Positions 1 through 64,000 of a stretch of DNA of 64,000 nucleotides are shown here, piece after piece. Each line of letters begins with the position of its first letter. The stretch's first letter is position 1. The DNA is taken from NCBI RefSeq assembly GCF_000968135.1, contig NZ_FO538765.1, forward strand, positions 1,999,819 to 2,063,818, in the 5' to 3' direction. Below the pieces are notes generated by a model. It was not told where the DNA came from. It did not search any database and saw nothing but the letters and a program-made list of their open reading frames with translations. This stretch comes from Magnetospira sp. QH-2 (GTDB lineage Bacteria > Pseudomonadota > Alphaproteobacteria > Rhodospirillales > Magnetospiraceae). The translations under genes were made by a program, and so were the position numbers.

Positions 1-515
1 CAGACATAGGCGCCCATGCCGCGGTGCACATAGAGGTCAAAGTCCCAGCCATGGATGTTGTTCTTGCCGATCAGCTTGGCCTCATAGGCCTCGTCGATGG
101 CCGCCTGCAAGGCCTCTGCCTCGCGAACAAACTCGCCCCGAATGTAGATATATGACGCGTGTGCCCCAATGGCGAAACTGGAAATCAGCGCGCCCTCGAC
201 CAGCTTTTGCGGATCGTTGCGCATGATTTCCCGGTCCTTGCAGGTGCCCGGCTCGCCTTCGTCGGCATTGATCACCAGGAAATGCGGGCGTTCGCCGATT
301 TCCTTCGGCATGAAGGACCATTTCATACCGGTGGAGAACCCGGCGCCGCCGCGTCCGCGCAGGCCCGATTCCTTGACCTGCTCGATCAACCACTCACGAC
401 CTTTTTCCAACAACGCCTTGGTGCCGTCCCAGTCGCCCCGGGATTGAGCGCCCTTGAGTCCCGCGTCATGGAAACCATAGAGGTTGGTGAAGATCCGATC
501 CTTGTCCTTGAGCAT
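1..515 (-). CDS. nuoF: NADH-quinone oxidoreductase subunit F, N-terminal part (cut by window edge)
   Basis: Partial gene: the reading frame is open from ATG at 515 to the left edge, giving about 171 residues of the usual ~430. NuoF is the NADH-oxidising, FMN- and 4Fe-4S-carrying subunit of respiratory complex I on the cytoplasmic face of the membrane. The translation starts [14 protein letters not shown] and contains the glycine-rich stretch [16 protein letters not shown] and then [17 protein letters not shown], the signature of the FMN/NADH site. The start codon overlaps the nuoE stop by one base (TGATG), which implies translational coupling. It is the last visible gene of the nuoA-F run. 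Confidence 0.96.
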
Positions 516-1138
516 CAGGACTTCCCTCCCTCGGTCAGGCCCTCGGTCAGGCTCGTCAGCCCCCCGGCGGGCTCGCAGCCCTTGCGGTCATTTTGCGGTC
601 CGGTCTTGGGCGATTTCCCATTGGCCAGCGCATCAAGCACCTCCGCGGTGCTGGCTTCGTCCAGGTCCTCGTAATAGTCGTCGTTAATCTGCATCATCGG
701 CGCGTTGGTGCAGGCGCCCAGGCATTCCACCTCAGCCAGGGTGAATTCCCCGTCGGCGGTGGTTTCGCCGGGCTCAACGCCGAGTTTCTTTTTGCAGGCA
801 TGCAAAACCTCGTCGGAGCCCTTGAGCAAGCAGGAAATATTGGTGCAAACCTGAACATGATGTTTCCCAACAGGTGCCCGGTTGTACATGGTGTAGAAGC
901 TGGCGACCTCGTAAACCCGGATCGGCGCCAGCCCCACGATGCCGGCCACATGGTCCATGGCCGCGATAGGCAGCCAGTTGTCATGTTGGCGCTGGGCCAA
1001 ATCCAGCAACGGCATCACCGCGCTGTATTCCCGGCCTTCCGGATACTTGGCGATGATCTCTTTGACCCTGGCCTGATTCTCCGCCGTGAACTCGAAGCTG
1101 TCCGGCTGCTGCACGTTCTCCATTCCTCCCGCGCTCAT
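515..1138 (-). CDS. nuoE: NADH-quinone oxidoreductase subunit E
   Basis: 207-residue 24-kDa subunit of complex I, which carries the N1a 2Fe-2S cluster in the peripheral arm. Four cluster ligands are visible: C98 and C103 in VCTNISC, and C139 and C143 in ECLGAC. The fold region around [12 protein letters not shown] and [11 protein letters not shown] is typical of thioredoxin-like NuoE. The chosen ATG overlaps the nuoD stop in an ATGA arrangement and has GGGGAG eight bases upstream. A second ATG five codons in is possible. The last ~35 residues form a poorly structured Gly/Thr-rich tail longer than in many homologues. Confidence 0.96.
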
Positions 1139-2313
1139 CGGTCGATCTCCCCGAACACGATATCCAAGGAGCCGATATTGGACACCGCGTCAGCCAACAT
1201 GTGGCCCTTGGACAGGAAGTCCATGGCCTGCAAATGGGCAAACCCGGGCGCCCGGATCTTGCAGCGATAAGGCTTGTTGGAGCCATCGGCGACCAGATAA
1301 ACGGCAAATTCCCCCTTCGGCGCCTCGACGGCCGTATAGGTTTCCCCGGCGGGTACCTGGAATCCCTCGGTGAACAGCTTGAAGTGATGGATCAATGCTT
1401 CCATGGAAGTCTTCATCTCGCCCCGGCTCGGCGGCGTGACCTTATGGTCATCGGCCAAGTGCGGTCCATCAGGCATATTTTCAATGCATTGCTTGATAAT
1501 TTTAAGGCTTTCCCTGAGCTCCGCCATGCGAATCAGGTACCGGTCGAAACAGTCCCCGTGCTTGCCCACGGGAATGTCAAAATCCATCTCGGCATAGGCA
1601 TCATAGGGTTGCGACTTGCGCAGATCCCACGGCACCCCCGAAGCGCGCAGGTTGGGACCGGTGAAGCCCCAATCAAAGCACTGTTCGGCATTGATCACGC
1701 CGATATCCACCGTGCGCTGTTTAAAGATCCGGTTTTCGTCCAGCAGGGTCTCGATGTCTTCGATGATCTTCGGGAACCGGTCGGCCCAGGCCACGATGTC
1801 CTCGGCCAAACCTTCCGGCATATCCTGGGCCACGCCGCCAATGCGGAAATAGTTCATATGCATGCGGGCGCCACTGACCCGCTCGCAGAATTCCATCAGG
1901 ATTTCACGTTCTTCAACCCCCCACAGCATGGGGGTCATGCCGCCCACGTCCATGGCAAAGGCAGTCACGTTAAAGACGTGATTGAGCACGCGACCGATTT
2001 CGGCGTAAAGCACCCGAAGGTACTGCCCTTTCCGGGGAGCCTCGATACCCAGCAGCTTTTCCGCCGCCAGAACGAATGCATGCTCCTGATTCTGCGGCGC
2101 CACATAGTCCAGCCGATCAAAATAGGGGGTTGCCTGGGTATAGGTCTTGTACTCGATGAGCTTCTCGGTACCCCGGTGCAACAGGCCGATATGCGGATCG
2201 GCCCGGTCAATGATCTCGCCGTCCATTTCCAGAATCATGCGCAACACGCCGTGCGCCGCTGGATGCTGCGGGCCGAAGTTGAGATTGTAGTTCTTGATAT
2301 GGGTCTCGGTCAT
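1135..2313 (-). CDS. nuoD: NADH-quinone oxidoreductase subunit D
   Basis: 392-residue 49-kDa subunit, a relative of NiFe-hydrogenase large subunits that lines the quinone-binding cavity of complex I. The N-terminus contains [13 protein letters not shown], the family signature with the His that lies near the quinone headgroup, and the C-terminus ends DIVFGEIDR as in other NuoD proteins. The length is normal. The ATG overlaps the nuoC stop by one base and the stop overlaps the nuoE start by four. NuoC and NuoD are separate genes here, as is usual in alphaproteobacteria, unlike the nuoCD fusion of E. coli. Confidence 0.97.
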
Positions 2314-2954
2314 CAGCCTCCGCCCTCCGTCTTCTCCGGTTGCTCGGCTTTTTCATCTCCGGGCAACGGCCCCGGCCCCTCCCATGGGCTCTGAAAATCG
2401 AATGAGCGGAATTCCTGGGTCAGTTTCACCGGTTCGTAAACCACGCGCTTCAGTTCGTCGTCGTAGCGCAATTCCACATAGCCTGTCAGCGGAAAGTCCT
2501 TGCGCAGGGCATGGCCTTCGAATCCGTAGTCGCACATGATCCGGCGCAAATCGGGGTGGCCGGCAAACAGGATCCCGTACAGATCGTAGGCCTCGCGCTC
2601 GAACCAATTGGCGGTACTGAATACCTCGACCACCGACGGGACCGGGGTCTCTTCGTCCGTATGGACTTTTACCCGCACACGGCGGTTATGGGTCAGGCTG
2701 AGCAGATTGTAGACCACCTCGAAGCGGTTTTCCCGATCCGGATAGTCAGCGCCACAGAGATCCACAAGCTGCTTGAATTGGCAGCCGCTATCATCGCGCA
2801 GGTAGGTCAGCACCTTGATAACGGCGTCGCGGCGGGCGGTGATCATGAGTTCACCCAAAGCGATGCGGCTATCGAGTACGTCCTGGGGCTGCGCCATTTC
2901 GACGCGGGCCTGAACTTCCTCGAGCCCTGCCAGGATTTCGTTGTCCACCGTCAT
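2313..2954 (-). CDS. nuoC: NADH-quinone oxidoreductase subunit C
   Basis: 213-residue 30-kDa subunit of complex I, a structural partner of NuoD in the connecting module. The family signature is seen in [13 protein letters not shown] followed by [17 protein letters not shown] and [10 protein letters not shown]. The C-terminus ends in a charged, probably disordered tail after [11 protein letters not shown]. It is separated from nuoB by about 47 bases and runs into nuoD with a one-base overlap. Confidence 0.97.
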
Positions 2955-3001
2955 GATCCCCCTCGTTTGCGGTACCGATATCCTTGAACCTCAGTGACAC
3001 C

Positions 3002-3556
3002 CTAGCGCCACAGGGTCCCGGTGCGGTGAATCTTCTTCTGTAGCTGAAGGATGCCGTAGACCAGCGCTTCGGCGGTCGGCGGGCAGCCAGGCACATAAAC
3101 ATCGACCGGAACGACCCGGTCACAGCCCCGTACCACGGAATAGGAGTAGTGATAGTAGCCACCACCATTGGCGCAAGAGCCCATGGAAAGCACCCAGCGC
3201 GGCTCGGCCATCTGGTCATAGACCTTGCGGAAGGCCGGCGCCATCTTGTTGGTCAGGGTCCCGGCGACAATGATCAGATCCGATTGACGCGGGCTGGGAC
3301 GCGGCACCACGCCGAAGCGGTCCAGGTCATAGCGCGAACAATAGGCGTGGATCATCTCCACCGCACAACAGGCCAGACCAAAGGTCATCGGCCACAAGGA
3401 ACCGGTACGGGCCCAATTGACCACCTTGTCCAGATTGGCGACGACGAATCCCTTGTCGGTCAGTTCCTGAGTCACCCGGCCCAGGATCTCGTCTTGTTCG
3501 GCGCCCGGTGGAATCGGTGCCAGCCCGGGGAAATTTCCGTTACCGTCTACTCCCAT
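3002..3556 (-). CDS. nuoB: NADH-quinone oxidoreductase subunit B
   Basis: Subunit that holds the terminal 4Fe-4S cluster N2 passing electrons to quinone. Cluster ligands are visible in [10 protein letters not shown] (the characteristic tandem cysteines), [11 protein letters not shown] and [13 protein letters not shown] place the start at the ATG at 3556 ([11 protein letters not shown]), because GGAAGGGAG lies about eight bases upstream. An upstream in-frame ATG at 3577 would add seven residues and deepen the overlap with nuoA. The end of nuoA overlaps this start by about ten bases. Confidence 0.96.
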
Positions 3557-3912
3557 TCGAGCGCTCCCTTCCGCCATTCATAGATAAAGCCGATGGTCAG
3601 GATGCCCAAGAACACCACCATCGACCAGAATCCGAAGACACCGACCGTACCCAGGCTGACCGCCCATGGAAACAAAAAGGCGACTTCCAGGTCGAAAATG
3701 ATGAACAGAATGGCCACCAGATAGAATCGGACGTCGAACCGGGTTCGAGAATCGGAAAAGGCATCGAATCCGCATTCGTAAGCGGAGTTTTTTGCCACGT
3801 CCGGTTTCTGTCGCGATACGATATAGGATGCGCCGACCGCAATGAATGCGATGGCAATGGCAATGCCCAAAAAAATCAAAATGGGCAGGTATTCATGAAG
3901 CAGCGCTTCCAT
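3547..3912 (-). CDS. nuoA: NADH-quinone oxidoreductase subunit A
   Basis: Small three-helix membrane subunit of complex I, and the first gene of the operon. Hydrophobic segments are visible near the N-terminus ([19 protein letters not shown]), in the middle ([20 protein letters not shown]) and near the end ([20 protein letters not shown]). The loop [25 protein letters not shown] is the conserved cytoplasmic loop. An in-frame start at 3948 exists, but the ATG at 3912 ([12 protein letters not shown]) has GAGGAG about ten bases upstream and matches the normal length of ~121 residues. Confidence 0.95.
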
Positions 3913-3996
3913 GGCAGCTGTCTCCTCGGCTCGCGCCCCTGATGTCACCGTTAAACCGATGATCTGAGCCTATCTTACCCGAGCGGGAAAGAAAGA

Positions 3997-4073
3997 TGGC
4001 GGGAGTGACGGGACTCGAACCCGCGGCCTCTGGCGTGACAGGCCAGCGCTCTAACCAACTGAGCTACACCCCC
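3997..4073 (-). tRNA. tRNA-Asp (GTC)
   Basis: On the minus strand the sequence folds as a complete cloverleaf. The acceptor GGGGGTG pairs with CACTCCC with one G-U, the anticodon stem CTGGC/GCCAG encloses CTGTCAC (anticodon GTC), the T arm contains GGTTCGAAC, the discriminator is G and the 3' CCA is encoded. The last 15 bases at the 5' side are duplicated immediately upstream. Confidence 0.95.
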
Positions 4074-4088
4074 ACTGAGCTACACCCC
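4058..4088. repeat. 15-bp tandem duplication at the 5' end of tRNA-Asp
   Basis: ACTGAGCTACACCCC occurs at 4058-4072 inside the tRNA gene and again at 4074-4088 just upstream of its 5' end, one base apart. The copy lies in the expected leader of the tRNA transcript. Confidence 0.9.
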
Positions 4089-4276
4089 TTAAAAACCTAG
4101 GCGTTGGCCCGCTTGGGATGCAGAGATGTAAAGCCTCCCCCCCCAGGTGTCAAGCGCTGTTGCCCACCCCATGGTCATATTCTCCCAAGAGACTTGCGAG
4201 GCCGTTGACCCGGGCCTTCAGGTATCGCAAACTACGCCGTCCAATTTGGACATTTCGCATACTCCGGGGCAGGACC

Positions 4277-6349
4277 ATGGCGCTTTCGAAGATGGAATCT
4301 GATCGGTTGGCCAAGGTCTTGGCGCTGATTGACAGCGATCGGGATGGGGAAGCTTTATCGGCTTTGCACAAAGCCAGAATTCTTCTGTCCCGCTCCGGCC
4401 TGGCCATGAAAGACCTGTTGGACCCGCGTCATCTGGAAGCCCCGGACTCCAGCCCCTATGGTGGCGGCTATGCGGAGCGCCCGACGGTCGGTTTGGGGGC
4501 GGCGCAGGAAATCCAGCATCTGCAAACGGAAATTGAAGGGCTGCGCTCGGCATTGCAGAATCGCGATGCCGAAGTGGCCTCTCTCAACAAATTTCGCGAT
4601 GAGTCCTTTACCGTTCTGGAAAATAAAAACGATAAGATCATTGCTCTCAAGCGCGACCTGCACGAGTTGCGCAAGAAATGCCTGGAAATGGGCAACGACC
4701 TGCCTGCCGAAATCAATCAGTTGCGGCGAGACCTTGCGGACGCCCTGAACAAGGCGGAAACGGTCGACGAAGACCGCGAACGGGCCTTGGACAAACTCTC
4801 ACGGCGCGACAGCGAAATCGCTTCTCTTAAAATACGATTGGAGAAGTGGGAAAGCCGCCCCCCCTCTTCCATCAACGACGAGACCGCCGGAGAAACGGAA
4901 ACCCGCGCCGCCATCGCCCGCCTGGACGCCGAAGCGGCGGGCCTGAGGCGTTTTCGCGATGAAGCCTTGCTGGCGCTCTCGCAACGGAGTGAACAGGTTG
5001 ATGACCTGCGGCGGCGAATCACCAATCTGCAAAAGGCCATCGCCGTTCTACGCGGCAGCGAACCCACACAGACCGAAGACCTCCGGACGTCATTGGATCG
5101 CGCCGAATCCACATTGGAGCATACACAAACCAGCTTGCACCGCGCCCAGGAAGGTCTGCATCGCCATGCCCGGGAAACCGAGGATCTGCGCCAAAGAGTG
5201 AATACCTTGCGGCTGGCCATCAAGGACGATGCCGAAAACGATAAAATCATGGAAAGGCGTCTGCGCGAGGCCGTGCTGCGGTTGGATTCCGAGGCCGAGG
5301 CCCTGCGCCATCAGCGCGATGACCTAACGGCCCTCCTGTCGGCCGCCCCTCGGATGCAGAGCCCTGAAGAGGAAACCAGGCCGGAATCCACGCCATCAGG
5401 GAAATCCCAATCGAAAATTACTGATCTGGAAGCCAAGGCCGCGGATGCTCTGGCGGAACTGGCAACGCGCGAGGCCAAACTGGCGCAGGTAGAGGCCGAC
5501 CTGGCCGACCTGCGGGCCGCCGCCGCGGACCGTCGCCGCAAGGATATCGCCAAGGCCGCCCAGGCCCAGGCCGAAGCCGCCCATGTGAAAACACTGCTTG
5601 CCGCGAAGGTCAAAGAGACGACGGCAGCCATCGAAGCCCAGGATAGCCTGCGAATCGACGTTGAACGGCTTAAAAAGGAAACCGCCGAGATCCACAACCT
5701 CCGAGCCTTGCTCGCCGCCCGACGCAAGAACGCGGGAACCGACAAACAGTCCCAGGCCAAGATCGAGCAACTGGAAAGCCAGCTGAGCGAACAGGCCAAG
5801 ACAGAAGCTGAATTGGAAAGCCGCGTCGAGGTACTGACGTCCCAGCTTGCCGACCTGGAGCGGGATTTGACGGCCACCCGCGAAGACAACGAAGCCCTGA
5901 AAGCCGAATTGGATGCCATGGAGCAGGCTGCCGAATCGGTGTCGATCAGTGGTCAACAAGAAGCCACGATCCGCGCCGAGCTGGAAATGGAAATCCTGCA
6001 AAAAGTTGGCGCCGAAAGTGGACAGGGCGGCTCCTTTTTGGACAAAGCCCTGCAGGTACTGTCCGAAAAGAACGACGAAATCGTCCGCCTCAAGGGTGAC
6101 CTGGAACAATACGAGAGTGGCGGGCGCCCGGCGGCTCCGGTCGCCCCCACGCGCGCCGGTTCGACTGCCGCACCGCAAACAGCCCCCGCCGTGCCGCGTA
6201 CCAATGCGGAAAAACGCGCGGCCGTGCTGGAGTATTTGAAGGACCCGGAGCGTAGCGAACTCTCCGACCGGGAAATCGCCCGCCAAGTGGGAGTTTCGCC
6301 GCAAACGGTCTCCAATTGGCGCAAGCGCCTGTCAGAGGAAGAAAGTTAG
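4277..6349 (+). CDS. Long coiled-coil protein with C-terminal helix-turn-helix
   Basis: 690 residues, starting at MALSKMESDRLAKVLALIDS; the 53 codons upstream of this ATG look non-coding. A short N-terminal helical region (SDRDGEALSALHKARILL) resembles segments used in alphaproteobacterial regulators to count or bind DNA. From about residue 70 to 600 the protein is almost continuous heptad-rich coiled coil with repeated Leu/Glu/Arg/Lys patterns such as ASLNKFRDES and AGLRRFRDEA. A Pro/Ala-rich hinge follows, and the last ~45 residues form a clear helix-turn-helix (LSDREIARQVGVSPQTVSNWRKRL). No membrane segment or signal peptide is visible. A role as a DNA-bound architectural or segregation-like filament protein is an inference from domain layout only. 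It is monocistronic. Confidence 0.85.
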   Translation: MALSKMESDRLAKVLALIDSDRDGEALSALHKARILLSRSGLAMKDLLDPRHLEAPDSSPYGGGYAERPTVGLGAAQEIQHLQTEIEGLRSALQNRDAEVASLNKFRDESFTVLENKNDKIIALKRDLHELRKKCLEMGNDLPAEINQLRRDLADALNKAETVDEDRERALDKLSRRDSEIASLKIRLEKWESRPPSSINDETAGETETRAAIARLDAEAAGLRRFRDEALLALSQRSEQVDDLRRRITNLQKAIAVLRGSEPTQTEDLRTSLDRAESTLEHTQTSLHRAQEGLHRHARETEDLRQRVNTLRLAIKDDAENDKIMERRLREAVLRLDSEAEALRHQRDDLTALLSAAPRMQSPEEETRPESTPSGKSQSKITDLEAKAADALAELATREAKLAQVEADLADLRAAAADRRRKDIAKAAQAQAEAAHVKTLLAAKVKETTAAIEAQDSLRIDVERLKKETAEIHNLRALLAARRKNAGTDKQSQAKIEQLESQLSEQAKTEAELESRVEVLTSQLADLERDLTATREDNEALKAELDAMEQAAESVSISGQQEATIRAELEMEILQKVGAESGQGGSFLDKALQVLSEKNDEIVRLKGDLEQYESGGRPAAPVAPTRAGSTAAPQTAPAVPRTNAEKRAAVLEYLKDPERSELSDREIARQVGVSPQTVSNWRKRLSEEES

Positions 6350-6449
6350 TCGTCGCACCGGCGAATTTTATTCTTTTTTGACCGATTTGCCTTTCTAATG
6401 CGCGAAGCCCCTTGATAGGCTTTGGTTCCTCCAGCGATTGATCCCGCCC

Positions 6450-9400
6450 ATGCAAGACAGCGACCCCCTCTGGTACAAAGACGCCATCATCTATCAACTG
6501 CACATCAAAGCCTATTTTGATTCCAATGATGACGGCATGGGCGACTTTGCCGGGCTATGCGAGAAACTGGACTATATTGCCGATTTGGGCGTGACGGCCA
6601 TTTGGGTCCTGCCCTTCTATCCTTCGCCTCTGCGCGATGATGGCTATGACATCGCCGACTACAAGAACATCAATCCGGCCTATGGCAGCCTGCGCGACTT
6701 CAAACTGCTCGTGCGTGAGGCCCACAAACGGGATCTGAAGGTGATCACCGAGTTGGTCATCAATCACACCTCCGATCAACATCCCTGGTTCCAGCGCGCC
6801 CGCAAGGCCAAGCCCGGATCGGCGGCCCGCAACTACTATGTCTGGAGCGACGATCCGACCAAATACGATGGCACACGGATCATCTTTTGCGATACCGAAC
6901 CATCCAATTGGACCTGGGACCCGGTCGCCGGGGCTTATTATTGGCACCGGTTCTTCCACCATCAGCCGGATCTGAACTTCGACAATCCGCGGGTATTGGA
7001 AGAAGTCATCAAGGTGATGAAACATTGGCTGGCCACCGGCGTGGACGGCTTGCGATTGGACGCCATTCCCTATTTGTGCGAGCGCGAGGGCACCAACAAC
7101 GAGAACCTGCCCGAAACCCACGATATCTTGAAGAAATTGCGGACCTGGATGAACGAGAACTATCCCGACCGCATGTTTCTGGGCGAGGCCAATCAATGGC
7201 CGGAAGACGTGCTGCCCTACTTTGGCGACGGTGACGAATGCCATATGGCCTTTCACTTCCCTTTGATGCCGCGCATGTACATGGCGCTGGCTCAGGAAGA
7301 CCGTCACCCGATCACCGATATCATGCGCCAGACCCCGGATATCCCCGATACCTGCCAGTGGGCCATTTTCTTGCGCAATCACGATGAACTGACCTTGGAA
7401 ATGGTCAGTGACCGGGAACGGGATTACTTGTGGCAGTACTATGCCGCCGACACCCGCGCGCGCATCAACATGGGCATCCGCCGCCGCCTAGCCCCCCTCT
7501 TGGACAACGACCGGCGCAAGATCGAACTGCTCAACAGCCTGCTCATGTCCATGCCCGGCACGCCCATCATCTATTACGGCGACGAGATCGGCATGGGCGA
7601 CAATATATTTCTGGGTGATCGCAACGGTGTGCGGACCCCCATGCAATGGTCTCCAGACCGCAACGCCGGTTTTTCCAAGTCCGATCCGCAATCCTTGTTT
7701 CTGCCACCGATCATGGACGCGGTCTATGGCTACGAAGGCGTCAACGTGGAGGCCCAAAGCCGCAGTGCCTCGTCCTTGCTCAATTGGATGAAGCGGCTGA
7801 TTACCGTGCGCAAGGGCCATCAGGTATTCGGTCGCGGGCTGCTGACCTTCACCTACCCCGGCAATCGCAAGGTCCTGGCTTATTTGCGCGAATTCGAGGA
7901 TGGCTCGGAGGTGATCCTCTGTGTGGCCAATCTGTCCCGCGCGCCACAGGCGGTGGAATTGGATCTGCGCCGGTTCGAGGGCCGAATTCCCATTGAACTG
8001 ATCGGTCGCAGCCCCTTCCCGCCCATCGGCAACCTGCCCTATTTCATCACCCTTCCCGCCTACGGCTTTTATTGGTTTGTTTTGGCCGAGGAGACCGACG
8101 CACCGGCCTGGCACGAATTGCCGCAAGAAGTGATGCCCTTGTTGGACACCCTGGTCTGGTCCACCGGTTGGGGGGATCTTCTGACCCGGCGCGGCGGCCA
8201 GATTCTCACCGGCCATATCATGCCCAAATTCCTGCCCATGCAGCGGTGGTTCGCGGGCAAGGATCAAGGCGTCAAGGACTGCCGTCTGGTGGATCACGCC
8301 GACCTGATGGGCCAGGACGAAGACGGCTATCAAATCACCTTCTACGACGTGGAATCGGACGATGGCACGGTTTCGCGCTATCTGCTGCCCATGGCCATTG
8401 TTTGGGAACAGACTTCCGGCTCCGCCTTCCCGCTTGGATTGCAGGCCTATGGCTTTGCCCAGGTGCGGCGGTTCAACAAGATCGGCATGATCTATGATGC
8501 TTTGGGGGGAGACCGCTTCAATACCCGCTTGATGAGCGCCTTGCGCGCGGCGGAGGAAATCCCCACCCAGAACGGCGGACGCCTGGTTTTCCGCCCCACG
8601 GAGTTGTTGGCCGACTACCCGGAAAAAGAAGATCACTTTGTGCGCCGCCTGGGCCGAGAGCAAAGCAATACTTCCATCCGCATTGGCGAAGACATGATTT
8701 TCAAGGTCTTCCGGCGCATCGAATCAGGCGTGCACCCCGAGTTGGAAATGAACCGCTACCTCACCGAAGTCGCCCACTACAGCAACGTTCCCCCCATGCT
8801 CGGGTCCATGGAACTCATTGACGCCGATGGCCAGCCCGCCGCCCTTGGCATTTTGCAGGCCTTCATCCCCAATCAAGGGGACGGCTGGACAGTCACCCTG
8901 GAGCATCTGGAACGCTACCTGGAAGAACGTGCCTTGCTGCCGTTGGAAGAACAGGACGATACCTCGGTGATCGAGAGCTATCGGCGCTATCTTCTGCTTG
9001 CCGTCACCATGGGCCAGCGCATCGCCCAATTGCACCTGTCCCTGGCCCAGGAAACGGAAGCCCCCCATTTCAAACCCGAACCGGCGACCGACGCGGATCA
9101 GAAAAAATGGCTGGCCAAGATCCGCAAGCAGGCGGAAAAGGCCATGGCGGCGCTGATTCAGGCCAGACATCACGTGGATGAAGAGGTCTCGGCCCAAATC
9201 GACGATCTGCTGGCCCATTGGGACAAAGTGGTGGCGCCCATTGATCGGGGTTTCTCCGACAATCTCACCATGTCCAAGACCCGAATCCATGGCGATTTGC
9301 ACCTGGGTCAATTAGTGGTCATCCATGAAGATATCCACATTCTCGACTTCGAAGGCGAACCGGCGCGGCCCCTGGCCGAACGGCGAGCCAAGAATACCCC

Positions 9401-9740
9401 CTTGCGCGACGTGGCAGGCATGATCCGTTCCTTCGACTATGCCGCTTGGACCGTGCGCTTCAATCTCGACGATCTGGCATTGGGCGGCACCCCGGAAAGC
9501 CAGGTGGCCTGGACCGACGAATGGCAGCGAGAATCGGTGGAAGCCTTCACGCTGGCCTATCAAGACACCATTGGCCGCTGCTGCTCGCTGCCCAAGAACC
9601 AGCGTCACTTCAAGCGCCTGCTCAACTTGTTTATTCTCGAAAAGGTGCTCTACGAAATCTGCTACGAGGCGTCGAACCGCCCTGACTGGCTGCGCATCCC
9701 GTTGCAGGGGCTGAGCAAGCTGATTTCAGGGCGGGATTGA
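6450..9740 (+). CDS. treS: Bifunctional trehalose synthase / maltokinase
   Basis: About 1096 residues, a fusion of a GH13 trehalose synthase (maltose-trehalose isomerase, roughly residues 1-560) and a maltokinase (roughly 570-1096) that makes maltose-1-phosphate from ATP and maltose. GH13 motifs are visible: VINHTSDQHPWF, the nucleophile Asp in GVDGLRLDAIPY, the acid/base Glu in MFLGEANQWPED and LRNHDELTLE. The kinase half shows RIHGDLHLGQLVV and HILDFEGEP, the catalytic and metal-binding loops of this aminoglycoside-phosphotransferase-like fold. The ATG at 6450 is preferred over a TTG at 6438, though neither has a strong ribosome-binding site. It converges on malQ, linking trehalose, maltose and glycogen metabolism. 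Confidence 0.93.
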   Translation: MQDSDPLWYKDAIIYQLHIKAYFDSNDDGMGDFAGLCEKLDYIADLGVTAIWVLPFYPSPLRDDGYDIADYKNINPAYGSLRDFKLLVREAHKRDLKVITELVINHTSDQHPWFQRARKAKPGSAARNYYVWSDDPTKYDGTRIIFCDTEPSNWTWDPVAGAYYWHRFFHHQPDLNFDNPRVLEEVIKVMKHWLATGVDGLRLDAIPYLCEREGTNNENLPETHDILKKLRTWMNENYPDRMFLGEANQWPEDVLPYFGDGDECHMAFHFPLMPRMYMALAQEDRHPITDIMRQTPDIPDTCQWAIFLRNHDELTLEMVSDRERDYLWQYYAADTRARINMGIRRRLAPLLDNDRRKIELLNSLLMSMPGTPIIYYGDEIGMGDNIFLGDRNGVRTPMQWSPDRNAGFSKSDPQSLFLPPIMDAVYGYEGVNVEAQSRSASSLLNWMKRLITVRKGHQVFGRGLLTFTYPGNRKVLAYLREFEDGSEVILCVANLSRAPQAVELDLRRFEGRIPIELIGRSPFPPIGNLPYFITLPAYGFYWFVLAEETDAPAWHELPQEVMPLLDTLVWSTGWGDLLTRRGGQILTGHIMPKFLPMQRWFAGKDQGVKDCRLVDHADLMGQDEDGYQITFYDVESDDGTVSRYLLPMAIVWEQTSGSAFPLGLQAYGFAQVRRFNKIGMIYDALGGDRFNTRLMSALRAAEEIPTQNGGRLVFRPTELLADYPEKEDHFVRRLGREQSNTSIRIGEDMIFKVFRRIESGVHPELEMNRYLTEVAHYSNVPPMLGSMELIDADGQPAALGILQAFIPNQGDGWTVTLEHLERYLEERALLPLEEQDDTSVIESYRRYLLLAVTMGQRIAQLHLSLAQETEAPHFKPEPATDADQKKWLAKIRKQAEKAMAALIQARHHVDEEVSAQIDDLLAHWDKVVAPIDRGFSDNLTMSKTRIHGDLHLGQLVVIHEDIHILDFEGEPARPLAERRAKNTPLRDVAGMIRSFDYAAWTVRFNLDDLALGGTPESQVAWTDEWQRESVEAFTLAYQDTIGRCCSLPKNQRHFKRLLNLFILEKVLYEICYEASNRPDWLRIPLQGLSKLISGRD

Positions 9741-9771
9741 GGAGCGATCAAACCGGCAGCAACCTGCCCAT

Positions 9772-11937
9772 TCACCTGCTTTGAGACCGCCCCTCTTCCG
9801 CCATCATCGCCGCCAAGGCCCGAACGATGGGCTGCCCCGCCAGATCCAACACCTCGCGGGTGTAGCGTCGCCTCCAATTGGGATGCTCATCGATGGTGGC
9901 GGGCATGTTGGCCTGTTCCTCCTGACCGAACAGATCCTCGAACTGGACCACGGTCATCAGGCTCGGCGTGCGGGCGAGAAAGCGGTGTACGGCGAGGATC
10001 ATATCGCCCGAAGGTTTGTTGTCGTCATCTTCCAGGGCGCCGGTCAGGCAGCTCTCGCGCAGCAGGGCCTCGGCCAGCTTGACCCGATCCAGCTGACGCG
10101 CTTCAACGGCTTCCACCTCGGCTTCGGCGGATGGATAGAGCTTTAGCTCTCGCCGCCGTTCCAAATCGCGGCTAATCCAGAATCCCGCCAGGGTCGCTTG
10201 ATCATGGGTGGCCGGCGCCGCCAGGGCAAAGGGCGGATAGTCGGCGGGCGCCTTGTAGTCCCGGTCTTTGGTGCGCTCCCGGTGCAGCACCCGAAATGAC
10301 AGGGCCTGCTTATCCATGATGCGCTCGCGGAATCCCTCGGGAATAGTCCCCAGGTCTTCGGCCACAACGGCGCAGTGGTTCCGGTGACTTTCCAAGGCGA
10401 TGATCCCCATCAGATCGTCCATGGGGTAGCTGACGTAGCCGCCTTCCTTCGCCGTGCCGCCCAAGGGCACCCAGAATTGACGCAGCAGTTGGAAGGCATG
10501 GTCAATGCGAATCACCGAGGCATGGCGCATGACCGCCCGCAACATGGCAGCAAACGGCGCATAGGCCGCCTCTGCCAGGGCCGTGGGCGAGAATGGGACC
10601 ACGCCCCAATCCTGTCCCAGGGGGTTGCGCAGATCCGGCGGACAACCGACCGAAATTCCTTCCGGCACCCAGTCCTGATAGGCCCAGCAATCGGCGCCGT
10701 CCCGGTCAAACCCAACCGCCAGATCCGTATAGAGTCCCAAAGACAAACCCTTCGCCTTATCGGCGGCCAGCCCCAACTGCCGATCGGCCTCCCATTGCAC
10801 ATAAAGGTGGAATTCAATGCGGTCTTGGTTCTGCTCGGCGAAGCGGCGTACCTCCGGACTATCGGGACGGCGATAAGACGCCGACCAATTCTGCCAGGGA
10901 ATCCATTCTCCGTCCTGGCCCAAGGCCATCTTTTCACGCAACGCCTCGAACAAGGCGAAAGTCTTGAGAAACGCCCCCTGCCCTTCGACAAAGGTCCTAA
11001 ATTCCTTGGCGCGCGCGGATCCCTTGGATAAATGGTTACTGCGAAAGGCCTGATACAGGCGCTCCAGCACCGGCATCTTGCAGGCGCTGACGGCGCCATA
11101 GTCCAATTGCTCCGCCGCCCGCAAGATCACCAGGCGATCCTGGAAATCCGAGGCCGCGACCATCTTTTGAGCTCGTTCGTCTTCCGCCATGTCAGGCACG
11201 GCTTGCAAATCCAGGTAAAGACCGTTGAGCATGGCCCGGCTGTTGGGGGAATAAGGTGTGCAGCGGTCGGGTCGTTCCGGGAACAGGGCATGCAATGGAT
11301 TAAGTCCCACGAAAGACGCCCCCAGGTCTTTGGATGTCTCGACCAAATCCGCCAAGTCTGTGAAATCTCCCAGTCCCCAATTGCGGTCCGATCGATGGCC
11401 ATAGAGTTGCACCGAAAAACCCCAGGAACGCTCTTCCTTCTCCAAACACGGAGGCAGGTAGCAGGCACGAGGCACCATGATCAGCGCCATGGCGGCCCCA
11501 GGCACCCTATCCAGGATCACCTGGTGATAACCGGGATTTCGTGGCGGGGCAAAGGCGATCCGGCAGCGGACCAAGACCTTTCCATCCCATTCCCGTGTCT
11601 CGAAAGGCTCGGGATTTACGGTAACCGTTTGCTCCGCCCCATCTTCTTCCCGGATGGTCAGAATAAGCGGGTCATGGCGGCCCTCGGGCAGGACAACCTC
11701 GATGGACAAGGACGAGGCTCCCACCGGCGCGACCATCACCGGCGCCAGCGGCCGACGCCAGGCGCGTTGCTCCAATTCCAGCAAGGAAGTATCCGGGTCT
11801 CGGGGATTCGCGCCCAAGGCCCGAATCAAGTGGGCCGCCGTAGACGGTGGCAGATCGACACGATGCCCCCCGGCATGGCGATAGCCAGGCCAGATTTCCA
11901 GAGCTTCGGTCAATTGGTCGAACGTGGACTTGGACAT
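9772..11937 (-). CDS. malQ: 4-alpha-glucanotransferase (amylomaltase, GH77)
   Basis: 721 residues. MalQ disproportionates maltodextrins by moving alpha-1,4-glucan segments in the cytoplasm. GH77 features are visible: the nucleophile Asp in SVIRIDHAFQLLRQFWVP, the acid/base Glu in VVAEDLGTIPEGFRE, and ALAAPATHDQATLAGFW. An N-terminal extension of about 150 residues with beta-rich sequence precedes NWGLGDFTDL, as in the long amylomaltases. The ATG has GGAG eight bases upstream. It converges on treS with 31 bases between stops, and tRNA-Val lies just upstream on the same strand. Confidence 0.93.
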   Translation of the reverse strand: MSKSTFDQLTEALEIWPGYRHAGGHRVDLPPSTAAHLIRALGANPRDPDTSLLELEQRAWRRPLAPVMVAPVGASSLSIEVVLPEGRHDPLILTIREEDGAEQTVTVNPEPFETREWDGKVLVRCRIAFAPPRNPGYHQVILDRVPGAAMALIMVPRACYLPPCLEKEERSWGFSVQLYGHRSDRNWGLGDFTDLADLVETSKDLGASFVGLNPLHALFPERPDRCTPYSPNSRAMLNGLYLDLQAVPDMAEDERAQKMVAASDFQDRLVILRAAEQLDYGAVSACKMPVLERLYQAFRSNHLSKGSARAKEFRTFVEGQGAFLKTFALFEALREKMALGQDGEWIPWQNWSASYRRPDSPEVRRFAEQNQDRIEFHLYVQWEADRQLGLAADKAKGLSLGLYTDLAVGFDRDGADCWAYQDWVPEGISVGCPPDLRNPLGQDWGVVPFSPTALAEAAYAPFAAMLRAVMRHASVIRIDHAFQLLRQFWVPLGGTAKEGGYVSYPMDDLMGIIALESHRNHCAVVAEDLGTIPEGFRERIMDKQALSFRVLHRERTKDRDYKAPADYPPFALAAPATHDQATLAGFWISRDLERRRELKLYPSAEAEVEAVEARQLDRVKLAEALLRESCLTGALEDDDNKPSGDMILAVHRFLARTPSLMTVVQFEDLFGQEEQANMPATIDEHPNWRRRYTREVLDLAGQPIVRALAAMMAEEGRSQSR

Positions 11938-11988
11938 GGCCGGGCTCCATGAAAATGTGGCCGGCAGGAGATCGTACGGATCGATCTT

Positions 11989-12064
11989 TGGTGGGCGGTG
12001 ACGGGTTCGAACCGCCGACCCTCTCGGTGTAAACGAGATGCTCTTCCAGCTGAGCTAACCGCCC
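11989..12064 (-). tRNA. tRNA-Val (TAC)
   Basis: The minus strand gives a standard cloverleaf. The acceptor GGGCGGT pairs with ACCGCCC, the D arm is AGCTCAGCTGGAAGAGC, the anticodon stem TCTCG/CGAGA encloses TTTACAC (anticodon TAC), and the T arm contains GGTTCGAACC. The discriminator is A and CCA is encoded. Confidence 0.95.
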
Positions 12065-12198
12065 ATGACCGTTTTCCCAGATTCCGGCGTGAGATGCAAT
12101 GGGTTAGAGTGTATCCAGCATCAAACATGTCATCCAAACGCGATGATGCCGACCACGGACCCCGTGATCGGCATCACTATTCGCTATGTCAGCCGGAA

Positions 12199-12474
12199 TT
12201 AACCGTTGACGGCGTCCTTCAGGCTCTTGCCAGCCTTAAACTTCGGCTGCTTGGACGCGGGAATCTGGATCTTTTCACCGGTGCGGGGATTGCGGCCTTC
12301 GCTGGCGGCGCGAGCCGCGACGCTGAAGGTACCGAAACCGACCAACCGGACTTCCTGACCGCCCTGAAGAGAAGACGTGATGGCACCAAAAACCGAATCA
12401 ACGGCTTTGCCGGCATCGGCTTTGGACAGACCAGTGCTGCTTGCGACAGCCGCCACGAGATCGTTTTTATTCAC
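12199..12474 (-). CDS. hup: HU-family DNA-binding protein
   Basis: 91-residue histone-like nucleoid protein that bends and compacts DNA as a dimer. The sequence runs MNKNDLVAAVASSTGL at the start, with the body GFGTFSVAARAAS and the DNA-contacting arm EGRNPRTGEKIQIPASK, all standard for HU. The start is GTG at 12474, because AAGGGGGC lies about seven bases upstream; an in-frame start ten codons earlier would break the family N-terminus. It lies downstream of lon, as in many proteobacteria, but has its own promoter and follows a terminator. Confidence 0.96.
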   Translation of the reverse strand: MNKNDLVAAVASSTGLSKADAGKAVDSVFGAITSSLQGGQEVRLVGFGTFSVAARAASEGRNPRTGEKIQIPASKQPKFKAGKSLKDAVNG

Positions 12475-12544
12475 TTGAGGCCCCCTTACAAAAGATGTTT
12501 GCAATTATTACTCACGCTGAATGTTCACTTGGTGAGACGCCCGG

Positions 12545-12574
12545 AGTGTAAAGGGCTCTTTGCCGCTCCGTCAA
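12545..12574 (-). promoter_or_regulatory. Sigma70-type promoter for hup
   Basis: On the minus strand TTGACG at 12574-12569 is followed after 18 bases by TACACT at 12550-12545. This would start transcription roughly 60 bases ahead of the GTG start of the HU gene. Confidence 0.6.
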
Positions 12575-12713
12575 TCGGTGAACGGCGGATTTCCCCAGTT
12601 TTTTGCGCTTTTTCGACCTTTTTCTTCTTGGCAACGGCACCCTTATGGGAAATCACCCCGCCCCGGATTCTCCAGTAGGGGTAGAAGTGGCACTTCAAAC
12701 TCGGTTCCACACG

Positions 12714-12747
12714 AAAAAGGGGCACCCGCATCAGCGGCGCGCCCCTT
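12714..12747 (-). terminator. Intrinsic terminator after lon
   Basis: On the minus strand AAGGGGC and GCCCCTT form a 7-bp stem around a 17-base loop, followed by a T run. It begins about 20 bases after the lon stop and separates lon from hup. Confidence 0.75.
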
Positions 12748-12769
12748 CAGATCCGAGGATGCAAGAGAA

Positions 12770-15178
12770 TCAGTGGGTGGTCAATTCGCCGCGCTTTGTA
12801 TCTCCATCCTTGGACGGAACAGCATCCATGGCGGCTTCGTCTGCTTCGGTCCATTCGATGGGAGTCAAAGGAGAGACCAAGGCGTTTTCCAGCACCTCAT
12901 CGACCATGGATACCGCGATGATCTCCATCCCCTTTTTTACGTTGTCGGGGATTTCGGCAAGATCCTTTTCATTGTCCTTGGGGATCAGCACCTTCTTGAT
13001 GCCGCCACGCAAGGCTGCCAAGAGCTTCTCTTTCAAGCCGCCGATGGGCAGAATCCGACCGCGCAGCGTGACCTCGCCTGTCATGGCCACATCCTTGCGG
13101 ACCGCGGTACCGGTGAGCACGGAAACAATAGAAGTCACCATGCCGACACCGGCGGACGGACCATCTTTCGGGGTCGCGCCCTCGGGCACATGCACATGGA
13201 TATCGCGACGGTCATAGAGGCTCGGCTTGACACCGAAGCGCACGGAGTTGGATTGCACATAGGAGCGCGCCGCCTGAATGGATTCCTGCATCACGTCGCC
13301 GAGTTTACCGGTGATGGTCATCTTGCCCTTGCCGGGAACCATGACCGCTTCGATGTTCAGCAGCTCGCCGCCCACCTCGGTCCAAGCCAATCCTGTAACC
13401 ACGCCGACCAGATCGTCTTCCTCGATCTCGCCATACCTGTACTTACGCACACCGGAGTACTTTTCCAGGTTCTTCGGCGTCATGCGAATACGCTTCAGGC
13501 CGCGCATGAGGATATCCTTGGTGCCCTTGCGGCAGAGATTGGCGATCTCGCGCTCCAAATTCCGCACCCCGGCTTCGCGGGTGTAATAGCGGATGATGTC
13601 GCGCAGGGTGTCATCGGTGATCGACCATTCGCCCTTTTTCAAGCCGTTGGCTTCCATCTGCTTCTTGATCAGATGACGCTTGGCGATTTCCACCTTCTCA
13701 TCCTCGGTGTAGCCGGACAGGCGGATGATCTCCATGCGATCAAGCAAGGGCTGCGGCATATTGAGAGTGTTGGCCGTGGTCACGAACATCACGTCGGACA
13801 AGTCGTAATCGACTTCCAGGTAATGATCGTTGAAGTTGGAGTTCTGCTCGGGATCCAGAACCTCCAACAGCGCCGAGGACGGATCACCGCGCCAATCGGA
13901 GCCCAGCTTGTCCACTTCGTCCAATAGGAACAGCGGATTGGAACTCTTGGCCTTTTTCATGCTCTGAATGATTTTGCCCGGCATGGAGCCGATATAGGTC
14001 CGCCGATGGCCGCGGATTTCGGACTCGTCTCGAACACCGCCCAGGCTCATGCGGACAAAGTTCCGTCCGGTGGCGCGGGCGATGGACTTGCCCAACGAGG
14101 TCTTGCCGACACCCGGAGGGCCGACCAAGCACAGAATCGGACCTTTCATCTTTACCGTCCGCTGCTGCACGGCGAGGTACTCCAAGATCCGTTCCTTGAC
14201 CTTCTGCAAGCCGTAATGATCCTTGTCCAGAATCCGCTTGGCTTCCTTGATGTCCTTTTTTACCCGGCTGCGCTTCTTCCAAGGAATGGACAGCATCCAG
14301 TCGAGATAGTTGCGCACCACGGTGGCTTCCGCCGACATGGGGCTCATGTGGCGCAGCTTTTTCATTTCGGCCTGGGCTTTTTCCAGCGCTTCCTTGGAAA
14401 GCTTGGTCTTTTGGATTTTTTCTTCCAGCTCGGCGATCTCTTCCTTGGCATCATCGGATTCACCAAGTTCCTTCTGAATCGCCTTGAGCTGTTCGTTCAG
14501 ATAGTACTCGCGCTGGGTCTTCTCCATCTGGCGCTTGACCCGGTTGCGGATCTTCTTTTCCACCTGCAGCACGCCGATCTCGGATTCCATATGGGCAAAG
14601 ACCTGTTCCAGACGCTCGGCGACGGTGCCCAGTTCCAACAGTTCCTGCTTTTCGGAAATCTTCAGGGCCAAGTGCGAGGCCACCGTATCGGCCAGCTTGC
14701 CCACATCGTCGATCTGATTGATGGAAACCAGCACCTCCGGCGGGATCTTCTTGTTGAGCTTAATGTAATGCTCGAACTGGGTCACCACCGAGCGGGACAG
14801 GGCTTCGGTTTCATCGTCGAATTCCACTTCTTCAACCCGTGAACGGGCTTCGGCCTGAAAGAAGTCCTCGTTGTCGGTATACCGCAGCACTTCGGCGCGC
14901 TCGCCACCTTCCACCAGGACCTTGACCGTCCCATCGGGCAGCTTCAGCAATTGCAGCACCGTGGCTACCGTGCCAACGGTGAAGATATCGTCAGGAGATG
15001 GATCATCCTCGGCGGCATTCTTCTGAGTCACCAGCAAGATTTGCTTGTCGTCCTTCATCACGTCTTCGAGCGCGCGCACGGACTTCTCGCGGCCGACAAA
15101 CAGAGGCACGATCATATGCGGAAATACGACAATGTCGCGAAGCGGTAAAACGGGATAAATCACACCTGAATCAGTCAC
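12770..15178 (-). CDS. lon: ATP-dependent protease Lon
   Basis: 802 residues, the usual length for LonA. An N-terminal substrate-recognition domain ([21 protein letters not shown]) leads through a long helical region to an AAA+ module with Walker [14 protein letters not shown] and Walker [12 protein letters not shown]. The C-terminal protease domain has the catalytic Ser in [11 protein letters not shown] and the Lys in the conserved segment [16 protein letters not shown]. It degrades misfolded and regulatory proteins in the cytoplasm. The start is GTG at 15178 with AAGG-type Shine-Dalgarno bases upstream. A heat-shock-like promoter lies in the gap after clpX. Confidence 0.97.
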
Positions 15179-15250
15179 TGGACCTTATTCCTTTCATCCG
15201 GGCGGCGGAAAAGAACCCCCGACCCGCTTTGAAATGTATCTCTTACAAGG

Positions 15251-15279
15251 AAATGGCGTTATCGCCCGGCGGCTTCAAG
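15251..15279 (-). promoter_or_regulatory. RpoH (sigma32)-like promoter for lon
   Basis: On the minus strand CTTGAA (15279-15274) is followed after 15 bases by CGCCATTT (15258-15251), close to the sigma32 pattern CTTGAA / CCCCATNT. It sits in the clpX-lon gap about 70 bases ahead of the lon start, which fits known heat-shock control of lon. Confidence 0.55.
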
Positions 15280-15302
15280 CCCGCACCCATGGAAAAACCC
15301 GC

Positions 15303-16571
15303 TCAAGCGCTGGTTTCGACCTCGTCTTGCCGGTCTGCATAGATGTACAGAGGCTTGGCGGCGGAATCGACCACTTCCCGGTTGACCATGATCTCTTCGA
15401 CCCCTTCGAGCGACGGCAGATCGAACATGGTGTCGAGCAGGATGGATTCCATGATCGAGCGCAGGCCTCGGGCCCCGGTTTTGCGTTCAATGGCCTTTTC
15501 GGCAATGCTGTTCAAGGCATCATCGGAGAACGCCAGACTGGTGTCTTCCATCTCGAACAGGCGCTGATACTGCTTGACCAAGGCGTTCTTGGGCTGGGTC
15601 AGGATGAGCTTCAGCGCATCCATGTCCAGGTCTTCAAGGGTTGCCAGGACCGGCAGGCGTCCGACAAATTCCGGAATCAGGCCGAACTTGAGCAGATCTT
15701 CCGGCTCCACTTCGCCCAGGACTTCGCCGGTCTTGCGGTCATCAGGCGAGCGCACGTCGGCGCCAAAGCCGATGGAGGACCCCTGCCCTCGGGAAGAAAT
15801 GATCTTGTCGAGGCCGGAGAACGCGCCACCGCAGATGAACAAGATGTTGGTGGTATCCACCTGCAGAAATTCTTGCTGTGGATGCTTGCGGCCGCCTTGG
15901 GGCGGCACACTGGCGACGGTGCCTTCCATGATCTTCAGCAAGGCCTGTTGCACGCCCTCGCCCGATACGTCGCGGGTGATGGACGGATTGTCGGACTTAC
16001 GGGAGATCTTGTCCACCTCGTCGATATAGACGATGCCACGCTGCGCCTGTTCGACGTTATAGTCGGCGGCCTGTAGCAGCTTGAGGATAATGTTCTCCAC
16101 GTCCTCGCCGACGTAACCGGCTTCGGTCAGCGTAGTGGCGTCGGCCATGGTAAAGGGAACGTCCAGGATTCGCGCCAGGGTTTGCGCCAGCAGGGTCTTG
16201 CCGCAGCCCGTGGGCCCGATCAGCAGAATGTTGGATTTGGCCAATTCCACATCATTGCTCTTGGAGCCGTGGTTGAGGCGCTTGTAGTGGTTATGGACAG
16301 CCACTGACAGCACTCGCTTGGCGCGCGCCTGGCCGATCACATAATCATTCAAAACATCGAAGATATCCTGAGGCGTCGGCACCCCTTCGCTGGACTTCAC
16401 GAGGCTCGACTTGTTCTCCTCGCGGATGATGTCCATGCAGAGCTCGACGCATTCGTCGCAAATGAACACCGTCGGCCCGGCGATGAGCTTGCGCACTTCG
16501 TGCTGGCTCTTGCCGCAGAACGAGCAATAGAGGGTATTCTTGGAATCGGTGCCGTTGGTGGACTTGGACAT
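15303..16571 (-). CDS. clpX: ATP-dependent Clp protease ATP-binding subunit ClpX
   Basis: 422-residue AAA+ unfoldase that feeds substrates to ClpP. The N-terminal zinc-binding domain shows CSFCGK and ICDECVELC. Walker A is [11 protein letters not shown], Walker B is [13 protein letters not shown], and the ClpP-contacting IGF-type loop is present as IGFGADVRS. The C-terminal small domain includes [17 protein letters not shown]. The ATG has GGAGATTCC directly upstream. It lies between clpP and lon on the same strand. Confidence 0.98.
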
Positions 16572-16743
16572 GGAATCTCCGGGTTCGGAAGCTTAGATGC
16601 ATGTTAGCCGTTGTGCCGGACCGGATACAACGCAAAAAATCAGGCCGGTCCCGCCATTTCCGGGCAGTTCCCGGCACAAAGGCCGAAAACCACTCCAAAG
16701 ATAGGGTTCATTCGGGCTAATTACAGCCCCCATCAGCAAAAAA

Positions 16744-17385
16744 TCAGGACTCTCCGTCCTCGTCCTCTTCGCTCACCGGACGCTGGTCGACCACTTCGTC
16801 GATAAGGCCGAAGGTTTTGGCATCCTCGGCGGTCATGAAGTTGTCGCGGTCCATCGCATTCTCGATGGTTTCCAGGGTCTGCCCGGTATGGGCCACATAG
16901 ATATTGTTCAGCCGCTCGCGCAGAGCCAAGATCTCACGGGCCTGGATCTCGATATCCGCCGCCTGGCCCTGGAACCCGCCAGAGGGCTGGTGGATCATGA
17001 TCCGGGCGTTGGGCAGCGCATAGCGTTTTTCCGGCGCGCCCGCTGCCATCAGCAACGAGCCCATGGAAGCGGCCTGACCGATACAGACCGTCGACACGGA
17101 CGGCCTGATGTACTGCATGGTGTCATAGATCGCCAGACCCGAGGTCACCACGCCACCCGGCGAGTTGATGTAAAAGGAGATATCCTTCTTGGGATTCTCG
17201 GATTCGAGAAACAGTAACTGCGCACAAATCAGCGAAGCCACATCGTCATGCACGGTGCCGGTGAGGAAGATGATGCGTTCCTTCAGCAACCGCGAATAGA
17301 TGTCATAAGCCCGCTCGCCCCGGTTCGTGGATTCCACGACCATGGGAACGAGGGAATTCATATAAGTCTCAATGGGGTCGCTCAT
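16744..17385 (-). CDS. clpP: ATP-dependent Clp protease proteolytic subunit
   Basis: 213-residue serine protease subunit that forms the double heptameric chamber. The catalytic Ser is in [14 protein letters not shown] and the His in [16 protein letters not shown]. The start at 17385 ([16 protein letters not shown]) has AAGGAG eight bases upstream; an in-frame GTG three codons earlier overlaps that site and is less likely. The acidic tail SEEDEDGES is slightly longer than usual. It lies 43 bases downstream of tig. Confidence 0.97.
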
Positions 17386-17428
17386 GAAACACACTCCTTG
17401 TCGGCCCGTTTGACCCTATCCAGCTGGA

Positions 17429-18865
17429 TCAGGATTCCGGAGCTTCCTCTGTTGCTGCCTCTTTCTTGGCCGCTTTCTTTTTCGGCGCGGCCTTTTTCTT
17501 CGCCGGCTTGGCCTCGGCCTTCGGCGCGTCCTCTTCGTCGGGATCGCGCATCAGTTCCTCGATGGATACCGGCTTGTCGGTGACCTTGGCCAGTTCGATC
17601 ACGTAGTCACAGACCTTGTCCTCGAAGATCGGCGCCTTGATCTGTTCCATCATCTGGGGGTTCTGGCGATAGAAGTCCATCACCATCTTTTCCTGCCCCG
17701 GATAGCGGCTGGCCTCGCTCATCAACGCCTTGTTCACGTCATCGGGAGTGACCTCGATGTTGTTCAGGCGACCAACTTCGGCCAGCAACAGGCCCAAGCG
17801 CACACGACGTTCCGCGATCTCACGGTGCTCGTCGGTAACTTCAGGCTCCGGCGCTTCCTCACCTTCGGCGGGCGGCTCGACGCCTTCGGCGGCATTGGCT
17901 TCATCCTGCAAGGACTTGGCGACGGCTTTGGCCTCGGCTTCCAGCATGCCCGCCGGAACCTCGAAACTGTGGCCATCGGCCAGGGCGTCCAGCAAGGTCC
18001 GCTTCAGCTTGGCGCGGGAATAGTTACCATATTCCTTGCCCTGCTCGTCCCGAATGGCCTGCTTCAGCTCGTCCAGTGTTTCCTTGCCCGCCTTCTTGGC
18101 CAGTTCGTCGTCGATGGCCGCCGGAGCGGTCTCGCGGATTTCCTTGACCACGACGGAGAAAACGACCTCTTTTCCGGCCAAGTTCTCGGCACCGTAATCC
18201 TCGGGGAAGGTCACGTTGACGTCTTTCTCCTCACCGGCCTTGGAGCCGATCAGTTGATCCTCGAAACCCGGGATAAAGGTCCCGGAGCCGAGCTCCAGGT
18301 TATAGTCCTCGGCCTTGCCGCCGGGGAATTCCTCGCCGTCCAAACGCCCGGTGAAATCGATGACCAGAACGTCATCCTTTTTCGCCTTGCGGGCCTTGCT
18401 CTTGACGGGCTGGGATTCCTTATAGGCTTCCGACAGGCGCTCCAAAGCGCTGTCCACTTCGCCCTCGTCGATATCGGCCACCATTCGCTCAAGGCTCAAG
18501 GAGGCGAAATCCATGGGTTCGAACTCGGGAAACAGCTCGACGGCCATGGTGTATTCCAGGTCCTTGCCCTCGTCGAAGCTGACGATTTCGATCTGCGGCT
18601 GCATGACCGGGCGCAGTTCATTGTCGGTCATGGTCTTTTGCGAGCTCTCGTTGACCGTTTCCTCCAAGACCTCGCCCATGACGGACTTGCCGAACCGCTG
18701 CTTGAGCAGGGACACGGGCACTTTGCCCGGACGGAATCCCGGCAGCGACATGGTTTTGGCCGCGTCCTTGAGGCGCGCGGTGACTTTTTGGTCCAATTCG
18801 GAGGCGGGAACGACGATCTTGTATTCCCGCTTCAGGCCCTCAGAGAGGGTTTCAGTTGCCTGCAT
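17429..18865 (-). CDS. tig: Trigger factor chaperone
   Basis: 478-residue ribosome-associated chaperone and peptidyl-prolyl isomerase. The ribosome-binding N-terminal domain contains the conserved loop LPGFRPGKVPVSLLKQRFG. The FKBP-like domain is seen around IDFTGRLDGEEFPGG and FIPGFEDQLIG, and a long helical C-terminal chaperone domain follows. The last ~35 residues are a Lys/Ala/Glu-rich low-complexity tail (AKPAKKKAAPKKKAAKK), an extension common in alphaproteobacteria. It is the first gene of the tig-clpP-clpX block. Confidence 0.97.
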   Translation of the reverse strand: MQATETLSEGLKREYKIVVPASELDQKVTARLKDAAKTMSLPGFRPGKVPVSLLKQRFGKSVMGEVLEETVNESSQKTMTDNELRPVMQPQIEIVSFDEGKDLEYTMAVELFPEFEPMDFASLSLERMVADIDEGEVDSALERLSEAYKESQPVKSKARKAKKDDVLVIDFTGRLDGEEFPGGKAEDYNLELGSGTFIPGFEDQLIGSKAGEEKDVNVTFPEDYGAENLAGKEVVFSVVVKEIRETAPAAIDDELAKKAGKETLDELKQAIRDEQGKEYGNYSRAKLKRTLLDALADGHSFEVPAGMLEAEAKAVAKSLQDEANAAEGVEPPAEGEEAPEPEVTDEHREIAERRVRLGLLLAEVGRLNNIEVTPDDVNKALMSEASRYPGQEKMVMDFYRQNPQMMEQIKAPIFEDKVCDYVIELAKVTDKPVSIEELMRDPDEEDAPKAEAKPAKKKAAPKKKAAKKEAATEEAPES

Positions 18866-19001
18866 CGAAATCTCTATGTTTTTTGGTTGATACGAAAATC
18901 TGTCTCACGGTCGCGGCGCTCAAAGGCGGCACGCGGATGTCTTGTTTATCCTAGTCTGCCGGTTATTCCCACTCCGACATCCCCTTCACTAGGGGCTGGA
19001 C

Positions 19002-19086
19002 TGGTGCGGGCGGAGGGACTCGAACCCCCATGACTTTCGTCACGTGGACCTAAACCACGCGCGTCTACCAGTTTCGCCACGCCCGC
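19002..19086 (-). tRNA. tRNA-Leu (TAG)
   Basis: The minus strand gives a class II tRNA. The acceptor GCGGGCG pairs with CGCCCGC, the anticodon stem CGTGG/CCACG encloses TTTAGGT (anticodon TAG), a long variable arm follows, and the T arm contains GGTTCGAGTCC. The discriminator is A and CCA is encoded. Confidence 0.95.
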
Positions 19087-19102
19087 CGGTCCGGGGAGGC
19101 AC

Positions 19103-19130
19103 AATCTATACGAACCGCCGTCCCTGTCAA
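19103..19130 (-). promoter_or_regulatory. Sigma70-type promoter for tRNA-Leu
   Basis: On the minus strand TTGACA (19130-19125) and TAGATT (19108-19103) are separated by 16 bases and lie immediately upstream of the tRNA-Leu 5' end at 19086, at the distance expected for a short leader. Confidence 0.65.
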
Positions 19131-19183
19131 CGACCGAGAACAGGCCATGGTTCCGCTCCCACGCGGAGAGCGTGACAAGGGGG

Positions 19184-19213
19184 TTATCATCGCCCCCCGA
19201 TTGGGGCTATATA
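19184..19213 (+). promoter_or_regulatory. Possible promoter with internal dyad ahead of the globin sensor gene
   Basis: TTATCA (19184-19189) and TATATA (19208-19213) are spaced 18 bases apart. The spacer contains GCCCC and GGGGC (19192-19196 and 19203-19207) as an inverted repeat that could bind a regulator. It lies about 70 bases ahead of the ATG at 19284. Confidence 0.35.
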
Positions 19214-19283
19214 AACAGGAGCCCGTCGAACCCCGTTTTTTTTCACGGCGGCGCGTTCATTCCTCCAAGGGAGTTGGATTTCA

Positions 19284-20636
19284 ATGCTCGACCAGTCCGA
19301 AACCTTGGCCGAAAGCATATGCACCGAACGCATGGCATTCATCGGCCTGGATGAGAGTTCCAAAGAAAACCTGCGTGAATTCAAGCCGGTGATGGAATTC
19401 CACATTGATGTGATTCTTGAGGAATTCTACAAGCATGTCTACCAATGGCCGGAACTGGCGGCCCTCTTCAAGACCTCCGAAAGCCAAAAGGCGGCCCAAA
19501 GCGGCCAGCGTGCCCACTGGGTCGGAAACATCTTCGAAGGCAAGTTCGGCGAAGACTATCTCCGCGAGGTGGTTGCCATCAGTCATGCCCATGAACGGGT
19601 CGGTCTGGATTTCCGTTGGCATATCGGCGGCTATTGCCGGATCCTCAACGAACTCACGGCCATCGCCGTGCGCACTTACCGCAAAAAGCCGGAAAAGCTG
19701 ATCGGGGTGTTGCAGGCCATCAATAAGGCCGTGATGCTGGATCTGGATTTGCCCATATCGGTCTATATTGATTCCACTCGCCGGAACTTCGATACCACCT
19801 TGTCGGATCACGGGGACCGCTTCGAACAGAATGTCCACGGCATGGTCCAGGTGGTTGCCTCGGCCTCGACGGAACTTCAGGCCACCGCTCAGGCGATGGA
19901 AAGCACCGCCGTCCGAACTTCGGAGCGGGCCACGGCGGTCGCTGCCGCCGCCGAAGAAGCGGCCACCAATGTGCAGACCGTCGCCGCCGCCGCCGAGCAG
20001 CTTTCGGGGTCCATCGGTGAAATAAGCCAGCAGGTCGCCCAATCCACCCACATTGCCAGCAACGCGGTGATGGAAGCCGAGCGCACCAACGAGCAGGTCA
20101 GCGGCTTGGCCAGCGCGGCGCAGAAGATCGGCGAGGTGGTCGATCTGATCAACGACATCGCCAGCCAGACCAACCTGTTGGCGCTGAACGCCACCATCGA
20201 GGCGGCACGGGCCGGAGAAGCGGGCAAAGGATTTGCTGTTGTCGCCTCCGAGGTCAAAAACCTGGCCAGCCAGACAGCCAAAGCCACCGACGAGATCGCG
20301 CGGCAGATTTCAGAAATTCAAGCCGCCACCCGAGAAGCCGTTGGAGCCATTCAGGGGATCGGCAGCACGATCAGTGAAATCAACGATATCAGCGCTTCTA
20401 TTGCAGCATCGGTTGAACAACAGGGGGCCGCAACCCAAGAGATTGCCCGCAACGTCGAACAGGCCTCGGCAGGCACCAACGAGGTGACATCCCATATTGT
20501 TGAAGTCACGGCGGCCGCCGACGAAACCGGCCATTCGGCAGGCGAGGTTCTTGCCGCTTCCCGCGAACTCTCTTCGCAAGCGGAATCTCTTACCATCGAA
20601 GTTCGTGACTTCCTGGACGAATTGCGGCAATTCTAA
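19284..20636 (+). CDS. Globin-coupled methyl-accepting chemotaxis-type sensor (HemAT-like)
   Basis: 450 residues with no transmembrane segment, so a soluble cytoplasmic sensor. Residues ~1-175 form a protoglobin domain; the likely proximal haem ligand is His103 in SHAHERVGLDFRWHIGGY, the family motif. Residues ~190-445 are a receptor signalling domain with the hairpin tip DIASQTNLLALNATIEAARAG and long Ala/Glu-rich methylation-type helices. It probably senses oxygen or another haem ligand and controls CheA or a related kinase. Shine-Dalgarno AAGGGAG precedes the ATG. Its stop overlaps that of the convergent nnr gene. Confidence 0.93.
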   Translation: MLDQSETLAESICTERMAFIGLDESSKENLREFKPVMEFHIDVILEEFYKHVYQWPELAALFKTSESQKAAQSGQRAHWVGNIFEGKFGEDYLREVVAISHAHERVGLDFRWHIGGYCRILNELTAIAVRTYRKKPEKLIGVLQAINKAVMLDLDLPISVYIDSTRRNFDTTLSDHGDRFEQNVHGMVQVVASASTELQATAQAMESTAVRTSERATAVAAAAEEAATNVQTVAAAAEQLSGSIGEISQQVAQSTHIASNAVMEAERTNEQVSGLASAAQKIGEVVDLINDIASQTNLLALNATIEAARAGEAGKGFAVVASEVKNLASQTAKATDEIARQISEIQAATREAVGAIQGIGSTISEINDISASIAASVEQQGAATQEIARNVEQASAGTNEVTSHIVEVTAAADETGHSAGEVLAASRELSSQAESLTIEVRDFLDELRQF

Positions 20637-22078
20637 AGAGTAGCCAGGACACCGGCTGCGGCCAGCGGCAAATCCTCGGCAATCAATCCGGGACCGATCT
20701 TTCCCGCGGCGTTGCCGTGAATCCAGGTCCCGGCGCAGGCCGCTTCGAAAGCGGGCATTCCCTGGGCCAACAGACCGGCAATGATTCCGGCCAATACATC
20801 CCCGCTTCCTCCGGTCGCCAAGGCAGGCATGCCGGCTGTACAGATCACCGCCCGTCCGTCCGGCGCGGCGACCACCGTATCCGCCCCTTTCAAGAGCACC
20901 ACGGCACCACATTCCTCGGCAGCCGCCCTTGTCCGAGACAGCTTGTCCCCCTTATGCGCAAACAAGCGAGCAAACTCCCCTTCATGGGGGGTGAGCACCA
21001 TATCGGGCCGTAATTGGTCGAACAGATCCCGGGGGGCATCAGCGAAGCTGCTCAGCGCGTCGGCATCCAGAACCAGGGGGCGCCCGCTGGACAGCGCCAT
21101 GCGGACATCGATGCGGGTCTTGTCCCCCAGGCCCGCCCCTGGCCCCAAGAGACCCGCCGTGATCCGTGACTCATCGAAGCATTCGGCCAAGGCCTCCGCA
21201 TCGGCACAGCTGCGCACCAGCGGTCCCGGCGCATCCCCCATGTAAGGAAACAGCATGGATGGGGGTACCGCCAAGGTCACCAATCCGGTTCCACAGCGGC
21301 GCGCGGCAGCGGCGGCCAACCGCGCCGCGCCGGTCATGCGCCCTCCGCCCCGAATGAGCAAATGGCCTTGGCTGTATTTGTGGCTGGTCGGCCCAGGCCT
21401 GGGTAGAACCTGTGACCAGAGCTTCGGCCCGTTACACCATTGATCGGGCGAAATAGGTGTCAGCACCGACCCCGGAATGCCGATATCCGCCACGGTGAGG
21501 GCCCCCCGGTATTGACGCCCCGGTTCCAGCAGGTGCCCTGGCTTGGGGCGAAAGAAGGTCACCGTGGCAAGACAGCGGGGCGCACATCCCAATACAGAAC
21601 CGCTGTCGCCATGAATTCCGCTTGGAACATCCACCGCCACGCAGGGCAGTTCCCGTCGGTTGAGTTCTTCAATGGTTGCCGCTGTCCCGCCCTCCAGCGG
21701 GCGGGCCAGCCCGGCGCCGAACAGGGCATCCACCACCAGCGCGCCCCGATTGAGAACTTCTGGAGATAATGGGATGCAAGGCCCCTTCCAACGCGCCGCA
21801 TTGGCCGCCGCATCCCCTTTCAGACGTGCCCGGTCGCCCAACAGGGCCACCGTCACCGGCCAGCCGCGCCGCTCCAACAGCCGCGCCACCACGAATCCAT
21901 CGCCGCCGTTGTTGCCGGGACCGGCCAGGACCACCACGGGCCGAGGCGACCATGCCCCGCGAATGACCCGTTCGATGGCAAGCCCCGCTGCTTCCATCAA
22001 TCGCAGACCGGGGATGCCGGATTGCATGGCCAGCCGGTCGGCCTCGTACATCTGTGCGACAGTCAGGATTTCGGTCAT
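20633..22078 (-). CDS. nnr: Bifunctional NAD(P)HX epimerase/dehydratase
   Basis: 481 residues, a fusion of an N-terminal NAD(P)HX epimerase domain (YjeF_N, ~1-210) and a C-terminal ADP-dependent dehydratase domain (~220-481) that together repair hydrated NADH and NADPH. The epimerase half shows VVVLAGPGNNGGDGFVVARLL and CVAVDVPSGIHGDSG. The dehydratase half shows GLLGPGAGLG, LVLDADALSSF, MVLTPHEGEFARLF and ATGGSGDVLAGIIAG. The start is placed at MTEILTVAQMYEADRLAM; longer in-frame starts would run into the divergent kinase gene and have no family support. GGAGAGAGGG precedes it. Confidence 0.94.
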   Translation of the reverse strand: MTEILTVAQMYEADRLAMQSGIPGLRLMEAAGLAIERVIRGAWSPRPVVVLAGPGNNGGDGFVVARLLERRGWPVTVALLGDRARLKGDAAANAARWKGPCIPLSPEVLNRGALVVDALFGAGLARPLEGGTAATIEELNRRELPCVAVDVPSGIHGDSGSVLGCAPRCLATVTFFRPKPGHLLEPGRQYRGALTVADIGIPGSVLTPISPDQWCNGPKLWSQVLPRPGPTSHKYSQGHLLIRGGGRMTGAARLAAAAARRCGTGLVTLAVPPSMLFPYMGDAPGPLVRSCADAEALAECFDESRITAGLLGPGAGLGDKTRIDVRMALSSGRPLVLDADALSSFADAPRDLFDQLRPDMVLTPHEGEFARLFAHKGDKLSRTRAAAEECGAVVLLKGADTVVAAPDGRAVICTAGMPALATGGSGDVLAGIIAGLLAQGMPAFEAACAGTWIHGNAAGKIGPGLIAEDLPLAAAGVLATL

Positions 22079-22210
22079 TGCATGAGCCCTCTCTCCACCC
22101 TCGTTCCCATGGGACCACAGGCTCGGGAGTCTGGCAACGGCGGACATCTTCTCTCCGGGCCCCAAGGCGTGTAGACTGCCCGACAGATCCCGCCACTGCA
22201 TGGGCTTTCC

Positions 22211-24592
22211 ATGAAAATCCGCCCCGATTCCAAATTACTCATCGGGACCGCCATCAGTATCGCGGTGGCGGCCACGGTCATCTGGGCCGTGCTCAGCTGG
22301 ATTACCGGACAACGGGAGTTGAAACAGGAACTGGAGATGGTCGCGAAGCAGGTTGCTCCGCCCATCGATATCCTGTTTGACGAAACCATGACGCACCTGA
22401 GCACTCTTTCCAAGATCGAGACTCAGTCCGATCTTTATGCTTATGGCGGCAGACCGGACCGATTGGCCGGTTATAGCCCGGAGGTGGTCCTGGGTATCTA
22501 TACTCCCATGGGGCGCCACCTATTGAGTTCGGCACCGCTTTTCGATCAAGCCCCCACGCCCCTGCTTGAGGCTTTCCAATCCGCCTCCAAAAGCAAAAAC
22601 GACGTCTTGCAACAGATTGCAGCCTGGAATGGCAAGACCTATGTCGCCGTGGTCCGCCCCCAGGTCACCGAGGATGGAACCGTGGAGCGGTTCCAGGTCT
22701 ACAGCTTTTCCAGCGACCGGCTACGGGGCTGGATTCGCAACCTGGACCTAGGCCCCCACATCGTGGCCCGTATCCTGACTCCCAACGGCAATGCTTTGCT
22801 GCAAGAGCCCGATAGAGCAACGCTCAACCCAAGAATTGAAGTCAGCCACGGCCTCAACAATTTCCATCTGCGTCTGACCTTTACCGCCGATGAAGCGGGG
22901 CTATGGGATTTTTGGGTCCGTCACAAGCTTTCGGAGTTGGTTCCGATGGCCCTGGTCATCCTGATCGCGGGCAGCGTGATCTTTTTCATGATCAAGCTCT
23001 ATGGCCGTGAGTTCCGGCACCAGCAGGAAGCCACGGCCCTGCGCCAATCCCACATGGCGCAGCGGGAACAAGATCGCCAAAGGTTGGTGGACGCGGTGGA
23101 CAGCCTGTCGGAAGGGTTCGCCCTCTGGGACGCGGACGACCGGCTGGTGCTGGGCAATACCCCGCTCGACCACTATTTTCCCAGCGAAGTGGTTGGAAAT
23201 GCCGTCGGACAGACATTTGAAGAGCTGTACGGCAAAATTATCGACAGCGGTTATATCCCCTCCGCCCGCCCTGACCCGGAAGGATGGCTGCGCAACCGGG
23301 TCCGCGGCCACCGTAATCCCAGCGGATCCTACGAGGTGCGCCTGAGCAATGGCCGCTGGGTCCGCATTACCGAGCGGCGCACGCGCGAAGGCGGCATTGC
23401 CGCCACCTACATGGATATCACTTTGGAAAAAGTGGCCGCCGAGCGTATTCGTAAAGAAAAGGAAACCGCGGAAACTTATCTGGCAATCGCCGGAACCATA
23501 ATCCTGGCCCTTGATGCCTTGGGTCGCGTCACCCTGATCAACCGCAAGGGCTGCGAGATCCTGGGGCGTCCGGAAATTGAAATCGTCGGCCAGAATTGGT
23601 GGGATTTGGCGCTGCCGACAGCGGAACGGACGCGGGTATGGGAGATGTTCAGTTCCGTCATGGCCCGGGAAATCGATCTGCCCGACTATTTCGAGAACGA
23701 GATCGTTACCAAGAATGGCGAACGGCGGCTGGTTGCCTGGCATAATGCGATTATTCCCGATAAGGAAGGGCGGCCTGCGGGAACCCTGAGTTCCGGCGAG
23801 GACATCAGCGATCGCAAAAAGACCGAAGTGGCCCTGCGCAATGCCATGCAGGCGGCGGAACTGGCCAACCGGGCGAAAACCGAGTTCCTGGCCACCATGA
23901 GCCACGAACTGCGCACACCGCTTAATTCGATCATCGGCTTTTCCGATATCCTGTCCAACGAGATGTTCGGCCCCCTCGGTCAGCCCGATTACCGGCAGTA
24001 CGCCACCGATATTAACGAGTCCGGCAAGCATCTGCTGGACCTGATCAATGACATTCTCGATATCGCCCGCATCGAATCCGGCGGCATGGTGCTGCGCGAG
24101 GGGGATATCGACGTGCAAAGGCTCCTGCAAAGTGCCTTGCGCATGGTTCAAGAGCGCGCTCAACAAGCCGGTTTGACCCTTGAAAAGGTTGATGTCCTGC
24201 CAACCCCGGCGCCGATCCTGCACGGCGATGAGCGGCGTATCAAGCAGGTGTTGATCAATCTGTTGTTCAATTCCATCAAGTTCACTCCCGTCGGCGGCAC
24301 CATTACCCTGGCCACCGGCCTGGATCGGGAAAGCCGCTTTTACTTCCGCGTCACCGATACCGGGATCGGCATTGCCGCCGAGGACCTGGACCGGGTGCTC
24401 TCACCGTTTGGTCAGGCCGACAGCTCCTTTAGCCGTCAATATGAAGGGGCCGGATTGGGGTTGCCGCTGAGCCGGAATCTTGTCGAATTGCATGATGGCA
24501 CCTTGGTGCTCGACAGCTCCCCCGGCGAAGGCACCTCGGTCTCGCTGCGGTTTCCCGCCGCCAGAACCACATTCCTGCCTGCTCCCGAGTAA
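22211..24592 (+). CDS. Membrane-bound PAS sensor histidine kinase
   Basis: 793 residues. A first transmembrane helix (LIGTAISIAVAATVIWAVLSW) and a second (LVPMALVILIAGSVIFFMI, ~240-260) enclose an extracytoplasmic sensor region. Two PAS domains follow (roughly 290-400, FALWDADDRLVLGN, and 415-540, ILALDALGRVTLINRKG). The HisKA domain has the phospho-accepting His565 in FLATMSHELRTPLNSII. The ATPase domain shows NLLFNSIKFT, DTGIGIAAED and GAGLGLPLSRNLVELHDG. There is no receiver domain and no response regulator gene beside it, so the partner is elsewhere. The signal sensed is unknown. Confidence 0.93.
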   Translation: MKIRPDSKLLIGTAISIAVAATVIWAVLSWITGQRELKQELEMVAKQVAPPIDILFDETMTHLSTLSKIETQSDLYAYGGRPDRLAGYSPEVVLGIYTPMGRHLLSSAPLFDQAPTPLLEAFQSASKSKNDVLQQIAAWNGKTYVAVVRPQVTEDGTVERFQVYSFSSDRLRGWIRNLDLGPHIVARILTPNGNALLQEPDRATLNPRIEVSHGLNNFHLRLTFTADEAGLWDFWVRHKLSELVPMALVILIAGSVIFFMIKLYGREFRHQQEATALRQSHMAQREQDRQRLVDAVDSLSEGFALWDADDRLVLGNTPLDHYFPSEVVGNAVGQTFEELYGKIIDSGYIPSARPDPEGWLRNRVRGHRNPSGSYEVRLSNGRWVRITERRTREGGIAATYMDITLEKVAAERIRKEKETAETYLAIAGTIILALDALGRVTLINRKGCEILGRPEIEIVGQNWWDLALPTAERTRVWEMFSSVMAREIDLPDYFENEIVTKNGERRLVAWHNAIIPDKEGRPAGTLSSGEDISDRKKTEVALRNAMQAAELANRAKTEFLATMSHELRTPLNSIIGFSDILSNEMFGPLGQPDYRQYATDINESGKHLLDLINDILDIARIESGGMVLREGDIDVQRLLQSALRMVQERAQQAGLTLEKVDVLPTPAPILHGDERRIKQVLINLLFNSIKFTPVGGTITLATGLDRESRFYFRVTDTGIGIAAEDLDRVLSPFGQADSSFSRQYEGAGLGLPLSRNLVELHDGTLVLDSSPGEGTSVSLRFPAARTTFLPAPE

Positions 24593-24612
24593 TCCAACGG
24601 ACAAGACCGCCC

Positions 24613-24652
24613 TTGACTTCCTGTTTGGCCCCATATAGAACAAATAAAGAAC
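24613..24652 (+). promoter_or_regulatory. Promoter with overlapping LexA box for imuAB
   Basis: TTGACT (24613-24618) and TAGAAC (24636-24641) are spaced 17 bases. GAAC-N7-GAAC at 24638-24652 matches the alphaproteobacterial LexA operator (GTTC-N7-GTTC on the other strand), and its left half-site covers the -10 element. It ends 15 bases before the imuA start, so LexA binding would block transcription. Confidence 0.8.
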
Positions 24653-24667
24653 ATATGGAGCCCTCCT

Positions 24668-25381
24668 TTGGATCGTCAAGCGACCCTCGTTCAACTGCGC
24701 AGCCGCCTCCGGGCGCTGGAGAGCACCCTCCCGGCAAATCGGGATGACCTGGTGTCTCTGGGGCACCCGGCTCTGGACGATGCCTTGCCCTGGCAGGGTC
24801 TGCCACGTCGCGGACTGCATGAGATCGGCGGTCTTGCCGCCCCCGGATTTGCCATTGCCCTGCTGGTTCGCCTGTTACGCGGAGAGCCGGAACGCATGGC
24901 TTTTTGGTGCCGTCCCGGCCGTGACCTCCATGCTCAAGGCCTTCTGGCTCTGGGCCTGGATCCGGAACGGCTGGTGCTGGTGCAGGGCGAACGGGACCAG
25001 GATCTGCTCTGGGCCATGGAGGAAGGATTGCGTGGCGGGCTGCCGGTGGCGGTGCTAGGCGAAGTGGCCGAGGTCCCTCCCCTGGCCGGACGACGGCTGC
25101 AATTGGCCGCCGAGAAAGGCGGGCTTCCAGCCCTGTTGCTGCGCCCTGCCGCCCGTCGGCGCCCGCCGGTTACCGCAGCGCTGACCCGCTGGCGAATTGA
25201 CCCGGCCCCCTCTTTCAACCGGGATCGCTGGCGTCCCTGCTGGCGGGTCTCGCTGCAACGCTGCCGAGGCAACGAAGGACAAGGACAATGGACTGTGGAG
25301 TGGAAATATGAAACGGGTGATTTCTCTTTGGCTGCCCCTGTTCGCGACCGAACGCCTGCGGCGGCGCCAGCCATCGTCTGA
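24668..25381 (+). CDS. imuA: ImuA-like SOS mutagenesis protein
   Basis: 237 residues with a RecA-like fold region (LPRRGLHEIGGLAAPGFAIALLVRLL and MAFWCRPGRDLHAQGLLALGLDPERLVLV) but no Walker A loop, as expected for ImuA (also called SulA2/YbjA-type in some annotations). ImuA works with ImuB and the polymerase DnaE2 in error-prone lesion bypass. The start is TTG with GGAG seven bases upstream, and translation begins MDRQATLVQLRSRLRALES. A LexA box overlaps its promoter. The last 74 bases overlap imuB in another frame, indicating tight coupling. Confidence 0.88.
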   Translation: MDRQATLVQLRSRLRALESTLPANRDDLVSLGHPALDDALPWQGLPRRGLHEIGGLAAPGFAIALLVRLLRGEPERMAFWCRPGRDLHAQGLLALGLDPERLVLVQGERDQDLLWAMEEGLRGGLPVAVLGEVAEVPPLAGRRLQLAAEKGGLPALLLRPAARRRPPVTAALTRWRIDPAPSFNRDRWRPCWRVSLQRCRGNEGQGQWTVEWKYETGDFSLAAPVRDRTPAAAPAIV

Positions 25382-26930
25382 GTCTTCGTCTGAGTCTCCC
25401 TTGGCGGTGACCCGGGTCGAACGGGGCATGCCACGCATTGCCGCCGCCGACCCGATGGCCCAACGGGCCGGATTGACCCCCGGCATGCCCCTGGCCGATG
25501 CCCGGGCCTTGGCGCCAACGCTCCGCACCGTAAACGACGATCACCAAGGATTGCGGCGGGATCTGGAACGCCTGGCCGATTGGGCCCGGTGCTATACCCC
25601 TTGGGTTTCCCTGGACGACAGCGCGCCCGATGGGAATTGCGTTCCCCATGGTCTATGGCTGGATGTGGGCGGCTCGGCCCATCTGTTCGGCGGTGAACAG
25701 GCTTTGCTTGAGGACCTGCGGAAGCGGCTCGCCGGATTCGGCCTGACCGCCCGCCTGGGACTGGCCGAGACCCCTGGCGCCGCCTGGGCCGCCGCCCGCT
25801 TCGGCGCGACGTCCCTGACTCTCGTCACCACGGGCAGGCTCCGCGCTTTCCTGGCCCCCCTGCCCCTGGCCGCCCTGCGATTGCCGCCCGCAACCTTGGA
25901 CGCTCTGGAACGGATGGGTCCCCGGCGGATTGAGGATCTGTTGACCCTGCCCAGGGCCCCGCTGACCCGACGGTTCGGCGACCTGCCGGGACGGCGCCTG
26001 GATCAGGCTCTCGGCGGCCTTGGTGACCCCATCTCCCCTCGTGCCGAAGTCGAGCCGCCGCGCGTCCGCCGGAGCTTCGTCGAACCCATTGGCCGCGCCG
26101 AGGATGTGGAAGCCGCCCTCAGCGCCTTACTGGCAGAACTCTGCGAACGACTGGCAAAGGAGGATCAAGGGGTCCGCAAACTGATCTTCCGCCTGTACCG
26201 GGTCGATGGCAGCGCCCTGTCGGTGACCATTGGGACCCGGCAACCGGTTCGCGATCCGGAGCCTCTGTTCCGGCTGTTTCGTGACACGGGCAAGCTGGAT
26301 GGCCTGGATAGCGGCTTCGGTATCGAGGCCGTCACCCTGGATGCCGAGCTCACCGATCCCCTGAACGCCCAACAGACCGATCACCAGGATCGTGCCGACA
26401 CCCGCCGTGACGGAGGCTTGGCACATTTGCTGGACCGCCTGACCCTGCGCCTCGGCCCCGGTCGGGTGGTCCGCCTGTCCCCCTACCCCAGCCATTGGCC
26501 GGAACGAGCCAGCCGCGCCGTCGCCCCCCACCTTTCCCGCCGCAAGGAGAACGCCATGCCCCACTCTTCATCCGCCGCCCGTCGCGTTGCCGGTCTGCCC
26601 GGTCATGCCCCTCTGCCGCCCCGCCCTCTGCATTTGCTGCCACAGCCGGAGCCCATCGAGGCGGTGGCCTCCCTGCCCGATGATCCGCCCGCCTTGATCC
26701 GTCGCCGGGGCCGCATCCATCGCATCGCCCGCACCGAAGGACCCGAGCGCATCGCGCCGGAATGGTGGCGCCGTGATAGCCTGGACCACCCGGCCGCCGG
26801 GTTGGCTCGCCGCACCCGTGATTATTACCGCGTCGAGGATCAAGAGGGCCGCCGGTTCTGGGTCTACCGCGAAGGCCTGATGCGTCCCGGCGTGCCGCCC
26901 AAATGGTACCTGCATGGGGAATTTCAGTGA
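25308..26930 (+). CDS. imuB: ImuB, inactive Y-family polymerase-like protein
   Basis: 540 residues. ImuB is a Y-family polymerase homologue that has lost catalytic acidic residues and acts as a hub binding the beta clamp and DnaE2. The start MKRVISLWLPLFATERLRR shows LWLPLFATE where active polymerases have an acidic metal site. HGLWLDVGGSAHLFGGE and ALERMGPRRIEDLLTLPRAPLTRRFG are typical. The C-terminal segment (GPERIAPEWWRRD, RDYYRVEDQEGRRFWVYREG, PPKWYLHGEF) is diagnostic of ImuB. The ATG at 25308 has GGAG nine bases upstream. The usual third partner, dnaE2, is not adjacent: the next gene is convergent. Confidence 0.92.
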   Translation: MKRVISLWLPLFATERLRRRQPSSESSSESPLAVTRVERGMPRIAAADPMAQRAGLTPGMPLADARALAPTLRTVNDDHQGLRRDLERLADWARCYTPWVSLDDSAPDGNCVPHGLWLDVGGSAHLFGGEQALLEDLRKRLAGFGLTARLGLAETPGAAWAAARFGATSLTLVTTGRLRAFLAPLPLAALRLPPATLDALERMGPRRIEDLLTLPRAPLTRRFGDLPGRRLDQALGGLGDPISPRAEVEPPRVRRSFVEPIGRAEDVEAALSALLAELCERLAKEDQGVRKLIFRLYRVDGSALSVTIGTRQPVRDPEPLFRLFRDTGKLDGLDSGFGIEAVTLDAELTDPLNAQQTDHQDRADTRRDGGLAHLLDRLTLRLGPGRVVRLSPYPSHWPERASRAVAPHLSRRKENAMPHSSSAARRVAGLPGHAPLPPRPLHLLPQPEPIEAVASLPDDPPALIRRRGRIHRIARTEGPERIAPEWWRRDSLDHPAAGLARRTRDYYRVEDQEGRRFWVYREGLMRPGVPPKWYLHGEFQ

Positions 26931-26931
26931 A

Positions 26932-27603
26932 TTAACGCCTCAGGGCCCGCCGATGAATGGACATTTCGTGGGCCTGGGCCTGCTGGTCACTATTCAGGCG
27001 TTCGACCAAGGACCGGCGAAGGTCCTGGTAGCCCCGAACCCCGGCCCCGGCCAGGTCGGTCCACATCAGCGCCCGGACCAATTGCTCCGGCGCCGCTTCT
27101 CCCTGGCTCAACAGGTACCCAAGGCGCAACGCCGCACGGTCGATGCCCCCGTCGTAGGCCGCTTCATACCAGGTCAAGGCGGCGGCCACATCCCGGGCCA
27201 CCCCCGCTCCGGTTTCCAGCATGACGGCGTAATTAAAGGCCGATCGGGCATCTCCGCCGCCGGCCGCGCGCCCGGTCCACTGGGCAACCTTGGCCGGATT
27301 CGCCGGGATGGTGCCCGCGCCGCCATACAAGGCAATGAGCCGATGTAACGCCGGAGCGTAGCCTTGCTTCGCTGATTCCTCATACCAATAAAGGGCCGCT
27401 TCCATGTCCGGCGCGCCTTGGACCCCTTGTTCGATACGGACTCCATACAGGAACTGAATTTTCGGATCGCCCGCCTTGGCCGCCTGTTCATACCAGCCAC
27501 CGATCTCCCCAGGACCACCCGGCGGTGGCGGCACTTGAGCCGTGGCGAGGCCGCCCCAGATCAGAATGGCCCCCATGGCGATAACCCAGACTCGCAGCCT
27601 CAA
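26932..27603 (-). CDS. Exported Sel1-repeat protein
   Basis: 223 residues. With the TTG start at 27603 the protein begins MRLRVWVIAMGAILIWGGLATAQ, a clear Sec signal peptide, and GGAGG lies seven bases upstream; a longer in-frame ATG start (253 residues) would bury the signal. The mature part carries four to five Sel1-type tetratricopeptide-like repeats of about 36 residues, e.g. AALYWYEESAKQGYAPALHRL and AALTWYEAAYDGGIDRAALRL. Sel1 repeats mediate protein contacts, often in envelope assembly. No specific partner is evident. It is the last gene of the minus-strand run. Confidence 0.85.
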   Translation of the reverse strand: MRLRVWVIAMGAILIWGGLATAQVPPPPGGPGEIGGWYEQAAKAGDPKIQFLYGVRIEQGVQGAPDMEAALYWYEESAKQGYAPALHRLIALYGGAGTIPANPAKVAQWTGRAAGGGDARSAFNYAVMLETGAGVARDVAAALTWYEAAYDGGIDRAALRLGYLLSQGEAAPEQLVRALMWTDLAGAGVRGYQDLRRSLVERLNSDQQAQAHEMSIHRRALRR

Positions 27604-27748
27604 AATCAGGCCTCCGACGCGGCAAAAAATACGACTTACAGCGTTAATGTAGCAAGGATATCGGGGAAACACAAAACACCGGCCAGGCGGCAAATTTTAC
27701 CCAGCTCTTTCCTCCGGCGGCAAGGATGACCCGGACGGAGCCCGGCCC

Positions 27749-28078
27749 TTATTCCTCGCCGTAGACCTGCACCAGGGTCCCGCCGTCAGGCACCGGTTCC
27801 GGGGTCATCACGTAATATCCGGCAGGCTTGGGGGCTTGCGGTTCCGGGGCCTCGACGGGATCCGGCACGTCGTAGCGACTCGGGTGAGCGCCGTAATAGT
27901 TCACCAAGCGCTTGGAATCCCGATGATTTGGCTCTCGATGACAGGTGATCTCGCCAAGGGATTGGTAGCAGTAGACGGGTTCGTAATCGGCCACCCCTTC
28001 CTCGTAGGCATCCACATAGCTACAGCCACCCAATGCCGCCGCGAGGGAAATCATGATCCAACGGTTCGCCTGTTTCAT
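27749..28078 (-). CDS. Small predicted lipoprotein
   Basis: 109 residues starting MKQANRWIMISLAAALGGCSYVDAYEEG, a lipoprotein signal with lipobox LGGC. GAAGGAGG stands five bases before the ATG, so the longer in-frame reading (153 residues) is rejected. The mature part has two further cysteines (VYCYQSLGEITCHRE), which could form a disulfide, and a Pro-rich linker before GYYVMTPEPVPDGGTLVQVYGEE. It belongs to no family I can name. It lies 58 bases after the dihydroorotase-like gene, probably in the same transcript. Confidence 0.8.
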   Translation of the reverse strand: MKQANRWIMISLAAALGGCSYVDAYEEGVADYEPVYCYQSLGEITCHREPNHRDSKRLVNYYGAHPSRYDVPDPVEAPEPQAPKPAGYYVMTPEPVPDGGTLVQVYGEE

Positions 28079-28136
28079 CTCGGCCTCCTTCTTTTTGCCC
28101 TGCTTCCCTTGCAAGGCAGAGGCCAGATGGAAATGG

Positions 28137-29468
28137 CTACAAGCACTCTTGGAAGCGAATGGCCGAACCGACAGGATCGCCGATGGTCTGCCCATCGCGC
28201 ATGACCACATTACCGCGCACCAAGGTGACCTCGGGCCAGCCGGTGACTTTCATGCCATCGAAGGGCGTCCAGCCGCAGCGCGAGGCGATCCATTGGTTGG
28301 TGATGGTGCGCTGGGCCTTCAGATTGACAATGGTCAGGTCGGCATCGTAGCCCAGGGCAATACGCCCCTTGCCCGCCACCCCATAAATGCGGGCCGGACC
28401 GGCGCTGGTCAGATCGACGAACCGTTGCAGACTCAGCCGACCGGCATTCACATGATCAAGCAGGATCGGTACCAGAGTCTGTACACCGGGCATGCCGGAC
28501 GGGCTGGCCGGATAATCCTGTGCCTTTTCCTCCGAGGTATGGGGCGCATGGTCGGAACCGATGCAGTCCACCACGCCCTGCTCCAGCGCTTTCCACAGGG
28601 CCAGACGATGGCTCTCCTCGCGGATCGGCGGGTTCATCTGAGCCAGGGAACCCAGCCGTTCATAGGCCTCCGGCGCGCTCAGGGTCAGGTGCTGAGGCGT
28701 TACTTCCACCGTCGCCAGATCCTTGAAATCGGGCAACAGGGCCATTTCATCGGCGGTGGTGATATGCAGCACATGCACCCGCCGTCCGGTGCCTCGGGCC
28801 AGTTTCAACAGTCGTTCCGTGGCCAACCGGGCGGTTTCCGCATCCCGCCATACCGGGTGCATGGATACCGAAGCGCCGCCTTCCACCCGCGAGAATCGCT
28901 CGCGCAGGCGGGGCTCGTCCTCGCAATGGACCGCGACCCGGCGGGTACCGTTGGCCAAGACCTGGGCCAGGGATGCATCGTCTTCCACCAGCAACGTGCC
29001 TGTGGAAGAGCCCATGAAGACCTTGACCCCGGAACAGGAGGGCAAACGCTCCAGCTCCGCCAGTTTCTCCGTATTGTCGCCCGCCGCACCAATAAAAAAG
29101 GCCATGTCGCACCAGGCCCTGTCCTTGGCTCGACGCGCCTTGTCGGCCAAGGCCTCGGCAGTGGTGGTATTGGGCTTGGTGTTGGGCATCTCCATCACCG
29201 CCGTCACACCTCCCAGCACGGCGGCCAGGGTGCCGGTGGCGAAGTCTTCCTTGTGCTCCAGGCCGGGCTCGCGCATATGCACCTGGGAATCGATGACCCC
29301 CGGCAACACATGCAGACCGCTCACATCGAAGCGCGAGACCGCCTGTTCCGCGCCAAGGTCGCCGATTGCAGCGATACGGCCATAACGAATGCCGATATCG
29401 GCAGCGGCTTCCCCACCCGGCAGCATGCAGCTGCCGCCGTGCAGGATCAGATCAAATGGCTGGGTCAT
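28137..29468 (-). CDS. pyrC: Dihydroorotase-family amidohydrolase
   Basis: 443 residues, a metal-dependent cyclic amidohydrolase of the dihydroorotase class that would interconvert carbamoyl-aspartate and dihydroorotate in pyrimidine synthesis. Motifs seen are GVIDSQVHMREPGLEHKED, MEMPNTKPNT, VHVLHITTADEM and CIGSDHAPHTSEEK. The first motif is usually D-x-H-x-H with two metal-binding histidines; here the first His is Gln. I recall the same DSQVH form in other alphaproteobacterial proteins annotated as dihydroorotase, so it may define a subgroup rather than a defect. The start overlaps the preceding hemerythrin gene stop by four bases (ATGA). An allantoinase or hydantoinase-like role cannot be excluded. 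Confidence 0.85.
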   Translation of the reverse strand: MTQPFDLILHGGSCMLPGGEAAADIGIRYGRIAAIGDLGAEQAVSRFDVSGLHVLPGVIDSQVHMREPGLEHKEDFATGTLAAVLGGVTAVMEMPNTKPNTTTAEALADKARRAKDRAWCDMAFFIGAAGDNTEKLAELERLPSCSGVKVFMGSSTGTLLVEDDASLAQVLANGTRRVAVHCEDEPRLRERFSRVEGGASVSMHPVWRDAETARLATERLLKLARGTGRRVHVLHITTADEMALLPDFKDLATVEVTPQHLTLSAPEAYERLGSLAQMNPPIREESHRLALWKALEQGVVDCIGSDHAPHTSEEKAQDYPASPSGMPGVQTLVPILLDHVNAGRLSLQRFVDLTSAGPARIYGVAGKGRIALGYDADLTIVNLKAQRTITNQWIASRCGWTPFDGMKVTGWPEVTLVRGNVVMRDGQTIGDPVGSAIRFQECL

Positions 29469-31729
29469 TCTTTCTCCGGATCGTCGGCGGCTTCGGTGCG
29501 GCGCACCAAGTCCTGTATGGAGGCCATCAGGGATTCCATGTCGGCCAGTTCGGCGAGGCCATCCATCTCGATGGGTTCCAAGGGCTCGCCCACATCATCC
29601 TCGCCGCTTCCGGGCGAGGCGGAAATCTCAACCTCCGGATCCAAAAGACCCTCGTCCTCGGCGGCCGCGCCAATGGCCTCGAAGCCCGCCACAACGGCCT
29701 GCCCATCATCTTTATTTGTTTGATTAAGAATATCGTCTAATTCATTTATATCGATAGAATCAGAGTCATCTTCCTCGGGCAGATCATCGTCATCCAACAG
29801 AACCGCATCATCCACGTCAACCATCATGGAGGCATCCAGATCAAGCACATCGTCGGCACCCACATCGGGTTCAGGCGCCATGATTTCCGGCTCGATGACG
29901 TCAATCGGCTCCGGCTCCACATCCCCCGTTTCCGGTTCGTCGATCAGCAGATCATCTTGCGGATCTTCGTCCAAATCATCCATGAGGATCTCATCGGACA
30001 TGGGCTCATCGGACATGGGCTCATCGGGCTGCGCTGTTGGAGCCGCCTCTTCCCGCGCCACCATCTCAGCCTTGGCTGCCACGGAGGCCGCCGCGGCGCT
30101 GGCATCGGAGAGACTCTCGAACAGATTTTCGCTGTCATCGTCCAGTTCATCGTCGGAGAATAACAAGCTCTGGGCCGCCACCTCGGCGGCCTCGTTGTCG
30201 CGAACCAGCGGCGCATAGGCCATGTCGTCTTTGAGGATATGCTGGATCAGCCAGGTGCGCAGAAACTCGTACATAAGTTCCAGATCGACCGTTTCCGGCT
30301 GAATATCGAACTGATCCTTCAGGGAATGGACGATTTCCTTCATATCGTCGTGGGTCTTCAGGTGGGTGGCCGTCTCACTGTATTCCACCGCCTCCATGAT
30401 CCGCTGTTCGCGCTCGAAGTGATAATCCGTGTATTCCACCAAGGCATTGAGCACGCTGCCCATGACCTCTTCGCGCTCCAGAGGGCTATCGCTCTCCTTG
30501 ACCTCATGGAGTTCGTTGATCAGGTCAAGCATCACACGATGATCGTTATCCACCGGTTCCAGGCCGACGCTCATATCATCGGTCCATTGGATACGGCCGC
30601 TGTCGGTGGCCAATACCGCTTCTTCAGCCGAGGGCGTATCGCTTTCCGGCTCGTCGTCAAGCAGCAGGTCTTCGCTATCCCCGTCGGACAGACCGTCGGC
30701 TTCCGGGACATCATCGATCAACAGCTCATCGTCGACGAGACCCTGGTCATCGTCATCGGTGCCCATCAGGTGATGCCCCAGGCCCGGCTCGTTATCCTCT
30801 GAATCCGGCGCCACCGGTTCCCGATCCTCGATTCCCTCGTCTCCGCAATCGAACAACATGCTGCCCAGGTCCAAATCTTCTTCTTCGGACTCCGGCAGGT
30901 CTTCAACGAGCGGCATAGCATCTTCCGAGACGGGCTCGGCGATTACTGATGTCGGTTCCGGATCCAGGGAGTCATCCTCGAACCAGTCGGAGCCATCCTC
31001 CGTTTCGGCTTCCACTGCACGGATCGGCGCGGAAGCATCGGTCTCGGCGGTCAGATAGGGCACCCAGTCCGGATCTTCGGTACGAATATGGCGATCTATC
31101 CAATCGGCCAGCAAATCCAAAAGGTCTCGGGGGTCCCCCTCTTCGTCTTGATGGCGGCGCATCTGGTTAAGCAGGCTCTCATGACGAAGCCTATGAGCTT
31201 CCAGGCCCGGATAGTTGCCGTAATCGAGCAATCCTTCTTCGCGGGCAAAGTTGTAGATGCCATCGTCGATCATTTCGCCGACCAGCATCCGGAAGCCGTC
31301 CAGATCTCCGTTGGTGGCCAGATCATCCAGGCGTGCCGCCTGATCCACCAGCACCCGATGGCCTTCATCAACCGCTTCCGTGCCCAATACGAGGCCGTCG
31401 TCCCATTGGAAGCGCGGCCGCCGAGGGGACGACTCGGCAATCGGCTCATCAGGGGTCGTCTCCGCGGCCTCCAGGGCTTCGGGCAACATCCACCATTCCT
31501 GATAAACGTAGGTGTCGCCTTCACGCTCGAAGCCAATCACGCTGACTCCATTGGGATGCAGGGCAATGGTCGCGTTGTGCAAGGGCCGTGCGGCGGGGGT
31601 TTCCGGGCTGCTCCAGGCAAAGGTACTCTGATTGTGGGTCTCGAAATAGACACCTCTGCATTCCCGGGGATTCTTTAACGGCTTACCGTTTTCCCTTTGA
31701 ACGCGGAGCGTGAACAGAAGTTGCGGCAT
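29465..31729 (-). CDS. Large acidic protein with two hemerythrin-like domains
   Basis: 754 residues starting MPQLLFTLRVQRENGKPLKN; an in-frame start 27 codons earlier lacks support. After an N-terminal beta-rich domain (~1-100) comes a first hemerythrin-like domain (FQWDDGLVLGTEAVDEGHR to HIRTEDPDWVPYL), a long acidic linker, and a second one (IQWTDDMSVGLEPVDNDHR, HFEREQRIM, HLKTHDDM, HILKDDMAY). The second keeps the His/Glu/Asp set for a diiron O2-binding site; the first has NFAREE in place of HFxxEE, so a metal ligand is missing. The last ~200 residues are Asp/Glu-rich low complexity with a 15-bp tandem duplication. It may act in oxygen or redox sensing. Confidence 0.85.
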   Translation of the reverse strand: MPQLLFTLRVQRENGKPLKNPRECRGVYFETHNQSTFAWSSPETPAARPLHNATIALHPNGVSVIGFEREGDTYVYQEWWMLPEALEAAETTPDEPIAESSPRRPRFQWDDGLVLGTEAVDEGHRVLVDQAARLDDLATNGDLDGFRMLVGEMIDDGIYNFAREEGLLDYGNYPGLEAHRLRHESLLNQMRRHQDEEGDPRDLLDLLADWIDRHIRTEDPDWVPYLTAETDASAPIRAVEAETEDGSDWFEDDSLDPEPTSVIAEPVSEDAMPLVEDLPESEEEDLDLGSMLFDCGDEGIEDREPVAPDSEDNEPGLGHHLMGTDDDDQGLVDDELLIDDVPEADGLSDGDSEDLLLDDEPESDTPSAEEAVLATDSGRIQWTDDMSVGLEPVDNDHRVMLDLINELHEVKESDSPLEREEVMGSVLNALVEYTDYHFEREQRIMEAVEYSETATHLKTHDDMKEIVHSLKDQFDIQPETVDLELMYEFLRTWLIQHILKDDMAYAPLVRDNEAAEVAAQSLLFSDDELDDDSENLFESLSDASAAAASVAAKAEMVAREEAAPTAQPDEPMSDEPMSDEILMDDLDEDPQDDLLIDEPETGDVEPEPIDVIEPEIMAPEPDVGADDVLDLDASMMVDVDDAVLLDDDDLPEEDDSDSIDINELDDILNQTNKDDGQAVVAGFEAIGAAAEDEGLLDPEVEISASPGSGEDDVGEPLEPIEMDGLAELADMESLMASIQDLVRRTEAADDPEKE
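29991..30020. repeat. 15-bp tandem duplication inside the hemerythrin gene
   Basis: TCATCGGACATGGGC is repeated head to tail at 29991-30005 and 30006-30020. On the coding strand it encodes the doubled EPMSD motif in the acidic tail. Confidence 0.9.
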
Positions 31730-31778
31730 GGAAACGGCTCCCCCTCGACGCGGATGAGGCATGATTGTGCCAGGGGTC

Positions 31779-33557
31779 TCAGGCGCTTGACAAGCTTTCC
31801 CACACATCACCGCCCGACTCTATCCCCAGAACATGGCGTTGATGCCAGAGCGCAAAAAATAACAGGGTCCAAAGGGCCTTGCCCTGACGGGGGTCGGCGG
31901 CCTTGAACAGGGCTCGCACATTCCCCGGATCGCAAAGCTGCGCGATGCCCGGCTGCGCGGCAACCGGGTCGGCCAATCGCCCTGCCTCGGCCGCAATCCA
32001 TTCGCCAACCGGGACGGTAAATCCCCGCTTGGCGGCAAAGGGCTCGCTGCTCGGCAGATGATCCGCCAACCATTGGCGCAGCAGCCATTTACCCCGTCCG
32101 TCACGGGCCTTCATACCCGGCGGAAGCCGAAAGGCGAATTCCGCCAAGGCCGGATCGAGAAACGGAACCCGCCCTTCGACCCCATGGGCCATCAGACAGC
32201 GATCCAGTTTGATCAACAGATCATTGGGCAACCACCCGGCCACGTCGGCGGCCTGGGCCCGTTGCAGGCAGTCATACTCAGGCGCTCTTTGACGCAGGAG
32301 GACTTCGTCTGCGGTCAGGCCGTCCCGCCAGCCCTCAGCTTCATGCAATACATTAAGTTTATCCAGTATACCCGCTCTTCGCATCTTCTTTGCCAATGGC
32401 CAGGGGCGGCAGGCAGCCCGATACCGGCCATAGCCGCCAAACAATTCATCGCCCCCCTCGCCGCTCAGGACCACCTTGATCCCGTCGTCCCGGGCGGCGG
32501 CGGCCAGCTTGAAAGTGGGCAATATGGCATAGTCGGCCACCGGATCGTCCAGGGCCTCTACGACACGGGGCAGCAGCACCCAGAAATCGTCTTCGCCAAA
32601 GGGCACCTCCACGGCTTCGGCCCCGGTGGCCACCACGGCTTTTTTGGCGGAATCACGCTCGTCTCGGGCGTTTGTCCCTGGAAAATAGGCGGTATAGGCC
32701 CGCACCGGACGGTCATTGAGCCGCGCCATCATGGCCAGCACCGCCGATGAATCGATGCCACCGGAAAGGAACATCCCATAGGGCACGTCGGAGCGCTGGT
32801 GAACCCGCACGGAATCCTCGAACAGGCGATCCAGCTCAGCCAGCAGATCCGCCTTTTCCCGATCCCGGCGAGGTGGCGTCAAAGGCAGGGAATCCCGCTG
32901 GTGACGGTCGATCACCCGGCCCTCGCGGATCACCAGCGTCTCGCCGGGCGCCACCCGCTGGATGGTGGTCCAGGGAGTCTGCCGACCGGTGGTGAACTGC
33001 AATTGCAGATGCTCGCGCAGCTTGGCCTTATCCAAGGAATCGTTCACCAAGCCAGACGCGATCAACGCCCTGGGCTCTGAGGCAAACAGCAAAGCCTCGC
33101 TGGTTTCCGCCACATACAGCGGTTTGATGCCAAAGGGATCGCGACTCAACAGCAACAGATTCTCCGCCGGATCATGCAGGGCGATGGCATACATCCCGCG
33201 CAGGTATCGGGCGTAGTCGGTGCCGTGCCGGGCATAAAGGTGCAGCGGAGGCTCGCAATCGGAACGTGTAACGAAAGACACATCGGCCAGGTCTTGACGC
33301 AGGTCCGGATCGTTATAGATCTCGCCATTAGCCACCAAAGTCAGGCGTGACTCAGCGGGACCCGGCCCGAACAGCGGTTGATCTCCGGTCTCCAAATCGA
33401 TGATCGCCAAACGAGTATGGACCAATCCCACAGGGCCGGACAGATGGATCCCGATCCCATCGGGGCCCCGGTGGGCCATGGCACCGCCCATAAGGTCCAA
33501 AATGGCGGAATCAGGCGCGGTTCCATCCCGCATCATGATCCCCGCTAGCCCGCACAT
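31779..33557 (-). CDS. asnB: Asparagine synthase (glutamine-hydrolysing) family protein
   Basis: 592 residues. The N-terminal Ntn glutaminase domain begins MCGLAGIMMRDGT with the nucleophile Cys2, which fixes the start at 33557. The C-terminal synthetase domain has the PP-loop MFLSGGIDSSAVLAMMA and VVLSGEGGDELFGGYGRY. The family makes asparagine from aspartate, but paralogues in polysaccharide clusters amidate sugars or other carboxylates. Here the gene follows five glycosyltransferase genes and overlaps the last by one base, so an amidotransferase role in surface glycan synthesis is possible. Sequence alone does not separate the two. Confidence 0.88.
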   Translation of the reverse strand: MCGLAGIMMRDGTAPDSAILDLMGGAMAHRGPDGIGIHLSGPVGLVHTRLAIIDLETGDQPLFGPGPAESRLTLVANGEIYNDPDLRQDLADVSFVTRSDCEPPLHLYARHGTDYARYLRGMYAIALHDPAENLLLLSRDPFGIKPLYVAETSEALLFASEPRALIASGLVNDSLDKAKLREHLQLQFTTGRQTPWTTIQRVAPGETLVIREGRVIDRHQRDSLPLTPPRRDREKADLLAELDRLFEDSVRVHQRSDVPYGMFLSGGIDSSAVLAMMARLNDRPVRAYTAYFPGTNARDERDSAKKAVVATGAEAVEVPFGEDDFWVLLPRVVEALDDPVADYAILPTFKLAAAARDDGIKVVLSGEGGDELFGGYGRYRAACRPWPLAKKMRRAGILDKLNVLHEAEGWRDGLTADEVLLRQRAPEYDCLQRAQAADVAGWLPNDLLIKLDRCLMAHGVEGRVPFLDPALAEFAFRLPPGMKARDGRGKWLLRQWLADHLPSSEPFAAKRGFTVPVGEWIAAEAGRLADPVAAQPGIAQLCDPGNVRALFKAADPRQGKALWTLLFFALWHQRHVLGIESGGDVWESLSSA

Positions 33558-34591
33558 CAGCCGCACATCCGACGGAAGAAATCCAGGTACCGCGCCACCA
33601 CGGCCTGTTCGGTGAAATTCTGTTGGTAGGCGACATAGCCCTGCGATGCCAGGTCATAAGCCCGGTCCGGATCCTCCATCAGTCCCCGCAGGGCTCGGGC
33701 CATGGCCTCGGCGTCATCCACATCCACCAGCAGGCCGTTCACGCCGTCCTCGATCAGCGCCGCCGGTCCCTGAGACGCGGCGGCGACCACCGGACGTCCC
33801 TGGGCCCAGGCCTCCAGTACCACGTTGCCCAACGGCTCGTGGCGCGATGAGCAGACGAACAGGTCCGTGGCGGCGAACAGGGCCGGTATATCCTCGCGCC
33901 AGCCCAAGAAGCGCAGACGCGGCAACACCCCCAGGTGTCCAGCCAGGGATTCCAGCTTGCCCCGCTCCGGCCCTTCCCCGGCTATCCACAAATAAGTGCC
34001 GGGAACGCGGGCCACGGCCTCTATCAACACGTCAAAGGCCTTGTTTTCGTGCAAGCGCCCCAGACCGAGAATCACCGGGGCATGGTCGGGCGTTGAGAAT
34101 TCCCTGCGCGGCAAGGGATCCTTGCGGCTGGAATCAACGAAATTGGGTAGATAGTGGGCCCGCTCCTTGGGCCAGCCCTCGCCGATCAGGTAGTCAACGA
34201 TATCCTGGGTATTGCCCACCAGGTGATCGCAGTGCTGATAGTATTTGAGATTGTAGTAACCGCCCAGGCGCGCCACATGAACGAAGCCGCCGCCATGCAC
34301 CTTGGGCGGACAGAAGCCGGTGGCCCGGTTCATCCAGGTGAGCACGATATCCGGCTTGAAAGCGTTGATATGGCGGCGGAACTCCAACCGGGTCTTCACG
34401 TCCAGCAGGCCGCCGAAGGGCAGCTCACTCACATCCACACCCGCCTCGCGCAGCCGCGCCGCGCGAGCCGGGTGACGACGGATCAGCACCTGCTGCTCCA
34501 GGTCGGTTTTTTGCAGCCCTTCCGCCAGACGGACGAAAAACGCCTCGGCGCCGCCCACTTTTGCCCCTGCCATGGCCTGTAGCACGCGCAT
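33557..34591 (-). CDS. Glycosyltransferase family 4 (GT-B)
   Basis: 344 residues starting MRVLQAMAGAKVGGAEAFFVRL, the glycine-rich donor-site loop of retaining GT-B enzymes. The C-terminal half shows VILGLGRLHENKAFDVLIEA, LFVCSSRHEPLGNVVLEAWAQGRPVVAA and the E-x7-E-like sugar-nucleotide contact region. It likely adds a sugar to lipopolysaccharide core or another surface glycan at the inner membrane face. Both ends overlap neighbours by one base (TGATG), which indicates a tightly coupled operon. Donor and acceptor cannot be read from the sequence. Confidence 0.9.
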   Translation of the reverse strand: MRVLQAMAGAKVGGAEAFFVRLAEGLQKTDLEQQVLIRRHPARAARLREAGVDVSELPFGGLLDVKTRLEFRRHINAFKPDIVLTWMNRATGFCPPKVHGGGFVHVARLGGYYNLKYYQHCDHLVGNTQDIVDYLIGEGWPKERAHYLPNFVDSSRKDPLPRREFSTPDHAPVILGLGRLHENKAFDVLIEAVARVPGTYLWIAGEGPERGKLESLAGHLGVLPRLRFLGWREDIPALFAATDLFVCSSRHEPLGNVVLEAWAQGRPVVAAASQGPAALIEDGVNGLLVDVDDAEAMARALRGLMEDPDRAYDLASQGYVAYQQNFTEQAVVARYLDFFRRMCG

Positions 34592-35625
34592 CAGGGGAGA
34601 TACTCCTCGAATGCCTCGGCGGCATCGGTCCAGGTCCAGGACCGTTGCAGGCTCAGGGCCGTGTCATGCTGGCTTTGCCAATGGGATTCGTCGGACAGCA
34701 GCGCCACGGCGGCGGCGGAAAAGTCAATGTCGCCCTGGGCCACGGTCCCGGTTTCGCCATGACGCACCCGTTCGCCCATGGAGCCCAAGTCCTGCACCAC
34801 CGCCGGGACGCCCATGGCCTGAGCCTCGCCCACCGCTAGACAGTATGTCTCGTTGAGATCGCCGCGATAGAGCATGCAGCGGGCCTGGCGGAACTCCGCC
34901 ACCAGCTGGCTCTTGGGCACGGGCCCCCGCAGGACCACGCCTCGGTCCCTCAGCGCTTCCGCCTGATCCAATACCCGCTTCATGGCCTCGGCCTTGGCAT
35001 CGCCCACCGCGCCATAGGTGGCCGCTCCGGCGAACACATGAAGTTCGGCGCCCGGGACCTTGGGCTGAATGTCCCGTTCCCAGCGCTCCAAGATCCAGTC
35101 CAAGGAGCGAAGCGGATTGGAAGTGAACACGGCACGTGGCACGGGTGTGCCCTGCCCGGGCTCGGCGGTGCGGAACTCGTCGGGCGTGCCATAGGGGATC
35201 ACCCGCCGCCCGCCGTCCGGCACCCAATCCGGGCAGGTGGTGGCATGATATTCGCCGATGAACACGATCACTGGCCTACGCGCCCAGAGCTTACGCAGAT
35301 AGCGCCATTTCAGCAGATATTGCGCCGGATTGTGGATCCAGAATAGGCAGCGCCCGGCCTTGGGCAGCAGCGGAATCAGTTTGTCGCCGCGATTGGCGAT
35401 ATAGAGATCAGCACATTCGGGCAGGCCCCGGTCGATGGGCGCCCAGTCCACCCCGTTGTGAACGATCGGCGCGGCACATTTGTTGCGCACCAGCACCTCA
35501 TGCCCGCGCGCCGCCAGGGTCTCGCAAAGATTGACCACCGAGGACTCCACCCCGCCCAGAGGCTTCTTGTCCGGCGTGGTGCCATCGAATTCGATGCCGT
35601 CATCGGCAAATACGATGCGGGCCAA
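34591..35625 (-). CDS. Glycosyltransferase (GT-B), paralogue of the 37354-38379 gene
   Basis: 344 residues beginning MARIVFADDGIEFDGTTPDKKPLGGVESS. The start is TTG with GGAGG eight bases upstream. It has the GT-B plan with a Gly-rich N-terminal loop (PLGGVESSVVNLCETLAARGHEV), a middle SNPLRSLDWILERWE segment and a C-terminal ETYCLAVGEAQAMGVPAVVQDLGSMGERVRHGETG. The gene at 37354-38379 shares the opening DDS-PFDG-PLGGAE pattern, the HPLRGLDRILEVW segment and the VRNGETAYMV end, so the two are paralogues with probably different specificities. It is coupled by a one-base overlap to the next gene. Confidence 0.88.
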   Translation of the reverse strand: MARIVFADDGIEFDGTTPDKKPLGGVESSVVNLCETLAARGHEVLVRNKCAAPIVHNGVDWAPIDRGLPECADLYIANRGDKLIPLLPKAGRCLFWIHNPAQYLLKWRYLRKLWARRPVIVFIGEYHATTCPDWVPDGGRRVIPYGTPDEFRTAEPGQGTPVPRAVFTSNPLRSLDWILERWERDIQPKVPGAELHVFAGAATYGAVGDAKAEAMKRVLDQAEALRDRGVVLRGPVPKSQLVAEFRQARCMLYRGDLNETYCLAVGEAQAMGVPAVVQDLGSMGERVRHGETGTVAQGDIDFSAAAVALLSDESHWQSQHDTALSLQRSWTWTDAAEAFEEYLP

Positions 35626-36390
35626 TCAATGATCCTCCAACTTGGCCTTCAAGTGAGCGAGCAAAGGATAAAGCCCCGCAAACAGGGCGATAATCAGCCC
35701 GTAGCCCCCTTCCTTATAGCCTTTCCGTCGGACGTAGCACTTGAAAAAGCGCGAAAACAGGCGTCGAACGTTGTTGGCCGTGGAGCCGATATCGCCACTA
35801 TCGCGCAAGTCCTTGGCCCGCGCCGTGGCATAGGCATCCAGACGGCGGACCATGTCGGAAATATCCCGATCCACGTAATGACGCAGACGCTGCTTTAGCA
35901 TCGCCCCCCGGCGCCCGGACCATGTGAGGCTCGGATGCACCCGTTGCATACCCCAGCGTTTCACCCCGCGCTTGAACAGCCCCGGATAGGCGGCCTTGCC
36001 GTAGGAGGCGCCCCAACCCCAGCGTACCAGACGATCGCCAATGTAGTTATCCACCAGGATCTCATGCCAATCGGCCTGGGTGGTGCCGATCACCTGGCGG
36101 ATTTCCGCGGCCAAGGCCTTGGGGACATGCTCGTCGGCATCCACCTCCAGAACCCAGTCGCTACGGCAGGCGTTGATCCCGGCATTGCGCCGTCCGCCCT
36201 CCAAGTCCCAGGCCCCTTCGACAAAGCGGTGGGTATAGACCGCGGCGATCTCGCGGGTCCGGTCGGTACATTTATCCAGGACCACGACGATCTCGTCGGC
36301 GAAATCCAGCCGCTCCAGGCAGGCAGCGATGCGTGCCTCCTCGTTATGGACCACCACAAGGGCCGACAGGGTCACCGGGTTACCCGTCAT
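35626..36390 (-). CDS. Glycosyltransferase family 2, WaaE/KdtX-like
   Basis: 254 residues of GT-A fold. The N-terminus LSALVVVHNEEARIAACLERL and the metal-binding EVDADEHVP are the GT2 signature, and the middle part (GWGASYGKAAYPGLFKRG, QRVHPSLTW) resembles LPS core beta-glycosyltransferases of the WaaE/KdtX type. A C-terminal hydrophobic helix (GGYGLIIALFAGLYPLLAHLK) suggests membrane association. It overlaps the preceding heptosyltransferase-like gene by 11 bases and abuts the next gene. A role in lipopolysaccharide core assembly fits the neighbours. Confidence 0.9.
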   Translation of the reverse strand: MTGNPVTLSALVVVHNEEARIAACLERLDFADEIVVVLDKCTDRTREIAAVYTHRFVEGAWDLEGGRRNAGINACRSDWVLEVDADEHVPKALAAEIRQVIGTTQADWHEILVDNYIGDRLVRWGWGASYGKAAYPGLFKRGVKRWGMQRVHPSLTWSGRRGAMLKQRLRHYVDRDISDMVRRLDAYATARAKDLRDSGDIGSTANNVRRLFSRFFKCYVRRKGYKEGGYGLIIALFAGLYPLLAHLKAKLEDH

Positions 36391-37336
36391 GACAAACCTT
36401 TTCCCATAATTTCTTCGCCGCCTCCTCGACCAAGTCCACGCTCAGCGGCCCCATGAGGCTGCCGGTGTTGCGATGGTCGAAATTCTCTGGGAACATGGCG
36501 TCCCAGGCCATCGGCGGCCGCACATAGGCGCAATGGTCGCCCCAGGGGAAATAATGGTACTCCGGGGTTGGCCCGAACAGGCCCAGGGTCGGGATTTTGG
36601 CCGCCGAGGCCAGATGCATCAACCCGGAATCGTTGCCCACATAGAAGGTACAGCGGGTCATGCAGGCCGCCACCCCCAACAGATCCAACCGTCCGATCAG
36701 GTCGATACGCCGATCTTCGGGAATCGCCTCGATCAGATGCAGCACCGAGACCCGCTCGTGGTCGGCGCCGAACAGGGCCACCCGGGCGCCAGGCCACAGA
36801 CCGCTCTCGCCGGTCAACCGCTCGACCAATTCGATGAACCGCTCCGGCGGCCAGGTCTTGGCGATCCAGTTGGCGGTTGGCCCCAGGGCCAGAACCGGTG
36901 TCCCGCTGGGAATCAAGGACTTAGCCAAAGTCTTGTGATCGCGAGAGAGCCAACAGGTCGGCGGCTCGGGTCTATCGAGATGCATCACCCGAGCAAGCTG
37001 CACCAAGCGGTGATCGTCACTCTTGTCGCGGCCAATGCGGAAGGTCTTGCGGGTCGGCAGCCCATAGGTCAGCGGTGCATTGCGCAGATCCACCAACACA
37101 TTCCAGAATTGCCCCACGGTGAGTCCCCAAAGGCGCAGCCAATGCAGCGAGAAAGCCATCTTGTCCAACACGATCAGCCGCTCAAGGCCGGGCACCGCCT
37201 CGAACAAGGACGCCGCCGCCGGACCACAGGCCACCGTGACCCTGGCCCCCGGATTTTCGCGGATCAGCCGGTCCAGCAATCCGGTGGACAGGATCGCATC
37301 GCCAACCCGGGTGGAGGTAACAAACAGGATTTTCAC
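36380..37336 (-). CDS. Glycosyltransferase family 9 (ADP-heptose:LPS heptosyltransferase-like)
   Basis: 318 residues starting MKILFVTSTRVGDAILSTGLLDRL, the GT9 N-terminal signature (R-x-GD). LALGPTANWIAKTWPPERF and TFYVGNDSGLMHLASAAKIPTLGLFGPT are the conserved C-terminal motifs with the Asp that contacts the sugar nucleotide. Members add heptose to inner LPS core. There are 17 bases between it and the upstream glycosyltransferase gene. Exact heptosyltransferase type (I, II or other) is not assigned. Confidence 0.9.
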   Translation of the reverse strand: MKILFVTSTRVGDAILSTGLLDRLIRENPGARVTVACGPAAASLFEAVPGLERLIVLDKMAFSLHWLRLWGLTVGQFWNVLVDLRNAPLTYGLPTRKTFRIGRDKSDDHRLVQLARVMHLDRPEPPTCWLSRDHKTLAKSLIPSGTPVLALGPTANWIAKTWPPERFIELVERLTGESGLWPGARVALFGADHERVSVLHLIEAIPEDRRIDLIGRLDLLGVAACMTRCTFYVGNDSGLMHLASAAKIPTLGLFGPTPEYHYFPWGDHCAYVRPPMAWDAMFPENFDHRNTGSLMGPLSVDLVEEAAKKLWEKVCHDG

Positions 37337-37353
37337 AAGCCTCTCTCCGCCCC

Positions 37354-38379
37354 CTATCGCCAGGCTATTTCGAATTCAGCAGCCACTTCGTCCCAGTCGG
37401 GTTTGCGCTGTTTCTCAAGCGCCTGGGCATGCAGGGAATCATAGGTCGACCCACCGGAGAGAAGATCCAGAGTCAGATTGGCAAAGGCCTCGTCGTCGGG
37501 AACCATGTAAGCGGTCTCGCCATTGCGCACCCGCTCCGCCGTCGCCGCCCCGGCAAAAGTCACCGCCGGACAGCCACAAGCCTGAGATTCGGCCAAGGTC
37601 CAGGGAAAGATCTCATCATCGGCGCGGGGATAGAGGTGCGCCCGAGCGGACCGGTAAGCTTCTGCCATCTCGGCCTCGGTTCCAGGCAGAACCACTTCAA
37701 CGTTTTGAATGCGGGCTCGCTTTACCTGTGCCAGAATGCCAGCAAGATTGGATGGCACCACTCCCCCCTCCAAGGCCTTGAACAGGGAAGCCGAATAGAC
37801 CTTCAGTCGCGCTTCGGATCGACGGGTTTGAATTTTTTCACACCACACTTCAAGAATACGATCCAAACCCCTCAAAGGATGAGATGTTACAACGGCCGTT
37901 GGTCCGGTTGCGATACCTTTTGCATCGGCTAGGAACGGCGCCGACAGACCCGGGGCGACGATGGATTTTTGCAGCTCCATGCGGCTCTCGAAGGTGGCCA
38001 GATGGGCCCTGCCGAGAAATACGAGCTTAGGCTTATGACGGTCCAGGATCGCCTTGGTCCGTGGCTTGGTTAGGAACCCCGCTGACTGTGCCAGCCATAG
38101 CACCTTGTTATAAACATCGGGCATCTCGTCGAGCAGCCCCGGGCGACGAAAGGCAATCAACAAGTCAGCCATCGGCGGTCGCGGCAGGTCCCAGGGAACC
38201 CAGGTCACATCCTCGATCTGGCTGGTGTCTTCGGTGCGGGTAATGGCGGTCACGTCATGGCCGCGCCGGGCCAGCGCCGCCGCCAGACTGGCAAAGGCAC
38301 GCTCGGCGCCACCCAAGGGGCGTTCCGCCGGAGAGGCACCGTCAAAGGGCACGGAATCGTCGATCATGGTGATCAGCAT
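37354..38379 (-). CDS. Glycosyltransferase (GT-B), paralogue of the 34591-35625 gene
   Basis: 341 residues starting MLITMIDDSVPFDGASPAERPLGGAE, with AAGGG six bases upstream. An in-frame start at 38463 would add 28 residues but would occupy the divergent promoter region ahead of ygfZ. GT-B features are the Gly-rich loop, PTAVVTSHPLRGLDRILEVW and PWTLAESQACGCPAVTFAGAATAERVRNGETAYMV. It appears to be the first gene of the minus-strand glycosyltransferase operon. Its GC is slightly lower in the middle than its neighbours. Confidence 0.86.
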   Translation of the reverse strand: MLITMIDDSVPFDGASPAERPLGGAERAFASLAAALARRGHDVTAITRTEDTSQIEDVTWVPWDLPRPPMADLLIAFRRPGLLDEMPDVYNKVLWLAQSAGFLTKPRTKAILDRHKPKLVFLGRAHLATFESRMELQKSIVAPGLSAPFLADAKGIATGPTAVVTSHPLRGLDRILEVWCEKIQTRRSEARLKVYSASLFKALEGGVVPSNLAGILAQVKRARIQNVEVVLPGTEAEMAEAYRSARAHLYPRADDEIFPWTLAESQACGCPAVTFAGAATAERVRNGETAYMVPDDEAFANLTLDLLSGGSTYDSLHAQALEKQRKPDWDEVAAEFEIAWR

Positions 38380-38480
38380 GAAGCCCTTATACGAGGCCGA
38401 TCCCCTCTTGCCAACCGGCGCCGACGGGCCCACCTTTGGCTCAGCAGATATTGAATGACCCATCGAAGGAGCATACCGGC

Positions 38481-39368
38481 ATGGCCGAAGACCTCTATGT
38501 GCCGTTGGAATCCCGAGGCCTGCTGCGCTTGACCGGCGGCGACCGCGTGAGTTTTCTGCAAGGACTGGTGTCCAATGACGTGGCTCAGGCCTCGCCCGAC
38601 AAAGCCCTGCACACCGCCTTCCTTACCGCCCAGGGAAAATACCTGCATGACTTTTTCATTGCCGTGGATGGCGATGCTTTGATGCTGGACGTTGAAAAAG
38701 ACCGCCTGCCGGACCTGATGAAGCGGCTGAAAATGTACAAGCTCAAGTCAGATATAACTTTGACGGACGCCAGCGACGACTACCGAATCGCCGCCGTGAT
38801 CGGCGAGAAAGTGGCGGAAACCCTTGGTTTGTCCGGGGACTCCGGATCGGCAAAAGCCATTGGCAACGGCGTGGTCTTTATGGATCCGCGCTTGGCCCGG
38901 GCCGGAGCCCGCGCCATCCTGCCCAAGGATGATGGCGCCGCCCCCCTGACCGCGGTCGGGTTCCATGCAGGCTCGCAAGCGGATTACGACCGGACGCGCA
39001 TCGCCCTGGGCCTGCCCGATGGCAGCCGTGACCAGACCGTCGACAAGGCGATCTTGTTGGAGAACGGATACGATGAGATGGGCAGCATTGCCTGGGACAA
39101 GGGTTGTTATCTGGGCCAGGAACTGACCGCCCGCACCCGCTATCGCGGATTGGTGAAAAAGCGCTTGGTACCGGTGGAAATCGATGGGCCCCTACCGGAA
39201 CCGGGCACCGCTGTTACCAACGGTGACAAGGAAGTCGGCGAGATCCGCAGTGGCCAGGACGGGGTCGCCCTCGCCCTGATGCGACTGGAAGCCATGGAAA
39301 GCACCGAGGGACTGACCGCTGGCGAGGCGGCCGTCACCCCGCGCAAACCAGACTGGGCGACGTTCTGA
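38481..39368 (+). CDS. ygfZ: YgfZ/GcvT-like folate-binding protein
   Basis: 295 residues. YgfZ (IBA57 family) uses a folate-binding GcvT-like fold to help assemble or repair iron-sulfur clusters of some enzymes. The family hallmark with its essential Cys is present in WDKGCYLGQELTARTRYRG. The N-terminus SRGLLRLTGGDRVSFLQGLVSNDV is typical. The start ATG at 38481 has AAGGAG ten bases upstream, and the 15 codons before it are not supported. Divergent from the glycosyltransferase operon. Confidence 0.93.
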   Translation: MAEDLYVPLESRGLLRLTGGDRVSFLQGLVSNDVAQASPDKALHTAFLTAQGKYLHDFFIAVDGDALMLDVEKDRLPDLMKRLKMYKLKSDITLTDASDDYRIAAVIGEKVAETLGLSGDSGSAKAIGNGVVFMDPRLARAGARAILPKDDGAAPLTAVGFHAGSQADYDRTRIALGLPDGSRDQTVDKAILLENGYDEMGSIAWDKGCYLGQELTARTRYRGLVKKRLVPVEIDGPLPEPGTAVTNGDKEVGEIRSGQDGVALALMRLEAMESTEGLTAGEAAVTPRKPDWATF

Positions 39369-39406
39369 GCCCCGACAACACCTTTCCGCCGCCGGACGGG
39401 CGGCTC

Positions 39407-40027
39407 TTGCAGCCGGTGGTCGCCGCCTACCGGTCGCGGATCCGCGACTACGGGGCGACCCCGCCGGGGGTTGTCTGGCGATCCGAAGACCGGCAGACCG
39501 ACCGCTTCATGGTCTTGCTGGACATGATCCCCGAGAGCGACCGACTGCGCGACCTGAGTCTCAACGACCTGGGCTGTGGCTATGGCGCCTTGCTTGAATA
39601 TGCCCGACGGGACACGGATCTGCGCATCGCCCGCTATCAAGGCTACGACGCCTGTCCGGAGATGATTCAAGCAGCAGGGCAGACTCTGGGCGATGATGAG
39701 GGAATCCACCTGGAAGTCGCCAGCGAAGCGACCCGGGAAGCCGACTATTCGGTTGTTTCCGGCACTTTCAACCTGAAGATCTATGCCCGTGAAAAGGATT
39801 GGGAGGCCTATGTCAAACAAAGCCTCATGGCGCTGTGGAAGAAATCCCGTCGCGGCATGGCCTTCAATCTTCTTAGCAAACCCTTTGGCCATACGGACGG
39901 CACCCTTTATCTGGCCGATCCGGGAAACTATCTGGAGTTCTGCCTGCGCCACATGTCGGGCAACGTGGTCCTGCGGCATGACTACATGCCCGACGACTTT
40001 ACCATCTGGGTGATGCGAACGCTTTGA
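39407..40027 (+). CDS. Class I SAM-dependent methyltransferase
   Basis: 206 residues in this reading. The SAM-binding motif I is LNDLGCGYGALLEYAR, followed by GYDACPEMIQAA (motif II-like) and YSVVSGTFNLKI. The C-terminal half (AFNLLSKPFG, DPGNYLEFCLRHMSGNVVLRHDYMPDDFTIWVMR) is conserved-looking. The start is uncertain: TTG at 39407 has only a weak GGACGGG ahead, and the frame stays open upstream to the ygfZ stop, where only CTG codons occur. The substrate is unknown. It probably shares the ygfZ transcript and ends before a hairpin. Confidence 0.82.
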   Translation: MQPVVAAYRSRIRDYGATPPGVVWRSEDRQTDRFMVLLDMIPESDRLRDLSLNDLGCGYGALLEYARRDTDLRIARYQGYDACPEMIQAAGQTLGDDEGIHLEVASEATREADYSVVSGTFNLKIYAREKDWEAYVKQSLMALWKKSRRGMAFNLLSKPFGHTDGTLYLADPGNYLEFCLRHMSGNVVLRHDYMPDDFTIWVMRTL

Positions 40028-40046
40028 AATAGAACCCTAAAATTAG

Positions 40047-40074
40047 AAAAGACGAACCGCGAGGTCCGCCTTTT
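40047..40074 (+). terminator. Possible terminator after the methyltransferase gene
   Basis: A 12-bp stem with two A-C mismatches (left arm 40047-40058, right arm 40063-40074) closes a GCGA tetraloop and ends in TTTT. The T run lies within the stem, so it is weaker than a canonical terminator. Confidence 0.35.
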
Positions 40075-40179
40075 CATATTGTGGTTCTGCCATGCCGACC
40101 CTTCAAACCCTGACGAGGTTCCCCCCTCTCACGGAAATCGGGCGGGGCGACCACTTTCCTCCCCTACCTTGGGCCCCAG

Positions 40180-40221
40180 CGCGAAAGATTATTTCGCGAA
40201 AGGACGAATATACTAGTCCTT
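40180..40221. repeat. Two adjacent inverted repeats upstream of the small exported protein
   Basis: CGCGAAA-GATTA-TTTCGCG (40180-40198) is followed directly by AAGGAC, ten bases, GTCCTT (40200-40221), with an ACTAGT palindrome inside the second. The 295-base gap 40028-40322 holds these and the terminator-like hairpin but no gene I can support. They could be operators or RNA hairpins in the leader of the next gene. Confidence 0.6.
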
Positions 40222-40322
40222 CTTGCGTCCTTGGTCACGAAGATTTTACAACGGTCGTCGTAAAAACCAGTTTTTGTGGCATTATGAACATCCTATTGGC
40301 ACGAACTCCCCGGGAGACCACC

Positions 40323-40721
40323 ATGATAGCCCGCACGATCCTTATGTTCACCATCATAGGCTTCACCACACCGGCCATGGCGCAGGCCACATTGCAAGTC
40401 ACCAAACGAGACTGCCAACGTCTGATTCGGCACTCTCCCTCCGCCGATGTGGCCTATAAGCCGGGCGTGGACGTACGCGGCAAGAGAGTCGCTCCTGCGG
40501 ATATGCACGGCGGTTCGCCCATCAAGCTCCCCAAGGAAATCACCATCCCCATCACTGTCGATCTGGCCGAACGCTATGGCTTTGACGACAAGGGCATGAG
40601 CGCGTCGAGCACCATGGGCAAGGTGACGGTCAAGGGTGGGCAGGCCTATTGGAACGGCAAACCGCTCAATGGCGGCGATCAGGCAGGAATCGAAGCGGCC
40701 TGCAAGCAGGCTGGTTATTGA
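40323..40721 (+). CDS. Small exported hypothetical protein
   Basis: 132 residues beginning MIARTILMFTIIGFTTPAMAQ, a Sec signal peptide cleaved after AMA. GGGAG lies about seven bases ahead. The longer in-frame reading from 40092 (209 residues) places the signal peptide internally and is rejected. The mature domain contains DCQRLIRHSPSADVAYKPGVDVRGKRV and KEITIPITVDLAERYGF and ends with EAACKQAGY, where two cysteines could pair. I do not recognise the family. Periplasmic location is inferred. Confidence 0.8.
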   Translation: MIARTILMFTIIGFTTPAMAQATLQVTKRDCQRLIRHSPSADVAYKPGVDVRGKRVAPADMHGGSPIKLPKEITIPITVDLAERYGFDDKGMSASSTMGKVTVKGGQAYWNGKPLNGGDQAGIEAACKQAGY

Positions 40722-40834
40722 TTCCACGCGCCAATTCGGTGGATTTTCGAACCCTTTGGCCTTATCCTGCCTCCCATTGGGGAATCTCCTGTCACCGGAG
40801 GTTATAAGAAGCTTTTCGGAGGGTTGGCCGGACC

Positions 40835-42055
40835 ATGTCTCGGCAGCGCATCTATCATGCCCTGGGCCTGCATTTGCATCAGCCCCCCGGCAATTTCGAT
40901 ATCATTCGCTCCGGCGCGCCCGACGAAGCGCGCCGTATTCTGGCCGCCTACGCCCGGATCGGACGGTTCGCCGCCAAATATACCGGCGCCACCATGCTCA
41001 ATGTCTCGGTCTCCGGCACCTTGCTGGAACAACTGGGCGACCCGGCCCTGACCGATGCCGCCGGGGTCGGAGATTCGCCTCCCGATATTCTCAGCATGTG
41101 GAAACGGGCAACCAATATCGAATGGCTGGGATGTGGCCACTATCATCCGGCTTTTCCGCTGATCCCCAAAAGCCATTGGGCCGATCAGCTACGCCGCGAG
41201 CGCGAGACCTTCGAAACCGTCCTGGGTAAGGCGCCCAAGGGATTCATGCCGCCGCATCGGGCCATCGTGGAAGAAATGATCCCGGCACTGGCGGAGGCCG
41301 GATACGATTACGCCGTGGTACCGGTGGAGCTTCTGGCCCGGGCCGAAGATGGCGAGCCGGTGGATCCCTTTTCCCCCTGCATGATCACCGTTGGCAAGAC
41401 CAGCCTGCCGTTGTTCCCCACCGATGCCGCCCTATGCGCCATGCAGACCAACGGCCAAACGCCCTTTGAGCTGGCCGATACCCTCACAGACCGCGCCATT
41501 CATGGTGAGCCCCCGCGTCTCGCGACCACTTGGTCGGATGGCGAGAATGGCCCCTGGTTCCGCCGCGACGGCGATGAAGACGGCTTTTTCGGCGATTTCT
41601 ATGGTCTCTATGCCGAATACTGCGAACATGGCGAATACCCTTCCCGGTCGGTCAAGCTATCGCGCATCCTGGAAGACTACCCACCGCTTCAGGAAGTGGT
41701 GCTGCGGCCGGGCACCCATTTGGTGGACACCACCAAGGGGCCCGACTTCACCTCCTGCGACCCGGACCTGCGCCCGGATCTTCAGCGCTTGTTCCGTCTG
41801 GCCGGCATCCCCTCGGAGCGAGCCACCCTGGAACTGCTTTTACAGGCCGAAGGCACCGACTGCATGCTGGGCGAGGATATTTGGCGCCGCCGTATGGGGC
41901 AGCTCCTGGACCAGGCCGAACCTCAACGCGCGCCGGTTCCGTCGGCCCCCCAACCGCCCCCCAAAGCCAAGCCTGCCCGGCGCAAAGCCTCGGCAAAATC
42001 GCCAGCCAAACCGGCGACTTCGTCCAAGCCCAAAGCCACGGGCAAGCGGCAATGA
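40835..42055 (+). CDS. Glycoside hydrolase family 57 protein (short form)
   Basis: 406 residues. The N-terminus YHALGLHLHQPPGNFD is the first conserved GH57 region. IEWLGCGHYHPAFPLIPKSHW and GFMPPHRAIVEEMIPALAEAGYDYAVVP correspond to the regions around the catalytic residues, and TWSDGENGPWF may be the later aspartate-containing region. The C-terminal ~45 residues are a Pro/Lys/Ala-rich disordered tail. GH57 enzymes act on alpha-glucans (amylase, 4-alpha-glucanotransferase, branching). It opens a four-gene run with DUF4912, a GH57 branching enzyme and glycogen synthase. GGAGGG lies about 11 bases upstream. Confidence 0.85.
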   Translation: MSRQRIYHALGLHLHQPPGNFDIIRSGAPDEARRILAAYARIGRFAAKYTGATMLNVSVSGTLLEQLGDPALTDAAGVGDSPPDILSMWKRATNIEWLGCGHYHPAFPLIPKSHWADQLRRERETFETVLGKAPKGFMPPHRAIVEEMIPALAEAGYDYAVVPVELLARAEDGEPVDPFSPCMITVGKTSLPLFPTDAALCAMQTNGQTPFELADTLTDRAIHGEPPRLATTWSDGENGPWFRRDGDEDGFFGDFYGLYAEYCEHGEYPSRSVKLSRILEDYPPLQEVVLRPGTHLVDTTKGPDFTSCDPDLRPDLQRLFRLAGIPSERATLELLLQAEGTDCMLGEDIWRRRMGQLLDQAEPQRAPVPSAPQPPPKAKPARRKASAKSPAKPATSSKPKATGKRQ

Positions 42056-43218
42056 GCGGAGACCAGGCATCCGGCGGCCAGCCCCGCGCCACAGGACAGA
42101 AAAAGCCTTTCACGGCGGCGGAACTGCGCAGAATCAGCGACCGGATCAACGATCATTTCCCTCCCCCAGACAGAGAAAGCCGCCTGACTCTGCTTGATGT
42201 GGACCCGCGGCGTATCCATGCCTATTGGACCATCACCCCCGACGACCTGCCGATTGTTTCAGCGGACTCCCCGGCGTCCGGTGCCATGGTCCTGCGGCTC
42301 TATGACGTTTCCGCCGCCGATCAACGCCAAGGCCCACCCTCGGCCCCCTTCGACATGGAAGTCCAAGGTCTTAAGGGCAGTTTCTATGTGGATCTCTGGC
42401 AGGAAGGCCGCAGCTATGTGGCCGAGTTGGGTCTGAGAAATAAGGATGATTCATTTCGGCGCCTGGCCCGCTCCAACCTGGTGGACCTGCCAAGTACTGA
42501 ACGGGCGCCGGAATTACCCGAAGAGCGCATCGCCATCGAATTTCCGACCACTGGCCCGATATTCGAGGAGTCACCGCCCCCCTCTTTTGCGGATGCGGAT
42601 GACCTGTTCGAGGACCTGTATCAGGACGACACCTGGGACTCTTCGTCGCTCGAATTGCCCGAAGAAGAACAGGCTTTTCCAGAAATTCTCGATGGATTCA
42701 ATTCAGACACCCCGGACTCCACTCCCTTGCCGATCCCATCCAGTTCAGTATCGTCCACACCGCCGATGACCGACGACGAGAGCGATGACAGCTTTCCGGA
42801 AATCGACGACGAGACCCTGGTCACCGAATCCATTCATACCATGGTCGAGGAATCCCGCATCCTGGCAGCCATGGGCGGCGATCCTTGGGGCGAGGTCCCG
42901 GTGCCGGCAGAGAGCCGCCATCAGCCCGCCTCCGCCGACGCGCCGCCTGCTCCCGAAAGCGCTCCGTCACCGGTTCAGTCCTCCTCTGACACGGTCCCGA
43001 TTCATTCCAGCTATGTGCTGGCCGGATCGGAGGACTGCCTGGAAATCCACGCCGAACTGCATATCTTCGGCCGGACCAAGCCCGGCCACAATCTGACCCT
43101 GCAAGGAGAGCCGGTACCGGTTCGCCCCGATGGCAGCTTCAGCCTCCGCCGTCCGCTGCCCGCCGGAGCCGTGGTGCTGCCGCTGGTTGTCACCGATGAG
43201 AACGGCAACGACACATGA
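42052..43218 (+). CDS. DUF4912-type protein in the glycogen cluster
   Basis: 388 residues starting MSGDQASGGQPRATG, with an ATGA overlap to the GH57 gene. The segment SRLTLLDVDPRRIHAYWTITPDDL, LRLYDVSAADQ and GSFYVDLWQEGRSYVAELGLRNKDDSF is the beta-sandwich typical of DUF4912. A ~200-residue acidic, Pro/Ser-rich linker follows. The end repeats a similar beta-type module (ELHIFGRTKPGHNLTLQGEPVPVRPDGSFSLRRPL). This looks like a carbohydrate-associated accessory protein, possibly a scaffold for the glucan enzymes on either side. That is inference from genomic context. The stop overlaps the next start by four bases. Confidence 0.8.
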   Translation: MSGDQASGGQPRATGQKKPFTAAELRRISDRINDHFPPPDRESRLTLLDVDPRRIHAYWTITPDDLPIVSADSPASGAMVLRLYDVSAADQRQGPPSAPFDMEVQGLKGSFYVDLWQEGRSYVAELGLRNKDDSFRRLARSNLVDLPSTERAPELPEERIAIEFPTTGPIFEESPPPSFADADDLFEDLYQDDTWDSSSLELPEEEQAFPEILDGFNSDTPDSTPLPIPSSSVSSTPPMTDDESDDSFPEIDDETLVTESIHTMVEESRILAAMGGDPWGEVPVPAESRHQPASADAPPAPESAPSPVQSSSDTVPIHSSYVLAGSEDCLEIHAELHIFGRTKPGHNLTLQGEPVPVRPDGSFSLRRPLPAGAVVLPLVVTDENGNDT

Positions 43219-44816
43219 CTGCTGCTACACCCTCATATGGCTCCCTGTGCCTGGTGCTGCATGCGCATCTGCCCTATGTGCGGCACCCCGAGCACGAATC
43301 CTTTTTCGAGGAAATGTGGCTGTTTGAAGCGGTCACCGAATGTTACCTGCCACTGATTCAGATGCTCGAACGGTTGGAGGCAGACCGGTTGCCGGTGCGG
43401 CTGACCCTGTCCTTGTCACCGACCCTGATCACCATGCTGCGGGATCCGGTGCTGCAAGGCCGCTATCGCGCCCATCTGGACAAGATGTGTCTTTTGGCCG
43501 AGCGGGAAATGGAACGTACCGCCGCCGATCCCCGGTATCACCCCCTGGCCATGCTCTATCGGGACCGGCTTTTACAGGCGCGGGAAACTTACGAAACCCG
43601 CTACGCCCATGACTTGCTGGCCGCCTTCGGCGGGTTTCAAGAACGCGGATCGCTGGAGATCATCACCTCCGCCGCCACCCATGGCTATTTGCCGCTCTTA
43701 CGCACCGAAGTCCAGTCGGTCCGAGCCCAGTTACAGGTTGGACAGCAGGTTTACCAATCCACCTTCGGCCATCCTTCGCCCGGGGTCTGGCTGCCGGAAT
43801 GTGCCTATTACGAGGGTCTGGAGAAACAGGTCGAAGACGCCGGATTCGGATACTTTTTCCTAGATAGCCATGGCATTGAGCGCGGTCGGCCCCACCCGGT
43901 TCGCGGCGTTGCGGCCCCCGTTGCCTGCCCCAACGGCATCGCCGCTTTCGGGCGCGATCCGGAGTCCTCCCGTCAAGTCTGGAGCCGCGACGAGGGATAC
44001 CCCGGCGACATATGGTACCGCGACTTTTACCGCGATATCGGGTTCGACTTGGATTTCGACGAGATTCGCCCGTTCCTTTTGGACAGCAAGACCCGCATCC
44101 ATACCGGGTTCAAATACCACCGCATCACCGGCCCAGGGGACCAAAAGGAACCCTATGATCCGAACATCGCCCAGGAGCGGGTCGCCACTCACGCCGAACA
44201 CTTCGTTACCGAGCGGCGAAATCAGGTGGTGCGTCTGGGTCCTTCCGATGGCCCCAAGCCGATCATGGTCGCGCCCTATGACGCGGAATTATTTGGCCAT
44301 TGGTGGTTCGAAGGCCCACAGTGGCTTGAATCGGTCCTGCGCCTCGCCGCCCAAGGAGATGGGCCGGTCACGCTGGCGACCCCCGGCGACTACCTGGCCG
44401 ACAATTCGCAACTGCAAAAAGCCATGCCCTCGGCTTCCAGCTGGGGTGACAAGGGCCACAACGAATTCTGGCTAAACCCGGGCAACGATTGGATCTATCC
44501 GCACCTGCATGGCGCCGCCCAGGCCATGCGCGACCTGGTGCATCGTCATGGCGGAGCAGACGTGGGCAGCCCTGAGTATCGCGCCCTGCAACAAGCCGCC
44601 CGATCGTTGCTGCTCGCCCAGGCCTCCGATTGGGCTTTCATCATGAAGGCCGGAACTTCGGTAGACTATGCGCTCAACCGAACCCGCGACCACCTGGCTC
44701 GTTTTCAATACCTGGAAAAAGCCCTGGACGACGGCGACATCGATGAACGGCGCCTGCAAGCGCTGGAGTTCATGGACAACATCTTCCCGGACATCGATCC
44801 GGGTCTCTTTGCCTGA
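43215..44816 (+). CDS. 1,4-alpha-glucan branching enzyme, GH57 type
   Basis: 533 residues. LCLVLHAHLPYVRHPEHESFFEEMWLFEAV is the first GH57 region of the branching-enzyme subgroup (DUF1957). The nucleophile Glu lies in GVWLPECAYYEGLEKQ and the acid/base Asp in VAPYDAELFGHWWFEGP. The C-terminal domain ASDWAFIMKAGTSVDYALNRTRDHLARF is also typical. It would create alpha-1,6 branches in the glucan made by the adjacent glycogen synthase, in place of or in addition to a GH13 GlgB. Four-base overlaps on the upstream side indicate coupled translation. Confidence 0.9.
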   Translation: MTAATPSYGSLCLVLHAHLPYVRHPEHESFFEEMWLFEAVTECYLPLIQMLERLEADRLPVRLTLSLSPTLITMLRDPVLQGRYRAHLDKMCLLAEREMERTAADPRYHPLAMLYRDRLLQARETYETRYAHDLLAAFGGFQERGSLEIITSAATHGYLPLLRTEVQSVRAQLQVGQQVYQSTFGHPSPGVWLPECAYYEGLEKQVEDAGFGYFFLDSHGIERGRPHPVRGVAAPVACPNGIAAFGRDPESSRQVWSRDEGYPGDIWYRDFYRDIGFDLDFDEIRPFLLDSKTRIHTGFKYHRITGPGDQKEPYDPNIAQERVATHAEHFVTERRNQVVRLGPSDGPKPIMVAPYDAELFGHWWFEGPQWLESVLRLAAQGDGPVTLATPGDYLADNSQLQKAMPSASSWGDKGHNEFWLNPGNDWIYPHLHGAAQAMRDLVHRHGGADVGSPEYRALQQAARSLLLAQASDWAFIMKAGTSVDYALNRTRDHLARFQYLEKALDDGDIDERRLQALEFMDNIFPDIDPGLFA

Positions 44817-44833
44817 AAGACGGAGCACGTCCC

Positions 44834-46300
44834 ATGTATATCGTGATGGTCTCTTCAGAATGCGCGCCCGTCGCCAAGGTTGGCGGTCTTGGCGACGTGG
44901 TCCCCGGATTGGCGCGGGAACTGGCCATTCGCGGCAATTCGGTGGAGGTTATCCTCCCCATGTACGATTGCATGCGCTATGACCGCATCTGGGGCCTGAC
45001 GCAAGTCTTCGAAGACCTGTGGGTGCCTCACAACGACACCTGGATCCATTGTTCGGTCTTCTTTGGCACCGTTGACGATATCAAATGCTATTTCATCAAA
45101 CCTCATTCCAGTGAAAACTTCTTTGATCGGGGGTTGTTCTATGGCGCCCCGGACGACGCGGCGCGCTTTGCTTTTTTCTCCCGGGCAACATTGGAATTCA
45201 TGCTCAAATCTGGCAAACACCCGGACATCATCCATTGCCACGATTGGCAGACCGGTCTGGTCCCCGTCCTGCTCTACGAAATCTATAACGGCCTCGGCAT
45301 GACCCACCCTCGGGTCTGCTACACCCTGCACAACGTCCACCACCAGGGCCAGTTCGGCGATCAAATTCTAACACAGGTGGGTTTAAACCCAGCCCATTTG
45401 ATGACCCCAGAAAGGCTTTTGGATCATTCCTATCCTGACGCGGTGAACCTGATGAAAGGCGGCATAGTCTATGCCAACTTCACTACCACCGTGTCGCCGC
45501 GCTATGCCGACGAGATCCGCTCCAGCGACCTGGGACACGGATTGCAGCATACCTTGGGGGTGCACCATGAAACCTTCGGCGGTGTCCTGAACGGGGTCGA
45601 TTACAATGTCTGGAACCCGGAAATCGATCCGCATATCCCGCACCAATACGGCCCGACCAATATCGAGCCGAAGTTCGACAACAAGGCGGCCTTGCGTCAT
45701 CGGCTGATGTTGCAGGACAAATTCAAGCCCATCGTTGCCGTGATCAGCCGCCTGGACCCGCAAAAGGGCGTGCACTTGATCCGTCACGCCTTGTTCCACA
45801 CCCTGGCCAATGGCGGTCAGTTCGTCCTTCTCGGATCCGGCTCCGACGCGGGAATCAATGATCATTTCTGGGAACTCAAGCACCACCTCAACGACAATCC
45901 CGATGTTCATCTGGAAATCGGCTATGACGATGAACTGGCCCACCTGATCTATGCCGGATCGGACATGATGCTGGTTCCCAGCGCCTTTGAGCCTTGCGGC
46001 CTGACCCAATTGATTGCCATGAAGTATGGAACCGTGCCGGTGGTGCGGGAAACCGGCGGCCTGGCCGACACGGTATTTGATGCCAATCACGCCCACAAAC
46101 CCTACAGCGAGCGGACCGGCTACACCTTCCATCACTTTGACAACGCCGGGCTGGAAAGCGCGCTCGGACGGGCACTGGGGTTATGGTATCAGTATCCGCG
46201 CTACTTCAATCAGTTACGCTTGAACGGCATGCATAAGGATTATTCCTGGAACCATCCGGGCACCAATTACATGAACATTTTCAACTGGATCAAGAACTAG
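44834..46300 (+). CDS. glgA: Glycogen synthase (GT5)
   Basis: 488 residues. It transfers glucose from ADP-glucose to alpha-1,4-glucan chains. The N-terminal ADP-glucose loop is EVIL-preceding SSECAPVAKVGGLGDVVPGLA (K-x-G-G-L), and the C-terminal site shows VISRLDPQKGVHLI and LVPSAFEPCGLTQLIAMKYGTVPVVRETGGL with the catalytic-region Glu. The length is normal. It lies 17 bases after the branching enzyme gene with CGGAG upstream of ATG. Confidence 0.95.
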   Translation: MYIVMVSSECAPVAKVGGLGDVVPGLARELAIRGNSVEVILPMYDCMRYDRIWGLTQVFEDLWVPHNDTWIHCSVFFGTVDDIKCYFIKPHSSENFFDRGLFYGAPDDAARFAFFSRATLEFMLKSGKHPDIIHCHDWQTGLVPVLLYEIYNGLGMTHPRVCYTLHNVHHQGQFGDQILTQVGLNPAHLMTPERLLDHSYPDAVNLMKGGIVYANFTTTVSPRYADEIRSSDLGHGLQHTLGVHHETFGGVLNGVDYNVWNPEIDPHIPHQYGPTNIEPKFDNKAALRHRLMLQDKFKPIVAVISRLDPQKGVHLIRHALFHTLANGGQFVLLGSGSDAGINDHFWELKHHLNDNPDVHLEIGYDDELAHLIYAGSDMMLVPSAFEPCGLTQLIAMKYGTVPVVRETGGLADTVFDANHAHKPYSERTGYTFHHFDNAGLESALGRALGLWYQYPRYFNQLRLNGMHKDYSWNHPGTNYMNIFNWIKN

Positions 46301-46326
46301 GACACAGGTCCGGCGGAGGTTTTTCA

Positions 46327-47472
46327 ATGCGGAACGCGATCATCGGAATCATCATCGGAGTGGTTCTCGGCATGGTCCTTGGCACGTCTGTCATTGCGCC
46401 GCGCATTCCCCAGCCGGAGATCGTGCCCGAACCGGAGGAAGCCGCCGCAAAACCGGACCCAGCCCCACCGGAACCTCTCAAAGCCCACACGCATAATTGG
46501 AATTTGGCCAGCACCATTCCACCGGATATGCCTTTGTACGGTGAGTCGGTCACCGGGCTGGTCGAACGGGTCGCACACCTGCTGACCGGCGACCTGGAAC
46601 TGCGTCTGCACAAACCCGATGCCCTCATCCCCATCGGCGAAACCCTTCAGGCAGTGGCCTCGGGAACGGTCGAAGCGGCGTTTGCCCCAGCATCCTTTTG
46701 GGCCGAACAGTCCCCCACCCTCGGTCTGATTGGCGGCGCCCCCTTCGGCCTTGGCCCCGCCGAGTTGCTGGCCTGGCTGGACAAGGGCGGCGGTGCGGCA
46801 TTTCATCGCCAAGCCTATGAGAAATTAGGCGTTGTGGCTCTTGCTTGCGGCATCGACGGTCCCAGAGTCAGTGGCTGGTACGAAAAGCCAATCCGCAATC
46901 TATCTGATTTCAAGGACATGAAGATCGGCGCCTCAGGTCTGGAGGCGAGCTTGTTCAAACGCCTCGGTGCCGAGGTTCGACACCTCACGCCCGCCGACAT
47001 GGTCACGGCCTTGAAGCTGGATGTGGTGGACTCTGTTGTCGCCCTGATGCCCTCCGCGGACCAATCCTTGGGATTGGGCAAGCAGGCGCCCTATTCCTAT
47101 TGGCCCGCCTGGCATCATCAAGGGGGGGTGCTTGACCTGCTGGTTCATCCTGAATCCTGGGAGGCCTTGTCGCCACGACTGCAATCCGCGCTGGCCACGG
47201 TCTGTTCCGCCAATATGCGCCTGGGTCTATCTCAAGCGATGGACCAGTTTGAACCGCTAAAGGCGCAGCAAATGGGCGAAACACCCCCCGCCTCATGGAC
47301 CAACGAGCTATTGGCTGAATTCCGCGCCGAATGGGACAAGGATTCGGAACGATTGGCGGCCATGGACAAGCTGTTTGCCAAAACCCGGGAGTCTCAGGCC
47401 AAATTCCGCCATCGCCAAGCGATTTGGCACGACCTGGCGCGACACGCCCCAGGCGAAAAGCCAGAAAAATAG
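46327..47472 (+). CDS. TRAP-type substrate-binding protein, DctP family
   Basis: 381 residues. An N-terminal hydrophobic segment (AIIGIIIGVVLGMVLGTSVIA) acts as signal anchor, followed by a Pro/Glu-rich linker and a DctP-like binding domain (WNLASTIPPDMPLYGESVTGLVERV, GTVEAAFAPASFWAEQ, GWYEKPIRNLSDFKDMKIGASGLEA). DctP proteins deliver organic acids or similar solutes to TRAP permeases. No dctQ or dctM permease gene is adjacent, so it may act with a distant permease or as a sensor. GGAGG is eight bases before the ATG. Confidence 0.88.
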   Translation: MRNAIIGIIIGVVLGMVLGTSVIAPRIPQPEIVPEPEEAAAKPDPAPPEPLKAHTHNWNLASTIPPDMPLYGESVTGLVERVAHLLTGDLELRLHKPDALIPIGETLQAVASGTVEAAFAPASFWAEQSPTLGLIGGAPFGLGPAELLAWLDKGGGAAFHRQAYEKLGVVALACGIDGPRVSGWYEKPIRNLSDFKDMKIGASGLEASLFKRLGAEVRHLTPADMVTALKLDVVDSVVALMPSADQSLGLGKQAPYSYWPAWHHQGGVLDLLVHPESWEALSPRLQSALATVCSANMRLGLSQAMDQFEPLKAQQMGETPPASWTNELLAEFRAEWDKDSERLAAMDKLFAKTRESQAKFRHRQAIWHDLARHAPGEKPEK

Positions 47473-47485
47473 GGTCAGAATAGGC

Positions 47486-48619
47486 TCAGCCGTCCGTGCC
47501 GGTACCAAGAGACTGGTCCGAGGGCAGCTCGTTCATTTTGGTGAGGAGGTATTCCAGGTCGTCACTTTCAAATTGGACCCCGAGATCATCGTAATGGGTC
47601 AACACCCGCTCGATGATCCGCCGCGCATAACGCTCACGGTCCCGCTCACCGCCGTCCAGAGAGGTCTGGCGCATGGCCTCGATGGCCGCCTTGACCGCCG
47701 GGTAGAACCTCTCCGGCAGTTCTGCCTTGCGGCAAATTCCCTGCAATCCCAACAAACCATCGTCATGAATGAGGAGACGAGCGTTTTCCAACGGAATCTC
47801 CGCCAACCGGGACATGGAAAACTCGAAGAATCGCAAATCTCCCATGCATAGGGCCCGGACCATGATCGACGGAGTCAGGCGACCGGTCCGATCCATTTGC
47901 AAAACCATGCGGATCAACTGTTCATCGGTTGAATCCGCGCCGATGCCCAATACCGCCCGCTCGCGACCGGCCAGAAACAGATCAGAGGCCATATGGTCCG
48001 ATAGATCATGGCGCGACGCCAATTCAGCCTGATAATGTGCTGAAAGGCGCGTGACAAGACGTTCAATGACCGTTGCCGGAAGAGCAGGCCGCGAGACCAT
48101 GGCCCCTTGCACCGCATCACTATGGCCGAAATTGTCGACCACTTTTTGCAACGAAGGCTCAGCGATTTGCGCGCCTTCGTTGGAGACCAAGGTCGCCACC
48201 ACGGACTCATCACCACTATCCACCAGCGCATCCGACAGGCCTTCGGAAACGGATTTCCGTTGGGCGATGGCCATTTGTTTGTCGGCCCCCTGGCTGCGTA
48301 CGATCTCGATCAGATCTTCGTCGGTAAGAACGTCGGAAAACTGCAGCACCGGAAGCGAGACGGATTCCACGTCATTGGCCAAGGACTTGGCCACATCATA
48401 GGGAATGGAGGGATTGTCCTTCAGGCTCTCGGCCAGGGCCTCGCGAACGCGCACCTGCGCATCTTTGACCATCACCCGAAAGATATCCTCGGCAATGGAG
48501 CGTTCCTGCTCCGAAAGGTTTTCGAGACCGAATTGTTTGGCGATTTTTTCCGCCGTTGCCGCACGGGCCTCCGGCGACGGGTCGCTCAACAGGGCCGCGA
48601 CGTCTTTGCTGCTCAGCAT
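47486..48619 (-). CDS. DUF2336 domain protein
   Basis: 377 residues from MLSSKDVAALLSDPSPEARAAT; a GTG at 48637 would add six residues and is the alternative start. DUF2336 proteins are helical, HEAT-like repeat proteins common in Rhodospirillales and relatives. The sequence shows repeated helical pairs such as VRVREALAESLKDNPSIPYDVAKSLAND and VSEGLSDALVDSGDESVVATLVSN. No catalytic residues or membrane segments are seen. The function of the family is not established. It converges on the DctP gene with 13 bases between stops. Confidence 0.85.
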   Translation of the reverse strand: MLSSKDVAALLSDPSPEARAATAEKIAKQFGLENLSEQERSIAEDIFRVMVKDAQVRVREALAESLKDNPSIPYDVAKSLANDVESVSLPVLQFSDVLTDEDLIEIVRSQGADKQMAIAQRKSVSEGLSDALVDSGDESVVATLVSNEGAQIAEPSLQKVVDNFGHSDAVQGAMVSRPALPATVIERLVTRLSAHYQAELASRHDLSDHMASDLFLAGRERAVLGIGADSTDEQLIRMVLQMDRTGRLTPSIMVRALCMGDLRFFEFSMSRLAEIPLENARLLIHDDGLLGLQGICRKAELPERFYPAVKAAIEAMRQTSLDGGERDRERYARRIIERVLTHYDDLGVQFESDDLEYLLTKMNELPSDQSLGTGTDG

Positions 48620-48750
48620 TTGATTCTCATTGTTCACGTCTCGAAGCCCCACCGCGCCTGACCTATTCAAGCGACAAATATCAAAGCCCAAAGGTTGGTT
48701 ATGTCCCGAAGGATTACATATTCACCGATCATTGACAATAACATGAAAGG

Positions 48751-49761
48751 TTAGCGTATGAGGCCGACTTCGCGATAGTAGCGCCGGGCCCCGGCATGCA
48801 ATGGCGCGCTCAAACCCGCTCTCACCATTTCCGGCTTGGACAGATTGGCGAAAGCCGGATGCAGATCTTTGAAAGCGGCAAAATCTTCGAAAACGGCCTT
48901 GACCAATTGGTAAATCGTATCCTCTGAAACACTCGCGGAAGTGACGACCGTCGCTCCGACACCGAACGTTTTCACATCTTTCTGGTTGCCCCGGTACATC
49001 CCGCCCGGAACCACGGCGTGGCGGTAATAGATATTATCTTGCACCAATCGATCGATTGCGGCACCACTTACTTCGATCAGACGGCTCTCACAAGAGGTCG
49101 TGGCTTCCATGATGGAACCGCTGGGATGACCAACGGTAAAGACCATGGCATCGATCTTGTTCTCACAAAGCGCCTTGCTCTGCTCGGATGAGCGCAATTC
49201 GGCCGCGAGCGCGAAATCGGCCGATGTCCAGCCCAGAGCCGCCATGACCACTTCCATGGTGCCGCGCTGCCCGGACCCCGGATTGCCCATATTCACCCGC
49301 TTCCCCTTGAGACCGGCCAGATTGGTGATACCGGAATCCGCCCGCGCCACCACGGTGAAGGGCTCCGGGTGCAGGGAAAACACGGAACGGAGATCCTCAT
49401 AGGGACCATCCTCGACGAATGGGCCGGTACCATGGACTCCGTGATGGTGCCAGTCCGACTGGACCACCCCCAATGTCAAATCACCGCCGCGAATGGTGCG
49501 GACGTTATAGACCGAGCCGTTGGTGCTCTCCACCGTACATCGAATTCCGTGATCCTTGCGGCCCTTATTGACCAGACGGCATATGGATCCGCCCGCGGGA
49601 TAGTAAACGCCGGTCACTCCGGCGGTGCCAATGGTGATGAAGCGGTCGGTTTCCTTCTTGGGCACCGGACCTAAGGCCGCCTCCTCCGCCTCTTGGTCGC
49701 AGGCCGCGACGGTCATCGACAGCGCCAATGCCGCCAGAATGGCAACGGTCTTCCGAAGCAT
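48751..49761 (-). CDS. TAXI-family TRAP solute receptor (lipoprotein)
   Basis: 336 residues. The N-terminus MLRKTVAILAALALSMTVAACDQ is a lipoprotein signal with lipobox VAAC. The mature part ITIGTAGVTGVYYPAGGSICRLVN and GVVQSDWHHHGVHG is the TAXI signature, and LKGKRVNMGNPGSGQRGTMEVVMAALG is also conserved. TAXI receptors bind small anions such as glutamate or glutamine for fused TRAP permeases; none is nearby. AGGGGA lies eight bases upstream of ATG. It follows the BKACE gene by 36 bases and is probably co-transcribed with it. Confidence 0.9.
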   Translation of the reverse strand: MLRKTVAILAALALSMTVAACDQEAEEAALGPVPKKETDRFITIGTAGVTGVYYPAGGSICRLVNKGRKDHGIRCTVESTNGSVYNVRTIRGGDLTLGVVQSDWHHHGVHGTGPFVEDGPYEDLRSVFSLHPEPFTVVARADSGITNLAGLKGKRVNMGNPGSGQRGTMEVVMAALGWTSADFALAAELRSSEQSKALCENKIDAMVFTVGHPSGSIMEATTSCESRLIEVSGAAIDRLVQDNIYYRHAVVPGGMYRGNQKDVKTFGVGATVVTSASVSEDTIYQLVKAVFEDFAAFKDLHPAFANLSKPEMVRAGLSAPLHAGARRYYREVGLIR

Positions 49762-49797
49762 TGTGTGAATCCCCTTGGTCTGATTCCACGCAGTCTA

Positions 49798-50628
49798 TCA
49801 ACTTCCCTCACGCAGCCCAAGGATCCTCCGCGCATCTTCTCCGCTGGCCGCGGGGCGGCCCATCCTCTCGAGCGTTTCCCGCACCCGGACCACCTGTTCG
49901 GCATTGTCAGCCAGGGGTTTACCATAGGGAGTCGTGGTATTGTTCTCAAAGCCGATGCGGACATGGCCCCCCAGGGCCGCCGCCGTGGCCGCGCAGGCCA
50001 CCTCCGACCGCCCGAAAGCGCAAACCATCCAGCTGCCTTCGTCTCCCCCCGCCATCTCCAAAAAAGGAAAGATGGCCGCCGGATCGCCGGGCGCGGAATC
50101 CGTATAACGCCCCAACACGTAAAGGACCGCCGGTCGGGTACCCGGAATGAACTTTCTGCGGCGCAGATCGCGGAACTTCATGGCATCGTCCGGCGTATGA
50201 AGAATGTATTGCGTGGCGATGCCCTCATCGGCCATCCAGTCCAGAAAATCGGCAACAACATCCAGGTCCGCCTCGGCCATCAGTTCCCGTACCGCCAGCG
50301 AGACGGCGTCAGGACGCAACTGCCGGACCACCTCCATCTGCCCTTGCGGTTCATAGATCCCGCCGGCCTCGGTGGTGATTTGCACCACCATGCGATCTTC
50401 CACCACCTCCTTCACGGCCGCCAGGGCCTCGCGATACAGCCCGGCATCGAGCACATGGCGTTGCTCGGCATCACGCACATGCAGATGGATCATCGAAGCG
50501 CCCGCCGATAGACAGTCCTTGGCACATTGGGCCAATTCAGCCGGCGTGACGGGAAGAGCCGGATGATCGGCCTTGGTGCGTCGCGCCCCGTTGGGCGCCA
50601 CGGCGATAACAACCGGTGCGTTGATCAT
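49798..50628 (-). CDS. BKACE-family beta-keto acid cleavage enzyme (DUF849)
   Basis: 276 residues starting MINAPVVIAVAPNGARRTKADHPALP, with GGGGAG about eight bases upstream; a longer in-frame start is not needed. The zinc-binding and catalytic residues are visible in IHLHVRDAEQRH and VQITTEAGG, and RIGFENNTTTPYGK is the closing motif. The family condenses or cleaves beta-keto acids with acetyl-CoA, the best known member acting on 3-keto-5-aminohexanoate in lysine fermentation. The actual substrate depends on pocket residues and is not assigned. Pairing with a TAXI receptor hints at use of an imported acid. Confidence 0.88.
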   Translation of the reverse strand: MINAPVVIAVAPNGARRTKADHPALPVTPAELAQCAKDCLSAGASMIHLHVRDAEQRHVLDAGLYREALAAVKEVVEDRMVVQITTEAGGIYEPQGQMEVVRQLRPDAVSLAVRELMAEADLDVVADFLDWMADEGIATQYILHTPDDAMKFRDLRRRKFIPGTRPAVLYVLGRYTDSAPGDPAAIFPFLEMAGGDEGSWMVCAFGRSEVACAATAAALGGHVRIGFENNTTTPYGKPLADNAEQVVRVRETLERMGRPAASGEDARRILGLREGS

Positions 50629-50736
50629 GATATGTCTCCCCTGCCCGTTGAAATAACGAGCATGGGTGCGGGCGGCCCCGGCTGTCAATGCGAGGAGTCA
50701 AGCCACGGCGAATACCGCCTGGTCGATGGAGTCCTG

Positions 50737-50997
50737 TTAGTGGAGCATCAGCCCATGAGACGCGCGGTCTTCAAAGAAAGCCACATTGCCTTCGGTCTGA
50801 ATCATGGTCATGGCCGCCTGCAGGGCTTCCTTGTCCGACGTAAAGGGTCGATACCACTCAACGGAAATCCCTTGATCGTTCACAACCTCCAAAGACCAGA
50901 ATTCTTGCTCGGCCGATCGAAAGATATCGATCATGAAAACATGGGACATGAAGGGAAATTTGCAGGATAGCTCGGAAGTGATTCGCTCTGTGGTCAT
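50737..50997 (-). CDS. Small hypothetical protein
   Basis: 86 residues from MTTERITSELSCKFPFMSHVFM. A longer in-frame start (51048) exists but only the internal ATG has a purine-rich run (GGGGGA) nearby. The sequence EFWSLEVVNDQGISVEWYRPFTSDKEALQAAM suggests an alpha/beta fold. No family is recognised. A TATCCT-AA-AGGATA dyad lies 34 to 47 bases upstream. It is the last gene before the phage-like region. Confidence 0.6.
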   Translation of the reverse strand: MTTERITSELSCKFPFMSHVFMIDIFRSAEQEFWSLEVVNDQGISVEWYRPFTSDKEALQAAMTMIQTEGNVAFFEDRASHGLMLH

Positions 50998-51175
50998 GGA
51001 AGATAATCCCCCGTTCCTTGGATACCCTATTATCCTAAAGGATATCACAAAGAGTCGCTGTGATTGAGGTCACAGAGCGGAACAGGAATTGAGGCTGTCG
51101 GCGGATATTGGTCGGGGAGACTGGATTAAAACACCCACCTCCCAGTATATTGATATATATGAAACTTTCAAAATT

Positions 51176-51207
51176 ATGTGTACCGTTAGCCAATGTGTAC
51201 CGGTACA
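51176..51207. promoter_or_regulatory. Operator-like direct and inverted repeats
   Basis: ATGTGTACCG occurs at 51176-51185 and 51193-51202, 17 bases apart centre to centre. The second copy continues into the perfect 12-bp palindrome TGTACCGGTACA (51196-51207), and TACAC follows. The gap 50998-51313 holds this and an AT-rich stretch but no supported gene. The repeats lie 107 bases ahead of the next gene. Confidence 0.55.
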
Positions 51208-51313
51208 GTACACCCGCAGAATCAGCGATACAAGCCCCTTGAACTAACACCCTTTCTAATTCTCCAGGGCCTGCCGCCCTGCCCTCCCCCAATACCCAAA
51301 AAAGGAAATGCAG

Positions 51314-53278
51314 ATGACCTCACCACGGTTGCCCGTAAAGGGCCTCCGGGCGGTAGCCACGCCTGTGGACACTTACCACCGCCCGTCACAACGCGGAGTC
51401 GCAGCCCCAGATACATCCAAGGCAACCACTCTGGAGCAGCTAGGCAACGCTCTCAGCACCCTGAACCCAAAACTGGAAAACTTCTTTGTCACCCAGAGGA
51501 AACAGCAGGAAGCCGCCGCTCTGGCCCAAGGTGCCAAGGTATTTTATGACCGGAAGATCGGGGAGAACCAGCACGGCTGGAATTCCCTCATGGATAGCCT
51601 GAAGAAGTCCAACCCCGAGCAATTTGAAGAACTCCAGGGAGCCAACCCGCATGTGAAACGGGGCTATGAGCAGTCCTTTGCCAAACAGAAAGGCTTGGAG
51701 TTCCACGATTTCCTGTCCGATGAATACAGCAAGAACCCGGAGATCGACGGCAAGAGCCTGTGGGAAATCGACGACGCCGGTGCCATGGGCTCCTGGATGC
51801 ACGAAATGCAGCGGACCTTTGCCGAAACCCACGGTATCAATGACATCGACGACGCCACCGCCTTGGACCATTTCTATCCCCAGGTCCGGGAGACACAGAA
51901 GAACTGGCTTCGAACCAACGTCTCCGAACGGCGCAAGCAGATGGTGGACAAGCGCCTGTCTCAGGTGGGTGAAGTTGTCACCTCAGCAATCTACGGCGCC
52001 ATCGTGAATGATGGCTGGCTCCTGGACCCGGAGAGCGCCACCATTCAACTGGCCAAGGTGCTGTCCGAACAAGCCGACAAGGCGAAACAGGATGGTGTCC
52101 GCGACTTCAAACGGATCAATGATCAGGTCTTGTCCTCGGTCATTGCCGTAGCCAGGGCCAACAATGATCTCGATATTCTCGACATCCTGGAGCATGTGCA
52201 GACCTCCCCGGGGAGCTATCTCTCCCGCATTCCGGCCAACCGTGCCGCCATTGAGCAGGCCCGCACCGCCATCAAGAAGCAGGAACGGGAAGAGATCCTT
52301 TGGCGGGAAGGACGGGCAGAGAAGCTGCGGAAGAAGATTTCCGAGGCAGTCGTTGGTCCCGTCTATCAGCAACTGGATGACGCCCTCTTGGATCCCGAGG
52401 TAAGTGTTCATGATCTTCGGCAGGCGGTCAGTACCGCCAAGAAGCGCCTGAGTAAGAACAATCTGACAGCCGATGCCCGCACCCTGGAGGACTACTACAG
52501 CCGCATGGTCCGTAGTGAGCTGGATACACCGCTGGACGACTTCGCCTATTTCTCCATGGTGGATCGGATCATGCGCGGTGATGCCTCTCTCCAGGACATC
52601 TATGCGGGAACCGGGATCAGCTGGAATCAGGATATCGCCCGGCAGCTGACCCAGGACTATAAGTTCTACCATCGTCGCGAGGAGGATAAGGAAAACCGGC
52701 TGTCCGAGCAGGATAACCGAGCCCTGAACTCCCTCCGGGCGGTTCAGAACGGCTACAACTCCCGGATCAGACGGGCAGTCACTGGAGTGGATAGTCTCAC
52801 GGCCATGACCGACACCGGCCTTGCCCGTCGTGCGGCTGAAGCCGAGCTGGCCTTCGCTGCCCGCTTCCGGACCACCCTGGACAAGCTGGACCATATCCCT
52901 GATGCCCTGGAGGCCTCGGAGATCGGGGACAAGCTCTATACCAGCATTATCAATGATCCCCAGTTCCTGCCCCCGGAGGCCTCGGATACCCCGCGCCGGG
53001 TACTCTCCCCGGAGGAAGGGAGCAAGGTGAAGGAAAAGTCCGGCAACGCGCCCTTCAACTCCAGCATGTGGGATGCCCTGCGGATGGCCCCGGATGCACT
53101 GAAGGCGCAAGCCGGGACACAGGGGATGTTCGGAGAGACCCGAGCGGAGTTTGAAACCTACGCCGACCTGTCCAGGGATGGCCTTGGGCCGCTGCCTCAG
53201 TTTGCCCAGAAGATGGGTATCAAGGTGGAAAACTTGATCCGGATGCAGATGCGGTTCTATCCGCAGCCTGAGAAATAG
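51314..53278 (+). CDS. Large phage-like protein, possible internal virion protein
   Basis: 654 residues starting MTSPRLPVKGLRAVATPVDTY; AAGGA stands seven bases before this ATG, so the ATG two codons upstream is rejected. The opening VATPVDTYHRP followed by LEQLGNALSTLNPKLENFFV resembles the start of internal virion or core proteins of T7-like podoviruses. The rest is strongly helical with charged repeats (REEILWREGRAEKLRKKIS, YYSRMVRSELDTPLDDF). No signal peptide or membrane segment is visible. If correct, it would enter or line the phage head core and be ejected with DNA. Alternative: an unrelated large helical phage protein. Confidence 0.5.
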   Translation: MTSPRLPVKGLRAVATPVDTYHRPSQRGVAAPDTSKATTLEQLGNALSTLNPKLENFFVTQRKQQEAAALAQGAKVFYDRKIGENQHGWNSLMDSLKKSNPEQFEELQGANPHVKRGYEQSFAKQKGLEFHDFLSDEYSKNPEIDGKSLWEIDDAGAMGSWMHEMQRTFAETHGINDIDDATALDHFYPQVRETQKNWLRTNVSERRKQMVDKRLSQVGEVVTSAIYGAIVNDGWLLDPESATIQLAKVLSEQADKAKQDGVRDFKRINDQVLSSVIAVARANNDLDILDILEHVQTSPGSYLSRIPANRAAIEQARTAIKKQEREEILWREGRAEKLRKKISEAVVGPVYQQLDDALLDPEVSVHDLRQAVSTAKKRLSKNNLTADARTLEDYYSRMVRSELDTPLDDFAYFSMVDRIMRGDASLQDIYAGTGISWNQDIARQLTQDYKFYHRREEDKENRLSEQDNRALNSLRAVQNGYNSRIRRAVTGVDSLTAMTDTGLARRAAEAELAFAARFRTTLDKLDHIPDALEASEIGDKLYTSIINDPQFLPPEASDTPRRVLSPEEGSKVKEKSGNAPFNSSMWDALRMAPDALKAQAGTQGMFGETRAEFETYADLSRDGLGPLPQFAQKMGIKVENLIRMQMRFYPQPEK

Positions 53279-53287
53279 GAGGCACCC

Positions 53288-53371
53288 ATGGACCCTTCTA
53301 TCATCGTGACCGGTGTTCTGGTCAGTGTGCTGCTCTTGGTTCACCTGCCGTGGGATCGGTGGTGGGGCTGA
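53288..53371 (+). CDS. 27-residue hydrophobic peptide
   Basis: Very short frame with GGAGG five bases ahead of the ATG, ten bases after the stop of the preceding gene. It encodes a single hydrophobic helix (SIIVTGVLVSVLLLVHLPW) ending DRWWG. The layout and position fit small phage membrane proteins such as class II holins or spanin-like peptides, but length is at the low end and no family can be named. Confidence 0.45.
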   Translation: MDPSIIVTGVLVSVLLLVHLPWDRWWG

Positions 53372-53406
53372 ACGAGTAAGACGGGGGCGGCTCTGGTGGG
53401 CTGCCT

Positions 53407-54933
53407 CTACTTGCTTTCTCGGCCCTTGTGGTTCATGCCCATCTTATCCATCACCTTGTCCAGTATAGGATTCGGATGCTTGGTGGCCCCTTTCGGCTCT
53501 TCAAGCTTGTCAGCGGGGTTAAATGTCAGCTCGAAGAAGGTTGCGGCTGCGATTTCATTCTCATATTCAGGCGCCTGTTCCTTGAAACCATCAACCCCCA
53601 TTGCCAAGGAATACTTATACCTATAGTGCTCTTTCAATTGAAATAGGTGGTGGTGCTGCGCCGCGCTGAAGCGTGTCAGCCAAATCGCTGGCACCATCAG
53701 CAATACCAGGGCCAAGGTTTTCCCAAGATCAACGCCATCAGCCACAGCATCTATGGCTCCCTCAATCACCTCCCCTTTTGCAGCAACTTCAGGGCCGGTT
53801 TTGGCAGCCTCAGAGGTTTGAGTAATCACAGAAGGCGGGTCGCTGAGATCAATTGACTTGTACAGGTATCCTGCCAGCGGTAATGCAGAGCCAATAAGGA
53901 GCGTGATCGACACATAGAATGCAAGCTTGGCCCATTGTAGTTTGCCATTGATTTCCTCCAAGGTCTCACTGAATGTCGTAGCCAACCCAGCATTCGTTGC
54001 CCCCTTGAGCATCATGTTGGCCTTCTCTATGAGCTGGCCTGCCTCCTTGTTCTTCTCCTCCAAGGACAGCCCCAGATTGTCGGTTAGCTCCTTGTTGGTC
54101 TGATACTTGGCATTTCTTTCATCCAGCGCAGCCTGAAATTCCTCGAACTCAATACCATAACGCTCCACTGCCTGCTTGAGTGCAGCGGACTGGTCACTGA
54201 CCTCGCGGACAGATGCAATCACGGTAGTCGATTCCTGATCCCGCTGGACAACGGCAGCCTGAAGCTCATTGACGTTCTTCAACGCCTTGGCAACCACTTC
54301 ACAGGCGGAGTTCGCCTGTTCGGCGTGGTTGGTGGCATCGTTGAGTCGAAACGATGCCTCGGAAGTGATTTCTTCGATTTCGGCTCTTTTGGTCTCCGCA
54401 TCGCTGAGAATTCCAGCCATGGCCTCCGCTGCATGAGCAAATGCGGAGTACCCAGGGCTGCTGACAATTCCGGCGATCTGGTAAAACTGGATCAGGACGG
54501 AATCCATTTTGTTGACCACGTTCTGAAGCAGCGACGCGAAATTGTGTTCTGCCCCGGTCGCCGCAATACGCACAACCCAGTTGCTTGGGGTTAGGGTGCT
54601 GACTGCGCCTTTCTTGTTACCCTCATCACTCCGTGCCTTCAGTGTCAATACGTCTGGAATAAGCCGATCCAGGTGGCTCTTCAGCCCTGTTATATGGGAA
54701 TCAGGGATGGGCGAAGTGCTCTCCACGTCCTTGAGAGACTGAAGCAGGCCACACATGGCCACCACCCGCTCATTTACCTCCTGGAGCAGGAAGTTTGTCC
54801 CCGGGATCGGTGCTTCCAGGTTGAACCGCTCACCATTCGGAGCCTCAGCCTTCAGCAGGAACCTGTTGATACCCTCCCAGGACTCCTGGATCTGTTCACC
54901 CAGCTGCGCTGCTTCTGCTAGACGCTCTTGCAT
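53407..54933 (-). CDS. Coiled-coil protein with two membrane helices, opposite in orientation
   Basis: 508 residues starting MQERLAEAAQLGEQIQESWEG, with AGAGG about seven bases upstream. Residues ~150-330 are heptad-rich coiled coil (AETKRAEIEEITSEASFRL, ALDERNAKYQTNKELTDNLG). Two hydrophobic helices follow, near 345-370 (AKLAFYVSITLLIGSALPLAGYL) and 415-435 (TLALVLLMVPAIWLTRFSAA). The cytoplasmic C-terminal part contains HHHLFQLKEHYRYKYSLAMG and ENEIAAATFFELTFNPADKL. It lies alone on the minus strand between phage-like genes, as cargo genes often do. I do not recognise the family; a membrane-acting immunity or exclusion role is only a guess from architecture. Confidence 0.75.
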   Translation of the reverse strand: MQERLAEAAQLGEQIQESWEGINRFLLKAEAPNGERFNLEAPIPGTNFLLQEVNERVVAMCGLLQSLKDVESTSPIPDSHITGLKSHLDRLIPDVLTLKARSDEGNKKGAVSTLTPSNWVVRIAATGAEHNFASLLQNVVNKMDSVLIQFYQIAGIVSSPGYSAFAHAAEAMAGILSDAETKRAEIEEITSEASFRLNDATNHAEQANSACEVVAKALKNVNELQAAVVQRDQESTTVIASVREVSDQSAALKQAVERYGIEFEEFQAALDERNAKYQTNKELTDNLGLSLEEKNKEAGQLIEKANMMLKGATNAGLATTFSETLEEINGKLQWAKLAFYVSITLLIGSALPLAGYLYKSIDLSDPPSVITQTSEAAKTGPEVAAKGEVIEGAIDAVADGVDLGKTLALVLLMVPAIWLTRFSAAQHHHLFQLKEHYRYKYSLAMGVDGFKEQAPEYENEIAAATFFELTFNPADKLEEPKGATKHPNPILDKVMDKMGMNHKGRESK

Positions 54934-55195
54934 TCCCCTACCTCTCATCCGAATATTGTGTCAAGTATATACACCAATTTCGAGCGTCAGTGTGTGGTAA
55001 TTGCCAAGCTTCTTTCGGGCCAAATTTCTGAGTGGGTATACGCTATACTCTCGTTGGAAAATTCCCCCCGGTGGGGTGCCCTCTTGGCGTCCAGCCAGCT
55101 GAGAGTGCCCTTCCCAGCTCCCCAGTGAATCCACCAGCAACTCTTCCTCCCGCGCTGCTCCAACGCGATTGACCATCCCGCCCAAACCCATTACA

Positions 55196-55222
55196 ATACT
55201 CTCATCGTTCGTTGAGAGATAT
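55196..55222. promoter_or_regulatory. Inverted repeat at the recombinase start
   Basis: CTCTCA (55199-55204) and TGAGAG (55213-55218) flank eight bases, directly ahead of the recombinase ATG at 55226; the right arm doubles as its Shine-Dalgarno. The left part ATACTCTC also occurs at 55045-55052. It could be an autoregulatory operator or part of a recombination site. Confidence 0.45.
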
Positions 55223-55225
55223 GTC

Positions 55226-55888
55226 ATGGATAAGTTCATCGCCTACTATCGTGTCTCCACCAAGCGGCAGGGTCACTCTGGCCTCGGCCTGGAAGCCCAG
55301 CAGACAGCCGTGAAGGCATACCTGGAGGGCAAGGGCTGGCCTCCTGTCGAGGAGTTCACCGAGGTAGAGAGCGGGAAAAAGGCAGACCGCCCGGAGCTGG
55401 GCAAGGCTCTGACTCTATGTCGTATCCATGGTGCCACTCTGGTGATTGCCAAACTGGACCGACTGTCCCGCAACGCGGCCTTCCTCATGACGCTGAGAGA
55501 CAGCGGGGTGAAGTTCGTGGCAGCCGACATGCCCGATGCCACGCACCTGACCGTGGGAATCATGGCCGTTGTTGCTCAGGATGAGGCAGAGAGGATCAGC
55601 GCGAGGACCAAGGCAGCCCTAGCAGCGGCCAAGGAGCGAGGGACGGAGCTAGGCGGCTTCCGGGGATACGTCCCCACGGATGATGATAGGACCAGGGCCA
55701 CCGAGGCCAAGAAGGAGAAGGCCAGGGCCTGGGCTGCGGACCTATTGCCAATCATTGAAGAGATCAGGGCTACGGGGGTGGACAGCCTGGGTGGCATCGC
55801 AAGGGCATTGAACGACCGGCGCATTCCCACTGCACGGGGCGGAAGGTGGCAGGCGGTGCAGGTGAAGCGGGTATTGGAATCCGGGTGA
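55226..55888 (+). CDS. Serine recombinase (resolvase/invertase family)
   Basis: 220 residues starting MDKFIAYYRVSTKRQGHSG. The catalytic Ser11 lies in YYRVSTKRQ, followed by GLGLEAQQTAVKAYLEGKGW and the conserved ATLVIAKLDRLSRNAAFL with its arginines. MAVVAQDEAERISARTKAAL forms the long E helix, and a helix-turn-helix-like end (SLGGIARALNDRRIPTARGGRWQAVQV) could bind DNA. The size is that of small resolvases rather than large phage integrases. It may resolve, invert or integrate the element. An inverted repeat sits at its start. Confidence 0.93.
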   Translation: MDKFIAYYRVSTKRQGHSGLGLEAQQTAVKAYLEGKGWPPVEEFTEVESGKKADRPELGKALTLCRIHGATLVIAKLDRLSRNAAFLMTLRDSGVKFVAADMPDATHLTVGIMAVVAQDEAERISARTKAALAAAKERGTELGGFRGYVPTDDDRTRATEAKKEKARAWAADLLPIIEEIRATGVDSLGGIARALNDRRIPTARGGRWQAVQVKRVLESG

Positions 55889-56051
55889 CACCTCAGTGAT
55901 ACGTGTGCGGCTGCGAGCTGCCTTGCCTGTCTTTTGTACCATTTTTTTCTGTCTATCACGGGCTGGCACCACCGGTGCTCCAGTTGGAAAATGGTGTGGG
56001 TGGATTAACCACACATCAAGTTCGTAATACATCATATTCTACAGCATTCTA

Positions 56052-56067
56052 TTAAGTTGCACTTAAG
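56052..56067. repeat. Dyad motif, copy 1
   Basis: TTAAGTTGCACTTAAG, in which TTAAGT and ACTTAA form an inverted repeat around TGC. It lies 84 bases upstream of the helicase-like gene. A GTTGCT-GCGTT-AGCAAC hairpin follows about 10 bases downstream. Confidence 0.85.
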
Positions 56068-56151
56068 CCCCCACCCGTTGCTGCGTTAGCAACCAATGGG
56101 AGGCTAACCTCATCTAGATACATCTCATACAATCACGAAAGGAAGAACGGC

Positions 56152-58074
56152 ATGACCGTTGAACCGAACATATTTGTCGAGTCCATGACCAAGCGCTGGT
56201 CCACGCTTGGCAACACTCCCAGCCCACGCTTGCAGGCCGTGTGGCGCATCATGGCTGAAACTTTCAACACTCAAATCGAGAACCACGACAGTGACCAAGC
56301 GACTCGCTGGAGGGTCTTGAACCCGGAAACCGGCGCGGGGAAGACGCAGGGCCTCTCGGTCTACTGCTCCTTGCTCGCTGAAGAGGATCACCCCGGAGTT
56401 CTGATCATCACCCGGATGAAGGTCCAGGCGGATGAGATCGCCGACACGATCAACCTATTGGCCGGTGACGAAGGTACCGCCCTCGCCTACCACAGTGACA
56501 ACCGCGTCCCGGTCATCAACCTGCTTCACCATCCCGTCCTAGTCATCACCCACAAAGCCTATGAAATCGGCATGGACGCGGTAAACCGTGGTCAACCTGA
56601 AGCGTCGAACTGGGACAACTACCACGCTTTCAAGGAAGGTCAGCGTAGGTTGGTGATCATTGATGAGGCCTTGGATATCTTAGAAGAGGCCCGGGTCAAC
56701 CTGGACAAGGTGAACCATGTCTTGGGTCTGATCCCCTCCAAGATCCAGGAAGAACACCCGCTCCAGATTGAAGCCGTGAATTGGATCAAAGATATATTCG
56801 AAGAGATGCAGAAGCGTGGAAAAGGCCGTACTGAGAACCACAGCCGGGCGCTCTACAATGGGCATTTGGATTATCCTGAGAGTCGGGACATGTCTTGCCT
56901 ACGTCGTGCCCTTGTTGGCGTTCGGTTCGACCTGAGTGTCAGTGGCAGAGAGGATGCTGCCGAAAACCGCCGTATCCGGATGAAGATCGACGGATACCTG
57001 AAGGACATCCAAGCCATCATGAGCCATTGGAACTGGTACACCAAACTGTCGACCGAGGGGCACACGATCAACACCGCCCGCATGATCATCCCTGAAGATA
57101 TCAAGGGAGCGGTGGTTCTGGATGCTACAGCTTCCGCCAATGTGGTCTATGACCTGTTCGACCGAGCGACCTTCACCGAGACCCCAAGGTGTCGGAAGTA
57201 CGGGAACGTGACCTTGCACGTCTCCAAGGGGCATTCGGTGGGCAAGGTATCACTGACCAGGAAGGCCAAGGACGTGGCTGAGAAGCTGTTCAGCAACATC
57301 ACCGAGAAGTTGGGCGAGGACCGGAAGGTCTTCATGGTCTGTCATCAGGCCCTAGAGCCGCATCTGATCCAATACCAGGATGCCCACTTCAGTTCATACG
57401 ACGTGGGCCATTGGTGGGCGTTGGACGGTCGCAACGACTGGCAGGACTATGACGCTGCCGTGATTTTCGGTTTGCCCTACAGGGATCCGACATGGTCAGC
57501 AAATGCCTTCATGGCCCTACAGGGGCAGCGATCAACCAGCTGGCTGAACAGCGATGGAGATCGCCCGTTCAAGACCTACCGTGACATTCGGCAGGCTCTT
57601 AACACGGGGCATATCGTGGTGTCAGTGATCCAGGCCATCAATCGTATCCGGACCCGTCGTGTGATCGACGAAGATGGAAACTGTAGTACAGCTGATGTGT
57701 TCCTCCTACTGCCTGGGGGCGAGACCGGGGAGACCATTCTTGAAGGGATTGCACGGGAGATGCCGGGAATTGAAGTGGTGGACTGGAAGTTCAAGGACGC
57801 CACCCGCAAGCCGCGACGGTCAAACCATGCAGAAGCTCTGGTCCGGTACATGGTGAGTATGAGACCAGGGAAGAAGGCAGTCACTCGGGTACGGGAGGAA
57901 CTGGGGATCCCGTCGTCCACCTGGGAGCGGCTGACCGTGCGTCTCAAAGATCCTGAAGATGAATTGGCAATTCGATTAGAGGAAGTGGGCTGTCGGTACA
58001 TCCTGGGGAATGTCGGAAGGCGGGTTCATGCTTTCCTGACCAAGGACGAACGACCACGGGTGACCCCCATATAA
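56152..58074 (+). CDS. SF2 helicase-like protein
   Basis: 640 residues. Walker A is in LNPETGAGKTQGLS (residues 61-65) and Walker B in RLVIIDEALDIL (DEAL at 171-174). VVLDATASANVVYDLF looks like motif III and QAINRIRTRR like motif VI, so the protein has the set expected of an SF2 DNA or RNA helicase/translocase. The C-terminal ~110 residues (AVTRVREELGIPSSTWERLTVRLKD) may be a DNA-binding winged helix. GGAAG lies about eight bases before the ATG. It is the largest plus-strand gene after the recombinase and is preceded by copy 1 of the dyad motif. Its role in replication or mobilisation is inferred. Confidence 0.8.
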   Translation: MTVEPNIFVESMTKRWSTLGNTPSPRLQAVWRIMAETFNTQIENHDSDQATRWRVLNPETGAGKTQGLSVYCSLLAEEDHPGVLIITRMKVQADEIADTINLLAGDEGTALAYHSDNRVPVINLLHHPVLVITHKAYEIGMDAVNRGQPEASNWDNYHAFKEGQRRLVIIDEALDILEEARVNLDKVNHVLGLIPSKIQEEHPLQIEAVNWIKDIFEEMQKRGKGRTENHSRALYNGHLDYPESRDMSCLRRALVGVRFDLSVSGREDAAENRRIRMKIDGYLKDIQAIMSHWNWYTKLSTEGHTINTARMIIPEDIKGAVVLDATASANVVYDLFDRATFTETPRCRKYGNVTLHVSKGHSVGKVSLTRKAKDVAEKLFSNITEKLGEDRKVFMVCHQALEPHLIQYQDAHFSSYDVGHWWALDGRNDWQDYDAAVIFGLPYRDPTWSANAFMALQGQRSTSWLNSDGDRPFKTYRDIRQALNTGHIVVSVIQAINRIRTRRVIDEDGNCSTADVFLLLPGGETGETILEGIAREMPGIEVVDWKFKDATRKPRRSNHAEALVRYMVSMRPGKKAVTRVREELGIPSSTWERLTVRLKDPEDELAIRLEEVGCRYILGNVGRRVHAFLTKDERPRVTPI

Positions 58075-58148
58075 TCCACCCCCTCCTCTATAGGGATAAG
58101 TGGGGGCCATCGATCAATCAATCCTACCCCGCCCTTCTCTTTGGTCAC

Positions 58149-58273
58149 CACGATCAGTGGCCCGGGCGTAGCAACTCTTGTCCATCATCAGCAGGCTTCA
58201 GTGTCACCGCCCGATGAGCTGAAGTGGAGACCAGAAAGGGTGGCGGGGTACAGGGAAGCACGATCAGTGGCCC
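58149..58273. repeat. Direct repeat of CACGATCAGTGGCCC
   Basis: CACGATCAGTGGCCC occurs at 58149-58163 and 58259-58273 in the 221-base gap between the helicase-like gene and the Bro-N gene, 110 bases apart. No gene is supported in this gap. Confidence 0.8.
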
Positions 58274-58295
58274 CAGAGATCAACCTCAGTCGGAT

Positions 58296-58811
58296 TTATC
58301 TCTCCGGTTCCCTCTCTCTCTGCGCCTCAACCACGGCCTGCGCTTCATCACGCTCCTGGGTCAGGCGTTCAACTTTGGAGCTGAGAATTCCCATGGCCTT
58401 CAGGACTAGTTCATCCTCGCTCATCTCCCCCGTCTTCACCTTCTCCTCACCCATGATGTAGGCTCCGTCCTTGCGGATGGTCGGGAGGACTTCGCGAGTT
58501 ACCCAGTCCTGGAACGGTTGGGCCTTCTCCTTATCGGAGCGCATGATGAGTTTGTAGAGGCCAGACTCAGGCACGATCAGGGTCATCGGATGGAGACCCC
58601 CAATGTTGTTGGGGCTCACTTCGCGGAGCTGCGCCACCTCATCTTGGTGCAGGTGACGAACAGCCATCGTGGTGTTCACGTCTACGCGCCCGTGTCTCTC
58701 TCGAATGTACGATCCGAGAACATAGCAAACGTCCACTGCGACGAACCACGGCTCGTCATCAATGGTCACCACGCGGATCTTGTGGAGGTCTGCCTCGGTG
58801 TAGGCACCCAC
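58296..58811 (-). CDS. Bro-N domain antirepressor-type protein
   Basis: 171 residues. IRVVTIDDEPWFVAVDVCYVLG is the Bro-N start, and ESGLYKLIMRSDKEKAQPFQDWVTREVLPTIRKDGAYIM its conserved end. A coiled coil follows (VERLTQERDEAQAVVEAQRE). The start is GTG at 58811, forced because a stop codon sits two codons upstream. No good ribosome-binding site is seen. Phage Bro-N proteins are usually antirepressors or DNA-binding regulators, so it could act on the dyad motifs. It is oriented against the main gene direction. Confidence 0.9.
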   Translation of the reverse strand: MGAYTEADLHKIRVVTIDDEPWFVAVDVCYVLGSYIRERHGRVDVNTTMAVRHLHQDEVAQLREVSPNNIGGLHPMTLIVPESGLYKLIMRSDKEKAQPFQDWVTREVLPTIRKDGAYIMGEEKVKTGEMSEDELVLKAMGILSSKVERLTQERDEAQAVVEAQREREPER

Positions 58812-59090
58812 TATTCAGAATGGTGGGTGGTCTGACAATCTGCCCGACTGACTTGGTGAACAGCAGGTCCAATGTTCCCCCGCACATTATGCTGGGAAGA
58901 CCGTCATCCAATCGTTGAAAAAGACATCACCCGCCCTGCGGCAACCCGCCTGAGACCTTCTCACATGTGGGAAGTTCTTTCGTAATATCAATAGCATAGA
59001 TAGAATTTTTCAGACATACAAGGCTGGTATTCTCTGACTCGCTGACTCATTGTCTCTCCTCCACTTCAACAGAATCCGGAGAACAAGCCT

Positions 59091-59228
59091 GTGTCCATCA
59101 ACATCAAGAACACCTTTGTCATTGAGCTGCACCGCTGGTCCATCTTTCTCATCGCCCCGTTGGTGGGAGACCTCTTCCTCAGCCGCCACGTCCTGGCAAT
59201 CAATTCCAAGGAGTATTACTTATCCTAA
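59091..59228 (+). CDS. 45-residue hypothetical peptide
   Basis: Small frame starting GTG (MSINIKNTFVIELHRWSIFL), with GGAG about nine bases ahead. The segment WSIFLIAPLVGDLFL could be an amphipathic or membrane helix. A longer frame overlapping it in another phase has no protein-like composition. Copy 2 of the dyad motif lies 15 bases after its stop. Real coding status is uncertain. Confidence 0.4.
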   Translation: MSINIKNTFVIELHRWSIFLIAPLVGDLFLSRHVLAINSKEYYLS

Positions 59229-59242
59229 TACCATCAAAATTA

Positions 59243-59258
59243 TTAGGTTGCACTTAAG
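59243..59258. repeat. Dyad motif, copy 2
   Basis: TTAGGTTGCACTTAAG, differing from the other two copies at one base in the left arm. It lies 95 bases upstream of the DUF3102 gene. Confidence 0.85.
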
Positions 59259-59353
59259 CGGGAGCAGAACCGCCACGGCAGCCTGTCTCGGTTCCCTCGC
59301 CTTCCTCACCAGCGCAATCATGCGCATCCGACATCCGGAAAGGACCCCAAGAC

Positions 59354-59995
59354 ATGAACAACACCACTGCACTGACCCGTACCCCCCTGTCCCTCCTTGC
59401 GAACGCCATCAACCACCACCATGACCTCGTGAAGTCTCACACCAAAGGGATGCTCCTGGAGGCACAGGCTGCCGGGGAGAAGTTGCTCCAGGCGAAGAAG
59501 GAAGTGGAGCATGGAGAGTTCAAGCCGTGGATCGCTGAGAACTGCTGGTTCAGCTACGCCACAGCGAAACGCTACATGCGGGTCGCCAAGCTCCACGACA
59601 AAGGGCTCAAGGTTGAGCCTTTTGAGGACGGCATGGCCGCCTTCCTCGACGCTCACGCTGAGAAGAAGGAACGTCCCGCCCAGCTAAACGCATCCCACTT
59701 CCACGAAGAGGACGCGGAGTATGTCCTCAAGCTTAACGCTCTGGTCGAGCGTGGTGTCGGTGGAGAGGCCGACAACGCCGCTCGGAAGCTGGATGTCCAC
59801 GCTGCCCGCTTCGGCATGACCGGTGAAGAGGTGGTCGAGAAGGCGCTGAAGGTGAAACCCGAGGTGGTCGAGAACCCGATTGAAGATGCCATGAACGCGG
59901 AGGTGGAACGGCTGCTGAAGCCGTATCTGAGCATGAACAAGGGCGAGCTTCTACATGTGATCCTGGATTTCGTCCTGGCACAGGGAGGGAAATGA
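59354..59995 (+). CDS. DUF3102 family protein
   Basis: 213 residues. LEAQAAGEKLLQAKKEVEHGEFKPWIAENCWFSYATAKRYMRVAK is the DUF3102 core, a helical domain common in phages and plasmids whose function is unknown. The C-terminal part (AARKLDVHAARFGMTGEEVVEKALK) is helical and acidic. AAAGGA lies about ten bases upstream of the ATG. A 31-bp segment (59687-59717) reappears at 60283-60313. It is followed after one base by the next gene. Confidence 0.85.
   Translation: MNNTTALTRTPLSLLANAINHHHDLVKSHTKGMLLEAQAAGEKLLQAKKEVEHGEFKPWIAENCWFSYATAKRYMRVAKLHDKGLKVEPFEDGMAAFLDAHAEKKERPAQLNASHFHEEDAEYVLKLNALVERGVGGEADNAARKLDVHAARFGMTGEEVVEKALKVKPEVVENPIEDAMNAEVERLLKPYLSMNKGELLHVILDFVLAQGGK
59687..59717. repeat. 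31-bp direct repeat, copy in the DUF3102 gene
   Basis: Bases 59687-59717 are identical to 60283-60313, 596 bases away in the same orientation. Here the repeat is in frame and encodes ASHFHEEDAE. Confidence 0.9.
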
Positions 59996-59996
59996 C

Positions 59997-60347
59997 ATGA
60001 CCGTACAACTTACAACGAAGCAGAAAGCCGCACTCTTTGATCGGATGCTTGAAGAGGGTGGTGTCGAACCCCAGTACCTGATTGCCGACATGAGCACCTC
60101 TCTTGCTGACGCGGTGCGGAAGAAGTCCAAGCACACCTTCACCAGTGAGAACACAGGGCTGACCATCACCTCTTTGTTCGCTGTGTTACAGGCCATGGGG
60201 TTCACCTACAACAAGCGGTCGCCGACTGCACGGCAGCGGTGGGCACAGGCGGGGGACATCGCTGCATCGTTCCCGTCCTTCCAACGCATCCCACTTCCAC
60301 GAAGAGGACGCGGGAGAAGCACAACCTTTCGCACAAATTTTTCATAA
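59997..60347 (+). CDS. Hypothetical phage protein with a recombined C-terminus
   Basis: 116 residues starting MTVQLTTKQKAALFDRMLEEGG, with GGGAGG upstream and one base after the DUF3102 stop. Residues ~1-92 look protein-like (QYLIADMSTSLADAVRKKSK, TSLFAVLQAMGFTYNKRS) and resemble a helix-turn-helix DNA-binding fold. The final ~24 residues (FQRIPLPRRGRGRS) come from the 31-bp repeat read in another frame and have odd composition. The gene may therefore be truncated and its end replaced by recombination. No family is recognised. Confidence 0.65.
   Translation: MTVQLTTKQKAALFDRMLEEGGVEPQYLIADMSTSLADAVRKKSKHTFTSENTGLTITSLFAVLQAMGFTYNKRSPTARQRWAQAGDIAASFPSFQRIPLPRRGRGRSTTFRTNFS
60283..60313. repeat. 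31-bp direct repeat, second copy
   Basis: Identical to 59687-59717. Here it is read in a different frame at the end of the preceding gene and appears to define the novel C-terminus. Confidence 0.9.
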
Positions 60348-60365
60348 GACCTCAATCATAATCAA

Positions 60366-60381
60366 TTAAGTTGCACTTAAG
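60366..60381. repeat. Dyad motif, copy 3
   Basis: TTAAGTTGCACTTAAG, identical to copy 1. It heads a ~280-base stretch that contains no convincing ORF and ends in a strong terminator. Confidence 0.85.
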
Positions 60382-60644
60382 AAGGACATGATATCGTTTC
60401 GCTCCCTGTTGCGATGGATTGTCCAGGATCTGGGAACCGGCATTGATGCAGGCGTAGCAGTTCAGCACCGAGGTGAGGACCGCACAGTCCAGCTTGGAGG
60501 CCTCCGTTGAACCGGCGATCACCGCCGCTCCTGCCGCGTTCCCAGTTCCACTTTTATCAGCGCTCTTCGAATCCCATTTCCTTTTCTATCTCTGCAAGTT
60601 GGAGGGGTTGCCGCTTTGATGTATCAGCGGTGCCCCTCTTTTTT
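60382..60644 (+). ncRNA. Candidate untranslated RNA unit between dyad motif and terminator
   Basis: The 371-base gap 60348-60718 has the dyad motif at one end and a terminator near the other. The only start codon near the motif (60388) has no properly spaced ribosome-binding site and gives a 40-residue peptide of unlikely composition. The stretch could be a small RNA transcribed from the motif. This is a hypothesis, with no structure modelled beyond the terminator. Confidence 0.25.
60602..60644 (+). terminator. Strong intrinsic terminator
   Basis: GAGGGG and CCGCT pair with AGCGG and CCCCTC around a short loop (one small internal bulge), followed immediately by six T. It lies 75 bases ahead of the next gene and closes the unit that begins at dyad copy 3. 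Confidence 0.85.
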
Positions 60645-60718
60645 CGCATGTGATATCGGATTGAATCGAAGACCGCTCCTCTCCCCATGAACTTCCAACC
60701 AATGGAGGACCCGGAGCC

Positions 60719-60937
60719 TTGAAGCGTACCCTAAAGACTGGGAGCAACCCAGCACGACGCCTCTTCACACCCACCCCCGCGATTGCATCCGTCCAGGCAT
60801 CCTACAGCGACTTGGTCGGCACCGACGTGAGCCTGTCTGTATTGCTGGCCCGCGCCGTTGAAGTCCTGGGCAGTCACCTAACACAGACTTCTCCAGGCAT
60901 TGAAGCAGCCGCACTGGAAAGGATCACCAGACCATGA
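60719..60937 (+). CDS. Small hypothetical phage protein
   Basis: 72 residues starting at TTG (MKRTLKTGSNPARRLFTPT), with GGAGG about ten bases upstream. The last part (SLSVLLARAVEVLGSHLTQTSPGIEAAALERI) is helical. Its stop overlaps the next start as ATGA, which supports coding. No family is recognised. Confidence 0.55.
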   Translation: MKRTLKTGSNPARRLFTPTPAIASVQASYSDLVGTDVSLSVLLARAVEVLGSHLTQTSPGIEAAALERITRP

Positions 60938-61224
60938 ACACAAAAATCAAAACCGCCAACCTGGAGCAGTTGAAAAGCCTCTGGCAGTCCCTCCTTGATC
61001 GGCTGACAGAAGCCCTGAGCAGCTCAGAGAAATGCACCGCTTACCAGCTCTATGTCGCCCGACAGTTCCTCAAGGACAACGGGATCAACGCCGATGCCCT
61101 AGTCTCCAACAACAAGAATACCATGGCCGCGCAGCTGGAAACGCTGAAGGACATCGATCTGGACATCGATCTGGGCGGAGATGGACAAGCCAGTTCCTGG
61201 GGTGAAGAAGAAAAGTTTCACTAA
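60934..61224 (+). CDS. Small-terminase-like protein
   Basis: 96 residues. LEQLKSLWQSLLDRLTEAL, YQLYVARQFLKDNGINADAL and an acidic end (DIDLDIDLGGDGQ) resemble the ARQFLKDN-type small terminase subunits of podoviruses, which recognise phage DNA for packaging. This match is from memory of the motif, not a search. It is coupled to the preceding gene by a four-base overlap. A large terminase partner is not in the window. Confidence 0.5.
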   Translation: MNTKIKTANLEQLKSLWQSLLDRLTEALSSSEKCTAYQLYVARQFLKDNGINADALVSNNKNTMAAQLETLKDIDLDIDLGGDGQASSWGEEEKFH

Positions 61225-61237
61225 AAGGACCACGACC

Positions 61238-61384
61238 ATGGACAGAGAAGACCTGTACCGCCGTCTTGAGCGGAACAAAGGGCGGGAATGCGCCGTGTAC
61301 CGGTGCTACCACCATGTCTCCGGGCTTGGTCAGTACTGTAGAAAACACGCGAACTGCCGCCATGCCCACGGCCACCCTCTCTGA
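61238..61384 (+). CDS. 48-residue Cys/His-rich peptide
   Basis: Starts MDREDLYRRLERNKGREC, with AAAGGACC about eight bases before the ATG. The rest has spaced Cys and His (CAVYRCYHHVSG, QYCRKHANCRHAHGH) suggesting one or two zinc sites. A longer in-frame start at 61181 overlaps the previous gene and is less likely. Such zinc-knuckle peptides occur in phage genomes, but no named family can be assigned. Confidence 0.6.
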   Translation: MDREDLYRRLERNKGRECAVYRCYHHVSGLGQYCRKHANCRHAHGHPL

Positions 61385-61423
61385 CGCCGCGTCAAAAGCT
61401 CCGAGCTAAGGCCCCACTTCAAG

Positions 61424-61903
61424 ATGGCAAAGGAGTTCATTCACCTCAACAGCGACCACACCGGCATTGTGAAAGCCTGTGAATTGCTCCAGGGGATGAC
61501 CCGCCATGCCGTCTGTTCAGACAGTCTACCCAGCCATGCTTCCCCCAAACAGAGGGCGGATCGGTGGCTCTCCCGCATGAGGGAGCAAGGGATTGATCCA
61601 AAAGACATGCTTGCCGTCGTTCTGTCTGTCCACCTCCTGCGTAAGTTCAGCCCGGGCACGTTCCAAGACACTCAGCACTTCAATCACCAACTGACACGGC
61701 GGCTATTCGAAATTGTGCGTCCCCGGTCCAAATTATCAACAACCGGGAAGAGCATATTATACGACACCGTAACCCCAAAAATCCGGGATTACATGACAGA
61801 GCGGCTTAAACCGCTGGATCTTCTACTTCATCGCATGGTGGATGAGATCGACAGCAGGCAGCCCAAACTTATCGAGGGATCAGAGAACCCGTTCCTCAAC
61901 TGA
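61424..61903 (+). CDS. Hypothetical phage protein
   Basis: 159 residues starting MAKEFIHLNSDHTGIVKACELL. It is helical throughout (KQRADRWLSRMREQGIDPKDMLAVVLSVHLLRK, MTERLKPLDLLLHRMVDEID). The upstream purine run is weak, so the start is less certain. No family is recognised. Confidence 0.65.
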   Translation: MAKEFIHLNSDHTGIVKACELLQGMTRHAVCSDSLPSHASPKQRADRWLSRMREQGIDPKDMLAVVLSVHLLRKFSPGTFQDTQHFNHQLTRRLFEIVRPRSKLSTTGKSILYDTVTPKIRDYMTERLKPLDLLLHRMVDEIDSRQPKLIEGSENPFLN

Positions 61904-61944
61904 CATCCCACCAAAATCAACTTGTAGAGAAGGATACCCACACC

Positions 61945-62862
61945 ATGGGAACCACTGTAGTAACCCCGGATGGCACGTTCAGCCACCCGAACGATGCTGG
62001 AGGCAAATCAACTGCCCCGCCCCCCGTCACCGCTGTTGACCCAGAAGGTCGGATCACCCAGGCAAGAAGCGAAGGTGGGCGCCGCCTGACCGGGGACAAG
62101 ATCACCGAGAATGACATTGTCTCCATCAACGGAGGTGAATCCACCATTAAGGCCTGGGAAGCAATGGGCTATCTCCAGCGCAACCACGATGGTTCGTTCT
62201 CCATGACGGATAAGGCCACCGGTATGGACAAGCTGCGTCCGAAGGGCATCAAACCCGGCAACCCTACTGAAGCTGCCCCCGAGACCGGGGAGGCAGCCTC
62301 CGACGATGAAGATACGGATCAGCCCGCCATGGAAGGGCTAGACGGAGATACCGAGACCTTGATTACCGAAGTCGCCAATGGAGCCCAGCCCAGCGACGTT
62401 CTGAGTTCCATCATGTCCGTAGCCAAGACTGGCGAGTTCAATCAAGCCGCAATGGGGCGCATTGCTTCCTCTTTGGGGCAGGAACCGGAAGCGGTGATGG
62501 AGAAAGCGAACAGCGTCCGTGCTGCCTTCGAATCCCAGGCCATCCGAACTGTTGAAAAGACAGGCCTGAGTAGCGACGACGTGTTCGGTTGGGCCTATGA
62601 GCATGAACCGAAGATGATGCAAGAGGCAATCCGGCAACATACCAATTACCGCCATACCGAGGGCTACCAGCCGGTCATTCAGAAGTACGTCCAGAACCTG
62701 GATACGATCAATCCGGACATGATCCTGAACGCCCAGTTCGGTGAAGGTGTCGAAGCTTTCCGGGACGACGGGGGACGGATTGTTCTCAAGTCCGAAAAGG
62801 GCACTGTTCCTTGGAAGACAGCGGTACGGATAGGGATGGTCTCTCTTGGCCGCGCCCGATGA
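61945..62862 (+). CDS. Phage-type protein, possible scaffold or head-assembly protein
   Basis: 305 residues starting MGTTVVTPDGTFSHPNDAGGK, with AAGGA about ten bases upstream. The N-terminal part is Gly/Pro/Thr-rich, the middle is acidic and disordered (EAASDDEDTDQPAMEGLDGD), and the C-terminal part is helical (GRIASSLGQEPEAVMEKANSVRAAF, QEAIRQHTNYRHTEGY). Acidic disordered segments followed by helices are common in scaffolding proteins, but this is a composition-based guess. It sits between the small-terminase-like gene and a string of tiny genes. Confidence 0.55.
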   Translation: MGTTVVTPDGTFSHPNDAGGKSTAPPPVTAVDPEGRITQARSEGGRRLTGDKITENDIVSINGGESTIKAWEAMGYLQRNHDGSFSMTDKATGMDKLRPKGIKPGNPTEAAPETGEAASDDEDTDQPAMEGLDGDTETLITEVANGAQPSDVLSSIMSVAKTGEFNQAAMGRIASSLGQEPEAVMEKANSVRAAFESQAIRTVEKTGLSSDDVFGWAYEHEPKMMQEAIRQHTNYRHTEGYQPVIQKYVQNLDTINPDMILNAQFGEGVEAFRDDGGRIVLKSEKGTVPWKTAVRIGMVSLGRAR

Positions 62863-63031
62863 ACCGGTAGCAGGCATCAAGTGTATGTCGTGGCTGTGGC
62901 CGCCAGACTGGAATGTGTTTCAAGAGGTAGTCGGCCAACGCCACGGCGGGCTGCCCTTCCGCATCCTGTGGTTCGACAACGGGGAGCAGGTTCGACAATT
63001 CACTGTTCCAATCCACGGCTACGACACCTGA
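62846..63031 (+). CDS. Small hypothetical protein
   Basis: 61 residues from TTG (MAAPDEPVAGIKCMSWLWPP), overlapping the end of the preceding gene; an ATG at 62885 would shorten it by 13 residues. RILWFDNGEQVRQFTVPIHGY looks like a beta strand pair. No family is recognised. Confidence 0.5.
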   Translation: MAAPDEPVAGIKCMSWLWPPDWNVFQEVVGQRHGGLPFRILWFDNGEQVRQFTVPIHGYDT

Positions 63032-63065
63032 CCAACAAGAACGAAAACACAAGACGGGAAACACA

Positions 63066-63329
63066 ATGCCCGAGTTCGAATGGCAGACAGAGAAAGCCTT
63101 GAAATGGCGGCGGAAGGATACGGCGACATGCCGCGCTGCCCGCCTCAGATCCAAATACCCAGACTATGACCAGACCAAGGACCCCTATGGGCCATGGTTT
63201 CAAGCATTCCAGAGTACGAGAAAGGAACGAGCGTATGAGCGCGATTTCACAAGACGAACGCCTGAAAGCAGGCAAGACGACGATTCAGGTGAATCGATCA
63301 GGCCCCCGAACCCGGGTAAGCTTCGTTGA
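63066..63329 (+). CDS. Small hypothetical protein
   Basis: 87 residues starting MPEFEWQTEKALKWRRKDTATC. The first ~60 residues have protein-like aromatic and charged composition (SKYPDYDQTKDPYGPWFQAF). The last ~25 residues overlap the next gene in another frame and look atypical, so the true end may lie earlier in evolution. Shine-Dalgarno is weak. Confidence 0.5.
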   Translation: MPEFEWQTEKALKWRRKDTATCRAARLRSKYPDYDQTKDPYGPWFQAFQSTRKERAYERDFTRRTPESRQDDDSGESIRPPNPGKLR

Positions 63330-63537
63330 TTCCCGTGGCCGCGAGGTGGTCACCTACGATGACGAAGTGGTCCGCTTGGTCGAGACCATCCGTGATGGAT
63401 CGGGCGAAGTGCAGCCCATCAAGCGGGTTGAGAGTAAGGGCCTGACTGATGTGAATACCGGCAAGCCCCGGCTGCCCAAAGGCTGGGAATCCAAGATGAT
63501 CGATTTCAGGCTTCCGCCCGGCTTCCGGTACGGTTGA
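63235..63537 (+). CDS. Hypothetical phage protein
   Basis: 100 residues starting MSAISQDERLKAGKTTIQVNRS, with AAAGGA about nine bases upstream. RTRVSFVDSRGREVVTYDDEVVRLVETI suggests a small beta-barrel. It overlaps the previous frame by 95 bases, unusual unless one of the two is spurious; this one has the better ribosome-binding site. No family is recognised. Confidence 0.6.
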   Translation: MSAISQDERLKAGKTTIQVNRSGPRTRVSFVDSRGREVVTYDDEVVRLVETIRDGSGEVQPIKRVESKGLTDVNTGKPRLPKGWESKMIDFRLPPGFRYG

Positions 63538-63558
63538 TCAATGAAGGATAAAGTCAGG

Positions 63559-64000
63559 ATGCAATTCAAGAGCCAGAAAATGGTGACCCTGCTCAATGGG
63601 GACACCCAGACCGCCACGCATACCACGACCACTGTATTTCGGGATGGTACGCGGAAGGTCACCACCACCAGCTATCCGCTTACGCCTCAAGAGGTCAACA
63701 GCGTTCAATCTGTGCCAGAAGACGATACCGCGAAGAGCTACAGCAGCCTATCAATCCCAGCGGTTGAGGCCGAACCTCATTTCGGTGATCTGAAATTCCC
63801 GCCTACTTCGATCCCAACAGACGACAGCGAGACCGAGGACAGTGGTGATGGTGAAGATTTCCACCGGAGCGATGTAACCAAAATCAAGCAGAATGAAAAC
63901 GGCTCCTATGTGGTCTGGTTCTGGGATGGCTCCTGCCATGAGCTGCCACCCGAGGACCACGTAAAGTACCTCTATGACATGCTCCGGGACCTCAACGAAG
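63559..64000 (+). CDS. Hypothetical phage protein, cut by right edge
   Basis: Open to the window end. I place the start at 63559 (MQFKSQKMVTLLNGDTQTAT), because AAGGA lies about ten bases upstream; an ATG at 63541 would add six residues. The sequence is Thr/Ser-rich with TTTTVFRDGTRKVTTTSYPL and later NGSYVVWFWDGSCHELPPEDH. Possible structural or adaptor protein; not recognised. Confidence 0.6.
   Translation, partial: MQFKSQKMVTLLNGDTQTATHTTTTVFRDGTRKVTTTSYPLTPQEVNSVQSVPEDDTAKSYSSLSIPAVEAEPHFGDLKFPPTSIPTDDSETEDSGDGEDFHRSDVTKIKQNENGSYVVWFWDGSCHELPPEDHVKYLYDMLRDLNE

Follow-up and report, generated by a model that had tools for sequence, protein, structure and literature searches.

A cargo gene of a small phage-like element in Magnetospira sp. 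QH-2 belongs to an unnamed family of membrane proteins with a candidate anti-phage role

Results

Gene and host element

We analysed a 64,000-nt stretch of the Magnetospira sp. QH-2 genome (assembly GCF_000968135.1, contig NZ_FO538765.1, positions 1,999,819–2,063,818 of the forward strand), referred to here as the window. A minus-strand open reading frame occupies 53407–54948, with an ATG at 54948 and another at 54933; the latter is the more likely start, and AGGTAGGGGA, which resembles a ribosome-binding site, lies immediately upstream of it. The resulting gene (Table 1) is real: 508 open codons would arise by chance with an expectation of about 4e-10 (simple base-composition model, GC 0.534), and the GC content at the three codon positions (0.597/0.383/0.623) follows the pattern of a coding frame. 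The genome holds one copy, and a promoter and terminator scan gave no excess over shuffled sequences. The preliminary description had presented it as a lone minus-strand gene within a phage-like region. It does run opposite to both flanking genes, but the Bro-N antirepressor and the tyrosine integrase of the same region are also on the minus strand, and the gene is thus alone only with respect to its two neighbours.

The phage-like region was bounded as an integrative element of 14.8 kb with few phage genes, inserted at a tRNA-Pro gene and covered by window positions 51108–64000 together with positions 1–5704 of the overlapping locus L005. Its ends are marked by an exact 20-bp repeat, the right copy of which overlaps the 3' end of the intact tRNA gene. 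This was the longest exact repeat between the compared flanks, ahead of one of 13 bp, and the number of such matches expected by chance is about 5e-5. Host-type genes lie outside on either side (BKACE and NMT1 on the left, DUF192 on the right).

Table 1 Features of the element (nucleotide positions in the window unless L005 is named) and of the window protein (residues).
Feature	Position	Strand	Remarks
Left element end, 20-bp repeat TTGGTCGGGGAGACTGGATT	51108–51127		Second copy 14,758 bp away, L005 from 5685
656-aa protein	51308–53278	+	21% identical over residues 17–298 (E 7e-5) to gp37 of CRP-125
Gene of interest	53407–54933	−	508 aa
Serine recombinase	55226–55888	+	Resolvase domain; Recombinase domain partly matched
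640-aa protein	56152–58074	+	Weak AAA match under cut-off; helicase-like by eye
Bro-N antirepressor	58296–58811	−	
DUF3102 protein	59354–59995	+	
Terminase small subunit-like	60934–61224	+	phrog_891, E 1.8e-9
Tyrosine integrase, 458 aa	Just inside right repeat, beyond window	−	Within element
tRNA-Pro, intact	L005 5686–5762	−	3' end overlapped by right repeat copy
Variable N-terminal part	Residues 1–225		Window protein
Long helical rod	Residues about 226–312		Window protein
Membrane-proximal helix	Residues 313–336		Window protein; T-x-x-GLA-x-x-F
TM1	Residues about 337–356		Window protein; hydropathy
Loop	Between TM1 and TM2		Window protein
TM2	Residues about 400–425		Window protein; hydropathy
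Conserved helix	Residues 431–440		Window protein; F-x-L-x-E-H-Y-x-Y-K
Tail	C-terminal, after conserved helix		Window protein

The 656-aa protein upstream is likely a T7 gp15-like internal virion protein. Its match, gp37 of the Autographiviridae phage CRP-125, is situated after the tail tubular protein genes. Used as a query against viral contigs, the 656-aa protein found nothing, and searches of phage records and viral contigs likewise gave no relative of the 640-aa protein. The serine recombinase is a second recombinase of the element besides the tyrosine integrase, and a near-palindrome, GTATACGCTATAC, is located upstream of its gene at 55036–55048.

A PICI-type satellite would have an integrase, a length of about 15 kb and a terminase small subunit of its own, and would lack capsid genes. 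The element has a tyrosine integrase, a length of 14.8 kb, a TerS-like gene, a virion-like gene and several unassigned ORFs; a satellite and a decayed T7-like prophage fit equally well. T7-type portal (PF12236) and terminase (PF17289) profiles searched against the whole genome each matched one place, neither inside the element. Both places fall in a separate region at about 317000–347000 of genome contig C1 (loci L101–L103), with a head-tail connector (PF12236, E 1e-130) at 344599–346026 and the terminase profile at 317335. When this region was considered as a possible helper, comparison of 14 element proteins and the element DNA with its surrounding 80 kb gave no match. The window gene lies outside any P2-type interval, and among its assigned genes the element carries T7-type ones (the virion-like and the small terminase-like gene) and none of P2 type. 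The gene is best explained as cargo, a 'lysogenic conversion' gene that this small, integrative, phage-like element carries.

Protein organization and predicted topology

The long coiled coil and two membrane helices named in the preliminary description were both recovered. An AlphaFold model of the window protein, built on 49 rows, contains helices at residues 227–312, 314–361 (with TM1) and 394–456 (with TM2), the first being a single uninterrupted helix, and the best 19-residue hydropathy windows begin at residues 337 and 407. By ten-residue block, pLDDT reached 85–96 over 241–300, 93–95 over 321–350 and 91–94 over 411–440, whereas the model as a whole is poor (pLDDT 67.7, pTM 0.35). The model of an E. 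coli-type member, from viral contig L048, was better (82.3, pTM 0.42) and comprises an N-terminal helical bundle (1–124) followed by helices 130–283 and 289–347.

Conservation is concentrated around the membrane segments. Over 47 rows, mean conservation was 3.20 bits after TM2, 2.61 in TM2 (block 399–422), 2.53 before TM1 and 2.51 in the tail, against 1.58 in the N-terminal part (140 of 225 columns usable), 1.71 in the rod and 1.50 in the loop (15 columns). Eight columns are invariant across 49 rows: F321, F431, L433, E435, Y437, K440, G449 and P473.

Both ends of the family's proteins are probably cytoplasmic, as judged from mean K/R counts over the 47 rows: 2.32 in the 12 residues before TM1, 1.36 in the loop and 4.26 in the 25 residues after TM2. 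The window protein taken alone departs from this pattern of its kin, with 2 before TM1, 4 in its 51-residue loop, the longest among the 47 rows, and 3 after TM2. Two hydrophobic stretches were assigned in 47 of 47 rows, partly by construction, since the script picked the best such stretches inside fixed ranges.

Domain and structure searches

Scans of the window protein against Pfam and NCBIfam gave no match above curated cut-offs, and neither an enzyme domain nor a nuclease or other DNA-acting domain was found in them. The Pfam SieB domain of superinfection exclusion was absent in a scan to E 0.1. Searches against PADLOC 2023 returned no family beyond coiled coil for the window protein (best E 0.0016, DndD, along the rod) and likewise for three relatives (best E 0.00058). 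We rejected identities with SMC, DndD, JetC, ZorA and tape-measure proteins, the matches to which track the coiled coil, and we read the matches from sequence searches against solved structures as coiled-coil or chance matches. The family, however, is held in PHROGs as of 'unknown function': the window protein matched phrog_30912 (E 1e-8) and phrog_34659 (E 4e-4), and three relatives matched the latter at 6e-87 to 1e-75. The earlier statement that the soluble end has no recognised family therefore stands for Pfam and NCBIfam but not for PHROGs.

The structure prediction proposed as a check gave a helical rod and modelled transmembrane helices, at low overall confidence, and Foldseek found nothing under E 0.001 with either the window model (PDB and viral models) or the L048 model (PDB). 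No channel fold was identified for the window protein. Structural alignments to alpha-pore toxins, ESCRT-III, MLKL, Rx and many unrelated long helices gave Z scores of 8–11, within the norm for helical models, and these candidates were set aside. In titles and abstract openings, we found no published function of, or phage test on, any family member by accession, PHROG name or protein features. A figure in PMC13092281 presents validated systems with transmembrane and coiled-coil parts, which might or might not include the E. coli-type member.

Family membership and distribution

The C-terminal half of the window protein belongs to a large unnamed family corresponding to PHROG 30912/34659. A profile built with the window clade (the window protein and its relatives at loci L024 and L052) left out retrieved the C-terminal half at E 1.7e-15 (Z 177635), and the best of 4000 shuffled sequences reached E 43. 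What the window protein has in common with the family is this C-terminal half, with the hairpin and the F-x-L-x-E-[DH]-Y-x-[YF]-K helix. Together with L024 and L052 it forms a separate clade, whose N-terminal part is different. This clade had support of 100/98 in a tree built from 54 rows of the C-terminal half, where the window protein has a long branch and the deeper placements are uncertain. The C-terminal parts of the clades match each other at E 9e-11 to 7e-17, and their N-terminal parts gave no convincing match; the E. coli-type N-terminal part was not recognised in the window protein (full profile E 1.7; hhalign probability 39.6).

The family is rare. At E 1e-5, profile searches matched 11 of the 385 genomes taken from the class, and at E 1e-10 they matched 6 of the 398 taken from the phylum, with the window's own genome counted in each. 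The weakest match in the class, in a 1378-aa frame of genome G360 (E 4e-6), may reflect coiled coil by chance. Alignment confirmed 28 of 107 pattern-matching stretches in viral sequences and 35 of 152 in genomes. With the window protein alone as query, 100 genomes yielded a match in its own genome only, a viral-contig scan yielded nothing, and tblastn at E 0.01 yielded one phage record (Providencia PSTCR8lys) and two plasmids; with the Agrobacterium member as query, 15 plasmid records were matched, its own included. Close copies occur in 12 of 5426 E. coli genomes by megablast, which detects near copies only, and 4 of these 12 are versions of strain HS. Named hosts among the relatives include members of Pseudomonadota, Bacteroidota, Thermodesulfobacteriota and Nitrospinota.

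Locations of the relatives

We read the surroundings of part of the 63 loci that carry relatives. The clearest case is L048, a contig close to P2, in which the relative replaces fun. It lies at 5602–6903 between G (end 5304) and FI (start 7414), and the genes around it are 99% (J), 99% (I), 96% (H), 86% (G), 98% (FI), 100% (FII) and 98% (T) identical to those of reference P2. In reference P2, fun(Z) occupies the G–FI gap, and the record notes that cloned fun blocks T5 growth; fun has no match in L048. In E. coli HS, this gap holds no annotated gene.

At a second P2 site, the old/tin interval between the replication endonuclease and the portal, a relative was present in E. coli HS (WP_001003256.1), MB50 and 2017.02.04CC, the three of the 12 E. 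coli matches that were examined. The same site is filled in the P2-like region of a Klebsiella plasmid and in viral contig L039, and in L035 the relative is on the portal side. These prophages are P2-like and not P2 (portal 61% and A 31% identical). The stretches from HS, Klebsiella and L039 gave no match to the tin or old gene of P2. Relatives of the window protein therefore take the same slots as P2 old, tin and fun(Z), in loci where the P2 genes themselves show no sequence match at their sites. The P2 genes also run against the neighbouring late operons (O, V, F; along with P–Q), as the window gene runs against its neighbours, but P2 Old is an AAA ATPase, whereas the window protein has no ATPase domain above cut-off. 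The old/tin site is a defence hotspot according to Rousset et al. (PMC9122126) and Vassallo et al. (PMC9519451), and Vassallo et al. also mention another, with fun.

Relatives are also carried by P4-type satellites (L077, from Yersinia similis, and L049). The primase of the L077 satellite is 40.6% identical to P4 alpha, and the satellite further encodes a DUF6088 (AbiEi-like) protein and, by eye, an AbiEii-like ORF. Beside its family member, at 4127–5356 on the minus strand, L077 also encodes a 409-aa protein with N-terminal hydrophobic stretches and no Pfam match at E 0.001, which may be another cargo gene.

Elsewhere, Pfam matches place L052, the closest full-length relative of the window protein, next to Mrr, L054 next to AbiH, and L083 next to an OLD-like TOPRIM protein 26% identical to P2 Old. 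We also read a NERD-like ORF at L083, consistent with one NERD+UvrD match in the neighbour pool described below, and a relative on a Vibrio plasmid has an annotated Abi family gene second downstream.

One relative bears on whether these are phage structural or morphogenetic proteins, such as a tape-measure or ejection protein. At L024 the gene lies, by eye, between tail-chaperone-like and tape-measure-like ORFs, and the window protein itself has a weak PHROG tape-measure match (E 0.02) along the rod. That match is to the coiled coil only, L024 has a separate 1174-aa tape-measure-like ORF after the relative, and L048 keeps P2's own tape measure besides its relative. Relatives also occur outside phages, and the window gene has the opposite orientation to the virion-like gene that precedes it. 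A structural role is thus scarcely credible.

Neighbour control

We compared the ORFs nearest the relatives with ORFs farther away at the same loci. The near pool held 129 ORFs that lie at most two places from one of 34 relatives on genome contigs (35 loci, with L053 left out for a frame problem), and the far pool held 87 ORFs 5–6 places away (93 chosen, 6 dropped at contig ends). The ORFs were chosen by length without a gene finder, and some are therefore not genes. The near pool matched 135 PADLOC models, many of them redundant, and the far pool 31; these tallies count matching models and are not per-ORF rates. Among the 25 of 135 near-pool matches listed there are about six kinds (NERD+UvrD, mREase_IV, Old/AriA/GajA, AbiEi, PDC-S51 and PDC-M01B), and the 25 of 31 listed for the far pool comprise more kinds, including PDC-S20, PifA, QatA, PtuB, mad3, mad8, mREase_IV, NsnB, PycC, AriA, RT-Protease and others. 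Judged by the models listed (25 of 135 against 25 of 31), local enrichment of defence genes near the relatives was not seen relative to ORFs 5–6 places off. It is therefore the slots in phages and satellites, and not the general neighbourhood, that carry the argument for defence.

This result counts towards an alternative in which the gene is cargo unrelated to defence: it might provide membrane anchoring by which the element is maintained or replicated, or have a role in stress or fitness that serves the element or its host. Consistent with such a role, plasmid relatives are found directly upstream of a small integrase gene, one relative lies within a zot-bearing, inovirus-like stretch, and by eye some have housekeeping neighbours (glycine cleavage at L055, pyruvate oxidoreductase at L070 and HypF at L074). 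A maintenance gene would not be expected in the old/tin and fun places, however, and a single gene swapped among unrelated elements, with the few E. coli near copies noted above, also argues against it. We consider this alternative rather improbable.

Discussion

Candidate anti-phage role

An anti-phage role of some kind is probable for the window protein, because its relatives recur in slots where phages carry anti-phage weapons; the basis for this is the relatives' places only. The preliminary description had suggested an immunity, superinfection exclusion or abortive infection gene. The relatives at fun, at old/tin, in P4-type satellites and beside AbiH, Mrr and OLD-like genes bear out the general direction of that guess, tempered by the flat neighbour control and the housekeeping neighbours of some members. 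What is new here is a candidate, a family without a name in a well-known kind of phage cargo slot.

Proposed mechanism

As to how such a protein might act, we tentatively propose a sensor-gated membrane effector causing abortive infection, a reading that is possible but held at less than even confidence. The two-helix hairpin would anchor the protein in the inner membrane, with the N-terminal part and the long rod on the cytoplasmic side and a short stretch exposed outside. Something that an invading phage makes or does would be sensed by the variable N-terminal part, and the rod would relay this signal to the conserved helices on both sides of the hairpin. Oligomeric hairpins might then open or disturb the membrane, and the infected cell would halt before the phage multiplies. 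A variable head joined to a conserved membrane part is the arrangement that would be expected of a sensor and an effector. Since no enzyme domain was found, the effector step would most simply be a change in the membrane hairpin itself.

The chief rival is superinfection exclusion at entry, in which an inner-membrane protein would block or divert phage DNA or ejection proteins and leave the cell unharmed. A membrane anchor with a long cytoplasmic rod would suit such a protein, and the old/tin and fun-site contexts serve it equally well. There is also a precedent: according to PMC13190303, the membrane-bound anti-phage nuclease SNIPE acts at injection and combines a membrane anchor with a cytoplasmic DUF4041 part, an arrangement like the one proposed here. 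Both DUF4041 and GIY-YIG are nevertheless absent from the window protein (Pfam scan to E 0.1), and no DNA-acting domain of any other kind emerged from the scans. The occurrence of relatives in very different elements, including the zot-bearing stretch, and in Bacteroidota is ill-suited to one common entry route, and the most conserved part of the protein is predicted to be cytoplasmic. We regard exclusion at entry as somewhat unlikely, and favour a membrane effector over blocked DNA entry because the membrane-flanking helices are the most conserved part and the N-terminus is variable.

RexAB is a membrane-depolarising abortive-infection system. The likeness of the proposed membrane effector to it, and to other depolarising abortive-infection systems, lies in the proposed outcome only: the window system is a single gene and gave no such match in the Pfam and PADLOC scans.

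If the membrane effector reading is correct, one unnamed family would explain recurrent single-gene cargo of P2-like phages, a P4-type satellite, plasmids and some defence neighbourhoods, and such cargo would pair a changing head with a constant membrane part. L048, close to P2 and with fun replaced, is a natural allele swap.

A broader version of this reading is a long shot. The family would constitute a one-protein bacterial immune executioner, spread from Pseudomonadota to Bacteroidota, in which a variable cytoplasmic sensor head drives the conserved hairpin, and the E. coli-type head would be linked to eukaryotic membrane-acting cell-death domains. The L048 head, predicted as a helical bundle, resembled the coiled-coil domain of plant Rx (Foldseek probability 0.97 but E 0.29; Z 10.7 and rmsd 2.8 with 100 aligned) and the MLKL killer domain (Z 8.1–8.8). 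Helical bundles reach such scores by chance, however, and unrelated bundles score alike; a profile of the L048-type head found neither Rx nor MLKL in the PDB, and the model of the window protein itself does not show an Rx/MLKL-like bundle. As modelled, the resemblance of the E. coli-type head to these bundles is a lead and not a finding.

Among the loci surveyed, L007 holds two 388-aa ORFs, at about 4303–5469 on the plus strand and at 11491–12657 on the minus strand, about 7 kb apart and identical over their first 25 residues, which are probably an inverted pair of insertion sequences.
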